From assembly GCF_020921035.1 (NCBI RefSeq), contig NC_063150.1, forward strand, positions 33,093,826-33,157,825: a DNA stretch of 64,000 nt, read 5' to 3'. The notes beneath the pieces are model-generated. The model had not been told where the DNA came from, searched no databases, and was given only the letters and a program-made list of their open reading frames with translations. This DNA is from Rhodamnia argentea. Lineage: Eukaryota; Streptophyta; Magnoliopsida; Myrtales; Myrtaceae. Positions 1 through 64,000 of this stretch are shown here, piece by piece (within the stretch, counting starts at the first letter, position 1; the number at the start of each line of letters is the position of its first letter). The position numbers were made by a program, and so were the translations under genes.

Positions 1-970
1 AATGACTTTTGGGAAGTGGGTCACAGTTTGGTCGGTGGCTTCACTGTTCCTAACTTCCTATTTGAAATATTCTTCACTCACGATTAAAAGGAGAATATTT
101 GAAATTCATTTGCTATCAAAGCACGGGAAGTCACCGAGTTCAAATCTTTTCGGGCTCTATTCGCCTTTCTAATTAAATATGTCCACGCTCGGTACTAGGT
201 AAAAGACCACACGGGTAATATATGGGTTGTTGCGGCCCAGACTCAGAGCCTCGATGTATAAAGGAGTGGTGATCGGTTTATAAATGTGAAAGAAAAAGCC
301 GGGGGCCCAAGACCACCCATCACTCCACACATGCGTCGTTATGTATATATATTGTAACAAGTTTTCGGGTTTCTCGATGCTAAATAACTAAAATGTAAAT
401 GGATTGGAGGATGGAAACGCTAATATCATAGGATGAGAATTTGAAATTTGAAGCATCGTGATGCCTTTCTTCGCCGTAAAAGAATATGCGAATTCGAGAA
501 AAATGTCCGGGATGAGGAGGAAAATTTTTAGAAGGTCCGCTTAAGAATTCTTTAATTAAAACACCGGTAAAGTAATCCTTCTTTTTAATAATAAATCGGG
601 AGAAAGACCGCGTCAAGCGAATACAAATTTAAAATTTTTAGAAGATAGTTTTAAGAAGAAGGAAAAATGATGTAAGCACGTGGTAAGATTATGCGACATG
701 TTGGGAACTAGGATTTATTTTTTGGGGGGAGTGTAATTATGATGTTGGGGGAGGTTAAGGCAGCAAAAGAACATGTCCCCCACACGATGCCGTTGAAGTG
801 CTCACACTAATTCATAATCCGAGGGATCGCATTTGCATGTCGGCTTATTGCAAATTCATTATTAAATTCTATAATGTGCGATTTATTTATCTTTTATTAA
901 AAGAATAACGAGGTACACAAAAGAGCGACGAATAAGAAGAAAAAAAACAAAGGAAACTTAGGAGGACGTA
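1..970. other. Intergenic DNA, no gene seen
   Basis: No reading frame with recognisable homology. Short frames at 169-360 and 380-616 show no domain and look like chance frames. Confidence 0.6.
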
Positions 971-1206
971 TGCTTTGTTTGTTTCACGAAAAATGAATGA
1001 TATGGAAAATAATTTCCTAAACATGACCGCTTGTGTTGCTTACGTAAATGAATGAATGAAAAATATTTTAATCGTTCGCGAAATATTTGGATATAAATTA
1101 CTATCGAAAGTGAAAATATTTATTAATTATTTGAAGCGATAAAAGCAATCGTTTTCATGAAAATATTTGAAAAATCATTTTATTTTTCACAAAACAAACA
1201 AAGCTC
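971..1206. mobile_element. MITE, ~240-bp 'TTTGTTTC' family, copy 1
   Basis: The left end reads GCTTTGTTTGTTTCACGAAA and the right end AAAACAAACAAAGC, which are inverted relatives. The interior is itself a weak inverted repeat with AAAATATTT and GCGATA...CGATCG-type motifs. Related copies occur at 37487, 54099, 55933, 56828 and 57595, and a fragment may lie near 3990-4070. Short size, no coding capacity and repeated family structure indicate a miniature inverted-repeat element. The superfamily is not certain. Confidence 0.7.
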
Positions 1207-1644
1207 TAGCATGTTATAACTTAGGAACCACTTCAATCTGCTTCTTGGCTGCAGCTCCTTGCTCCGGTGCTGACACAATGATAAGTTGATATGTTTTATG
1301 CAATAACGCATGTAAGAAGATAAGTCATATACAAATTAGAGCTCTATCCTTTATCTCCACGGGCGTTCCGACCCAAGGAAACGGGTCGATTTTCATATTA
1401 CGATACGTTCTCGGTCACAAACAAAAATCGATACATTGAAAATCATAAAATTTTCTCCATCGATTTTGAGAGCGCCTTGAAATAATTTTTTACTCAAATC
1501 CGCACAATAATTCCGATTTCAAATTTTTTTTTTTCTAAAATATGGCTTTTGAGATAAATTATTATTTTTTTATTTGGCTGTTCTTAACTTTACTTCCTTA
1601 AATTTGCAAAATTTTCCAAAATACGAGGGCAGCACTTAGAAATT

Positions 1645-1691
<47 letters not shown>

Positions 1692-4440
1692 CTCGTGACT
1701 CATCAATCATCATCATACGAAGCAAAGACTGACGCAAACCCCAACCCCTTTCCCCGAAACGACGACAAGTCCCGCTTTATCGACTGCAGCTCGAGCCGCT
1801 AAAGCAAAAAACGACACGACGGCTTTTCTCAGCCTTTGTTCCTCCCCTCCCCCTCCCACTCCCACCCTTCCCTAACAGCTGACGTTATCTCTCTCAGCGT
1901 TGACTGCTTTTAACCCCTTTTTTCCCTAAATCGATCTTTGACTTGATCATTCTTAATTTTTACTTTTTGAACCATAAATAATTATCAAACCTATGGGGGC
2001 AAAATGCACAACCCTTGACCCCACCCCACACGGCCTGTCGTTTTCGACTTTCCACGCACAACATGCAATGGCCGTCCTCAGCATGCCATAAAGCAGCGCA
2101 GGGCTTCACTTCCGAGGATTTCTATTAATTTTTCATTTGGGAATTTGAGCTTAATTGATTTTTTTTTTCCCTATTGGTTTTGCTTTTGTAATGTCGGGGA
2201 TTAATAAAAGGAGGAACAGAGTATCGTGTGTTGGGATCGGACGGTGCGTTTTTGTCTCGCCTTGTGTTTCTACGTTTGTCGCATGTTGGGAATGTCTGCC
2301 CCTTGTTTCCATTCTCTCGGTTTTGTGAGGAAAATATGCTGAGAATTTTTACAGAAGAAAATCCACCCCGAAGCAACAGAGCTGGTGGCTTCACGAATCC
2401 TCTGTATATTCTGCAGAGCTAAATTCGCATCGGAAACGGCGATGGACATAAATCGGAACGATGGGGAAGGACTTAACTCCGCGCCGGACTATGAGCTTTC
2501 AACTCATTTCGATCAAAATTTTACCTTTTCAGTCAAGTCACTTTACACTGACTTATGTGTCAAAGTCTAAATATTCCATTGGTTCATAAGAGTAAGCCCC
2601 AAATTAATCAGAGATACGGAGAAGAAAAAAAAGTTATGTTGCAACGATTAATTCGGATGAATCAATTGCAAGGCATCAATGAATGGCTGAAAATAGATAC
2701 GGAAACCATTGTCCCGAACTTGAATGAACATAAATGGGGTCAATCGCAATCATTGATCGTATGAATTTTAACTCGAGTCCCCTCGAATTTTTGTGGCTGC
2801 GATCTCGTGACGTATGACCTGTGGAGCGTCAAATGTACATGTATCCTTCCTAAGAAGGCATTTATGACATTTGAAAATTCGATGAAAGTGGTAAACCAAG
2901 GTAATTCTCATTTTACATGACCACGTGACTTATCCGTTACCGGAGACTTTATGAGCCTTGAATATAGAGAGCAAACTCAAAAGAAAGCGTATCGAAACTT
3001 ACCGCTAGCATTTCTACGCTAAGCCCAAACCGGGCAAAGTTGCACTTGTTCCCAACTTCGAAAAGAAGTTGTTGACTAAATTAAGGTTGCTCTAAATCTA
3101 ATCGCAATGTTTTTTCCAATTTGTAAGCATCTGGTGCATTGACCCACATGTGATGTGAGAGGTTAGATTCTCTCTGACCTTTTGGAGCCCGACTTGCTGT
3201 CTTTTCCCTCCTCCTCTAGCTCTCCCTCCAGACAGATTCGTGGGTTCTTTGGCTACCATGGCTTTTGCTGGTGTCCTTGCCTTGTTGGAGCCAGGATCAT
3301 GAACTTGACCACAACACTGCGCAACACTTTCCCATGATGCCTTCCTTTTCAAACTTTCAGCTTCTCTACCCTTTGATCTTAACCAGCATATCGACAAGAA
3401 GAAAAGTGCTTCCTTTTCGACGACCCCAGTTGACACATCATGCGCACGTGATAGTTCCCTTCATCACCACCGACCTTTGTCCTCTCTCTGGAAGTGTCCC
3501 TCGTCCTGTTGCTGAAGATCCACCCAATTTTTTTTTTTTTCCTCTCTTTTTGGTTCTTGGTCATTTGCATTTCCATGTCTGTGATGCGAACGTCGGGTCT
3601 TGTGGGGCTTTTTGCAGCGAAAGTGTTTGGAAATCTCAGGACGTGTAATGGAAAGAGAAGTTGGAATAACATCGGATGAGAAGGTGTGATTTCTAAAGTT
3701 TTGGACGCGGAGATACGTTCGTTTAGACGCACGATGGCTCTGTTGCTGCCGGAGCAAACGCTAATGGTGCAGATCAACTCCAGCCTAATGGGTAAAGTAA
3801 AGCATACGAAGGGAAAAAAAGAAAAAACAGCAACATTAAGAGGAGAGAAAAAGTTGCTCACGCGTCGAAAAGATCCTCAAGCAACACCGCTTAAGCTGTC
3901 GTCGCTGTGTTCGGTAGCCCGGTATTCGAATCGTTCTTGTATTTATCTGCAGTTTGGTTTATTTATCTAAGGTGCAATCTCTATAATCGACCTATTAGAA
4001 AATACTTATTTCGTGAAAAATAAATGATTTTAAAAAAAATTCTTAAAAATAATCACTTATGACAAAGATAATTGCATAAGGAGTACTGTTCATTGTAACC
4101 GCCATCTACCAAACTTTTCCAATTCCTAAGAAGCACCCAGATAGCACCATTACGAACGTAATCATGTGGGACGCACGAAAGAAAACAGATCCACGCTCGT
4201 TCAGAGACCGCAACTCGATCCGCAACCAACTAATTAAATGTCAGATGATTTTGTCATAACAATCAATGTACAGCGGCTCTAAAAGGGTAATACCTCTGTC
4301 AGTTCAAGTCAACTTCACATTTTCGTACTCGCACACAGTAAGAATCGCATAAATACTGACTACAGACACTTACGCTATGTTATATGTGCAGATGAAATTA
4401 TGTCCACTGCACATGCATCAAGGCAAAGGGAAGTCCTAAC
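1207..4440. other. Intergenic DNA with a CT microsatellite; no supported gene
   Basis: Contains a (CT)n run at 1647-1689 followed by C/T-rich DNA to about 1870. Several overlapping frames on both strands at 2125-3970 reach 160 residues (minus, 3379-3861), but I recognise no domain, coherent exon structure or biased codon use. A fragment resembling the 'TTTGTTTC' MITE lies near 3990-4070. The segment next to 4440 probably holds the 3' untranslated region of the CID gene. Confidence 0.5.
1647..1689. repeat. (CT)n microsatellite
   Basis: About 21 uninterrupted CT units followed by pyrimidine-rich DNA. Confidence 0.95.
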
Positions 4441-4536
4441 TAGTGGCTCACGCCTTTGGATGTCAAGAGAGGACTTTTCGTAAACACTCTGGCAGTCTAC
4501 AATGTAACCTCATGATCAAAACTCAACGTGTGATCT

Positions 4537-7500
4537 CTATTGCCGAGACATTGGTGCCGTTGGCAGGGACGTTGGCTGGTTGTAGAAACCACCTTCTGAA
4601 CCGGGGAAACCCTGATAGGAGCTTGCTGGAGCTATAGGGAATGGCGGTAATCCACCAGACACTGTCGTCCCAACTACTGGATAACCTGGCAGTGAATGCG
4701 GCTGCTGGCTCATGCTATAGTTGAATGGCATGCCAGTATTCATTGGTCCGGCAGCTTGCATGAACGGAGGCGGTGCTGGGTATGAAGCCATGGGTGGGAG
4801 TGGTGGCGGAAGAGGTGGAGCAGATGAAGGAGGAAGCGGATGCTGTTGCACACCGCTTGTGCCATCGTGTTGGAGGGACTCTGGATGGGGAAAAGGACGG
4901 ATAGTTGGCTGCTCGGGATTTTGAGATGGTATGTAAGGTGTTTGGTTGTTCTCGAGCCTAGGACGCTTTTCGGAAGCATGATCACCAGAAGAGTCCTTCA
5001 CGGGATTACCAATGACACCCTCAGATGCCAGCGAGGAAAGGACCATAGACAGCATTTCAGCTGATGATGTCGATGCTGTCAGCTTTGCAGCCACGGCAGC
5101 AGCAGCAGACTTCCGAGGGTCTTCTTCAGTGTGGCCAGGCTGCTCAGGATAAGATGGTGCCCGCTGCGAGTACATTACTGGGACAGATTGTTCCCTGTCT
5201 GCTGGTATGTACGTCTGAGGTGCTATGGACGTCTGGATATCTTTCAAGCTTTGGTTGGCCAGCAATTGACTAGCATTGCTACCAAGTAACTGTCGGCAGA
5301 TAGTGTTCGCCTGCTCTGACTTTGATTGAGCAGCCTGAAGCATTAATATAACTAATAAACAACCCATACTTCACAATAAACTGAGAAAGACCTGTAAAGT
5401 AGTAAACTCAACGAAGTATGCAGTCTTCTACACGCATATGGTATCTCATCCCTAGCAAGCACGGAAAGCATAGATAGGTGAGTTTTTCCTTCTTCTTCAC
5501 GGGGCAATGAGTGGGCTGGTGGCATGGCCATAGAGATTCGGTAAGCAAAAAATTCCTACAATCTGTAACTTAGTAGCAGATGTTTTTGGCTTTTGATGAA
5601 CCACAAGGCTTCCGCATTATGCCTCTTTTAAGTATTTAGCTTTACTGACTATTTCAAGGATAAAGCAGATTATTAAAGAAGGAAACAGGGCCAAACACTT
5701 CAACCCCAACCAAGCAGCAGGATGTTGATATTCAAGTGCATCCCTGGCTTAGAGCTTCCACTATATCTTTAACTTTTTTCAAGGGATGCCTTAACCTTTA
5801 TATATGGATTTCTCGGCATGCAAAGGATTATCGACCTAAACACCTTCTAATCAAAGAAACTTTCATCAGATGGCGCCAACAAACAAAAAGTAGGAACTGA
5901 CCTGAAGTTCATTGCGGACTCTGTCCAACTTGATTTCCTGATACTAGAACAATGTCAGTATGAACACAACCAAATCTAGTTCACTAAAACTACGTACTAG
6001 TCAAACCGAAAATGAAACCTGCTCCTGAAGAGCCTCCCTAAGATGAGACACGAGCCTTGCTCTCGAGGATTCAACTGTGGTTAATTGATCAATGCAGTTC
6101 CTCAGTACAGTATACTGTCCCTGCACCTCCTCCACGATTGCAGTGTCATGGGATCCCCCTGTTAAGAAAGAAAATTAGTTTGACACAGACGAAGTTCAAA
6201 AAATAATGGCAATTATTCTGTACTTCAAAAGAAGAAAGTCCGATCAGTTAATTGAGAATCCTGTTAAATTTTTTGACTCTCCAATACAAGCCTTCCGTCC
6301 TTCCTAGTCAACAACTTATTTTTCGACCTTATTCATGAGCCAATGTCCCAATAACAGAAAGATTAATTTACAAAGCATAATCCAGACCTTTAAAATGATT
6401 TTACTGTACTAAAGAATTAGGGCATTGAAACCCACGAGTTAAAATGCTGCTGACATAAATTTATTACAGTAGATAATTCATACTTCTCACGATATCGATA
6501 TTGATCAACAGATGGTTTAACATTTTGATTGGTTGCATTGATGACATTATTCAAAAGCCGAAAAGGAAATATCATGTTAGATCAGCCAACATCTATCCAT
6601 TAAAGTCCAGAATTTGACAAGGCTAAATTTGGGAATTCCTCCACTTCAGTTGGGTAGAACAGACAGGACATGACCCATAAAAACAATAGCCCTTGCCAAA
6701 ATCAGGTTGACCCTATTGTTTTACCAGAAATACGCAGAGATCATGAGTTCACAATAATCTCTGTAAACAGGAAAAGCATATGAAGAATAAAATCCATCAA
6801 TTGTAGTTCCCTGGCTAGCGTATAAACCATAAAGGGGAACTATTGATATAAGAAACAAACAAACATGGTCAACAGTTTTTTCCTCATCCTTCATGTTTGT
6901 GCATTAAGGCGGGCAACCCTGGTCCCAAGCTGCTGCCCTTCAGGTACATCAATATGTTTTGCTTGTCCAGACAAAACTTGCAAAAGAAAGATTATTATAT
7001 TTATTATCACAACACGGATTTCAGCACCCAAAAGGTGCATGTGGAGAATGGACCAGGGATACCAGAAATGGCTACTTAGCCTACAGACTAAGCTCCATAT
7101 TGCCGATTGCTGGTGATCTGGATCGCCAAACATTGTGCTCCCATAAAACTTAGAAAACCTACCACTCGAGAGAGATAGGGGAGGACCCCAAATGTGAAAC
7201 TTAAAAAACTCATGAGTCTGGTCTCCTACCAGTATTGCAGGCTGTGTATAAGGCAATAAAAGCCTTTTTAAATAAACTCGGGCCTTCTTTCAAGAAACAT
7301 GGGCTTTTCTTTCACTTTTGACTACAAATTGTTTCACACTCTCGGCAAGAAAACTAAGCCTTTAATTTACTTAAAGCAGAAAAAATTATTCATTTAGCTA
7401 AATTATAATTTTATAATTTCTGCATTCAATCTAAGCATCACTCCAAGTGTGTTTCCGCATTCACGTTTTGGTACCATGAGTGGAAAATTCCATGTTCGGG

Positions 7501-10500
7501 TAACTCTGGTATGGAGCGTACACAACCAGAGTGTTTGATTCATGATTGGTTACTCACGGGTATCCTACTGGAAAAGGAGCTAGATGTGTGTGTGTGTACA
7601 CTTCAACAGAAAGCAAAAAGTCATGCAATAATTTACATATTATTCAACTTCCAAAATTAGAGAAAAATTATATGAATTGACGTGTTTTGAGTCTTGTGAA
7701 GGTTACAGAAGCCTCTGATTTCAAAAAAGTCAAAAAGTGTCGGCTTTAAGATTTAGATCAAATAAAAAGCCATATGTGAAAAAAAAAAAATCCAAATAGA
7801 CCCCAAGGTGTTATAGATTCAGAGCAGAAACTGCATTTCGAGTACCTGAACTGCTGTCACTGCCAATCTCCTTTTCCACTTTCTCAAAACAGCTGATAGC
7901 ATTCCTATATTTGCTCAATACGACATCTTCATCAACTTGGTCACTATAAAGATGTTGATAATCTGACACTATTTTGTCCAGGATATTTCCAACAGGCTGT
8001 TTCTGTTTAAACAAAGAAAACTTGTAAGGGAAAAAAGTACATCAATCCTTATCTACTTTCTAAGAAAAAGAAAGAAAGCAATAAAGAAAGATAGAAAAAA
8101 GGAGTATTGGAAATAACATAAGCAGACAGAATTTGAGCTACCGGCTTATGTCCTAAATCCTTCCCATTCCTGTCACGGTTCTCCAGGTGTCTCCCGCCAA
8201 ATTCTTCCTTAAGAATCTGGCCCCTTGAACCAAAGACTTTCCTCTCTTCCCATATGTTAATCTGCAGGTAAAGCAGCACGAATTCAACATTGCAAATCAA
8301 ACATATTAACAATGCAAGCATTAGCTTAAATAAATGATTCCCCCCCCCAAAAATAAAAAGACAAAAGAAAGACTTGAACAAAAGAAGCCAGGCAAAGAAT
8401 AATGCATGATGGAGTACATTGTAGAGCTTTTACGGAAGAGAAATGTGGTCTGCATTGTCTACCAAACAGCAGAAGCATAAAGCGTGGCATCTCAAAACAA
8501 GTCATCAACATAAAAGTTACACAAGAGCTTCCAGAAATCATCCTAGGTATGATTCAGCAAGAATTACCCCGACTTATGGAGCTGTACATATTTAGAGGGA
8601 AAAGCAAGCCATCAGAATCTCAGAAGATCATAGGATCTACCAGATACACAAAAAGAAATTTCCTCAACCTTTAAGTCACTAAAGCTATGCTCAAGTATGA
8701 TTCGGCAAGAATTACCCCAACTTATGGAGCTGTACATATTTAGAGAGAAAAGCAAGCCATCAGAATATCAGAAGATCATAGGATCTACCAGATACACAAA
8801 AAGAAATTTCCTCAACCTTTAAGTCACTAAAGCTATGCTCAAGAATTCTTATAAAAGCTTCAGATAAGATTTTAAATAAAGTCTCGAGATCCTTGTCCAG
8901 CATCTCATGTTTGAAAATTCATGGGAACTAATATCCGAAATATGCAACTGTACTATCCTGTTAGATGTTTGGCTCATTTAGATGACACGATTATATTAAG
9001 AAGACTTTGGAAAAGATACAGTCAAGAAACAGAAAATAAAAATCCTAGACAAGGGCAAGACCCAGCAAGAGTTCATTGCTGGCTGGCAAGCAGCTACACA
9101 GATGTTGCTAGTCAGCAATAGGCAAGTCCGATTCAGAAGAGAGAGAGAGAGAGACGAGATGACATGAGATGACATGAGGTTAATGAAGGTGCTTAACTCT
9201 CTTATTATTTCCCAAAAGAAAGAAATGGAATTGTAGACAGAAGATGAAAAAAGTTCCTTTGAAGCGATGCTCACCCCTTTAAAAACCAAAGGAATGCCAG
9301 CATACCAAACAACCGAATTAGATTGAGGTCATAAAAAGTGAAATTCTTGCAGTTGAACTCTTACGTCTCAAAACCTCATAACATATAGGTTTTTCAAGAA
9401 CTGAAAACTCCGGCCACATCAACCACATTGCACGAGTATAAAGTAGATAATCGTATACAGTAATCAACTAAAATAAAGTTGCAGCTGCACAGGGAGATGT
9501 TCACATGTATGGAAATTTCCAGCATATGCAGCGTCCATATAATTTTCAAGTATGTTCAACAAAATAAAGTAGATATTGAACAAAAAGGAAACATATAAAG
9601 TAGATATTGAACCAAAAGGAAACATTAAATGGTTATAACCGATATTTCCACATACACTAATTTCTAAAAGGCCAACTTTCATCCAAAACCAAACCACCCT
9701 GGTCCCTCATAATGTTACCACAAATAACAATATGGTTACTAATGGCCGATAAATTGCACTCCAAAAGGCATTCCTTATTCGAGCAAGAATTTTGCACAAG
9801 TTCCACCTTCACCTATTAAATAATTCTTTTAGTTTGATTGGCAGAGATCACATCACAGAGCTGACCATATAAGGTCAAGATTGCTGATTTGACTTTGCCC
9901 TTACATATTTGTATACTGCCTAAGAGAACATAAACCACTAGACCAAAAGAGAGAGAGAGAGAGAGAATAAAACCAGCAAAAAATGGTGTAGCAGAAAGGA
10001 TGTTACAAAATGAATCATCTGGAGGACAAGGAGTGGAAATGAGGACACGGCATAGCACACTTATCCAATCCTCACAACAATGCCCCCACACAAGGGAACT
10101 GAGAACGAATTTTGCAAGGCCTTTCTTTATTACAGTCATTATCTAGCTACCAGCACGTAACTTCTTTCCAAGTCCTCATCCTTTAAAAGAGTTAGTTACA
10201 AAATGTACAATATTCAGATGCATAGTTTTCTTTCACATTAAAGGCATGCCAAGCATAAAGGTCATTTAAATGTATGGCAAACAAAGTTCAAAGTTACAAG
10301 CACAAGAGACATATTTAGATAGAAAAAAAGAAATTCATTTGATCGAATCAGTTTGGGTATTCAGGCTACAGGAAGAAGAATTGCTAAAGAAAATACAAAA
10401 GAATGCACCAGTAAATCACATGAAACCAAGTGGAGTAAGAAAAACATACCAATCGCAGGGCAGCAGTTTTTCCGAAATCATCCCCATTTTCAATTACATC

Positions 10501-11299
10501 ACGAAGGGCCTCCGGAAGAACCTTCCAGAACTCACCGACAAAGTCAGAACCCTTTCGCCTACTATTTTGCAAAATATCATTGGCAAGATATAGAAAAGCC
10601 ACACGTTGTTCCCTAGGCGAGCAGTGAAACTGCCTATCCCATGTTTCGACAACTTGTTTTGCCTTGTTCATATGGAAAATACACCAATGTGACAAAGCTT
10701 AACGGCATTAAGGACAGCAACTCAGAAACATACACCACTTTCCAAATATGAAATGGAACAGAGCTTTTGAACTTTAAAGAACAAGCATTTAAAGATAAAT
10801 AAAAATCGAACTTGATGGAACCAGTTAGCTGGTTCTGAAAGCCAGCAATAGCTAACAAAACAAAAGAACCATGAAAAACAAGACCAAACAGAGTGCGGTA
10901 GCACCAACGACATAATTGACCTCCACACAAGCTAACATAGCAGTTGACTGGATCACGAAAGATGTGAGTTAACATTGGTCTTCACTTCTCTCCCCAGCAT
11001 GTCAGTGAAGAATGTCTATATATCATCAAACAACATATTAAACCAAAACAGGAAGGAAGAATAAACCTAATTTAAAGGTCTTAAACAACAGAAGCTTGAA
11101 CCATCTACAGAAGTGTGGGCACATTAAAGATGTGTCTTATTGGTGATCATCATAACCTAATAAAAAGCACATTTTCATAGGTATAGTAGGTGCCAAACAG
11201 TCGAAAAGAAGTTAAAAGGATACTCTCTATGCTTGTCTGTGAACTGTTGAGCTTTGCTAACTTTTCAACTAAAATCTGTGGATTGAAGGTACTGCCCAT
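4537..11299 (-). CDS. CID-domain protein, RPRD1/Rtt103-like (RNA polymerase II CTD-binding, pre-mRNA regulation)
   Basis: Seven coding exons on the minus strand join in phase: 11299-11224, 10697-10450, 8261-8142, 8002-7846, 6158-6019, 5937-5902 and 5334-4537, all with GT-AG borders. They give 524 residues. The start MGSTFNPQILVEKLAKLNSS lies in a 76-base first coding exon and opens the CID domain (about residues 1-135), which continues through SHWCIFHMNKAKQVVETWD, LANDILQNSRRKGSDFV and INIWEERKVFGSRG. A coiled-coil stretch follows at about residues 205-275, and the C-terminal half is low-complexity with a proline-rich block near residues 395-430. Known family role: CID proteins bind the phosphorylated C-terminal domain of RNA polymerase II in the nucleus and affect transcription termination and polyadenylation. 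This exact member's role is inferred. Introns are long; one carries a 148-bp tandem duplication. The length suits plant homologues annotated as regulation of nuclear pre-mRNA domain-containing proteins. Codon phases agree at every junction, so the model is strong, but the 5' untranslated exon is less certain. Confidence 0.93.
8548..8843. repeat. 148-bp tandem duplication inside an intron
   Basis: Units 8548-8695 and 8696-8843 are almost identical. Both begin TATGATTC and end GCTATGCTCAAG or similar, with a handful of substitutions between them. The duplication lies wholly inside the CID gene's intron between exons 2 and 3 and does not touch a splice site. Confidence 0.9.
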
Positions 11300-12313
11300 T
11301 GATGCGATGAGATTAGACTGGACAGTTAGCCCCAGTCTACCTTAAAATTTGGTGAACCTCTGCTGGAAGCAAAAACCTGTGGAGGGAGAGGGAGAGGACA
11401 AAACAATCAAAATCTGGAATGCAAATAGACAGCCGAACACAATTATATCAGTGGAGTGCATGAGTAGTCTAGGCTGTGAGATCAAAGTTTTAAGTGCTCA
11501 TAGAAGATTTTATACCAATTCCTATACTGGTCCAACTTGAGTTAGTTGCAGAAAACCTGACACTATCTGCATAGGATAACTACTTTACTTCCAGGACAAA
11601 GTCATGCATGTAATAACATTCTGTTGGTAAGAAAGATTCAAAATGTTATACTCTCAATGTGTCTATAAAAAGCAATGAATTAGAAAGAACAAAGTGAGAA
11701 AAAACAATCTATGAGGGGTTTTAAAAAAGATCTCACATCTAACTTCACAATTTTGACAGCACCTTATGGAGGTGTTGTTAAAAGAATACAAATAAGAACG
11801 AAGAGTTCCACAGACACGGACAACCTAATATCATTGCAGATTCCATACAAGCTTCATATCAAAAATCAAAAAACAAATGTTGGCCACTGACGGATTCTAA
11901 AATATATTGTGAGATAATAAAAAGAAAAAGGATACCAAACAAAATGAGTGCACAAAATACTGAACTCCATAGAAAAGATCCACATTTCACCAGATAATGA
12001 GTGACCCTATGGTTTATGAAAAAGGTATTTGCTATTAGGACTACCAATCAAAGTGGGTGGCAAGTACGTACAACATGCCATAAAAGTACGCGATGTGAAT
12101 ATTCAAGCGTTGACATACCCACTACCTTCAACATATGCTGGACACGAATTTAATGCAGAATTTGATGTGATCCTATTTGCATATTCATCACGGAACAGTA
12201 TATTATTATAGAATTACGAACTTGTGGTAGGAAGAAGCTATTCAGTAAACAGTATCTAAATCATTGACTAAACAACAAATCTCCATGTCACCGATATAAT
12301 TCCAGTGCTATAC

Positions 12314-12317
<4 letters not shown>

Positions 12318-12359
<42 letters not shown>
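12318..12359. repeat. (AT)n microsatellite
   Basis: About 20 uninterrupted AT units, followed by an A run. It lies in the presumed leader intron of the CID gene. Confidence 0.95.
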
Positions 12360-12364
<5 letters not shown>

Positions 12365-13412
12365 AAAAGCACTCTTCATATCAAATAGAGGGTTAACACT
12401 AAGAAACGTGTACTACTGTATTACTACATGGGAAAAAAAGGACCGCAACGCCTTCAGGAAAACCTCCAAGTTTATGGGCCTCTTTTCCCTGAGAAGATCT
12501 CAGAAAACTGTAGAAGCACAGAAATCTTAAACTGAGTGTAGAATAAAACGGATTTCTATTACTATTTTCCCATGCAGAGTCCAACCGTAATAGGCTCGAT
12601 CACGCACATGTCTAAAGTTTTGGTCATGTATTATGTAATCATAAACAAATAAATAATTTCATCCTTTGGTTCATAACATCTGGAGTTTTTGGGCAATTGG
12701 TTTTGGTAGGCCATATATGGACATTGGTTAAATAAATCAACAATGTGGTATACTGTCATATTGCGGATGAGATTATCTTCAATTCCCATTTGAAGAAATA
12801 AGGACGCTAAAAAGAAAAGCAATATCTCTATTTGCAAGGCCAATGGCCTTTTCCAGCAAACAATGAACGCAATCACTAACAACATTATTAACTTTGAAAA
12901 ATAAATTATATTGCTCACTCTGTGAGGATCAAAGCAGTTACAACTAGCATATAGAACCCATGCTCCATACTGCATGGCCATTTGATGTTAAATTCTATTT
13001 CAGGCTTTTCTGTGCCAGTTATTATTGATTTCTAGTTTTCTGTATTAATTATGAATCACCTTTTGTAGGCATCCCACTGTTTCCCTATTTCTCATATGCA
13101 GAAACTAAATATTGCAGCAAAAAAAGGAAAAAAGCGAAGGATTGTTTTCTGCGTCACCTTAAAAAATATGTGAATCAAAGTTGAAAATTCTCTCATGCAT
13201 ATTTCTTAGCCTCATCAGTTTCAACCGAAAGGGAACAGAAAATTGTCTGAACCTTATAACGCAGAACAATATATGATTTTCCAGAAAATTCTGAAACCAA
13301 AAGACGCAGCAGTCTTAACAAAATTCTTAATGAAAGTGACATCGTGACAAATTTCGCAGAATCAAAGGTTTCTCACAATCCCAATCAGGCGTAGCACCGT
13401 TTGAGCATGAAA

Positions 13413-13441
13413 ATTGAAAGTGCTTCTGAAGCACTTTCAAT
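13413..13441. repeat. Perfect 14-bp palindrome with 1-base centre
   Basis: ATTGAAAGTGCTTC at 13413-13426 is followed, after one T, by its exact reverse complement at 13428-13441. It lies in the presumed leader intron of the CID gene. No function is known to me; it may be the core of an old inverted-repeat element. Confidence 0.85.
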
Positions 13442-13829
13442 GCCAATGATTGAGAACAAAAAAAGTTCTCCCAGGCGCGAAAAAAATTGAATCTTTCCAG
13501 TACGCCCTCTAAACCTTAAAAACACGCGATAATCTCCCCTAAAAACCGTTGCTAAATAAACCCATCCGAACACTCAAAGCTGCAAATTGATTGCTCCCAA
13601 CGAAATCACCATTATTCCTCCGAAAGGCATAAAAAGCAACTAAATTCACAAACTGAGCTCCAACTCTGCACACACCCTGAAAGAGAAGGACCAAAAACAC
13701 GCACACCATCTACAACCACGCAAGCCAAACAGCACAAAATCTTCCTTTTTTCCCTCCACCGCGACGATTGAAATTAAGAGCCTGGCAATTTAAAGAAGGG
13801 GGCGAGGAGGGAGAAGAGACCTACTTTAC

Positions 13830-14036
13830 GCGAATGCAAGCGAATGGCGCGGCGGAGAATCAATTGGAAGCGGAGACGGAGCGGCCGATTTCGTCGTCCA
13901 TTGCCGTGAAGCGCAGGTACAGAGAGAGAGAGAGAAGAGAGGGAGGTGAAATCGGGGTGAAAGAGCACGAATTTAGAATGAAAGGACAGAGGAGTAGAAG
14001 TAGAAGAAGAAGCTGCGTGTTGAGAAAACGTGGTTT

Positions 14037-14067
<31 letters not shown>

Positions 14068-14081
14068 TCCGAGTTTTGCAA
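13830..14081 (-). promoter_or_regulatory. Probable 5' leader exon of the CID-domain gene
   Basis: Read on the minus strand, this stretch is CT-rich (a CT run at 14063-14036), as expected of a plant leader. It is followed by a possible donor GTAAAG near 13829. It contains a 13-codon upstream reading frame (13901-13860, MDDEIGRSVSASN then stop). The first coding exon of the CID gene begins 2.5 kb further on, at 11299, so a leader intron would be needed. No transcript data are available; the assignment rests on composition and position. Confidence 0.4.
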
Positions 14082-14869
14082 CAGCGGTGTTTGCGTGCGA
14101 AGTGATGAAATTGAAACGAATAGCGAGTGACTGAGGAACGAGGAAGACGATGAAACTACGAGATTGGCCTTCTAGGCAGAAAGGAAATATTTGCGAAACG
14201 GCTTGCGTTTTTGCTCTCGCGCACTCCTCATCGTTTGAGGGGGTCGGGGAGAGGGGGAGAAAATTCTATGCGACGGCGCGCATTTATCTAATCAGAATCC
14301 GATTACAAATTAAACTCAAGGTTAAACAAAAAGCAAATTAGAAATTCTATCTTGCGAAGATTGAGCGCGGCAAAAACGTGCCAAGGCTACCCTTCTTTCT
14401 TCGTCCCTTCTTTTTCGTGAATTGCAAAACGTGAGTAGAGTTAAAACACATATGTATTCAGTTTAAGAAAAAAATTCGATAAGACTTGTCTGTAAGAGAT
14501 TCTTCCCACCTCGTTTAGGTAAATGTGTGCCCCATCTGCAGGCGACTCCGTAATATGATAGCACTCTATACTTTTCACTCAAATGAGATCAGTAAGGAAT
14601 GATGGCGTGATTGATGCGGGTTGGCAAGTGCCGATTCAAACATGTATCCGTTCCTCTTCGGCAAGCCTCGTTTTGATCCTAATGCAATTCGGGTCCTAAA
14701 TTTTCATCTCGAAACCCAACTTTGGGGGGGGGGAGGAATTGCTTGAAGAAAGTAATGGACTCTCAAACAACGCATTATTAACAATCTAATCACAGATGAC
14801 ATTATAATAATAGTTGTAAAATTATGCACCAAATTGACCATGTTGTTTATAGTGAGTGGCATCATATTG
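14082..14869. other. Intergenic spacer between CID gene leader and transposon nest
   Basis: Probably includes the CID gene promoter on the minus strand. A G-run at 14727-14736 is the only simple feature. No coding region is recognised. Confidence 0.5.
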
Positions 14870-15492
14870 TGCAGTGAAAACAAACAATAAAGTAACGTAC
14901 CGAGGAAATAAATCATACACGGAATTACGTGATTCGATTAGTGTGACATGCGTCACAAAGAGGGTAGCTCAAAATTACATGGTAGATCCGGCGATATGAC
15001 GAATATAACAACTACACTCTCGCTATTTCTCAGCCCATAATTACATCTAATAACTCGCATAGTGTTTAGCTTTCATAACTCCTAACAAATAACCTCTCAA
15101 TCTATACAAATCTTACGCGCAATGTTCAATAAGCTTCAATCACATAAATTCTTAGTGTAATTTAAAGATGAAAACCTTCACTACATGAATAACACGAAGA
15201 CTCAAACTGCCTTTACATCAACCGAAGCACACAATCCCACAAACATATATACAGCCAAGCAAAGTGGAGTAGCCAATTTAAACATATTCCATGTATTCCT
15301 AATTGAATTCAATTGATTCAAATCAATGAAGTCCAACTTTGTTTTTTCTATTTCGCTTGCTCGACTTCAAGCTGAAAATTAATTTGTGAGCTCCTCCTTT
15401 TTTCTAATAGCCGCAACTAAAAATTCCATATTCTTCACTTTATTTGGGTTGGTTATTATCCAATGGCTCGGACTCAAACTATATTTTCAACA
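14870..15492 (-). repeat. 3' LTR of copia A
   Basis: About 623 bp. It matches 18006-18530 joined to 28912-29022. On the minus strand it starts TGTTGAAAATA, preceded by the purine-leaning GTAGAGAT. Confidence 0.8.
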
Positions 15493-18005
15493 ATCTCTAC
15501 TTTGGCTCGACGTTGGAGTCAAGTCACAACCCGTTTGTTAGAATCGAATTTGCTGTTGGTTCCCAAAACCTCTCGTGGGATCAACTGCCATAGATATCTT
15601 TTAAGTCCAAGTCACGATTAAATTTTAATGTAACCGTATACCATATCAAAGTACCAACTCTATATACATCTTTAGCTACTCCACAAGAATTCTCGAACAT
15701 GCATCCTCTATCGCAATTGCGTCCATATTTATTAGGAGATCAAACATGTAGCTTGTTAAACCGAACAGCAACAACAATTGTTGACTCTACATGCTTCATC
15801 TCTCTACAAGCGCCATGTGTGTTGATTACCATGCTAATACCCGCTACTTCAAGAGTTTCGGGTTGCAACTTCGCCTTAAACTCAATACCATCCAAATTCT
15901 TATAAACACTACCACACTCACTTCTACCAATAAGTATATGAGACCCATCAAATATAACTTCTCCGTTGACAACATTTATTTCCAAGCACCATAATCAATA
16001 GCCCCGTTCTCCTTGTGCATAGTCTAGGAATATGCACTTTCATGCTCTCGCATCGAGCTTACCACCACTCACTTGAATATAAAATGGGCAATTAAATATT
16101 CTAAAAATAGAATAATCAACGACATTACCCAACCACAGTCCTTAGGATCCGATATCCAATAACAATGAGCGGCTATTTATTCACTAGATAGCTCATCGTA
16201 TTAAGCACATCAGCTAGAAATTTCTCACCCATACCAGTACTATAGAGCATTTTATGAGTCGTCTCAAGTAACATTCTACTCATTAAATTTGCAATCTATT
16301 GCAATTATTCGAGACTAGTGCGATATCTCTCTATATTTTCTTCATCTAGAATTTGCTTAATAGCTCCATGCATAAACTCCATGCCATGCTCGATCTTCTT
16401 ACTAGTCTTCTTTTCGATCAAAGCTCTTAAATGCTTGATCCTAATAATGACATCAAACTTGTGTCTTAGCAAAAACATCTAGGCCCTACTCGAGGAGCCA
16501 TCCACAATGTTTAGCATAAATTGTAGCACTCCTTGCAAACATTCAAATGAACCAACTCTGCAACCTCCATGATTTCTTCGACTATCTTCTTGAATTGCAT
16601 TCTCTTCCATTTTTCTAAGTCGCAACACTTACATACATTCAGTTTCTCAATCACATAACCACATAACAGATTCCTTTCACTCAAATTCTTTAGGCTTTTC
16701 TCACTAATGTGCCCCTACCGCATATGTCACAATTCGGACTCTCAAACAAATATATCTGACGTCTCTATGGTGAAATTCGTCATTGTCTCACCTTAAAGCT
16801 CATACAAGCTATTGTGCTTAATTTTTCTTATTATCAACATGACACCTCAAATATCATTCGGAACTCCAATTCTAAAATATATCGGCACTTAAATAATCTA
16901 AAGTACTTAAGGAAATCAAGTTCTTCTTCAATTATGGGACATGCCTCATTTTAGTTGATATCCTTACAATACTATCAAACATTCTAATTTTACCAATGCT
17001 AACACCCATAACATTGCACTTAACGTTTGCACTTACCACTCTTCGTGCACTAATACATAATAAACTAGTTCTTATTTTTTGTGGCGTGAATAGATAATTA
17101 GAATCCAGAATATATCCATTAAACAAAGAATCATCAATGATGGATAAGACATAATCATCATCATCCAACACATCCTCTGCAACTGCAGCAATATCATTAG
17201 TAGATTCAAGTCTAATTCCCTTACCATTATCGTTATTCAGCTTAAAGCAATTCCTTCTAAGATACTCACTAGCCGTGATGCCCACTAGCTGTGATGCCAA
17301 CAGACTACAACACTACTCCTCTATTGACTTCGTTTGTTTAGGTTCAGATTGCTCCTACTAACACGAGTATCGGTTCTTTCTCTACCTTCACATACTAAAA
17401 CAGCAAGTATGTGTTCACAAATTCTCGCCTACAGAGGTCTTCGCTTAAAATCAAATCATGAACTAACATCAAGCTTGTTGATCCAAATGTTTACTAACGA
17501 CAATAATAGTAGCATGGCAGGCGGACCTATACTTCTTGTTTTCATTAGGACTCCTTGAGAGCATTCCAATTATCGGATAATGAGGATAGTATAATTAAGC
17601 ATGTAATTTATAATCAAAGTCAATGTCATCTAATCTCAATTGATTGACAGCCACATTGAATTGATGGATATGCTCAACAACCAACGTCCTTCTGCGATGC
17701 TTTAAGTAAAATAGACATAGCATTAAGTAGTCCCACATTGATTTTCTCTATTACAAAGTTATTACGAGACAACATTAATCAAATAACATCAAATGCCTAT
17801 CTGTCCAACAATTCTTAATCAACTTGCTTCTCAACTTTGGATTCTTCCGAACAAAGATAAGTGCATAGTCCTCTAGTATAGATAATCCCGAATATACATA
17901 TTCTAGAAATCAAAGTCATTCCCATCAAATTCGTTGATTTCACTTTTTCTTCTTCCGTCGCCATCGATTCGCTTCAACTTATCCAAGCCTAACTTCGATA
18001 CCAAT
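15493..18005 (-). pseudogene. Broken gag-pol remnant of copia A
   Basis: Minus-strand frames, with many stops and shifts, show pieces in copia order. Near 17300-16932 there is a stretch RRNCFKLNNDNGKG followed by DDDDYVLSIIDDS and YILDSNYLFTPQKIRTS, which resembles the zinc-knuckle to protease region. Around 16550-16100 lies an integrase-like piece (SRMLLETTHKML, then STGMGEKFLADVLNTMSYLV). At 15985-15740 lies an integrase C-terminal-like piece (EINVVNGEVIFDGSHIL). Nothing resembling reverse transcriptase or RNase H remains before the 3' LTR, so the 3' half of pol was deleted. Confidence 0.75.
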
Positions 18006-18530
18006 TGCTACAAAAAAAAAAAAGTAATCAAACAACAAAATAACATAACAAGAGAATAAATCAAAAATCAATTACACAAAAAGAGATGCACGAAATTCTA
18101 CTATAAATCAAGTAATATAGCAGATATTACAACCACACTCGAGTCACTCAAGCACTCTTAGTGATTCTCAACCTCAATTGCACTCAATAACTCACATGTT
18201 GTTTAGCTCTAGTAATTCCGCACCAAATAATATTTGAAATATATAAATCTTACTCGGAAGATTTAATCAGTTTCAAACACACAAATTCTTAGTGTAATTT
18301 CAAAAATAAAAAACTTCACCGCACGAACGTCATGGAGACTCACTCTGCCTCCACATCAACCACAACACATAAAACCCATAATATCTATATATGTGTATCT
18401 ATATAGAGTAGCCGATTTCAAGATGGAAGCATATGTTTCATTTAATCCCGATCGAATTCGATTGATTCAAGTCAACCACATGAAACTTTCCTTTTCTATT
18501 TTACATGGCTGACTTGAACATGAAAATTAA
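18006..18530 (-). repeat. 5' LTR of copia A, larger piece
   Basis: It matches 14870-15382 in order. It stops at the TAA target site of the Harbinger insertion; the remaining ~111 bp resume at 28912. Confidence 0.8.
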
Positions 18531-18551
18531 GGGCTCGCATGAAAACACTTC

Positions 18552-21054
18552 AAAATTTTCATTTCTCTGCTAGAAACCCATCCGGCGGATAAATGCGTTT
18601 GATAAAAACGTGATCAAAGTAGAAAGCGGTTTGATAAAAAAATTTGACTTATGGTTGTGTTTTTCAATTACGTAGTGAAAAATCTTGCCCGATCAGATTT
18701 TGAGTTTCATCCGAGAAGTAAAAAATGTTCACTTCTCTCGGTCTAGAATGGCTTCTGTTGTGAACTCCTCTTCTCTATCGATTAGATTTTGAGCCTCATT
18801 CTCTTATGTGAACGCCCGAGTTCTCTCCCTCTTCAACGCCGAACGTTTCTCTCCATATCAACGCTCCACAATGTTCTTGGTCACTCTCAACCACACATCC
18901 ATCTCCGCCTCCATTGTCGCCTCCTAATTCGCACGTCCGACAAACCTCTTCTCAACCGCAATTCGTCTTTTGTGTCAAAGGAAGTCGGATCTGCGAGATT
19001 AGGGTTTTCTCTCTCTATTTGGCTTCACTTTCCTCTCACCTCGGTGGTTGCACGTTCGTCCTTTGTCACCGCATTTTTTAATTCTAAGCGTCGCCTCATT
19101 TCGGTTCCGGTGTATCAATCATAGGTCCGAGCCGCCATAACTTTGAGATCTTTCGAATATTTGGGAGAGAAATCTTGATGCGTTTCGTCTCCCTGTCTTC
19201 GAGGACATGTAAAATTTGAAGCTTTGAAGTGGAGGAGTGCTGGTACGTCTTCATCTTTATTAAATCCTGCTCTTGTGATTTCTCTGTTACTAATGTGTGC
19301 TTAGTTGTATTATTTGCTTCCGGTTTCGTGCGGCTTGTGGAATTTCAGTTTGTCTCTCTCCCCCTCTTTCGTATGGTATAGCTTGTTTAGCTCATCCCGA
19401 ATCTGCAGGATCAATGCACTTTTTTTTGTTGGTTGGGACGTTATTTTCGAAGTGTGGGCATGTTGGTTTTTTCCCTCCGGGTGTTGTTGCATCTTTGCTC
19501 AATTGATTATGCAACTTGATAGCTCCCATTCATCTTTCACACCTGAATATGTCCCAGTAGAACTTTGACTAATTGAGTTTTACAAAAGAAAAATATTCCA
19601 AAAGAGTTATTCGAGAACTCTAATGAAATAAGACCCAGCAGTCCCCAAAAGCCCACATTAACACTCAAGCTATCATTCTACAACTCCTTATCTCTAATAC
19701 TGTAGGTAGAAAGGGGAGAATTTTGTAACAAATGCCCTAACTGAAACTCTTGCATAATTAGAAGAAAACTACGTAGCAAATTTCGAATCACACAGAGTTG
19801 GATGAAAGAAAGCGTGGAAGGAAACAATTGGCTGACATAGAACACTGTCACCTGACATGCGGCTCCTATTGGGGGTTGGAAGCATTTACTAGGGTGTTGA
19901 TCACAATATCTATGAGAAGTATATTGATTTCGTTGAAATTTTGATCTCATGAAATGTCACTACATTTTAAGGAAATTGTTTCATCCCAGGAAACGTCACT
20001 ATATTTTAAGGGCACCTTTGTCAATTAGTTGCTTAACAAGTTTCCTCAAAGAGCCGTTACCCCCCCAAAAATATATATATGCGCACGCGTGTGCGTGTGT
20101 AGTTTTCACCTCTAATGAGATAGCAATCCTATATTGTTCCCATTATCTGCTAAATTTGCGATATATTAAATGTTCATTTGCCAAGTTATAGGAAGAGCCA
20201 TCGATATGCTCCATTTCTTGAACATCATAGTACGTATACTGCGCTAGGTTTCGCGGCGTGAACGGAATTATTTCTCATTAGAATGGGATAGCAAACCTTA
20301 ATTGATTGGCTAAGTTGTGTGAGCGTCAATGGAGAACCAAGTCAAATAGTACAGGCACAATGCAAAATATTATCACCTAAAACGATGAACATATATGTGA
20401 AAGGGATATATCTACTCTTCCCCATTCGGTAGATCTATCTCTATGACCTTAGTAATCTAATGTTGTTGCGATTGCGGGTCAAGCTTTGGGACATTGGTAC
20501 TCATTTATCTAACCTTCAGAGTCGGACACAATGGTGCTGGCCTCGAGCATAGCTTGTGACAATTTGATGCTATTATGTTATGTTTAGATTGGTTGTTGTA
20601 GATCCTTCTTTCCTGTTTATTTCTAGTGCTAGTATCACTAGGTGTATGTGTACATAGACGAATACGCTCAGCTGCTTTAAACTTGGATTGCTTGATAATG
20701 CTTACGATGGTTTAACATGTATGTAGGGATTTAATGAGCATCGGATAGCATGTATGTAGACATCTCTTTTTGCAATAAAACTTCTTGCTTCATGCTTTCT
20801 CTGCACATAACATTTCTTTTTTACATTCTATCTGATTTCTTGAACAAGAATAGGATCATATAAGCGATACCCTTCGGAAGGATTGCATTTAGTCAACAAA
20901 GGTAGTGATATGCGCAACTTTTGCGCTTCAAAATTACTGTTTCAGTAGATTAATTATTATGAGATGAGCATAAGCAAGTTCTCTATGGATTGAACCGATG
21001 TTTTAATTCATTTTAATGATTTGGCTCATGTTATACTCGATCGGTTTACATTAA
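18552..21054. other. Left interior of the Harbinger element, no intact gene
   Basis: Contains a 111-residue plus frame at 18789-19124 without a recognised domain, a possible splice donor near 19240, and otherwise AT-rich DNA. The CT-rich start and the donor would suit a leader exon for the Myb/SANT-like ORF; this is inference. Confidence 0.4.
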
Positions 21055-21329
21055 ATGGCATCTCAAAAAGAAACGGTCATTGCTAAGTGGACCGAGCCAT
21101 TGACGCAATTATTGGTAAGCTTGATGGTAGACGAGATTAAGAAGGGGAATCGAAGTACCTCTACTTTCAACAAAGCGGGGTGGCATAACATTTAGCGCGA
21201 GTTCAATAAGTAGACAGGGTGCCAATATTCTATGGACAAGTTCAAGAACAGGGCATTCAAACCGAAGAAGCTGTATGGCATTTTCAAGAAGCTCCTTAAC
21301 CAAACCGAATATTGTTTCTTGTTTGGCAT
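21055..21329 (+). pseudogene. Myb/SANT-like DNA-binding protein, probable Harbinger ORF1, broken
   Basis: The frame starts MASQKETVIAKWTEPLTQLL and continues with EIKKGNRSTSTFNKAGWHNI, the tryptophan-spaced pattern of the plant Myb/SANT-like domain. Two in-frame TAG stops follow close together (about 21193 and 21211), after which the same frame continues through KKLYGIFKKLLNQT. Copia B then interrupts it. The sequence past the insertion (27635 on) contains ENFWIHYL in a neighbouring frame, which may be the continuation of the domain. In PIF/Harbinger elements this protein usually assists the transposase in binding the element's ends. A non-transposon Myb/SANT gene is possible, but its position inside the TIRs favours ORF1. 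Confidence 0.65.
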
Positions 21330-21334
21330 GGCAT

Positions 21335-22178
21335 TGTTGTTGCCTATAGATGTTCGTATATGTAAAATAACGTTAATCGACAAACCTGAATCCAAACGCA
21401 ATGAGTAGTCTAAATGTAGAGGAATGATCCGAGCCTAACGAAATGACGTTGTGTCCTTAAGACAAAATTTTCCCCTCAATCGGTACCCAAGGTTCTTGGA
21501 CAATTGCCTCCCAAGATAAAACGAATCGCCTTTCCTCCAAAGCGGTACTTTTTCGGAGAAAATCTTCGAACGCACTTTGTAGAATAATTGCACAAATGAT
21601 GAATAGTGAAATGAGAATGACGAAAAATGACAGTTATCTCTAATGCGACAGTCAATGTTCTATTTATAGACAATGATGCAAAGAGTCATGAACGAAAGGT
21701 TGAGAACGTCAACGAAGAGTCACAAATCTTTACGGTTGATGAAGGGTTACGAACCTTCATGAAGGAACATGAACCGAATAGCTCTCTTTATTGGAACAAA
21801 CAAACATGTTCGTTCAAATAAAAAAAAATTCTGAACATACCTGTTCGGACATGTCCATTCGAATTGTGTCCGTTCGGTTTAAAAAAAAAGAATAGAATAA
21901 ATAAAACCGATAGGTGTAAAAAAAAAAAGGAACGCGCGGACTCGGGCCCAAACCGAGCCGAGCCGCCGCCGCCGCAAGCGCGCGCATGTGTGGGCCGACC
22001 TAGCTTTGCGTAGATTCTCTCCCTTCCACAAAAGTGGGGTGCCCCTTGGGGCCCAAACCCATTTGTGAGGTTTCAATATTTAAACTCATCTTCCATCTAC
22101 TCTTTTTCCCATGTGGGACTCTCCATCCTTCATTTCTCATTCAACTTCTTATGGAACTTTGAAACCAAAGTTCCAACA
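21335..22178 (-). repeat. 3' LTR of copia B
   Basis: 844 bp, closely matching 26728-27629 apart from scattered substitutions, a missing ~48-bp duplicated block, and a differing GC-rich trinucleotide tract. Confidence 0.93.
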
Positions 22179-22190
22179 ATCCCCCACATG
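22179..22190 (-). other. Polypurine tract of copia B
   Basis: CATGTGGGGGAT on the minus strand abuts the 3' LTR start TGTTGG. This is the usual position of the plus-strand primer in LTR elements. Confidence 0.75.
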
Positions 22191-22735
22191 AATGAGAAGT
22201 TCGGTTATCACGACTCTTCGTAAATGCATAAGATGCAATGTGCGATTATTCAATGAGAGACGATTGCATCGGGATAAGTAGTCCGAGATTTTGAACTTTC
22301 TCTAGTGAGACCTATCGGACTTACTCGGTTAATCGGTAGACTTGATGTCCTTGAACTGTCGACCTTTGATGTAAGCCTAGACAATAAAAATCACACAATT
22401 ATCTCTCGAACAAAGTTAGTTCTCACTGTTGTGTTCGTTTTGGCCATGAACATTGCCTGGCTTCATAAGTGCTTTAGAGAATTCGGCCTTTCAAATTCTC
22501 ACAAAAGCGGCCCTCACTTCACACTCACATAGGTGATTTCTGAATATGTGGTATATTGCATACCCGATTCGGAATCATTAAAAGTTTACGCTTAACCTCC
22601 ATATATTAGTACTATCTTCATACGGGAATGAATAAGAGTTAACATTACTCTACATCGCCCGCATAACTTGGTTGTCCCATTAAACCTAGATCTTGGGATC
22701 TCCAGTCAACTAAGTAGGGTTCTCGCTATGATGAC

Positions 22736-25700
22736 TTATTTTATAGGCTTTAAACCCATTCCCCTTGATGTTTTCACAACCGTATCTCTAGTTAGGCCTT
22801 TTGTTAATGGATCCGCTATATTATCTTTTGACTTCACATAGTCAATTGTAATAATTCCACTAGAGAGTAGTTGTCTTACAATATCATGCATTCGACGTAT
22901 ATGTCGAGACTTACCGTTATACATGACATTTCTTGCCCTACCTATTGCCGCTTGACTATCACAATGAATACACACGGTGGCACTCGGTTTAGGCCAATTA
23001 GGAATGTCTTCTAAGAAATTTCGAAGCCACTCTGCTTCTTCACAAGCTTTGTCCAAAGCAATAAATTCTGCTTCCATAGTAGATCTTGCTATACAAGTTT
23101 GTTTGGATGATTTCCAAGACACTGCTCCCCCACCAAGCATGAACACATATCCACTTGTTGATTTTGTGTCTTTTGTGCCGATTATCCAATTTGCATCACA
23201 GTATCTTTCAAGTACCGTTGGATACTTTGTGTAGTGTAAAGCATAGTTTTGAGTATGCTTCAAATAGCCCAATACACGTTTCATAGCTTTTCAATGATTT
23301 TCATTTGGACTAATTGTAAATCGACTTAGCTTGCTTACCGCACAAGCTATGTCCGGTCTAGTACAGTTCATAACATATATTAAAGCGCCTAGTATACTAG
23401 CATACTCATTTTGAGCTTTGCTTTCACCAGTATTCTTCGAAAGATGTAAATTAACATCTATCGAGGTCTTTATTGGTACAATTTCTAAATTCTTGCATTT
23501 TTCAAGTATCTTTTCTATATAGTGAGACTGTGATAATGCTAATCCTTTAGATGTTTTGAGGATTTTAATTCCTAAAATAACATTTGCAACCCTCATGTCT
23601 TTCATATCAAATTTGCTTGTGAGCATGCGTTTGGTCGCCTTGATGACCTCACTATCGCCGCCTATTATAAGCATGTCGTCTACATAGAGACATAAAATGA
23701 CAAATCTATTATGAGTGCTCTTAACATATACACATTTATCGCACTCATTAATTTTAAAACCATTCGACAACATTACTTGATCGAATTTAGCATGTCATTG
23801 TTTTGGTGCTTGTTTCAACCCATAGAGTGACTTGATAAGCCGACATACTTTTTTCTCTTGTCCTGAAACAACGAACCCTTCCGGTTGTTCTAGATATATT
23901 TCTTCTTCTAGATTCCCATTTAGAAAAGCTATTTTGACATCCATTTGATGGATTTCAAGCCTGTCTACATTTGCTATAGCAATTAACATCCGTATAGATG
24001 TAATTTTCGTGACAGGTGAATAAATGTCAAAATAATCAATGCATTCTCGTTGTTTGTAGCCTTTTACCACAAGCCTGGCCTTACACTTATCAATAGTACC
24101 ATCTGCTTTCATTTTCCTCTTGAAAATCCACTTGCTTTGTAGTGGTTTATTACTAGGAGGAAGGTCAACAAATTCCCAAGTATGATTTGATAAGATGGAT
24201 TCGACTTCACTATTGATAGCTTCTTTCCGGAACGGGGCTTCTGGCGATGTCACAATTTCTTTGAATGTCCGATGCTCATTTTCTAAGAGATATGTTAAAA
24301 AATCAGGTCCAAAAGACGTGGAAGTCCTTTGTCTTTTACTACGTCTAGATCCATCCTCCATTGGATCACTTCTAGATATAGTATCTCGAGACCTCTTATT
24401 ATTATCAATTGGTTCATATACTATGTTATACGGAAATATATTTTCAAAGAACGAAGCGTCCCTTGATTCAATGATCGTATTAACATGTATATCCGGGATC
24501 TCTGACTCATGAACAAGAAAACGATATGCATTGTTATTATGAGCATATCCGATAAAAATACGATCAACAGTCTTTGGTCCTATCTTAACCTTTTTAGGTT
24601 TAGGAACCGCAACCTTAGCCAAACACCCCCACACTTTAAGATAATTCAAGTTAGGTATTACGCCTTTCCACTTCTCATAGGGAGTGTGTTGTGTCCTTTT
24701 GTGGGGTACTCTATTTAAAATAAAATTTGCTGTCAAAATAGCTTCCCCCTACAAATTCTGCGGTAAGCCGTAACTATTCAACAATGCATTCATTGTTTCT
24801 TTTAAAGATCGATTTTTCCTTTACGCCAAACCAATCGATTGCGGTGTATAAAGAGCGGTGAATTGGTGAATGATGCCAAACTCAGAGCATATTTCCTCCA
24901 AAGGAAATTCATATTCACCTCCTCTATCACTTCTTATCATTTTAATTTTCTTATTTAACTGAGTTTCAACTTCAGATTTATAAGTTCTAAAAGCATTAAT
25001 CGCCTCATCTTTGCTACTAAGCAAATAAACATAACAATACCTTGAGCAATCATCTATAAATGTGATAAAGTACTTATTACCACCCCTTGATGGTATTGAT
25101 TTCATATCACATATATCTGTGTGTATTAAATCTAAAGGTTTTGTGATTCTATTATTCTGAGAATGAAAAGGAGACTTAGAAAATTTATATTCAACACACA
25201 CTTGGCACTTTTCACTTGGATAGTCAAATTTTGGCAATAATCTCATACTCATTAATTTCTTTATTGATTTATAATTAACATGTCATAGTCTAGCATGCCA
25301 AATATTAGAAGACTTAAGCACATAAGTAGAAGCATTTTTATTCATATCATCCTTGGATACAACAGTCATTACATTCATCTTGAACAAACCATCACTCGGA
25401 TAACCCTTTCCTACATACATCTCATTCTTGAAGAGTACAAATTTATCGGATACAAAAATTAACTTAAAACCATTCTTGTTAAGGAGAGATCCGGACACTA
25501 AATTCTTACGAATATCCGGCACATACTGAACATTATTTAGTGTTACAATTTTTCCAAATGTCATTTTCAGACCAATCTTTCCAACACCTCTAACCTTAGA
25601 AGTTGATGAATTACCCATATAGAGTTTTTCATCACCCCCCACGATAGTGTAGGACGAGAACATCGATCTGTTTGCACGGATATGACGAGTTGCTCCAGTA

Positions 25701-26635
25701 TCAATTCACCACTCCTTGGGGTTTCCCACCATGTTGCATTCGGATATCATAGCAGTAAGATTGATATCATTAACGCCATTGGAAATCTATTCCACCACAT
25801 TCGCCTGAGTTTTCTGTCTTTTCTTGGCTCTGCAGTCTTTGGCTTGATGTCCAGACTTTCCACGGTTAAAGCACTTGCCAACGAACTTCTTCAGGCCTTG
25901 GGTGAATCCCTCTCCAGACTTGTTAGGCATTTTTCTCTTCTTGTTGGGTTTTGATCATTCTTCAACAACATTGGCCCTTGAAACCTCCAGATTCTTGCCA
26001 ACTTTCTTTTTAGAGAGCCTATTGTCTTCCTCAATCCTCAATCGAACAATCAAGTCTTCAAGTGACTATTCCTTTCTCTTGTGTTTGAGATAATTTTTGA
26101 AGTCTCTCCAAGACGGTGGCGGTTTTTCAATGAAAGCGACCACTTGAAATGATTCACTTAAAATCATACCTTCAACATGAATGTCATGCATGATCACTTG
26201 AAGTTCCTGAACTTGACTTAAGAGGGTTTTATGATCTACCATCTTGAAGTCCAAAAATTTGCTGACGATGAATTTCTTCAATCCAGCATCTTCTATTTTG
26301 TACTTCTTGTCAAAACTTTCCCATAATTTTTTAGCCGTTTTCAGCGGACTATAAACATTATAGAGGAAATTGTCAAGACCATTAAGGATGTAGTTACGAC
26401 ACAAAAATTCGGAATGCTTCTACGCATCAACTACAGCAAACCTTTCCTTGTCTACCTCTCCTTCATCCAACTTAGGAGCATTCTCATTGAGGAACCTTGC
26501 TAGATTCAAAGTCATGAGATATAACAACATTTTCTGTTGTCATCTCTTGAAATCAGTTCCGTTGAACTTTTCTGGCTTTTCTCCATGAGTCGGAACCGAC
26601 TGAATAGGCGTAGGCGTTATCGATGTTGATGACAT
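22736..26635 (-). pseudogene. Gag-pol polyprotein gene of copia B, disrupted by stops
   Basis: One long minus-strand frame starts at 26635 (MSSTSITPTPIQSVP) and ends at the stop at 22736. In order it shows: gag core; a zinc knuckle CFNRGKSGHQAKDC near 25850 whose second Cys is Arg; protease DTGAT near 25700; the integrase zinc-binding region and catalytic core (HTDICD, DDCSRY, RSDRGGEYE, 25250-24850); reverse transcriptase with YVDD near 23680; and RNase H with [10 protein letters not shown] near 22950. About eleven in-frame stops interrupt it and no clear frameshift is needed, so it decayed mainly by substitution. Gag-pol would have produced particle, protease, integrase and reverse transcriptase proteins; it cannot now. 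Confidence 0.92.
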
Positions 26636-26727
26636 TTCTAATACGAAAGCAGAATTTATTCAAAATAAAGCAATTATACGAACGAAGCAACTAATACCGA
26701 GAATATAAACAAAATTTGTCTTAAGAT

Positions 26728-27629
26728 TGTTGTCGCCTATAGATGTTCGTATATGTAAAATAACGTTAATCGACAAACCTGAATCCAAACGCAATGAGTA
26801 GTCTGAATGTAGAGGAATGATCCGAGCCCAACGAAATGACGTTGTGTCCTTAAGACAAATTTGTCCCCTCAATCGGTACCCAAGGTTCTTGGACAATTGC
26901 CTTCCAAGATAAAACGAATCGCCTTTCCTCCAAAGTGGTACTTTTTCGGAGGAAATCTTCGAACGCACTTTGTAGAATAATCGCACAAATGATGAATAGT
27001 GAAATGAGAATGACGAAAAATGACAGTTATCTCTAATGCGACGATCAATGTTCTATTTATAGACAATGATGCAAAGAGTCATGAACGAAAGGTTGAGAAC
27101 GTCGACGAAGAGTCACAAATCTATACGGTTGATGAAGGGTTACGAACCTTCATGAAGGGACACGAATCGAACAACTCTGATAAACGGTTACGAACCTTCA
27201 TGAAGGAACACGAACCGAACAGCTCTCTTTATTGGAACAAACAAACATGTTCGTTCAAAAAAAAAAAAATTCTGAACATACCTGTTCGGACATGTCCATT
27301 CGAATTGTGTCCGTTCGGTTTAAAAAAAAAAGAATAGAATAAATAAAACCGATAGGTGTAAAAAAAAATATGAGCGCGCGGACTCGGGCCCGAACCGAAC
27401 CGAGCCGAGCCGGCGGCGGCGGCGGCGGCGCCCATGTGTGTGGGCCGACCCGGCTTTGTGTAGGTCCTCTCCTTTCCACAAAAGTGGGGTGCCCCTTGGG
27501 GCCCAAACCCATTTGTGAGGTTCCAATATTTAAACCCATCTTTCATATACTCTTTTTCCCATGTGGGACTCTCCATCCTTCATTTCTCATTCAACTTTTT
27601 TATGGAACTTTGAAACCAAAGTCCCAACA
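26728..27629 (-). repeat. 5' LTR of copia B
   Basis: 902 bp. Compared with the other LTR it has an extra copy of the GGTTACGAACCTTCATGAAGG-type block (about 27140-27205) and a longer GGC run near 27411-27429. Confidence 0.93.
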
Positions 27630-28887
27630 GGCACCGCTGAAAACTTTTGGATACACTACTTAACGATTCACCGATTTCCCCATCAACCCAAATGAAAAAA
27701 CTACAACCTTCTCCTTTATTGCTATGATTATATCTTGGGCAGCCATGGTATCGTCTTCTCCGGTTTTCCTTCGTCTTTGCTGTTCGCAAAGGAGCTTTCA
27801 AGCTAGAATGGCAAAACACATCGTCCATTGGAGGAATTGATGTCTTCGATTGTGCCATATGCAACGGAAACGTGAGGATAGCATGAAATCCTTGAGGATG
27901 AAGCAGGTGATTTTTAGGGATTCCAGTATCTCTAAAGTGGTTTCGCCCAACACCGAGCATACGAGTTTCACGCCCAAAAAATTGTGCAATCGATCATAAG
28001 TAAGGCACTCGACAGTAGGTTAGGCATATCCACCATACACAATTAGCGTAATCAAGAAGGACATTCAAGATTATGCAAACTCACCTTAGCGATGAGCTGT
28101 TGGCGCAATTGGAAGTCGAAGCAAAGCTGGCAACACCGGCTCAAGTTGATTGGGGGAACTCACCGAGTCGTCGTGGTGCGAAAAACCCCGAGTGCATTGT
28201 CTCATTGGCTATCGTTCATCATCGCGGGGTCAAGGGCTTTGGTGGTGAGCATCCAACGGCCGACGAGAGTGGCCACAAAGGGAGGAGCGAGGGTCGTCGA
28301 GCATTCGATGGCCGTCGACGGCGATCTTCTGTCATAAAGGAGGGACGATCTTCGATGGCTTTAGCATAAGAGACGTCAAAGAAAACCCGTTTGGTCGTTC
28401 CCACGAGTACTAATTTGTTTTTTGGACATGGCAACTCACTAGTAGCGGTGCAATCGGAAAGCTTTCGATGGAAAGACATCGTCCCCGAAATGGACTCATT
28501 CTCTCATATGGGACCGAAAGAGGACGATGAAGAGAAACCAAACTAGGGTTCTCAATTTGCCTGGTTTGTTTTTGGGAGGAGCAAGGGCATCGTGTTTTTC
28601 ATTTTGCCCGGAAATGAAAGATGAGAACAAAAAAAAAAAAAAATTGTTCTACTAACATCTTCGAAGTAGAAATTTCCACCCATTATCAAATGAATTTCTA
28701 TTTCATAAGTTGAAATTTCGAGTAATTATCAAACGAATTTTTATTTTAGAAGCTGAAATTTATTTCGGTTATCAAACGCATTTCTTAACCGGAAATCAAC
28801 TTCTCACGCGGAAATTGAAAAATCAACTTCTGCTTAAAAGCAAAAGCAGAAAAACCAACTTCTTGCTAGAAACCATTCTCAATTGGA
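27630..28887. other. Right interior of the Harbinger element, no intact gene
   Basis: Frames of about 100 residues exist on both strands (plus 28073-28369, minus 27580-27960 and 28219-28479), but they overlap each other and show no domain that I recognise. The part nearest 27635 may hold the tail of the Myb/SANT-like ORF. Confidence 0.4.
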
Positions 28888-28908
28888 GAAGTGTTTTCAT
28901 GCGGGCCC

Positions 28909-29022
28909 TAACCTTTGTGGCTCCCCCCCTCTTTAATTTTCATCACGAAGAAGTCCATATTCTTCACTTTATTTGGGCTGGATATTATTTGACGGGCTCA
29001 AACTCGAAATATATTTTCAGCA
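28909..29022 (-). repeat. 5' LTR of copia A, outer piece
   Basis: Begins with the duplicated TAA (28909-28911) and continues the LTR: CCTTTGTGGCTCC, then CATATTCTTCACTTTATTTG, matching 15383-15492. It ends ATTTTCAGCA. Confidence 0.8.
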
Positions 29023-29853
29023 CATAGATTGAGCCCATGAATAAGAAAGTGACGTGTTCGAAATTATTATAAGCACATGAAATGTCTTCGAGATCACAAT
29101 CATCTACTGTCGGGGACGTCTTTGTCGCAATACTTATAATCTTTTAGCGTGTGACTCTAGATCGAGACAACATGTGCTCGTTTGCGGTTGATAAGATTAT
29201 CCATGACAAAATGTTTGGAGGAACAAGTTATACTGTACTTTTGATGAATGGCTTAGTTTAGAGGCAGTCCTAGTTTATAAACTGTTTCACCTGTAACGAG
29301 CTGTCTTAGGATCAAACGCAAATGTGATTATGATCGTTTTAGATATGCTACGAAGTTGAGCTCGACAAGTTAATTTCTCGATAACAAAGTTCAAAATCAA
29401 TCACAGAGCTAAATTTACAATTGAGGCTTAAAAAAAAATTGACAATCGGTTGAGAATCTGATGCCAACATTGCTACAGTTCTTGCATATAACCTCCTTAG
29501 ACTACAAAAGAATAAATTTTACATTGTTCTTAAGCATATGATACAGACATGATCTCACAAATGACATGAAAACACAAACCAAGACAAAAAAAACAAGATA
29601 TACAGACAAAACGGGGCCGTTTTATCAGCCCTAAGCAACTCAAAATCTTGTCACAGTGACAAAGAAAACCAAGTGCTTGTAGATGTCCCGGTCACAAGCT
29701 ATGTTGGCGAGTTATCGAGCCATCAACTCAAATGGAGCATGAAACAAGTCTCGGTCAACGCGTATTTCCATGGCGTCAAATGAGCTTCTGTTCTTTTTCC
29801 CTGTAGATTTTTAGATGGGATCCTGGACTACCGATCGAGGTTCTGTTCACTTT
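29023..29853. other. Spacer between transposon nest and EXO70 gene
   Basis: AT-rich, no coding signal. The part nearest 29853 presumably includes the EXO70 3' untranslated region. Confidence 0.5.
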
Positions 29854-32165
29854 CTATTGCTTTCTCCTGCCTGTGGTAGCCGGGGTCCCGTCGAAGAGCT
29901 CGTCGATGTACGTCTCCAAGTCCTCTGGCTGATACTTCACGTACTTCTCCGACTGCCTTCCCGCCGTGAAATGCTGCGAGTGCCGGCCCAAGAACGACCG
30001 GTACGCTGGAATCACCACCGCCGCTATCGAAACCCTAAGCTCTGATTGCAACTGCTCGTCCTTCACAATCCACGCGCTCTGCGTCTTGTGGATCTCCTCG
30101 AACATGGCGTTGAAGGTCTTGAATCTCTCCTTCAGCTCCGGCTTCGAGACCTTCCCATGCACGTTCAACCCTTCGTCCCGGAAGCAACCCAAGACTTTAC
30201 TCCAAGTTTCTCTCTGGTAATTCTTGTGGTACTGCCTTAGCTCGGACGATCTCTTGCGCCGCCAGTTGTCGCCCGTCAGCTCATTGATCTCCGCCGAGGC
30301 TTTCACTTTTTGCAAGATGTACCGTCCATTGTTCATCATAAATATGAAGCTCAGCGACACGTCCTTGTAGAGCTTGGATTTCACTTCAAGATTCGAATCT
30401 AGCAAGTCCATGACTTTCGTTAATTGGATTGAGAATGGCGACGATTCCTTCTCCGAGTCGTTCCGATTGCCCTGGCCTTGAAATTCTGCTCTGTTGTTGG
30501 AATCGGCTCGTTCGATCTTCAAGTGCTCTTTGAAAACTTGCTCTAGGGTTTCTTTGTACTCGCATGCATACTTGAGATAGTTTACCGTGTAACTTGTTAA
30601 GGGGTGAACTGCACCTCCAGGCACAGGGTTTTTACCTGCAATAAATGGACACGATCAATGATAATTTGATTATCATCTGATTGCTTCAATCTATTAAATC
30701 TAATCGAGGAATGCCAGTTGGGGATTGAATGTCTGACTTTCTTACCGCTATCCGATTTGATCGAGTTTTCTAAGTCACTGAACATGCTCACAATAGCCTC
30801 GCCGATCCGAGATCGTGCAGTATTAATCTCCGACCTTAATTGATTCGCACCGTCTTCATCCTTGAAATATCGATCCATGGTAGGTGTCGTATCTCGTAGA
30901 GTCTCATACATGTCCAGGAACTTGAACAACTTCTCGGCTGACCGCTTTGATGACATCGCTACTGCTTCAGAGAAATTCAAGATTTGAATCAGCATGCTTC
31001 GAGTGAGATTATAGAATAGATGAGTCGCGATCGATGGATAGCCCGCGAACACAGCCTCCGCGAGCCTCAGCTCTCGATGGAAATGCACCGACGCACATTG
31101 TTTGAAGGTTCTGATCCACTTGACGATCTCTCTCTCCAGAGCTTCCCATTGCATCTTTTGCACGTCGTCGATGCTAATGTTCTCAAACCCGAACTTGTTA
31201 AATAGTTCTTCGAACGAGTTCCTCCTCGTGACTATATAAACTTGACAGCACTCGCTTTCATAGCCACATGAGACCATCTCCTTTGCGATCTTGTTCAAAA
31301 TGGAAACGATATCATTCGGGTATCCAAACGAATCGCCCTCATCAATGGATTGATCTGATTCTTCGGTGGATTCTTGTTTCGATTTGACGCTTTCTTCTTT
31401 CTCTAAATCAATAGGCTGACATTCATCTAATAACACCCTGGAAATATTGAAAGAAATTACTCGGTAGATAGCGTGCATTCATGCCACACCATTCAATCAG
31501 AATGAATCATGACATGTCTTCATTGCTAAAAACGGAGGAAAAACTAAAGCTAAGAGGCTAACGTAGTTGAAAGCTTCTTTTTACCTGAATTCATCTTCCA
31601 AAAACGACAGAGCTCGTTGTTGGATGCTCCCGACCCGATTATTCAATGAACCAAACTTTTCTCTGCATTTAAAGGGTTCAAGTACAGTTGCCAGCTTCGA
31701 GAGGCGATCGACAATTTCCAGGAAAGAATTAACCTCTGGTTCTTGAGACCATTTCGCCTTCCCTTCACCCAAATCGGTGCAGTATTCCGCTACTTTGGCC
31801 TCGACAAAATCCATGAGCTTGCCGACGTATTCGGGGATCTCCGAAGAATCATTCTCATCGCTAGTGGAGGAAAGAATTGTGGCAAGCTTGTCGATGTCTT
31901 CCAAAGCCTTCTCAAGGCTGTAACAAAGCTTGCGATCAACATCACCATCATCAACCTCCTCTTCAGCAATCTCACTTGTATCGATCGTTTCTTGATCTTT
32001 CTTCCCCTCATCCTCATCGTTTCTCTCTACATGACCAGTTACCTGACCTTCTTGTGGATCGGCTTCAGGGGACCTCGGCGGCACCGGTGAAGAATCACCA
32101 TCCTCTTTCAGATCATGCTTTCTCGGGGTGATCGGGTTGGATTTGTCAGAAGGGTCGCTCTCCAT
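29854..32165 (-). CDS. Exocyst complex subunit EXO70, probably clade C
   Basis: Three minus-strand exons, 32165-31585, 31437-30746 and 30635-29854, join in phase across GT-AG introns of 147 and 110 bp and give 684 residues. The N-terminus is acidic and low in order (about residues 1-75, rich in D and E). The Exo70 C-terminal helical-rod domain covers roughly residues 290-665, with landmarks DVQKMQWEALEREIVKWI, VHFHRELRLAEAVFAGY, GGAVHPLTSYTVNYLKYAC, MNNGRYILQKVK and KYQPEDLETYIDELFDG. Known family role: EXO70 binds membrane phosphoinositides and helps the exocyst tether secretory vesicles at the plasma membrane. The acidic N-terminus and the HPLT..T.NYLKYACEY motif suggest the EXO70C group, linked in Arabidopsis to pollen tube growth; clade placement needs a tree. 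A CT-rich leader on the sense strand lies upstream (GA run at 32424-32457 on plus). Confidence 0.94.
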
Positions 32166-32420
32166 CGCTTGTTGTGTTGTGATGTTGCAGAAGGATTGAT
32201 CAAATTTTCTCTCTTTTTTTCCCTTGGAAGGTCAAGAGAGAAGAAAGGCGAAGATGGAAGATTAACTTGAAGAGAGATTCCAAAGAGATTCATCTAATGT
32301 TAGTTCGTGATTTCCATCGATTGTTTTTGGTTTACATTGTTTGAGGGTTGAAATGGTCGTTGCATGCATGGAGAGAGAGAGAGAGCGTGTGTTTGGGAAC
32401 GTACGGACAGAAAATTTACC

Positions 32421-32423
<3 letters not shown>

Positions 32424-32457
<34 letters not shown>
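32424..32457. repeat. (GA)n microsatellite in the EXO70 leader/promoter
   Basis: About 17 GA units on plus, i.e. CT on the EXO70 sense strand, roughly 260 bp upstream of its start codon. A shorter GA run lies at 32373-32386. Confidence 0.9.
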
Positions 32458-32459
<2 letters not shown>

Positions 32460-32461
<2 letters not shown>

Positions 32462-34055
32462 CGTGTGCTCTTTGTTTGGAAACGTGGAAAGTTTGACTGA
32501 TGTGGAGAGTCAATGGCCAAGGGTAAACCGTTAAGTTTGTTGGCGAATGCCTAGAAAAGAGGCTATGTTGGTGTAGTATTATTGCTTGATTTTAACTTTT
32601 TAGGTAATTCTAAGTGCATTCCACGGTTTTGAAAGAAAAAAAAAAGAGACTGAAGTTGGTGCTAAACATGGACAATTTCACCTGATAATATGCTTTGGTA
32701 ATTTTAATCAGCAAGAATGAATGGACTAAAATTTACTATGCTTTTGATAGGATGGAAACCGCGCTTGAGTGCCCGTTTTTACGATATTAGATCCTAACTT
32801 TATCAATATGAAGTCATTTGAAGTATTTATCTGATTCAAACAAAGTGAAAGCCGACCGCCTGAATACGATCATTTGATGAGAAACGGAATCGAAAAGGGT
32901 TAAACTCATGGAATTCGAGGATGAGGTATAATGTCATATAAAACGACACCAACTTTTACTTGAGGAACAATTTTGACTATCATTTAAAATTTCCATGACA
33001 ATTGTCTCTTGGATAGAAGCCGGGTACCTTTTTCATGCGACTCTTAAAAAGTTAAAAGTCATGGCTAAAATTGTCTCCCGAACGAAAGCCGGTGCTTTTT
33101 TATGCGACACTCGCGATCCTTCCAACATTCCATCATTAAGTTGTAAACCCAAATAAGTCACACCAATCAGATTACATAAATGAAGTAAAACTAGAAAGAA
33201 TCTATACAAAGATTATAGGACTTGATATGCAATGAATTGGTGATGGGCTCTATGAAGATCGTGGGTGGGATTAAGTTGGTAAATGCTTAGGCATAGCATC
33301 AAAAGGAGGAGAGAAAAAAAAGGGTAGAGAGAGGGAGGGGGCATTTAATGGGGAAGACAAGAACATTAAATACTCCTGAGACCGAGAGAGTAAAATTAAT
33401 TGCTTGCCTTAATCGCTGCAATTGTCTGTTCGTCCTCTTCATACCCCTTCTTATCTCTTTGAACCCACTCCCTCCCATCTCATTTAATGCCCCCATCTCT
33501 CCCTTTCTCCCTCTCTCTCTCTCTCTCTAGGTGCAGGTGCAATAATTCAAGCTACGTAAACAAACACCCAGTAAAAGTTAGCGGTCACCCATTGATGTTG
33601 ATCTCGGAGCAATTTCTATCGAACAGTTGAATTTCTTCATCCTTCTGTGTTCAAATACTGGACTTTGATCTGGTTCTTGATGTTTGGAATCCCATCAGGA
33701 GTTATGCATGCCGGGAGAGAGCTTCAAGAATCTTGTTTTAAGACCTTGATTCTTGGAAAAAAAAAATCATGGCTAAATATAAAGTATTTCAATTTCAAGT
33801 CACCTGTTCGAATTTTGACTCGCATTTTATCTTGATCGGAAAGTTAAAAGGGTATTCATAGATGAGAGGAAGAAGAAAGAAAATTGATCCACCGATGTTC
33901 TCGAAAGATATGATCATAGGGTTATAGCTAGCCAATGATCGCAGGATCCCGCTCGGAGTCAAAAACGATCCCTTCAGAACAGCAACAACAAAAGATAATG
34001 ACAACATGGGACAATCAGCGTCCATAGAATTACAGGCCATGGTCCAAACTAGATA
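32460..34055. other. Spacer between EXO70 and DRB genes
   Basis: No coding region recognised. An imperfect tandem pair (ATTGTCTC...GAAAGCCGG-like units at 33001 and 33070) and an imperfect inverted pair around GGGGGCATTTAATG (33335) and CATTTAATGCCCCC (33480) are present, with a CT run at 33508-33529. Confidence 0.45.
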
Positions 34056-35609
34056 TCATATAGATTTTCTTTCCAACTGTAACTTCTTGCTCAGCTCCGA
34101 ACCGAGTTGAGCCGAGTCCGGCTCAAGCTCAAGCTTGTCCAACTTCGGGTTCGAGCTGGCTGGTGGAATCTCTGGCCCTGTTGGTGGGCACAACGGATCA
34201 TCTGCCGAATTCGGTAGGTGCGTCCTCATGAATGGCACCGGTGGTGCTGCACACACTGGGATGACTGATCGGATCTGGACCGCAGGGGCGATCCGGTGTG
34301 GACGGAATCCGCCTGTGTAAACGGATCGCGGTGATAATCCGGATCCATTTCTGGTGTGCGCAGGATGTCCTTCTCTGCTAGAACTCCCTTCAAGGAATGA
34401 CAACGAGGAGTTGGGTCTTGCAAGATTCGGATGATCACTTCGTCTATTGACAATTTTCGGACTTGGGTGAATACTGGACCCTGTGGGTCTCTTCCCGTAG
34501 TCATGTTCCACATCCCATCGATTATCTCTTGGTGGTGGTAGAATCTTTGAAGCTGATCTTGGCGGGGGTGGAGGAAGCAGAGACAGGAAGCAACTCTGCT
34601 TCTGTGAAGACGACGACGACAAGGATGACGAAAAAGGAGAAGAACCACCTTGTGCTTGTGGGATGTAATTCATTAGTAACTCCTCCACGAGCCTGTGCAA
34701 TTGGAGGCTCGTGGAGGGGGAAGCAGAGTGGTTCACTGCATTAGCCCTGATCAATCCTCTTCTTGGTTGGTTCTGATCCCTCCTCCTGATCCCTTGCTTA
34801 GCCTCATCTCTGGGCCTCAAAGAACTCAGGTCTGGCACTGCAAAAGCAAGAGACATTGATCAATCCAGTCTTTGATGGACTCAAATATGGCAAATGAGCG
34901 AGGAAAAGAGGGTAACATTGCACTCAGCGCTTTACCCGTTTTGAGTGCAGACCAAGCCGCGATCGCTGCGTTCTTCTCAGCTTGTTTCTTTGTTTTGGCT
35001 GATTCACCAGTGAAGCTCATCCCAGCAATCCCCACAGTGCAAGTGAAGGTCGGAACGTGCCCAGGGCCTGATCTCACGCTCGTGTACACAGGCAGGTTCA
35101 GGCCTGCCCGGTGAGCTGTTTCTTGGAGCAGATTCTTGTAGATCCCCGTCTCGTCCTTCGCAATGATCAATGACCAAGATGATTCAGAAGCTACAACGTA
35201 AAACCCCATGCAGAGAGCAACCACGGGTTTTGCTCTGTTTTGCTTAAAAACCACATAGATATTCTAAAAATGGAAGCTTTAGCTAAAAAAGCTCAAAACA
35301 ATGCTGAAAAACACTCCCTTCGAAGATGAAAAATACCCAAATACGAATTTTGAGGAGACTTACAAGGACTCTTGCAGTGAGAGATCTTGAAGGACCCCTT
35401 GTGGAGAGGACATTGAGGGCCACTTCTGCAGCCGCATGCTCTGCCTGCCTCAGCGTGTTGCAGTAGCTCCGGCTTTCGAAGATTTCGCCATTGAAGTTCA
35501 CACAAGCTTTGAATCTCGGAGCATGATCCGGTCCCTCTCTGATGCAGGCATAAGAAGGGAGGTTGAAGCAGCTCCTCTGCGCAAGTTCTTGCAGTTGGTT
35601 CTTGTACAT
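34056..35609 (-). CDS. Double-stranded-RNA-binding protein, DRB2/DRB3/DRB5 type
   Basis: Three minus-strand exons, 35609-35364, 35155-34936 and 34837-34056, join in phase and give 415 residues. The first dsRNA-binding domain (about residues 1-70) has MYKNQLQELAQRSCFNLPSY, REGPDHAPRFKACV and RQAEHAAAEVAL. The second (about 83-155) has YKNLLQETAHRAGLNLPVY and KKQAEKNAAIAAW. The rest is a disordered Ser/Pro-rich tail that contains an LVEELLMNYIPQA helix. Two domains near the N-terminus and this length match plant DRB2/3/5. Known role: these proteins bind double-stranded RNA and act beside Dicer-like enzymes in small-RNA pathways and antiviral or translational silencing; the partner here is inferred. 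The start ATG follows an AG acceptor closely, so a 5' leader intron is likely. The exon-2 acceptor GCGAAG has a weak pyrimidine tract. Confidence 0.93.
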
Positions 35610-36111
35610 GATCTGCCCACAAAGCAAACTAACCACAGTGAAGGAAACCACTTGGTCTTGCTAAAAAAGAAAACTAATTGTGGAGGCAAAATCATCATAG
35701 ACATGAAAGAATCTGAACGAGAGAAGAGGGTGTTAAGAACATGGTACTTTCTCCTGATTGCTCGCCCTTTACATTGGCTTGTGTTTTTGGCTCTGGGGAA
35801 CAATAAGTAGTTAACAAGAGTGAGAAGTACGATAAGGCTTTGCCCTTTCCTGAAGAGAAACACGAAGACGAACCAGGAAGTGGGAATCACTTCTGAGCTT
35901 TGCTTCTGTTTGTCTGGAACTCTCTCCGAGCTAAATTTGCTTGCACGTCCATTTTTGTTTTTTTTTTTGTCTTTTTCTTAACAGTAATCTTCTTAACCAA
36001 GGAAATTACGTTTAAATGACACAGTAAAAATTTTAGCTTTCCCTATGCAACAAGGTTTCAAGAAAGTATTGAAGAAAATAAGGATTGGCTTCACATGACG
36101 CTTCCGCCAAG

Positions 36112-36115
<4 letters not shown>

Positions 36116-36148
<33 letters not shown>
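36116..36148. repeat. (CT)n microsatellite
   Basis: About 16 CT units on plus, upstream of the DRB gene. Confidence 0.95.
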
Positions 36149-36151
<3 letters not shown>

Positions 36152-36197
36152 GAGAATTGACTGGACAGACACTCCCATGTGTTTGACTTTCAGATAC

Positions 36198-36211
36198 TTA
36201 TAAATATATGT
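36198..36211 (-). promoter_or_regulatory. Possible TATA box of the DRB gene
   Basis: The minus strand reads CATATATTTATAAG about 600 bp upstream of the DRB start codon. That spacing would fit a transcript with a leader intron ending just before the ATG. A GA run (sense strand) lies 50 bp downstream. Inference only. Confidence 0.35.
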
Positions 36212-36820
36212 TGTCTGTAGCAAGCAGGAGAGCTGCAGTTAAGCTCATGTGAGGTCGAGTTAATGTTTGAGAAAACTAGAGATTGGCTTGAGACGGTGGG
36301 TGGGCAGGGTGCTCTCTTCCATGAATAGCTTTGACTAGGTAGATCAAGACATAGATCCCTCTAAACCTTTACAATGTCCCTGGGCCGGGATCGATCTCCT
36401 TGAGGTTTCTTCTACGTCCCCGAGGAACCGGTTTCCAACGACACTAAGCGTCTGTATGTTTCAAAGAACAAAGGTTCGTGTCCGGTATGGCCGATGGATT
36501 AGTCCGCCGAGAGCTCCGAGTTTACCGAAAGTTGTATGCGATCGGTGTTAGAGAGGGGTCATCATCCTTGAAGCAATGCACATTCAAATTGGAGCTGAAG
36601 CAGAGAGGGAGTAGGGATAGTGTGGTCCAAACCTGCAGAACACCAGAGTCATGTCATCATAAACGCTCTGTTTTGAAATGGTGGGTTTCTTCTGGAGGAA
36701 ATCCAATTGGTGTGGTCATCGTCAATCAATGCCCCCTTCCATCAGTAGCGCGATTGCTTGGTGAAACAAAACGTCGCCAGGCTAGCTAATGCCTTCTTCA
36801 CATGCCGTCGGTGTTAGATT
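36212..36820. other. Intergenic spacer, no supported gene
   Basis: A 103-residue plus frame at 36478-36789 has no recognised domain and is probably chance. Confidence 0.45.
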
Positions 36821-37132
36821 TGATATAATTGTCCGAAAAGTGCTGCGGCCAATTTAGTCCTATGCCTTCATTGATGCCAACTTAGGGCCTAAACATTTTG
36901 AAGATTTGTTAATTTTAGGCCCAAACCTTTTAATGATTTGTCGATTTAGTTCTTCTAAGTAATTTTGATCGGAAATTATTGAAGGGCCGTATTGAAAAAT
37001 CGTCAAAAGGTTTAGGACTAAATTGGCATAACTAAAAGGTTTTATGATTGAATTGACTTATCGTCAAAAAAATTTATGACTAAATTGACTCGATTGAAAG
37101 ATTTATGGCCGAATTGACCACTGAACAAGAGA
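36821..37132. mobile_element. Foldback repeat family 1, short complete copy
   Basis: Starts AATTGTCCGAAAAG and carries TTTAGTCCTA-type units in the left arm. It switches near 36980 to their reverse complements (AAAAGGTTTAGGACTAAATTGGC) in the right arm. The GC-rich centre found in other copies is missing. Related copies lie at 42845, 44728, 45226, 46391, 53625, 55245 and 61690. Confidence 0.7.
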
Positions 37133-37486
37133 TTCGTGACTTTTTAAACAAATTTCCCATGTTGGATTTAGGTAGGTAAAAGGTTTTATGTAGATTCCAC
37201 ACCACGTGTTGTCTTTCCGTGACTGAGTGCCAGGATCCGCCCGTGTTATTTGAGGCCTAAAACTTGGGATCCGAGGAGACGATATGTTTTCCACGTATGA
37301 AATTTCCTCTTTAGGATTTTGACATTTGTTAGGTCGAATGTATTTGGATATTTGTCTTATTATTGATATTAACTTCTAGAAGTTTTCGAGTCTCAAACCT
37401 CGATAGAGGTTAGGAGATTTAAAATAAAACCAACCTTTCAATTGAACCGGCTCCAATTTTCTCTCCTCTCTTGGATTGTGAATCGT

Positions 37487-37730
37487 AGGCTTCGTTTGTT
37501 TCGCACAAATAAAAAATTCGGATTGCATTTTTCTTAAAATAATTACTCGTATCGCTTAAAATAATTAATCAATGAAAAAAAAAAATGTTCACCATTGAAC
37601 AACAAAATTTTTTTAATATTTTTGTAGACAACGAAAATATAATACATTCAGTCGTTTTTGTTACACGCTATTATTTTTAGAAAAATATTTTCTAATGCAT
37701 TCATTTTTCCGTAAAAAAAAAACGGAGTCT
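37487..37730. mobile_element. MITE, ~240-bp 'TTTGTTTC' family, copy 2
   Basis: Begins AGGCTTCGTTTGTTTCGC and ends GTAAAAAAAAAACGGAGTCT. Interior motifs are shared with the other copies. It lies 68 bp upstream of the tRNA-Gln gene. Confidence 0.7.
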
Positions 37731-37798
37731 AAATGCTGAGTAATTAGACGTAACTAATTAACGACTTGTTATATTATTTTTTCCCTAAAGGCGGAATC

Positions 37799-37870
37799 GG
37801 TTCTATGGTGTAGTGGTTAGCACTCTGGACTTTGAATCCAGCGACCTGGGTTCGACTCCCGGTAGGACCT
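37799..37870 (+). tRNA. tRNA-Gln (anticodon UUG)
   Basis: A 72-nt cloverleaf. The acceptor arms GGTTCTA and TAGGACC pair (one T-G). The D arm contains TGGTGTAGTGGTTAGCA, the anticodon arm CTGGACTTTGAATCCAG displays TTG, and the T arm CCTGGGTTCGACTCCCGG carries the B-box GGTTCGACTCC. No intron. A T-run at 37891 can end RNA polymerase III transcription. Confidence 0.95.
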
Positions 37871-37955
37871 CGTTTTGCACTTTTTTGTCTTTGTTTTTTT
37901 AACGCCAATTACATTTTCGAGTATTTCGAGATAAAAAAAGAAAAAAAAAAAAATC

Positions 37956-38027
37956 TTCCGTTGCCGGGAATCGAACCCGGGTCTCCTGGGTGAAAGCCAG
38001 GCATCCTAACCGCTGGACGACAACGGA
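37956..38027 (-). tRNA. tRNA-Glu (anticodon UUC)
   Basis: Reading the minus strand, the acceptor arms TCCGTTG and CAACGGA pair with discriminator A. The D arm contains TCCAGCGGTTAGGA, the anticodon arm CCTGGCTTTCACCCAGG displays TTC, and the T arm is CCCGGGTTCGATTCCCGG. A long T-run on the minus strand follows at once (37953-37934), a strong polymerase III terminator. It faces the tRNA-Gln gene across an 85-bp spacer. Confidence 0.95.
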
Positions 38028-38565
38028 AGTACCGGTCACGTTATCCAAGAAATTGTAATTAAAGGAAGATTAAGCTGGGAACTGAAGAGAATCTGAAACC
38101 AGACAGGAGATCTTGTTCGTGCCATGAATGGTTAAGGCTCCTGTCATTCCAGATCCATAACTTTAATAAAGAGAGAAAAAGGGTGTCAAACTAACAGCAC
38201 AGAACATGGACACATTATCTTTGAATTTTGATATGATGTTCAGCTAAAAGACTTAAGGCTGCCGAGTTTGTGAGTGCAGATCTGTCTCTGTTCTTGGCCA
38301 GCATGCTTCAAACCCGACAAGGTCGAATGTACATGGCAAGATGGAAAGGAGAGAGTTGAAAAAGAAAAAAATGGTCGCTCCTGACTTCCTGACATCGAAC
38401 GAGATCGTACACTCGAGATGTGAAGAGTTGCTAGCATCGATCGATGTTGCAATGTCTCGCTACCAGTGCCTAACCATCTAGGCTAATATATCAGAAACCG
38501 ATATTCCCGGAAGTCTCTGCTCTCAACGTAAAGAGGGACCAGCATAGAGCGACTTGTCCCAGCCG

Positions 38566-41546
38566 TCACCTACTCAAGTCATCGGGGTTGCTTAGAGTAA
38601 TCTGCCGTCTCTTGTCTCTCCAGCTCTCCCCCCACATTTTGGCCTCTGCTATGGCTTGCTCGCGCTCCAGCTCCTTGTCTAGCATTGCCGTCGTCTCGTT
38701 CGGAGGTCTGTCCTTGTGTGCTTCCTTTGTGCTGACCTTGGTGGATGTGTGGGGATGATACTTTTGGGACGCCAAGTAATCGAGAGCGAGCAAGACTTCG
38801 TCGATGGGAGGACGCTTGCTCGGCTCTTCTCTAATGCACATTGCCGCCATGTCGAGGGCCTTCCTTAAAATGGATTCTGGAAACTGACCTCCGAGCATCG
38901 GATCTGCCGATACTGCGCAGTTCTTGCGGTCTTTAATGATTGGACGCGCCTGCAGCCACAGAAAATCTGGATTTCCTCAGATACAATACTCGATCAAGAA
39001 ACAAGCAATAGGACTATTTGTAAGAACGCATGATAATCAGGCATTGCACCAAATATGTAGGATTATGAAAATCATTTTACCCATTCAACAATGTAATTAG
39101 CATGACCATCGACATATTCCAGAGCTCTACGCCCGGTAATAATCTCCAGCAAAACCACCCCGAAGCTGTAGATGTCAGACTTCTTCGTCAATTTCCCACT
39201 TAGTCCATACTCGGGGGCACAATAGCCCTGGGTTCCCAAAACCCTGGTCGAGACATGTGTTTTATCCCCAGTCGGACCAAACTTGGCTAGACCGAAATCA
39301 GAAAGCTTTGGTTGGTATTTTTCATCCAACAATATATTGGATGTTTTCATGTCCCTATGGATAACGGGCGTATCCGCTTCATTGTGCAGATAGTTCAATC
39401 CCCTTGCCACGCCGGCAGCTATGGCCATCCTCGTGTTCCAATCAAGCGGCTCCCTATCAGGAGGAAGATCTGCATGACACTGATCATTACACGTCATCAT
39501 CGTATAATCATGGAGACCAAAGAAATTTTGGATCATCGAATCATCATCTGCGGCACTATCATTAATGAGTTCAGTCAGAAATGTAAGAGAAACTTGTTTC
39601 CCCTGTACAAGAAAGTGAGACTCTGCTTATCATTAACTGAAGTCAAAGGATTTTCAAGTCCAGCGTGATTGAGTAATTAAGAACAAGACACTTAGAATCA
39701 CAGGCAAAGGAGAAATGTATTTTGCAGCACTTGGACAGTGTTGATAATCCTCGTTTAGCAGTCAGGACAGGAACAACAAATCACTAAAAAAAAAAAAAAA
39801 AAACAGAGTAACAACCCAGTCCTCATGGTGGAGGCCCCAAAGAACTAGAATAAGGAAAATTCTAAAACAGGAATCTAGTCTTATCTCCTTTCATGTATCC
39901 AATCATTCAAAGGATGCTGCTAGTTGGTGTATCCTCTCTTACTTTTCTGGAACTCCGAGAGCAATATAGTTGCTATGAAACATGAGAGGATTCCTCATTA
40001 CTCCATAATCTTGTTAACTGGAAACAAACTAGATTGGATATATTACCGTGCAAGAGATCATCCAAGGATTTCATGGGCAAGTATTCGTACACAAGCAGAC
40101 GCTGCTCGCCTTCAGCGCAGTAACCAATCAAACTGATTAGATTACGATGACGCAGAAGAGAGAGCATTAAAACTTCCACCAGAAACTCATGGTGACCTTG
40201 GTGACCGGCTTTGTTCAGCTGTTTAACGGCTACTACCTGCTCGAGTACAGAGCCAAGTCATCATCGAAACAAAAACAGCAATCCTATTTAAACACATGAC
40301 AAATCAAGGATGGCAATACTTAAAACAGAACCTAACTGAGACCAAAAAACTGTGGGTACGACTAGGATAAGCGGCCTTGCCTTGTTATGCCATTCATAGA
40401 AGAAGGGGGTCCGGCTTTTCAGCCAGTCAACATTACCTGACCTGTCTTTAATTGCCCTTTGTAAACGGAACCAAATCCACCTTGCCCGATCAAGGATTCG
40501 TCCCTAAAATCTTTTGTCGCAGTCGCAAGTTCCCGGTAGCTAAATACTTGAGCCTCGTGGGTGACCTCGCATCGTTCTTTTGAAACCGATGATTCCAATC
40601 TCGATTCTATGCATTTGTCACCAGTATTGAGCAGTCAGCAATGCTTCATATAAGGTACGATATTATGTTGCACGGTTTTTAATCAATTTTTCGCCAAGAG
40701 CACATATTTCTAGGCGGAAGCGGAATATGTTCTCTCATACGGTGATCCAATCTAACTAAATAACAATAAATGCATTCTTGGAATTATAGGAGATCCCCAA
40801 TCCTGAAGAACTATGACTATGTTTCACTATTTTTAGTTTCCAGCATGGAACTAGAAAGTTAGGATCCCTGGTTTGAATTTCATGAATGATGGATGGGCAC
40901 AAGGAAAATTTAATCAACCTTTCCGTCTTTTCCGTCTTTCGGGCGTGCAAGGCTCGACATTCACATAGGCGAGCCAGTGATTGATGTGATCATTATCTTG
41001 CAGGTATGGCACAAATCTTATACAATCAAATTAAGGGGAAACTGCTGCAAGTCAAAAAATCTCTGGAAGTACTAGCTTAAGTTAATCAAAATATATGCAG
41101 ACGCACGTGTGATTGTTAAACAGAAATGTCATTTTCACAGGCCAGTGTTGCCTCAAAAGTCATAAACTACATGAACTAAGCTTCATCATGATCAACCAAG
41201 AAAGTGAAAGGGTGATCGATCAACTCATTACACACTTAGAACATGTCATACATAGATGGTCAGAAAAGAAACGAAATTTATTTCCTAAAGGGCATCACTT
41301 CCTCCTGGCATACTAAAATATCAATGAAAACCTGAATATTTGACAGACTAATTAACACACGAATTGTCATTTGTCACAAACATAAACAGAGTCTTCAACA
41401 CGCAGTCAAGAGCAAAAGTAAACAGAACCTTGGAACGTATTAGGAGGAACATTTCCTGAAAGCTTGGATCCCTTGCTGAAATCTGTGTCCTCCTGGCGTT
41501 TCAGCTTCTTCCCTTTCTTCGAGCCGAAACAAGGACACAGATCCAT
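38566..41546 (-). CDS. Receptor-like cytoplasmic kinase, subfamily VII (PBS1-like, PBL)
   Basis: Five minus-strand exons, 41546-41429, 40606-40437, 40236-40047, 39469-39081 and 38949-38566, join in phase and give 416 residues. The kinase domain shows GQGGFGSV (residues 80-87), catalytic Lys in VAVK (about 101), HRDMKTSN (197-204), DFG (217-219) and APE (244-246), so it should be active. The C-terminus ends with the basic [15 protein letters not shown] stretch common in this family. The N-terminus [16 protein letters not shown] has a CxC pair suited to palmitoylation but lacks Gly2, so the usual myristoylation is unlikely. Known role: PBLs relay signals from plasma-membrane receptor kinases in immunity and growth. 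Oddities are VIHRD where most have VIYRD, and [12 protein letters not shown] where most have VMGTYGYCAPEY. Confidence 0.93.
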
Positions 41547-42844
41547 TTGTAGCCTCATCAATCAAGATAAACCCAGAAACGAGAGACCGGGGAGAAAAGA
41601 ACGGGGAGAGCTCTTGAAATGACGGGCTCCAAATCCATCAAAACCCCAGAGATCCGCTACTAGTTTCTGGGCACGTAGAAAGATGGGAACTCTTCGGCCG
41701 CTCCAGATGGATCGAACGGATAATCCCAAGAACCAACCCGCCTCCCGACGCAGAATCAATTCCAGATGCAGAAGAGCGCTTTAATGGGTCATACGCAAAT
41801 CGCAAGGACGTTCGCCAAAGTTCGTGCCTTTACGATGATGCCAATGCTAGACGCTTTCTCGTGAATCCTCACGAAGTTTAACGTGATCCCGATGAAACCC
41901 GGTTGACGAGACGAGGGAAAGTGGGAATGATTTTCGCGGGGAAGACTGTATTTTTCACGTGGAAAGAAGGGGACAGTAATGTAGAAATGTGGTCAGGAAT
42001 TTGGAGGAGTCGATGATCCCGTTCTGGTTTAGCTGGTTTCCTGCTGATTTGGCTGGATTTCTTTCTTTTACCCAGGACCATCTTCTCGTGACCTCAAAAC
42101 TTCATGCGTGTTTCATAGTTTGCAATAAACTCGTATGTCACCCTGGCCCAAAAGCGCAAATGAAAAAAGAAATGTAAAAAAAAAGTAAATGACAATGACA
42201 AAATGCATGAAATACTATGAAAATGACTCGAGTTTAATCATTATCCGAATAGTTTCATATGAATTTCGAGATTCATATCCGGGACGGGTTTAAATGTCAT
42301 GTGATCTTTACGTTATTAATGTCTGGAATGGGCTTGAGGTTTAACTAACGGCTTATTCGAGAATCCAACTTGATAAAGTAATTTCATAAATCATCCTAAA
42401 GCCGTTTAAAATTACATGATGTTATTTATCTAACTTTGCAAATCCTAAAACACGCTGCCAATAACTTGAAAAGATTTCTACGACTACGACGGTATCAAAC
42501 TTGAGTTTACCGTTTTGATTTTAGGATTGTTGGGTTTTCAATCTCTACGATCATCTGATCATATATCTTGCTACGCCGCTATATTTTGCCACTCCTATAA
42601 TGACGCAGCTTTTACAAAAAAAAAAAAAAAAATGTACTTGCAAGTTTGAGCTGCAATAACGCAAACGTAGACGATTTTCCGCAATTCTTTTAAAATTTTT
42701 GTTTGTTTTTGTCTTCTTTGTCATTTTCCTTTCTCTCTTTTTCTTCTTTCTTTTCTTTCTATTTCCCTCCATCGGTCGATCGGGGGCCTCGAGGATAGAC
42801 GATCACAGGCGAGAGTTGTGACGTCCTCGCTAGATCATTCAGAA
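41547..42844. other. Upstream region of the kinase gene and spacer
   Basis: Likely holds the kinase leader and promoter (minus strand) just beyond 41546. No coding region recognised; A-runs at 42616 are the only simple feature. Confidence 0.5.
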
Positions 42845-43120
42845 ATATAATTCAGATAAATTTAAAATGGCAAAAAAAATTAGAAAATTTTAAAAGAATT
42901 ACAAAAATCATCCACGTCGGCGTTAGCGCCGGCCGTGCCACGCAAGACAACCGGCGTCCCCATTAGTGATTTCTTGCCAAGCTTTGCCAAAAAGACTGCA
43001 TTTGCATATCACCAAAATTTTTAGGATTAAATTGGCTAAATTAAAAAAATTAGGGTCAAATTCGCTGCTATACAATGAGTTTAAATTTTTTTGGACAATT
43101 TTCCTCGGGAAAATTTTATG
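42845..43120. mobile_element. Foldback repeat family 1, right half only
   Basis: Contains CCGTGCCACGCAAGACAACC, then AGGATTAAATTGGCTAAATT and TTTTTTTGGACAATTTTCC, in the order seen in the right arms of complete copies. No left arm is present. Confidence 0.6.
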
Positions 43121-43282
43121 CAATTGAAATTCTCGATCTTATTTTATAGCTCCTATATATATTTTTTCTCAAACATGCAAAAAGAAAAGAAATTTATGAT
43201 GCACCGATGACATTTTTACTATATAAGATAAGATTCGTCCACGTTAACGTATAGATAGGGTATTATTTGGTAAACGACCAAA

Positions 43283-44455
43283 TAAATGGATATGCCAAAT
43301 GGGTGGGTCGGATCGAATTTGGATTAGGTCAAACATGATCCAATCCATATTGACTCACTTAACCCGTTTTGACCTATTTTCATGCTATACAAATCTAGTG
43401 ACCCATATTCTAAGGGCCCGCACGGTAACCATTCTCATTCTCTGATTCTCATTCTGATCCGGAAAAACTAATTCTGGTTCAAATAAATTTTTTTATTCTA
43501 TTCTTGAATGAGTTTTAGAGAATCAGATTTTGATAATCGCACAAAATTTATGTTTCAAAAAAATGATTCTTTCCCTATTTTTTTCATTTAAGTCAAATAA
43601 CTATGCGGTTAATTTATAAAATTTCATCCTAAATTAAAGACTAATTTTCAATGCACACTCAAATAATTTAAAATACATTATTTTTTAGCATGTCATGAAT
43701 GAAATACAAATTTTAATACATGACGTTTAAAGTTCTTTAAATGTTGTGTTTTCTAAATACATATAAACATCTTGTGACATACGGCTACCAGTATGCATGT
43801 TGGATGCCCTCATCCTTTGCATATTCTTTGTAGGAGAGTAAAATCTATGAAATTTATGAAATTTAGGCCTAACTTTATGAAAATAAGGTCAAACTAGCAT
43901 AATCTAAGCTTTTTCTATTTTTTAGTATTTTCTAAATTTTTTTTTATTTTTTAAAAATATTATATTATATTATATTATATTTTATTTTATTTTTATTAGG
44001 TAGAGGGGAAAAAATGACGATAAAATTACAAGGAAAAAGTGAAAGATGCGAGACTTCATTATGTTTGCTATTTTCGAAAGACATTCTTTTTCCCGAAGCA
44101 ACTTTTTTTTGCTTCTGGATTTTACTCTAAAACCGATTCTGATTCTCCAAAACCGATTCTGGGAACGTAATCAAAATCAGAATTATTTACGTTACCAAAC
44201 AACATTCTCATTTTTTACTGTTATGGGATGAGAATCAGAGAATGAGAATGGTTACCATGTAGGCCCTAAAACACTTCAATATTAAAATCCAGTTTAGAGA
44301 AAATTATTTCTTATACTAAAAGGAATATATTGTATAGTTTCCTTAATTAACCGATTTATGACCTATTTAAAATCCATATAGGACCCATTAAATTTTCAAG
44401 TAACTCATTTATGACCCATCACCATGAAATATGGGTTCTAGACCCAATTTGCCAT
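43283..44455. mobile_element. Possible older hAT-like element interrupted by a MITE
   Basis: The left side reads ATGCCAAATGGGTGGGTC and the far right side GACCCAATTTGCCATCTC, roughly inverted. The sequence between, with GACCTATTT and CCCATTAA motifs, is split by the Harbinger-type MITE at 43414. The ends are too decayed to show a target duplication. Confidence 0.4.
43414..44266. mobile_element. PIF/Harbinger-type MITE with TAA duplication
   Basis: The left end GGGCCCGCACGGTAACCATT continues CTCATTCTCTGATTCTCAT. The right end is its inverted repeat, GAATGAGAATGGTTACCATG followed by TAGGCCC. TAA flanks both sides (43411-43413 and 44267-44269). At 853 bp with AT-rich filler and no coding region, it is non-autonomous. 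Its first bases match those of the large Harbinger element at 18531. Confidence 0.88.
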
Positions 44456-44727
44456 CTCTAATTATGAGTCTGCATTATCCGAACGATTGCCTACTCTACG
44501 AGGAATGGAACGAAGATTAAACATGAAATAGTAATGCTGTCTTTTGAGATTTGGATAAATAATTGCGTCATGACAAGCTTGAGGGGGTTGTAGTCCCCTT
44601 CACCTGAAGATGGGGACCCCGAAAACACCACCGGGCGATCGAGGTCCCGAAGCCAAAATTTGGCGTGGCAAGAGAAACGCCAACGAACGATCAACCACGC
44701 TTTGCCATTTGAGAGAAAAAGTATCAA
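44456..44727. other. Short spacer, GC-rich tract
   Basis: Carries a GC-rich piece near 44580-44680 resembling the centre of family 1 foldback copies. No gene seen. Confidence 0.4.
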
Positions 44728-44912
44728 AGAAAGTCTTAAATATATTGTATTTGTACCAATTTAGTCATAAACTTTTTAATCGGATCAAAATTTAGTCTTA
44801 AATATTTCGCATTATGTCAATTTAGTTCATCAAGCTAATTTTGGCCGGAAATTATTGACATGAATGATGGGCATCTTACGCGACACGACATGCACTAACG
44901 TGGACGAATTTT
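44728..44912. mobile_element. Foldback repeat family 1, left half
   Basis: Contains ACCAATTTAGTCATAAAC, GTCAATTTAGTTC, then AATTTTGGCCGGAAATTATT and a GACACGACATGC stretch, the left-arm order. The right arm is not next to it; a complete copy starts 314 bp further on. Confidence 0.55.
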
Positions 44913-45225
44913 AGTTGTCAAGGAGTCGCAGCCCTCACCCGCGGCCGACGACGTTCAGTTCCAACAAAAATAGAACGTGGCACGTTTCGGCCACGAAAAT
45001 GTTCAAGCATGGCTTGTATCTCAGTCAAATGTCCGTCTCCTTCACCCAAGACTCTCCGGAAATGCACGCGCGGCCGCGGGCCTGCGGCGCGCGTTGACAG
45101 CTGGGGCAGACAAAAGCATCTTCTATTGAAAAGGCTGAAGAAGGACTCCATGGGCTCAACCCTTCTGTAGCCCCCTTCGACCAGCACGGCTCCTTCAAGA
45201 ACAAGGAGCCGACTCACGAGAAAGT
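44913..45225. other. GC-rich spacer, no supported gene
   Basis: A 104-residue minus frame (44918-45232) lies here without recognisable domain. The GC content is like that of foldback centres, so this may be the remnant middle of a larger family 1 copy. Confidence 0.35.
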
Positions 45226-45690
45226 CATTCAAAAGGTCCTAAACTCAATGCACTATGATCAATTTGGTTATGAATTTCTAAATTTTTCAAATTGAGTCCT
45301 AAACTTTTTTGACACTTTGACAATTCAGTTAACTTGGACAATTTTAACCGAAAATCGTTAGTTTGAATATCGGTCATGCCATGTGAGATGGTCGGTGCTG
45401 GCGTGGATTATTTTTTTTTATACAATATTTTGGAAACCTTTTGACCCCTCGCCCGTGGCTGGCCAGGGCTTCATGGCCCTCGTCGGACTTGACTGGAAAA
45501 AAAAAAAAGAAAAGAAAGAAAGAAAAACTAAGATGTCAACGACGATCGTGCCACATAAGATGTCCGGCGTCCAAGTCAGCGATTTCGAATTAAAACCGAC
45601 CGACCGGACTTAATTGGGAAAGTATTAAAAGATTTAGGACTCAATTGGTCAAAATGTAATGAATTTATGGACAATGTTTCCCGACTCCCC
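45226..45690. mobile_element. Foldback repeat family 1, complete copy
   Basis: The left arm starts AAAAGGTCCTAAACTCAATG and holds TTGAGTCCTAAAC. The centre, CCTCGCCCGTGGCTGGCCAG, is GC-rich and partly palindromic. The right arm has GTGCCACATAAGATG, GATTTAGGACTCAATTGG and GGACAATGTTTCCC. Confidence 0.75.
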
Positions 45691-46295
45691 CGAGGCCGAA
45701 GATTTGCCCCCACTTACCATCAAAGTCAAAAGCTGTCTCTTCACCCCTAATCTCACGACGGGGATCGAGATCCTCCCTAATGTCCAATTTCATTTTGAAC
45801 AGCTTAGTTCACTTCACATGAGCTTGTGAGAATCGTGGGACACGAAGTCAAAATTCAGACGCCATTACCTCGCATAGAATAAAGCAGAAGGGGAAAGCTT
45901 AGCATAATTATGAGTGCATTATCATTCATCAGCTCCCTCAATTCTTCGACTTTGGGGATTAGATGCCAAGTATTCGGTCCCCCTCTCATTCTTCTTATCT
46001 GCGGTCCGGAATCCAAGCTTTTTCCCTACTAGGCTCCTTATTCGACTCCTTTATTTTATTTTATTATATGGGGTCGGAATATTCTTTGATTTTCACATCG
46101 CGTGGCGTAAATGTCTACACGAAGTGCGCCGAATGTATGAGATGTAGCTTTACTAGTAGTTTTTTCTTTTAAATCGGAACCAAATTGTTAGATCCGACCG
46201 CCTCGTTGCGTTTCGTATTTGTATGAGCTTATGGTGCAAATTGTATTTGTTGGCATTGAAGGGCACAGTGCAAACGTAAGTATTCTTTTATGGGA
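45691..46295. other. Intergenic spacer, no supported gene
   Basis: Frames below 80 residues (45914-46172) are hydrophobic by chance and show no domain. Confidence 0.45.
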
Positions 46296-46390
46296 TAATA
46301 ACATAAATGATCTCCGAACTTTGGCCCGATATGCAATATGGTCCATGAACTTTTGATTTGTTCAATATGGTCAACAGGCTTTCGATACAG
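46296..46390. mobile_element. Repeat family 2, single arm
   Basis: Holds ATAAATGATCTCCGAACTTT and GCAATATGGTCCATGAACTT, the same motif set as the complete copy near 60012-60400. It abuts a family 1 element. Confidence 0.5.
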
Positions 46391-47000
46391 TTTAATGTGG
46401 AAAAATTATCTATAAAATCCTAAACCTATTGCACTTTTGTCAATTTAGTCTTAAATTTTTTAATTTTGTTAATTGAGTTCTAAACTTTTCACCTTTTTTT
46501 CTATTGAGTCTATATGGCCAATTTTGGCTAGAAATCGTTGATGTGGACACCGACGATCCTACGTGGCACGATTAATACCGACGTGAACAATTTTTAATAG
46601 TATTTTTTTTTATTTTTTTCCATTCTATTTTTTTCTTCATTTTTCTTCTCTTACTATTGTTGACGAGGGTTGTCGGGCCCTTTCCGGCCACCGGGAAGTC
46701 TTCCTTGCTCATGGCCACGATGGTTTGGGCAAGGCCATGCCAAGGTAAAAAAGAAAAGAAAATAAAAATAAAATAAACAAGAAGTTTGAAAAAAAATTAA
46801 TAAAAATTATTAATGTCAATGCCGATTGCGCCACGCAGGATGGCCAACATCCACATCGATGATTTCATGCCAAAATTAATCGAATGGACTCAATTGACAA
46901 AACACGAAAAAATTTAGGATTCAATAAACAAAATTAAAAAGTTTAAAATTGAATTGGCATGAATGCAATAAGTTTAGGATGTTTTGGACAATTTTCCCCA
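46391..47000. mobile_element. Foldback repeat family 1, largest complete copy
   Basis: The left arm has AAATCCTAAACCTATTGCAC, AATTTAGTCTTAAA and TCCTACGTGGCACG. The centre near 46655-46745 is GC-rich with two half-palindromes. The right arm mirrors the left: GCGCCACGCAGGATGG, AATTTAGGATTCAATA, GAATGCAATAAGTTTAGGAT, and ends TTTTGGACAATTTTCCCC. Confidence 0.75.
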
Positions 47001-48640
47001 TTCATCAACATAAGAGTGGAGATAAACATAAATTTGTTTATACAGCATAAATGGCCGGTACCTATTGGTATGGAGAAAAAAGCCTATATATCTTTGATTT
47101 ATTTTTTTTCTTGGCCGAAATTATGCCCTACATTAAATGGACCTTTCCGGCCCAATTTTAGATACTCTAAAGATTCTTTGCTCCCATTTGGAGTCAAGAG
47201 ATAGATAAATAGGCACATCTTATTACACCATTTGAGGTTGTTGGTAGTGACTGAGGGGGTTGAAGACCAAGAAACGAGTTATTTATCATCCAAGCATAAT
47301 TTTTACGGCTAGATTCAATATCTTGGCCCCTGTAGAAAGGAAAAAATAATTACATATACTTCATTTTGGGAAGGGAGGGTAAAAAAAAATCATATTTATT
47401 GCAATTTTTTCCAGACTACCGGAAAAGTACGGAAAAAAACGCTTGAATGGTACGATCCCTCCATCATTGCAACTTTCTCGAAACTAACGAGAAAGGTACG
47501 AAAAAAACGCTCAAATGGTACGATCTCTCCATCACACGAATGAAATGGGCAATATAGTAGCTTTTGATCTGTGAAAATACGTCATTAGGTGCTTCATTCT
47601 ATTTTCCTATCGAGGCCGAACCAACAATGTCATTAAAGGGCTAGATAGGAGTCTCTTGGGCACGTAAATAACGCGACATCCCTGCGATAAAGTAGGCGCC
47701 TCTATCGCTCTTCCTCCAACAATGGGCGACTCCAGAATTGTGAGAAGAGGGCAGTTACCAACTCTCGGTTGCTCGACGAACGAGATAAGGGCGATGGTCT
47801 CTTTCTCATGCACGTCTGATCGTGGGCGGGAGGACTAGTCACATCTTAAGCGATGGAAGCGAGAGGAAGGTTGCTTGAAATGGTCGATTCCGGGAACTAT
47901 AAAGCGCTTCAAGCATGAAGTCGGAGAGGGAGGGAGGGAGAGAGCGAGAGGGAAGAAGATATTAGGCTTCTCTCTCTTCAACTCACCTCGACGCCACCGA
48001 ATGTAAGTCCTTCTAGTCTGGGGATAATCCGACAATGCTAGAGTATGATCCATTCGATCCTCGTTAAAATAGACAGAAAACCCAAGATTAGAGGGCGACG
48101 CTAAACACCGGATAAAGAAAGCTTAATCTCTATGTTCACCTGCATCCATCAAACATAACAAGTTCAAAATACACCCGGTGCATCTGACATTGTCCTGTCC
48201 TGTACAATTTTCGGGTAACTCGCTGTCATAAACTCATTGACCCCAAAAAGCGAAAAACTTTCATAAATTTGACCCAGAAAAAATAAACATTTATTTTCCA
48301 TAATAAACCCAAAAAAATAAAAATAAGAGACTGGGGGGGCCCCACCAATTGGAACTTGAGTTGGCTAAACTAATTGAAATCACCACCAGGGCAACGTGAG
48401 ACACATGGGTCTGACAAGCAGTAAAACGACACGGTCCGACGCTGCCCCCTCCCAGCGTTGACCACCATCGCAAGTTGTTCATTGGCCATCCCCGACACAC
48501 CTTCTCACACGTTTGCTTCGGACCGTCAAAATTGAAATCCGAAATCCGAAAGACAAACAACCCCCCAAAGCTCAGAAACCAAACGCTACACTCCTTGTCA
48601 AAGAAGGAGTTCACGAGTCAGAGACAGGAGGAGCTTCCTC
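47001..48640. other. Spacer upstream of the NAC gene
   Basis: No gene recognised. Includes a 68-bp tandem pair at 47399-47534. Frames at 47607-47813 and 47835-48053 on minus lack known domains. A GA-rich stretch lies at 47920-47960. Confidence 0.45.
47399..47534. repeat. 68-bp imperfect tandem duplication
   Basis: Units begin TTGCAATTTT at 47399 and TTGCAACTTT at 47467. Both hold GTACG(G)AAAAAAACGCT and AATGGTACGATC. Confidence 0.8.
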
Positions 48641-48669
48641 CACTCTCTCTCCCTCTCTCTCTCTCTGCA

Positions 48670-48677
48670 TATAAATA
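48670..48677 (+). promoter_or_regulatory. Probable TATA box of the NAC gene
   Basis: TATAAATA lies 189 bp upstream of the NAC start codon, directly after a CT-rich patch (48640-48666). Both fit a plant core promoter. The transcription start itself is not visible. Confidence 0.55.
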
Positions 48678-48858
48678 ACCCTCTTTTCACTCTCTTCTTA
48701 ACCCACCACCACCACCGCCCAAACGCCTCTCTAGCTTTTCTCAGCCGTTTCTTCCCTCTGGGTCTCTCTCTCTTGCCATGTATTTTTGGTCTCTAACTCG
48801 CTGAGTCGAGAGGGTGGTCGCGAGTTTCTCCTTCTTTGTTTTTTCTGGGGGGGAAAAA

Positions 48859-50155
48859 ATGGAGGTGCCGAGGTTCTTCGTGAGCGGAGGGATTAAGCTG
48901 CCGATCGGGTTCAGGTTCCGACCCACGGACCGAGAGCTGGTGGTTCATTACCTGAAGAGAAAAGTTCTGGCCGTTCCATTGCCCGCTTCTGTGATTCCTG
49001 AGCTCGATGTGTTTCGGGCCGATCCTTGGGACTTGCCAGGTATTCTCGCGTGGAACCCAGCTCGGGCCTTTGACCCTGTTTGTCTGCATCGTTGCCCGTT
49101 GGTCTCCTGTCTGTCTCGGCTGTTAAAGTTGTCTCCTTTTTTTCTATAAAATATAATCGATTTTGGTGAGAAGTTGTCGTTATCGTCGCAGCTTTTGGAG
49201 GGCGTGAGCAATCGGTTCAATGCTTTGGGCTGTGCAATTTGCGATTGCCGGTGCAATTTGTTGTTTTGTAGCGTCTTGTCACCTCTTTGTGTCTGAATTG
49301 ATAGAATAACGTCAGTTCGACATGGCCAGGAAGCTCAAGCATGTGCTAACGACAGGGAAAATTGGTTGAGCCTTTGAATGGTCAAAATGAAAATGTTGAA
49401 ACTTGCGATTGTGTTGGTCTATGTTTTATCGTGTCTGAGCGAATTTGCGTGTATTTGATCGCGTTTAGGAAGTTTGAGGGAGAGGAGGTACTTCTTCAGC
49501 AGAAGAAACAGGAGTTCCAATGGCCATGAACGCACAAGAGTTGCCGCTGGTTTTGGCTATTGGAGGTACAAAGCCAAAAGCAAGCAAATCTTAGCTTCTG
49601 ATGGCACTGGAAACCAAGTCATCGGGGTGAGGAAGACTCTGGCTTTCCGTGAAGGGAAGCATTCCATTGGCAATGTCCCTGGCACTCGATGGATCTTGCA
49701 TGAATTCAGCCTCGCAGCAACTCCGGAAAACTCGAAATCGACAACGGTAAAAAAAAAAAGAGAAAGGGGAAAAGAAAATTTTGAACCAAGATAGCCCGAT
49801 TTTCTTGGATCTTGCAGCAGTTGAATTAAGCTAGCTGTTCATGCTGTGTGGTCTGGTCCTTACGTGCTGTTTTGGATTGATACAAATTTTGCAGATGGCT
49901 CATGCCGGAGATGCGAATTGGGTGGTCTATCGGCTGTTTCAGAAGAAAATGAGGGCCAAGAGAAATGGCAATGGCAATCTTTCTCACCCCAAGAGGAAGA
50001 AGAGAAGCTCAGTGACTGATCTTGGGAGTGAATGCTCCGTTGGTGATTCACTAGGCACTCCTCCTCCACCATCTCCATGTTCAAGCTCCATCACTGACGT
50101 TTCCTCTTCTGGTAATATGTTGGATCAGGAGGATATCAGCAGCTCTTTTCGCTAG
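48859..50155 (+). CDS. NAC-domain transcription factor, NAC083-like
   Basis: Three plus-strand exons, 48859-49039, 49469-49746 and 49895-50155, join in phase and give 239 residues. The start at 48859 was chosen over an upstream ATG because [20 protein letters not shown] is where the NAC domain begins. Subdomains follow in order: [73 protein letters not shown] and [11 protein letters not shown], then a basic PKRKKR signal. Known role: NAC proteins bind DNA as dimers and control stress, senescence or vascular programmes; NAC083/VNI2 relatives have this opening and length. Unusual: the conserved WKATGxD segment reads WRYKAKSK, so DNA contact may differ from textbook NACs. The intron positions match those of typical NAC genes. 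Confidence 0.92.
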
Positions 50156-51008
50156 TTCTTTCGTCTCGATTAGAATTTAGATGCGGCAAAATCGACCTCT
50201 CCTTTGTTGCCGAATCATTAGACCTTTCTTGCGCAGCGAAATCACAAATTGGCCGGCCCAAAAGCGGGCGGGGAGAAATGAAGTGCATTTTCACATTTCA
50301 ATTGGAGAATTTTCTTGCTTGTGCTTTTGCTTTTGCAAGCGCGCTCAACATCTTCTTTACATTGGTTCTTGCCTCGCCCGCATCGTTTCCTCCACGAAAC
50401 TAACACGACCTCCAGGCGCGATCGAGGAAACGTGCGACATGAATCTTACGCGATCGATGTCGTGATTTCGCGCATAATTTGTAACCGTGACTTTGTGCCA
50501 AGGAGGGCGTGCTCCCCCTCCAACCCCCAAATCTGGCCTTTTTATCCGAAAAGGGCAAATGACTTTGCAGACAGAAAGATGGTCCAGCGAAGGATATGTT
50601 ACATGGAAAAAACCACAAAAAAAGAAGAAAAAGAAAGAGAAAGCATCAGTACAAAGAGAGGCGCATCCGAGGAAAGAATGGAAGAGGTTGCGTGCTGCTT
50701 AATCATGACTTCACTGGAAAGTTATGCCCTCCATTTGTGGGCACATGAACAATAAAAAGACAACCAAAAACCAGACACAACTTATGGAAGAAGGGCATCT
50801 TCACATGGGGTCTAACTTCTCCCCCCACCCATAAATTTTTTTTTTTTTTGGCTGTCTCTGCAAACTAATGGTCCACTTATAAATGCTGCTCGAATGGAAT
50901 CTCTCAGTGCATCATGCATGGACACACACCAGACCACTGTTCAATTCGGTTCCTTATTCAAATCATAGGTTCCTTATTCAAATCATAGGGATTGCTCCTC
51001 CTTCGTTC

Positions 51009-51010
<2 letters not shown>
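50156..51010. other. NAC 3' region and spacer
   Basis: Likely starts with the NAC 3' untranslated region. A 146-residue plus frame at 50315-50755 has no recognised domain. A perfect 20-bp direct repeat TTCCTTATTCAAATCATAGG lies at 50950-50989. Confidence 0.45.

Positions 51011-51051
<41 letters not shown>
51011..51051. repeat. (GA)n microsatellite
   Basis: About 20 uninterrupted GA units. Confidence 0.95.
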
Positions 51052-51052
<1 letters not shown>

Positions 51053-51879
51053 ATTAAAGAAAGAATTTCACAGCACCAGACCCAGTGAAGGTGGAGTCTG
51101 CAAGAGCACAAGATAGGAAAATGGTTTTGGCTACCAGGATTCTTCCCCATGATTCCAAGTGATTTACAATTTATGGGAAATCCTCCATGATTTTTAGCTT
51201 TCACCTTGATGGAAAGTCAATAAATAAATCTCTACTTAAAATCATCTAGAACCGCCTGGGGTTTCCGAAGCACCCGAAACTTGTTTTCCACGGAGGCGCT
51301 TGATTGACCGGAGTTGTTGCGAGCCGTTATCCGGTACTCTACGTTTCACACTACCATTCGAATAGTCATATCGCGTTCGCCCTCGTGACGGACGCTTTGC
51401 AGTCGAAAGATACCCATTCTCTTCGACCCTTTTCCATCGGAGCAATTTTGATTCCCCATGCATTGGAAGCAACAAAGATGGACAAACCGTGTATGCTTTC
51501 TTTACTGAATGCTCCAGAATCAGGATAAACATATAAATTCACAGAGAATGAGATTCTCTTGCAAGGAAGATTTAATGTATGCTTCAGCTTCCTAGGCAAT
51601 CACCAACAACAGAGGAAAAAAAAAACAAACAAATATGATGTTGGGTACAGATTTTGATAATTGATCAGAGGCGTGTGTGATCTCTAAAAGGATGGGTGGG
51701 ATAGTGACTTGACCTTCAACAGCCTTGGTTGGACCTGGAGGGGTGCGAAGCCTTTCCTAGAGCAGTTATGGTTGATTTTGCACACTAGGCCTGGTGTTGG
51801 GAGCTAAACATTCATCAGAAAAGACACAAATCTATAGGGAACTTTTTGCCTAATAGCGATCTTGTATTAACTTAGAATA
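51052..51879. other. Intergenic spacer, no supported gene
   Basis: Short overlapping frames at 51242-51599 on both strands lack known domains. Confidence 0.45.
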
Positions 51880-52187
51880 AAAAGATCACGCCCGCCTTTA
51901 GACCCTCGGGAACGGCACGGCCGGTTCGAGGGTCCGGGGGGATGATCAGTCCGGAGGCTGAAGTCGCATACTCAAATTCCACAGACTACGCGCAAACCGT
52001 TCTAAGTGAGGACCGCTTCATGACGTTTTCGTAAGGGTTCTAAGCCCGCCCCTTTAAGATTTAAAGAACGAACGAAAGAGGTCATATGCCTTTCGGGGAA
52101 ACCCTTGCCGTACCAAAATACCGTCAAGAAAAGGAACGACTTGAACGTCCCAAAATCCTCGGAAAGTGAAAGGGAAAGTCAGCCAGG
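51880..52187. other. Possible organellar (mitochondrial) DNA insertion
   Basis: This tract differs from its surroundings: GC-rich and balanced, with structured-RNA-like text such as CGGTTCGAGGGTCCGGGGGG and GATCAGTCCGGAGGCTGAAG. A frame reads MPFGETLAVPKYRQEKERLE and stops after ILGK. It resembles plant mitochondrial intron or spacer DNA in style, but I cannot name the source locus. A foreign nuclear repeat is the alternative. Confidence 0.4.
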
Positions 52188-53624
52188 GGGGGGGATTTCT
52201 TGCCGTGGAGGTTTAGAATCATGATCTGGTTGGATTCTCTTTGCACGTAAGGCCAATTTTGCTCTGCCTGTCATCGATCACGGCTTAAAAAAAAATTGAC
52301 CAAAAGTTCAAAGCAGATTCGTCTTTGGGCGTAGAATTCTGACTTTTGCCATGGTCTATTTTGTCAAAGGCAGGCATGGCCGTTGACCCCATGTGAGAGC
52401 ATAAGGTCGGGAAATTCATGAGTTTGTTCATATCATCCTCAAAGTTGTTGTTAGGATAGTATAATCAAATATTAAACTTTTCGAATAGTCAGCGGTGATT
52501 ATACGTAATTTTACTGGTCAATTAAGAAGTGTCGGAAATGGTGTTTCTAACGTATTTGTTCTTGTTTTGACAACAACAAAAAAAACATGTATCTGTTCTT
52601 GTCATTCGTCGACTCAAGAAAGTGGTGATGAATAACTATCTCATGGTTCAAAAAAAAAAAAAAAAACACTTGGCATTCGAAATTACGATGAAATTTGTGA
52701 TTTAAGGGTATGTTCGATCCTTTATTAGCGCAGACAAAGCCGGGAGGCCTCATGCTACAAGATCAGCTTCGCTAATGAAGACTTCGCAATTGAGTTATGC
52801 TTGCGTGAATTATTATCTTTAATGAAGCGCCAATGATTCACGATACTTCAAAACCGATTTGCCACGACTTGAGATATTGTATCATGAGAAAGTTGGGACC
52901 GTCGGATGCATTGCATGAAGACCTTTGCAAGCGAATTCCGGGTGCACTCGAATCACGTGAGTCCAACTCGCATCCGTCGTCAGATCAAGTAAGCTCCACA
53001 CGATATGCACATAATCTAAGGGGGCAACACATGACTCGGGCTTATCTGCTTCGAACGAAGTTAATAAGTTTTCCCCGACTTCGACGCGGTCGAATTGCAC
53101 AAAACTTACGGAGAAATGCCCAAAAAAAAAAAACAGGCTATTGTCCTCTCGGTTGAGCTCCTTGCGAGAAGTTTTCCGGACTTTGACATGGTCAATTATC
53201 CTTCCTCTTGGTTGAACTCTCGTTGGCAAAGGTATCTTTAGCCGAGCGGAGAAGCGACCAAGTAGAGAGAGAGAGAGAGAGAGAGATGTCCCATCATTCC
53301 GTTTTCAATTTGGACATCGACGTTGCCAATTGTTTGGGCACGTGTGTTTGGATTCACATGCCTGTCTCTTGCGGTTTGAAGCGTTCTTGATCCTAGTTTT
53401 AACTTCGTTATTGTATTGTTGTTCGTGGGTTATGATGTGATGTGGAAAAACGTTTTTTTGTTGAAAGCTGCACCGCGTGGGGATGAGGAAGGTGCTCTTC
53501 AACGACCCGGGTGAAATTGAAGCCCCAGTCATGCCCAGTGGCCGGCGAGAGCCCGGCGAGCCTCACCAGCAACATTGAGAAAAAGAAGGAGAAGAGAAAA
53601 CGCACAAAAATAATAATAAAAAAT
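52188..53624. other. Intergenic spacer, no supported gene
   Basis: Includes a G-run at 52185-52193, an A-run at 52651 and a GA run at 53262-53285. Frames of about 110 residues on both strands at 52833-53229 overlap and show no domain. Confidence 0.45.
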
Positions 53625-53848
53625 TCAAAAAATTTCTAAATATCTTCAAAATTTGTCCATGTCATCGCCAAATATACCATATAGGGTGATCGGTATCCAT
53701 ATCACCAAGTTTCGACCAATTGTGGTCAAATGGATTCGATTGACAACACGTGAAAATGTTTATGACTCAATTGATAAAATTAAAAGATTTAGGACTGAAT
53801 TGAAAAAAATGCAATAGATTTAGGACTTTTTGAACAATTTTCCCAAAC
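53625..53848. mobile_element. Foldback repeat family 1, right half
   Basis: Contains GGTGATCGGTATCCATATCA, GATTTAGGACTGAATTG, AATGCAATAGATTTAGGACT and TTGAACAATTTTCCC, the right-arm order. Confidence 0.6.
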
Positions 53849-54098
53849 TATCAAAGCTGGTCTTGTTGTGATCCCATAATATCAAGTGAGGTTTTGAGTA
53901 TATTGTACGGTTGTAGGGTGTTAATAGGTTGGGTAAAGTCGTGTTTCCACGATACCCCGACCCGACCCGAAGTAATAGGGAATGTGCTTGGCCCGACCCG
54001 TCCCGAAACACTAAAGACATAAATCCAAAAAGATTAGGTCAAATCCAAAAAGATTAGGTCGGGTCGGGTTTCATGGTTCTTTTTAGAATTTTAATGAT

Positions 54099-54346
54099 AA
54101 GGCTCCGTTTGTTTCACTTTTTTTTCCGGACGATCGCCCGTACCTCTTAAGAAAATGAATGAATGGCAAATATTTTTATCATCCACGAAAATGTTTAGAC
54201 GTAAATTGTTATCTTTCAACCAAAAGAAATTGATGTCGATATGAAAGCATTTTCTATCGACAAATTAGTTCAAGCGATATAATCGATCAATTTTAAGAAA
54301 ATATTTCTTAAATCATTCATTTTTTTGCCGAGCAAATCGTGGCTTA
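54099..54346. mobile_element. MITE, ~240-bp 'TTTGTTTC' family, copy 3
   Basis: Begins AAGGCTCCGTTTGTTTCAC and ends GCCGAGCAAATCGTGGCTT, with interior GCGATATAATCGATCA and GAATGAATGGCAAATATTTT. Confidence 0.65.
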
Positions 54347-55244
54347 AAATATTCTTCTCTTTCTATGTATATGATTTTTACGATTTACAGTTATTGTCTA
54401 TAGTCCCGCTCCATTATGTAATGATTCAACTATTTCATAATAGAGTAAATTTGCTTAATATTTTATAGATCTCGATATTTTGCACACGCCATGACACTTA
54501 TTCACATTTGCTTGTGTATCTATGAAAATAGAAAATTTGGTATTCCAATATAGGTAAAAATAAATAAAAAAGTTAGAATCGTGCTTGGTAGACTAAATTC
54601 ACACACATTCGGTGTAAAAACTAAACAACAGAGGAATGTGCTTGACCTTCCTTGCGTGCATTGCCATTGAACTTAATCCTCCCTTGTTTCCTTTTTATAT
54701 TTCAATTAGTCAAATGAGATTCTCGGCAAAGTATTATCCATTCGTCCGAATATCTCTTTTTTTTTTTAATAACAAAAATCAGAGATGCCAAAATCAGTGA
54801 AGCAAAATAATATACGATATGACTACTTGTTAGTGAAAAATCAAATTTAGATAAGAGAGCAACATTCACACTTGACAAACCCTAACTGAAACACGTCTCG
54901 ACCCAAAATCTTTACAAGTCCCAGAATTTAAGTCATTACCCAACCCGAACACCACCCAAACCGCAAATACTCAAAATTTCGGGTCAGTTCATGTGTCGAT
55001 TAATGTATATTGTTTGGTTTTGACACCACTTGTACCGATCATGCATTCTTATAAAGGATATCTTGACCTAATGCCTTTGTCATCCTCTTTGACTTCGAAT
55101 AATGCATCAAATAATTCTAAGATTGAATTTCGCTGTGGAATAAACTTTCTTGCACAAAGCACACGATCCTCGTACATTTTCGATAATTAGGGCGTGTTTT
55201 TTTAATTGAAAACTTCATGAAAAATATTTTTCAATGATTAGTTT
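54347..55244. other. Intergenic spacer, no supported gene
   Basis: AT-rich. The stretch GACCCAAAATC...CGGGTCAG near 54900-54990 resembles MITE ends like those near 53910-54075, so the two may be ends of one element interrupted by copy 3 above. Confidence 0.35.
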
Positions 55245-55762
55245 TCAATAAAATTGTCTAAAATGTCATTAACCTATGATACGATAGCTAATTCAATCCT
55301 AAACTTTTCAATTGCGACAATTTAAACTTAAACCGTTTGATAAAATTTCAATTAAGTCGTAAACCTTTTAATTATGAAAATTTAGTCCTAAACCTTCTAA
55401 ATTTTTGCCAAGTTAGTCTTAAACCTTTTAATGAATTACCAATGTAGTCATTTCGGATAATTTTGACTGGAAATTGACAACGTGGCGGTCTAGTCGGCAT
55501 CGAACACCCCACGAGGCACGGCCATGTCAACTATCTCCGTTCAAAATTAGCAGAAAGAACCACATTGGCAATCCGTTAAAAGATTCAGGATTAAATTAGC
55601 AAATCGCCGGAAGATTTAATACTAAATACACAAAATTGAAAGATTTAAGACTAAATTAGCTGTTGTGCAATAGGTTTAGGACTAAATAGGAAAAATTAAA
55701 AGGTTACGACTGAATTGGCTGACTTACAATAGGTTTAGGGCTTTTTGAACAATTTTCACGCT
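55245..55762. mobile_element. Foldback repeat family 1, complete copy with repeated arms
   Basis: Each arm is a string of about four units of roughly 30 bp: left arm AAATTTAGTCCTAAACCTTC-like, right arm GATTTAAGACTAAATTAGC-like. Between them lies ACACCCCACGAGGCACGGCC. It ends GGGCTTTTTGAACAATTTTC. Confidence 0.75.
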
Positions 55763-55932
55763 ACTTTTCATTTGTTTGGTGATTTAGGAAAACTGGTTTT
55801 CTTCTTAACAATTTCCCCAAATTAAGCTTGTTATTTTCAATTCATAAAAAACGTTTTTTGTAGATCGATTAGTAATCTATCATCCAAACATCGGAAAGTC
55901 ATAAAAACAACTCCTGAGCAATAGTTCTCCTT

Positions 55933-56177
55933 CAAACAAACAGATCTGCGAAAAATGAATGGTTTAAAAAATATCTTACTTAAAATGATAGTTTGTATTA
56001 CTTACAAAAACGAATAAACACAAAAATATCTTCATCTTTCACGAAAATGTTTAGACATAAATTATTGTCGACATTGAAAATATTTTCCATTGACTAATTA
56101 TTTGAAGTAATACAAACGATCGCTTTAAAGAAATTATTTTTAAAATCATCTATTTTCAGTGAAACAAACAGAGCTTT
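55933..56177. mobile_element. MITE, ~240-bp 'TTTGTTTC' family, copy 4
   Basis: Begins CAAACAAACAGATCTGCG and ends GAAACAAACAGAGCTTT. The interior has AATGATAGTTTGTATTACTT and its mirror TAATACAAACGATCGC. Confidence 0.7.
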
Positions 56178-56827
56178 AATCATCACCTTTTACTCCATGC
56201 AAATGACCAATGACAAACTGCATGCGCTTCTATGTGCTTAATATTGACATGAGCCCTGCCCTTATGCATCAAAATAATTTCGTGCTCTATATTGATTCAT
56301 CGTGCTAATATGGTAGATTTTTCACTATGATGGATTTTTTTTTTTGGGTCTATTCGCGATATATTGTTTCGGATAATGTGAGTCAATTCTACTTCAAATT
56401 ATACTTTTAGCAGCAAATCCGGTTTTTCTATCAATACCATTGTGTACACATGTTTGTACTTTCTTTCTTTCTACTGCATAACATGTTGTGCCTAATAGAG
56501 TCAGCTCTACTTAAATCTATCAACATGAATAGTCTCTCATTCTCAAGGAGTCCAATAACTCAATATCTTAAATAGATTAAATTTATATGATATTAATTAT
56601 AATATTGATTTTTCGGAAAATTCTTCTTTTATAACTTTCTCGAAAGACAAAATAGATTCCTCTCTATCCCATAATGATTGTATACGGTCGATAGTGTATT
56701 TTACTAGACATGAAATTTCACTAGTATATCTACATTTAGCTTGAGATTTTAAGACATTTTCCTTTAATTTCTTGCTTTTGTTGGGAAAATACTAAAATTC
56801 AATCCGGAAAAAGTGATAAGATCTTTT
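56178..56827. other. Intergenic spacer, no supported gene
   Basis: AT-rich, no coding signal. Confidence 0.5.
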
Positions 56828-57041
56828 CATTCCATTTGTTTCGGAGAAAATGAATGGTTTAAGAAATATTTCCTTAAAAATAATATCTTGCATCGCTTGA
56901 ATAAATTAATTGATAAAAATATTTTAATTATCGACAACAACTCTTGTTTAACAAATTTCCGTTCATGCGTTTTTCTAAGTGATACAAACGATTACTTTTA
57001 AGTTTCAAGTTATTTACTTTTCACAAAACAAATGAAGCCTA
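56828..57041. mobile_element. MITE, ~240-bp 'TTTGTTTC' family, copy 5
   Basis: Begins ATTCCATTTGTTTCGGAG and ends CACAAAACAAATGAAGCCT. Confidence 0.65.
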
Positions 57042-57594
57042 AATTAAATGCATTTAAGTTAAATAGTCGTTTCGGCTATAATCTCTGGTTGGTTTACTAC
57101 CTGCGTACCTGGGCTCTGCTAACCTTACAGCCCAATTATCTGGTCCATCTCAAAATTCTCATTAAAGGCCCAAGTGAGCTTACCTTCGGGCTTCATACAC
57201 TTTGGGCCCATTTTCGAAACCTTTATGCCATGAGTTAACCTGCACTCCTCAAAACATCGTAAGCTCGTGTCAGAATAATATAATTGCTCTTGCTAAAATT
57301 TTAACTTTGCCTATTGCAAGAAGAGAAAAGAGCCTTAACCCTTTGTGACACTTGATAATTGCATAAAGTCACTCCATTTGCGGTATGGAAATTGAATTTG
57401 TGATCACAAAAAGTAATGATTTGATTCATTCATCGGCTGACAAATTTACATAAATAGAAAACGTGACGTACCTCTCACGTAAAGAGATATAATGTTTGAG
57501 AAAAGTTAATTCGAAATAGGCTCTGTTATTATTTCGACCAAAAAAAAACTAGGCACTGTTATTTGACCCAAAAAAAAAAAAAAACAAACAAACT

Positions 57595-57811
57595 AGGCTC
57601 TGTTTGTTTCTCATAAATAGATGATTTGAAATAATATTTTTGTAAAAATAATCGTTCATATCGCTTGAAATAATGAATTAATGAAAAATATTTTATTGTC
57701 GACAACAATTTAGGTTTAGACATTATCATAAGCAATGAAAATACCTTTTGTTCATTTATTTCTATAAGCGATACAAAAGATTAATTATTTTGAATCTCAC
57801 ATTATGCCCTA
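57595..57811. mobile_element. MITE, ~240-bp 'TTTGTTTC' family, copy 6
   Basis: Begins AGGCTCTGTTTGTTTCTC and keeps the interior ATCGTTCATATCGCTTG and AAGCGATACAAAAGATTA. The right end (ATTATGCCCT) is worn. Confidence 0.6.
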
Positions 57812-58386
57812 AAATATGAAAAAAAAAAATAGTTTTTACTCTTTGATTGACATATTTACTGTTTCGCGTGGCAAATTATTTGACACAAGAACTCTACACA
57901 ATTAAAAAAACAAACTAACTTGTGGTCTCATACGTATTTGATTGAGACAATTGGTAACTCCAAAATAAAGATTGCGAGTGATGAATACCTTCCTCTCAAA
58001 ATCTCTTTTCCCAAAGGCAGACTAGGTATGTGGCACCTAAAAGATGCATCCTCCATAACTAACATACCAATTACCATTATTGATGTAGCTGCACCCATTA
58101 TTGCTCCATTCACATCATTGTTATGATTTTCATTTCTTAATCTCAGCGCTAGTCAAGACGAGTGTTTCATCTTAAAGGTAAACCCAACAGCAAACATTCA
58201 AGCGAAATAAAAATAATGTAAAAAAGTGAATACAAGTGCAGCTTAACTTGACATTTAATAAGGGATAAGTGTATTGAAAGTCTTAAAACTTTTGAAAAGA
58301 ACAATCATATCATAAAATTTATTAAGTTGATGCAAGCAAAGTTTACTAAAGGAATCTCTATAAGGCTCGGGAGGGCTAAACTTGCA
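57812..58386. other. Spacer, no supported gene
   Basis: A 61-residue minus frame (58113-57928, MNGAIMGAATSIMVIGMLVM) is hydrophobic but isolated; no gene could be built around it. Confidence 0.4.
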
Positions 58387-58394
58387 GCAGCAAC

Positions 58395-58750
58395 TTGGGG
58401 TGTCAACGGGCCAAGGCGAGCCGAGTCTTGGCCTTGCCCGAGCCGGCCCGAAACCGAATAGTGCCAAGCTCGACCTGGCCCGAACCATCTTCGGGCTGGG
58501 TCGAATCGGATTGGTTTTTTTTTTTGAATCAAAATCACTTGACATGTCCATCGAACGAAAGAATATAAAAATTAAAAATGAAAATAAGACGAATTAAAAG
58601 AAAACGTGGGTAAAAAAAAAGAGCCTGAATCGGGCCGGACCGACCCAGCCCGATCCTAATAGTACCAAGCTGGCCCGAAAGGCTCGAAAATTAGGGTGAA
58701 TTTTCTGGCCGGGCCAGGTCGGACTAGCGCGGGCTTTTTTGACACCCCTA
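58395..58750. mobile_element. hAT-type MITE with perfect 8-bp target duplication
   Basis: Ends TTGGGGTGTCAA and, inverted, TAGGGGTGTCAA. GCAGCAAC flanks it exactly on both sides (58387-58394 and 58751-58758), as expected for hAT transposition. The 356-bp interior is rich in GGCCCGA/TCGGGCC motifs forming mirrored halves. No coding region. Confidence 0.85.
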
Positions 58751-58758
58751 GCAGCAAC

Positions 58759-60011
58759 AACATTTGCGCGATGATAAATACCAAACAACAAGGCTTATGA
58801 ACGATTTAAACTAGGTATTGCAATAAATTACAATCAACCGCTTTTCTTTCCCATTGACATTATGACAGATGTCTTTCATGCTTTCAACAATTTGATTCGC
58901 ATAGTTCGGAGAAACAACAAATCATCATACTGTCTATCTCCTAGGTGAACCAAAACATGAAATGCATAATGCACGTACCTACTCAATCAAATTCTACATG
59001 AGCAATCAAATTCTACACAAGCAACTATACGAAACTTCGAGTAAATCAATGATAAATTGAGCAAAAAGCTCAAGCACTTAAATAGATTACCTTATATCTC
59101 TCGAGGTAGGGTAGAATCTCCAATTGACCTCGATAAGTCAAATTTCTAGAATGTGCGAAAATTTGAAAACTGATATATGAAATTTCGCTTGTCGAAGATG
59201 AACAGGAAAGAGAATCAAACCATCGTAGCACAAATAATTAACAAGAGGTTTACCATGCAGAGCATTGATCAAATTTTCAGAGATTATCTTCAAATCGATG
59301 AGGGGAGAGAGAATCTGGAATAAAGCTGGGTTGAACATCAATGAATAAGAGTTGGAACCTTCAATGACGAAGATGATGAGCGTTGCCGAAAAAGAGCTGA
59401 AGATGGGGAAGAAGAGCAAACGAAAGAGCCAAGGAAGACATGCCACAAAAGATAGAAAAGCGAACAATCATGGGCGTCACCAAAAAGCATCCCCGCCCCT
59501 TCGCCAATCATAATGCGATAGACATCCCGTGCTTAACCCGTTATGTAATCCGCTCCACGGCACGGGGCGTTTCCATGCTTTCGGCTCGGAGATCGGTGGT
59601 TGTTGGTTCGGTTCATGCTTTCGATTGATTAAAAGTATAATCAAGTCGTAAAAAGTGTCAAATTGATGCAATCGAGTTATTCCGTTATTCTTACCTAATT
59701 TGGCTAACAGAAAATTTTAACGTAACTTTTTTTATTATTATTTTTCCATACGTGATGACGTGGTTAAAACATGAAATATATTGCTAAAGATGTTTTGGTC
59801 CGAATCTTAGTTTTGAATCCAAACTTCGTATAAATTAAAGTAGGACTTTTTTTGGTAATTTTCCCTCATGGCTTGCAAAAACAAATTCCTCTTGATAAGG
59901 TGAAATAGGGGTGAGCATTTGAATTTTGAATCACATGGGCTTCATCCGGTTAAGAAATCGATTTTCGCAAGTCAAAGATTGAGATCATAACGAATTGCAA
60001 CATGAATTGCA
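58759..60011. other. Spacer with leader-like stretch on minus, no supported gene
   Basis: On the minus strand 59440-59270 is CT-rich and opens a 109-residue frame (59467-59138) without known domain. It could be the start of a decayed gene. Confidence 0.35.
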
Positions 60012-60400
60012 AGCAATATAATTTTTTTTTTGAACTTTGACGTAACGTGCAATATAATCCCTTTTGAACTTTTAATTTGATCAATATGATTCCCGAACTT
60101 TATCGCAATGTGCAATGTGGTCCTTGAATTTTTAATTTGAGCATTATGGTCCCTGAATTTTTGGAACATATCCAACTTAGTCCTTGAATTTTTAATTTAA
60201 TTTAGGAATGACATTTGGTATTTTCTTATAATTCGGGGACTAAGTTGAAATTGTTCTAAAAGTTCGGTGACCACATTAAACAAATTAAAAGTTTAAGGGC
60301 CACATTGCACAATAACCTAAAGTTAAGGGATCATATTGGTTAAATTAAAAGTTTATAAACCACATTGCACATTGTGCTAAAGTTTGAAGATCATTTATGT
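60012..60400. mobile_element. Repeat family 2, complete foldback copy
   Basis: The left arm repeats AATATAATCCCTTTTGAACT-like and GCAATGTGGTCCTTGAATTT units. The right arm carries their reverse complements: AAAAGTTTAAGGGCCACATT, AAACCACATTGCACATTG. The centre is short. Confidence 0.65.
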
Positions 60401-61689
60401 CTTTTCCTCAATTTAAAAAAGTTAAAAATTATTTTTTTTTTCCAAAAGAGTTGTGGCCTCGATGGACCCTGGCAAGGGCGTCGAGGACCCGTGCTCAACC
60501 TCAATATTACCAGGCCTGGCATCTCGGGCAGGGGCAACGGCATCCCAAGCCCGACCTCAATGGACTCAGGTGCAGCGGCTCAGATAGACCTAGGCCAAGG
60601 CACCAGAGTACCGGGCCAACCTTGATGGACATGGCGGGGGCCGAGGACCCGGCCCAGCTGCCAAGGGCCTCGAGAACCGAAGAAGTAGCCTGCCAGGTGT
60701 CGAGGACCAGCACTGCCACGTCCCACTCTTTGTTGGGTGCTTTCGACGCCACGTGATCGGCTGTCGTTGCGCCTCAATTGGGCTCGGTGGTCCACAAACT
60801 TCGAAGCGATTCGGCAGCACCGAAGTTTGGTGCGGCCTAGTAATTCTAACCCCACCACCAGCTTTTTTTCGAATTTCACATGCATTGGTTTCGTCCAACT
60901 TGATTCTCATTTTCCTTGAGATAAAAAAAGGAAGGCGATTCAAGCCATGACACACGTCTAGCAACTTCAATGTTAAAATAAATATAATTTGGTTATACAC
61001 ATGATTTCGGTTCAAATTGAAGTGCAATGAATGTGTTCTTCACTCTAAACAGAAATATATATTATTTTCTCCGGTACGATTAAGTTTTTACCACCTCATC
61101 CGTTTCACTTCTACAGAGAAATCAGAATTTCTATTCATATTTTTAGTGCGGACACGTCACGCATCCGACATAAACATATGTAACATACATCCTACATCCT
61201 AATCATGTCTGAAAATTAAAAATTAATAAAAAAAAATACTAAGCTGAAAACGACTCTAGGAGAAAGCCGTGAAGATGTTGATCTCTTAAGTTCCCACTCA
61301 CATTTTCCTTAATCCCCCGCGTTTAGTACTCTAATTACTTTGATTTGGTCTCGAAGGAGAAGTGGTAAAGGAAGCAAAACCCAAGTTGGTCTTTTAAGCA
61401 TTAAAGGCATGAACTTGGGAGCAAACCAAAGGCCCCGCCCCCTCCATTCATTCCTACTCTTCATTCAATGGTCCCAAAGTTTGGTAGCAAAAGGAGAAGC
61501 AAATAGAAAAAAGAAATGCTCCGTTTCACTTTCGAGCCATTCAAACGAAAAGCAACGGCAAATTGAATTCGACAGGCTAATCTACAGCAAAGTTCTCTAA
61601 GAGCCACCCGAGCCTCAAGCAACATTAGCAAAAAATCCTCAAAAGAAACAAAAAGAAAAAAAAAAAATTCAGATTTCTGAAAAATTACA
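60401..61689. other. Spacer with a GC-rich tract, no supported gene
   Basis: The tract at 60440-60760 is GC-rich with overlapping open frames on both strands, a composition effect. No domain is seen in any of them. The remainder is AT-rich. Confidence 0.4.
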
Positions 61690-61875
61690 ATAAAAGAAGA
61701 AGAAAATTTGTCTATGTCGGTCGGCCGGCCAGCCAGTGTCCATGTCGGTGGTTTCCGGCCTAAATTGGTCGGAAAGACTTTCTTGGCAAATTGTCAAAAG
61801 ATTTCGGACTAAATTGTTGAATTAAAAGGTTTATGACTGAATCGACGTCCGTACAATCGGTTTTGTTAATTTTTT
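61690..61875. mobile_element. Foldback repeat family 1, right half
   Basis: Contains AAATTTGTCTATGTCGG, TTTCCGGCCTAAATTGGTC, ATTTCGGACTAAATTG and AAAGGTTTATGACTGAATCG in right-arm order. Confidence 0.55.
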
Positions 61876-62904
61876 CTAAAGAATTAGTTGAATGTTTGGA
61901 CGGTTTCATGAGTGGAATCGGCCATGCGTTGCATGGATCACGATGCCGAATCGCCCTCGTGGCGTCTGCTTTATTGTAGAATAATGCTAGTTAGACCAGA
62001 AATAGGATTTAGCTTCTCAGCCACGCTAGATTGAAGGCCCACCCCGGATTTGAATATTAGTTGGCTCGATCGGGTCGTGGTTTGTAATTGGTATACATGC
62101 TCTTTAGGACATTTACGACTTGCATTGCTATGTGCACTTTTGAATTTTAGTTGGCCTTCTTTACATTTACTTTTTTTTTTCCACAATACGCGTTTAATTC
62201 GTAAATTGTTCTCTCTCCACCGAATGTCTTTAAGAGATTTTTTTTTTTTGTTGTCGAAACTCAAACTAATCAATTTCGATTTCATTGTAGTGAACGCGCG
62301 ATTGTGGAAATGAAACCTAAATGCCCACATCAACGATGCAGATCGGTTGCTTTGTGGAGCGATACATGCGCCTGCTCGGTTCAAAACGGACTTGGACACC
62401 CTCCGACACGAGAAAATGAATATGTAATTCGGATGTCGGGTTTTCATTTCCGATCATCTGCGATATTCGTTTTGCTTTTACGGAAATCGAGACGTGACAA
62501 AAGCGTTTCGACCGTCTTGTGAAGTACATCTCAAATTTGAAAAATTGGCCACATATACTGTACACGTGGCAGCAGCACATTTTTTCTTTTTTGGTTCTAT
62601 TTCTAATATTCTGGGGGCTGTACTTTTTTCCCCGCGATGTATAAACGGAAACAAAAGTTGGGTGGGGACATGAGGACGAACGAGAGGGTGAGGGGGAACC
62701 AGCCTAGCGATAAAAGATCGAGAGGCCAAAAACATGAAGAAAGGAAACAAAGACGTAAACAAAATAGTCACTTATCGGCGATCGTGGCATTTACGATGAC
62801 GACCAAAAATATTTTGTTCGTTTATTCAATTTTTGCAATATCGCTTTTATAAATACATATATATTTTATAAAATTATTTACTTTTTCAAAGAACAAAAAG
62901 AGTT
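61876..62904. other. Intergenic spacer, no supported gene
   Basis: A 158-residue minus frame (62447-61971) has no recognised domain and a strongly basic, low-complexity make-up. Confidence 0.4.
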
Positions 62905-63090
62905 TGAAAGTCAACGAGGCGTTGATTGAGTTAGTGAGATCCTTGGACCTTAGACAGTTAAAGCGATAAGGTCCGGGTTTGAATTTTTCCGACAGCGTCT
63001 TGGAGGACTTGACCGGTGGCATTGGCGCTCATACCCCACCACCCCAAGGAATAATTCACGCGGGAAACTTCGGTTACAAAAAAAAATAAA
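62905..63090 (+). mobile_element. Possible tRNA-derived SINE
   Basis: TTGAGTTAGTGAGATCC resembles a polymerase III A-box region, and GTCCGGGTTTGAATTTTTCC about 43 bp later resembles a B-box. The unit ends in an A-rich tail (ACAAAAAAAAATAAAT). No clear target duplication, so the call is tentative. Confidence 0.4.
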
Positions 63091-63319
63091 TTACATTACG
63101 TGTATGTATCGAAAGTCGTGCTTTGAATTTTATTTGATTATATCCTAAACAAATGCAATTATTATTCATTTTCACTGGAGCATAAATGAATAGTGTAATT
63201 GCAATTAAGCCGAGCCGAGATAAAAACCCAATTCGATTGTTGTCCAAATGACAGCCGGAAAAATAGAAGAGAATTCTAGGGGCTTTCGCAGTTTTGAGCA
63301 TCGCATTATAAACGCAACC

Positions 63320-64000
63320 CCACCGAGCCATCCCACCGCTTTGACCCCTCTCTCTTCTCTCTAACTTCTCAACCTTCCTCGGTTCGTCGTCTGATCGGAA
63401 AAGTTTCCCGGACCGATCATTGCCGGTTCCGGCTTCCGGAGGCGATTGCTCTTTCCAAATGGATGCGTCGATGACATGACTTGTCTTCCGGATTACTCCG
63501 TCGCCACTCGCATTATCGGCGCGTTTGGGTAACTCGCTCGCTCGTCTCTCCTCCTCGTTTCCTTTGCTTTCCGGTCGGTGATCGAGGCTTGCATCTCTGG
63601 CTCGGAGTTCTCTCCGAGCTTCGATTTCGCTGAGTTTTCTTTTTTGCTTTACCTGGAAGGAGAGATGATGGATTGAAGAGGAACCGGTGCTGCCTCCCCC
63701 ACCTCCCTTTGTTTTGGTGAATGTATGCCGTACAAGGCACCTCTTGCGTAGTTCGCTTCGCATGCCGGCGATTGTCTCAGTCGATCGTTTGAGGCAATCG
63801 GATGTTCTTTATTTAAGAAGCTTATCTCCTAGTTGAATTTATTTATTTATTTTTTTTTGGGCGAAAAATTGCAAAAGTTGCTGCATTTGTTTTGGAAAAA
63901 TGGTAGGATCAGAGGCCGATTGTCCTAAGTCGTTTTCTTAGCTGCAGTTGCTATCTTGGTTGAGTAGATGCTCGCATCACGGATGCAAGTTATAATGCTT
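63320..64000 (+). promoter_or_regulatory. Leader-like segment, possible start of a plus-strand gene beyond the window
   Basis: GC and CT content rise sharply from 63330 (CCCCTCTCTCTTCTCTCTAA). A possible donor GGGTAACT lies at 63527. The tract resembles a plant 5' untranslated exon followed by an intron. The 229-residue minus frame here (63763-63074) is more likely the antisense shadow of this GC-rich leader than a protein. The coding part would lie past 64000. Confidence 0.35.

Follow-up and report, generated by a model that had tools for sequence, protein, structure and literature searches.

Transposons nested one inside another are commonplace in plants. PIF/Harbinger elements are recognized by a 3-bp target duplication (usually TTA/TAA), short TIRs, a DDE_Tnp_4-type transposase in the family, sometimes missing from defective copies, and a Myb/SANT ORF1, and their mobilization involves ORF1 together with the transposase. 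For nested LTR retrotransposons, a survey reports 1,491 nested pairs in 12 plant genomes (PMC6911290, in excerpt), and the excerpts of that work and of REANNOTATE take containment as a guide to relative age, with LTR divergence used alongside (PMC6911290; PMC2672092). PIF elements such as PePIF1 are described with two ORFs in the excerpt of PMC6327408.

Here we describe a locus of Rhodamnia argentea within a stretch of 64,000 nucleotides (the window) that resembles these nests in that a younger element lies within an older one; it differs in that the pairs in the excerpted reports are LTR in LTR, whereas in this nest a DNA transposon, itself carrying a deletion, sits in the middle (PMC6911290; PMC2672092). 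As far as the excerpts on PePIF1 and on Ping/Pong with mPing extend, this middle element (H) shares with them a 3-bp duplication, a GGG-type TIR, and a Myb/SANT ORF1, and its relatives share a DDE_Tnp_4-type transposase and the existence of defective deletion copies (PMC6327408; PMC2836001).

Results

Three elements form a real nest: copia A, the PIF/Harbinger element H inside A, and copia B inside H. Containment and target duplications establish that A was inserted before H and H before B, the order that an earlier note made from the letters alone had proposed, and three divergence measures (A LTRs, B LTRs, and the H terminal branch) are consistent with it.

Copia A lies on the minus strand. 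Its left LTR (the 3′ LTR of the element; from 14868 or 14870 to 15492) is followed by a decayed internal region of about 2.5 kb (15493 to 18005) and by a right LTR in two halves, the first (18006 to 18530), whose last three bases are the TAA targeted by H (18528 to 18530), and the second (28912 to 29022) preceded by a second TAA (28909 to 28911). The left LTR aligns to both halves, with matches that stop at 18528 to 18530 and resume at 28909 to 28911, and the break by H at a TAA was thus found where the note had placed it; failure of the halves to align across this TAA, for which the note had allowed, was absent. By blastn, the left LTR matched 18006 to 18530 at an E value of 4.2e-37 (ending at 15382/18530) and 28945 to 29022 at 3.9e-12; local alignment scores were 195 for the first half and 81 for the second, against maxima of 32 and 28 in 300 shuffles each, and the halves were also compared by global alignment. 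On coordinates only, the rebuilt LTR comes to 525 + 111 = 636 bp, matching the length in the note. Seven ORF pieces of the internal region were scanned for domains, giving a GAG-pre-integrase remnant at 16511 to 16714 (PF13976; E 2.3e-5; 24.5 bits, under the curated cutoff of 28.4). This remnant would be a feature shared with Ty1/copia; the approximately 2.5-kb internal region, in which no reverse transcriptase was found among the seven pieces, is a difference from it. A may thus be a copia element, an assignment resting on a single domain match below the cutoff; six ORF pieces of B gave weak matches to 14868 to 18530 (best E 0.014). The target duplication of A may be CATAT (14863 to 14867)/CATAG (29023 to 29027), alike at four of five bases. 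When the genome was searched with the left LTR, its own partner was the sole close copy among the best 40 of 54 matches, and the remainder of these 40 covered only parts of the LTR.

Element H (18531 to 28908, plus strand) has 4,078 bp of its own sequence once B and one copy of the B target duplication are removed. Its left terminus, from 18531, reads GGGCTCGCATGAAAACACTTC, and its right terminus, as the reverse complement ending at 28908, reads GGGCCCGCATGAAAACACTTC; these 21-bp TIRs are identical at 20 of 21 bases, and TAA/TAA flanks both ends. Relatives in the same genome have the same termini and 3-bp duplications. Eight had both ends read (the right ends of three being set by eye and one later moved by 3 bases), and the duplication was exact in six (TTA, TTA, TAA, CAA, TTG, and TAG, with TTA/TAA making up three) and matched at two of three bases in the others; one relative, C5, has TTA/TTA and TIRs identical at 21/21 bases. 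A comparison was provided by L017, a relative of 8,132 bp with TIRs and TTA/TTA, whose transposase matches PF13359 (DDE_Tnp_4 type) at an E value of 1.1e-12; several other relatives also have a transposase. Transposase queries against the whole window gave nothing better than an E value of 0.58, and the Myb/SANT domain (PF12776) scored 1.4e-6 in the window copy (first ORF piece) and 3.4e-21 in L017. Judged by its termini, its duplication, and 88 to 90% identity to L017, H is a defective PIF/Harbinger member.

The Myb/SANT-like ORF of H (21055 to 21312, plus strand) corresponds to residues 1 to 86 of a 109-residue relative (E 4e-43) and also contains two in-frame TAG codons. An internal deletion junction lies at 21308 to 21310, where H has no counterpart to L017 positions 3009 to 7091 (4,083 bp); the AT at 21309 to 21310 fits both sides. 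In L017, the two sides of this junction stand 4.1 kb apart with the transposase between them, and relative to L017, H therefore lacks about 4.1 kb that includes the transposase. The earlier note had the Myb/SANT-like ORF cut by copia B, and this part of its structure does not stand, whereas its nest, its TAA break, and its B duplication do: Myb homology ends at 21312, at the deletion junction, which lies about 24 bp left of the start of B at 21335, and the ORF is truncated because of the deletion. The few bases separating the end of Myb from B have their match beyond the transposase of L017, some 4.1 kb further right, and in all six fetched relatives that reach the junction from the left, homology stops at 21305 to 21310, short of B. 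The 24-base junction word occurs once in the genome (G000) with up to three mismatches allowed, a search that may miss a sister copy of the deletion, since at 10 to 12% divergence 21 to 32% of copies exceed three mismatches in 24 bases (indels excluded).

Copia B (21335 to 27629, minus strand, 6,295 bp) has LTRs at 21335 to 22178 and 26728 to 27629, 95.5% identical over 844 aligned positions, and its duplication, GGCAT (21330 to 21334)/GGCAC (27630 to 27634) with one base differing, was found as the note had described it. B has gag, integrase, and reverse transcriptase (RVT_2) domains in separate ORFs, and in their copia order, with integrase upstream of reverse transcriptase, as in its LTRs and 5-bp duplication, it is like Ty1/copia. 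The unoccupied paralogous site in L017 reads GGCATGGTGCCTCTG; the duplication is absent there, in agreement with that of B.

B, beginning at 21335, entered the remnant of an ORF of H that runs antisense and encodes a GRF zinc finger. The interrupted ORF (27634 to 27858, minus strand) corresponds to residues 1 to 75 of a 143-residue relative, matching 27858 to 27634 at an E value of 6e-41, and residues 74 to 83 have a short, weak match on the other side of B at 21339 to 21310 (E 3.7). The zinc finger (PF06839) scores 1e-5 in H, at 26.0 bits barely above the cutoff of 25.9. The account in the note thus needs two corrections: the GRF ORF was the target of B, and the loss of about 4.1 kb from the interior of H is a fourth event.

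K2P distances between the A LTRs were 0.242, 0.295, 0.356, and 0.333 under four gap settings, and those between the B LTRs were 0.0466 to 0.0479 (bootstrap limits of 0.032 to 0.065 over gap settings). A is a very old retrotransposon and B a younger one, with LTRs far less diverged than those of A, and the reverse, which would have told against the note, was not seen. The terminal branch of H, 0.063 (nearest-copy K2P of 0.104), is approximate, tree placement support being low (0.216), and is an upper bound that by itself is therefore no proof that H is older than B. Separate dating of the two parts of the A LTRs was inconsistent across gap settings and was abandoned, and we make no claim of gene conversion: the second part was less diverged under one (Fisher P of 0.018), with values of 0.71, 0.16, and 0.33 under the other three.

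Discussion

We hold with high confidence that the locus arose through insertion of A, insertion of H into A, loss of about 4.1 kb from H, and insertion of B into H. Copia A would have integrated on the minus strand, approximately 830 bp past an Exo70 gene's stop codon, and later decayed; H would have inserted at a TAA within its right LTR and then lost the transposase and, as these lie in relatives, the ends of the Myb/SANT and GRF ORFs; and B would have integrated with a 5-bp duplication into the remaining GRF ORF about 24 bp from the junction. The deletion most likely occurred in place, either because gap repair was interrupted or by illegitimate recombination between sequences sharing no more than 2 bp. 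Insertion so close to the junction has a chance of about 1% (2 × 24/4,078) and is a coincidence for which our favored account offers no explanation.

The structure allows the deletion to have come either before or after B. That it came later, with its right end beside B, is somewhat less likely than not; it lies wholly left of B and leaves the B duplication intact, its single occurrence fits a late event, and nothing speaks directly against it, the 26 bases from junction to B being too few for dating. We consider it rather unlikely that H arrived already shortened, deletion included, and received B later. Short deletion forms with termini do exist (L021, L023, and L024, three of the fetched relatives), but a second copy of the junction was not found in the genome within three mismatches, and among the matches listed (the best 40 of 41 and the best 150 of 180), the L017 locus alone combines Myb at no less than 75% with the right part at no less than 85% across the GRF stretch. 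The proximity of the Myb end to B, within 24 bp, could suggest that B itself cut that ORF, as the note had it, but the L017 match of the intervening bases and the shared point at which six relatives part from the window, before B, make this highly improbable. Every piece of the nest is a repeat, and yet an assembly artifact or a chance adjacency of unrelated repeats is equally improbable, given target duplications and LTR and TIR partners that match across the boundaries and paralogous unoccupied sites that agree (the other LTR of A for H and L017 for B).

The nest provides a clean worked example in which containment, target duplications, and divergence concur, and comparison with paralogues exposes a fourth event invisible from the window alone. 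The nest itself is ordinary; the three-ORF Harbinger relatives are less so, their third gene being unexpected, and would outweigh it in importance. Of the 21 stretches scanned (a set that left out L021, L023, and L024), 5 contain a Myb/SANT ORF, a DDE transposase, and an antisense GRF ORF, and in one of these, C5, all three are enclosed by perfect 21-bp TIRs and TTA duplications. In six others, Myb and transposase are present but GRF is not (L019, L020, L022, L026, L043, and L044), one has Myb alone (L018), seven have GRF without an H-family Myb (L036 to L042, with L042 having a more distant transposase match at 46% identity), and two have none of the three (L025 and L045). The dN/dS ratio for GRF was 0.29 to 0.34 between subfamilies (four nonindependent pairs) and 0.35 to 0.69 against a third group. 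We tentatively suggest, at somewhat short of even likelihood, that the lineage of H has a third gene, in antisense orientation, whose product of about 143 residues comprises a GRF zinc finger, a charged stretch, and a hydrophobic C terminus; this gene would be kept by selection alongside the Myb/SANT gene and the transposase, and complete members of the lineage would have three genes. The putative protein may act in transposition, in the handling of DNA ends, or in countering host silencing, and if it is a working part, the two-protein view of plant PIF/Harbinger transposition would be incomplete for this lineage.

No paper linking GRF with Harbinger or a transposase was found in the literature searched, partly as titles only, and neither Harbinger nor GRF was found in PMC13317346. 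When 49 of 94 GRF rows (the first 51 minus two second pieces of loci present among them) were set against the first 43 of 130 Myb rows, 7 of the 49, the window included, had a Myb row within 12 kb, against about 0.15 expected; these comprised 6 of 13 close GRF rows and 1 of 36 others, the last (C8:13647252) having GRF and Myb on the same strand and not being counted as the same arrangement. GRF genes generally are therefore not shown to be Harbinger genes. Set against the two-ORF PePIF1 and Ping/Pong elements, as excerpted, five relatives of H add an antisense ORF whose product combines a GRF zinc finger and, at the C terminus, a hydrophobic segment (PMC6327408; PMC2836001). The TIR also differs in continuing after GGGCCCG as CATGAAAACACTTC in place of TTTG (PMC6327408; PMC2836001).

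Structure and order of the nested insertions

The nest of three transposons described in the earlier note is real, being borne out by the LTR halves of the older LTR element A, the termini of the PIF/Harbinger element H with their flanking TAA, and the 5-bp duplication around copia B (21335-27629). The order of arrival read there, A, then H, then B, is right, as containment shows. The left LTR of A, which starts at 14868 or 14870 and ends at 15492, aligns with 18006-18530 and then, beyond the gap, with sequence up to 29022 (blastn and alignments), and the first blastn match of the LTR halves stops at 15382/18530, the final base preceding H; identity is 77.8% across 468 positions and 88.7% across 97 under one gap setting, and with both parts pooled K2P ranges from 0.242 to 0.356 across four gap settings. 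The LTRs of B, of 844 and 902 bp, the longer with an extra 48-bp tandem copy, differ at 38 of 844 aligned positions (K2P 0.047). Divergences per lineage agree with containment: half of the pairwise distance is 0.12-0.18 for A and about 0.023 for B, and H comes out at no more than about 0.05-0.06, taking half of the K2P of 0.104 to its nearest copy (terminal branch 0.063, placement support 0.216), an upper bound on insertion because the last ancestor common with a sampled copy must be earlier. Such a nest is ordinary for a plant genome; what we add to the earlier note is a deletion in H, the identity of the ORF interrupted by B, and a set of three-ORF relatives.

A, on the minus strand, is an LTR element and probably a copia. 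Its internal region holds one copia-type domain, GAG-pre-integrase (E 2.3e-5, below the curated cut-off; seven ORF pieces scanned), and six ORF pieces of B match that region only weakly (best E 0.014). TGGTATC, on the minus strand just inside the right LTR, is a putative primer site of the initiator-tRNA type. It is old, without a recognisable reverse transcriptase. B carries gag, Pol_BBD, rve, SH3 and RVT_2 domains in separate ORFs on the minus strand, and its LTRs have relatives elsewhere in the genome matching at up to 92% among the matches listed (40 of 251 candidates scored). An Exo70 exocyst gene (Exo70_N, Exo70_C; 29854-32165, minus strand), in several open pieces, has its stop about 830 bp from the right end of the nest.

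A deletion inside H

The ends of H (18531 and 28908) agree at 20 of 21 bases, with TAA on both flanks. Paralogues were drawn from the window's own genome (346,658,060 bases, 74 contigs), in which the left 300 bases of H gave at least 40 matches (40 of 210 candidates scored). Ten fetched stretches represent nine relatives; among the eight with both ends read, 3-bp duplications are exact in six and agree at 2 of 3 bases in two. The relative L017 on contig C11, with 8132 bp between termini, matches the two parts of H at 88% and 90% identity.

The earlier note had B cutting the Myb/SANT-like ORF of H, a claim that this comparison contradicts: blastn homology to H ends at 21305-21310, before B starts at 21335, in all six fetched relatives reaching there from the left (L017, L018, L019, L020, L022 and L026), and 21309-21334 matches L017 from 7090 on, past its transposase and adjoining the start of H's right part (7115). 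The intervening 4083 bp of L017 (3009-7091), including the transposase (PF13359), are without counterpart in H, and nowhere in the window did transposase queries find a match better than E 0.58. At the junction, AT at 21309-21310 is compatible with both sides, and base 21308 mismatches the left source.

Because the junction was seen once, we prefer loss in place to the amplification of an element already shortened: the 24-base junction word has a single occurrence in the genome with up to three mismatches allowed. At 10-12% divergence this search would be expected to overlook 21-32% of sister copies, plus any with an indel. Among the matches listed, a close Myb match and a close match over the stretch of the GRF zinc-finger ORF, which is antisense in these relatives, are paired at the L017 locus only. 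That H was already shortened on arrival, an explanation distinct from B having cut the Myb ORF, we regard as rather unlikely. Three short relatives (L021, L023 and L024) have different internal deletions, with break points particular to each. For losses like this in cut-and-paste elements, one mechanism usually proposed is interrupted gap repair. The insertion point of B and the deletion junction are only about 24 bp apart (21308-21335), a coincidence of roughly 1%.

A third, antisense ORF

The ORF that B interrupts is the antisense GRF ORF, residues 1-75 of 143 matching at 27858 to 27634 and residues 74-83 matching weakly at 21339-21310, on the other side of B (E 3.7). The L017 sequence GGCATGGTGCCTCTG is equal in length to the flanks of B with the duplication counted once, and 5 bp is therefore the right duplication size. 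The ORF lies at L017:6911-7339, L032:4101-4532 and L033:5482-5913; that of L017 (143 residues; PF06839, E 6e-9) has a hydrophobic C-terminal end (17 residues averaging 2.99 on the Kyte-Doolittle scale). Of the 21 stretches scanned, five (L017, L032, L033, L034 and L035) hold an antisense GRF ORF together with Myb and transposase ORFs. In a 9251-bp element pieced from L033 and L046 (C5:979605 to C5:988855), all three lie inside mismatch-free 21-bp TIRs flanked by TTA/TTA, and L032, L034 and L035, read at their right ends, finish in the same terminus adjoining TTA or TAA, with one change in one of them. Six further stretches (L019, L020, L022, L026, L043 and L044) have Myb and transposase with no GRF match found, so GRF has been lost there or is dispensable for some copies.

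Between L017 and L032-L035, GRF has dN of about 0.12, dS of about 0.38 and ratios of 0.29-0.34 (four pairs, non-independent since all share L017); between the same two subfamilies, dN/dS is 0.24-0.54 for Myb (32 pairs), 0.13-0.23 for the main transposase segment (28 pairs) and 0.25-0.56 for its N-terminal segment (28 pairs). GRF is less constrained against a third group, L036-L042 (0.35-0.69, 7 pairs, and 0.23-0.86, 28 pairs), and ranges from 0.37 to 1.29 inside it (21 pairs). Differences per codon position between L017 and L032-L035 (16-21, 17-19 and 25-28) show a modest third-position excess, which is absent with L036 (20, 20 and 19). These dN/dS and codon-position comparisons support selection on GRF, though of lesser strength than that acting on the main transposase segment. 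On contig C8, a distant GRF match (C8:13647252) and a distant Myb/SANT match (C8:13651109) share a strand and are separated by 3.9 kb.

Elsewhere in the window, 8547-8846 is a tandem pair with copies of about 148-152 bp that are 97% identical, and 60033-60384 is an imperfect long palindrome (reverse self-match 71%), possibly a small inverted-repeat element.
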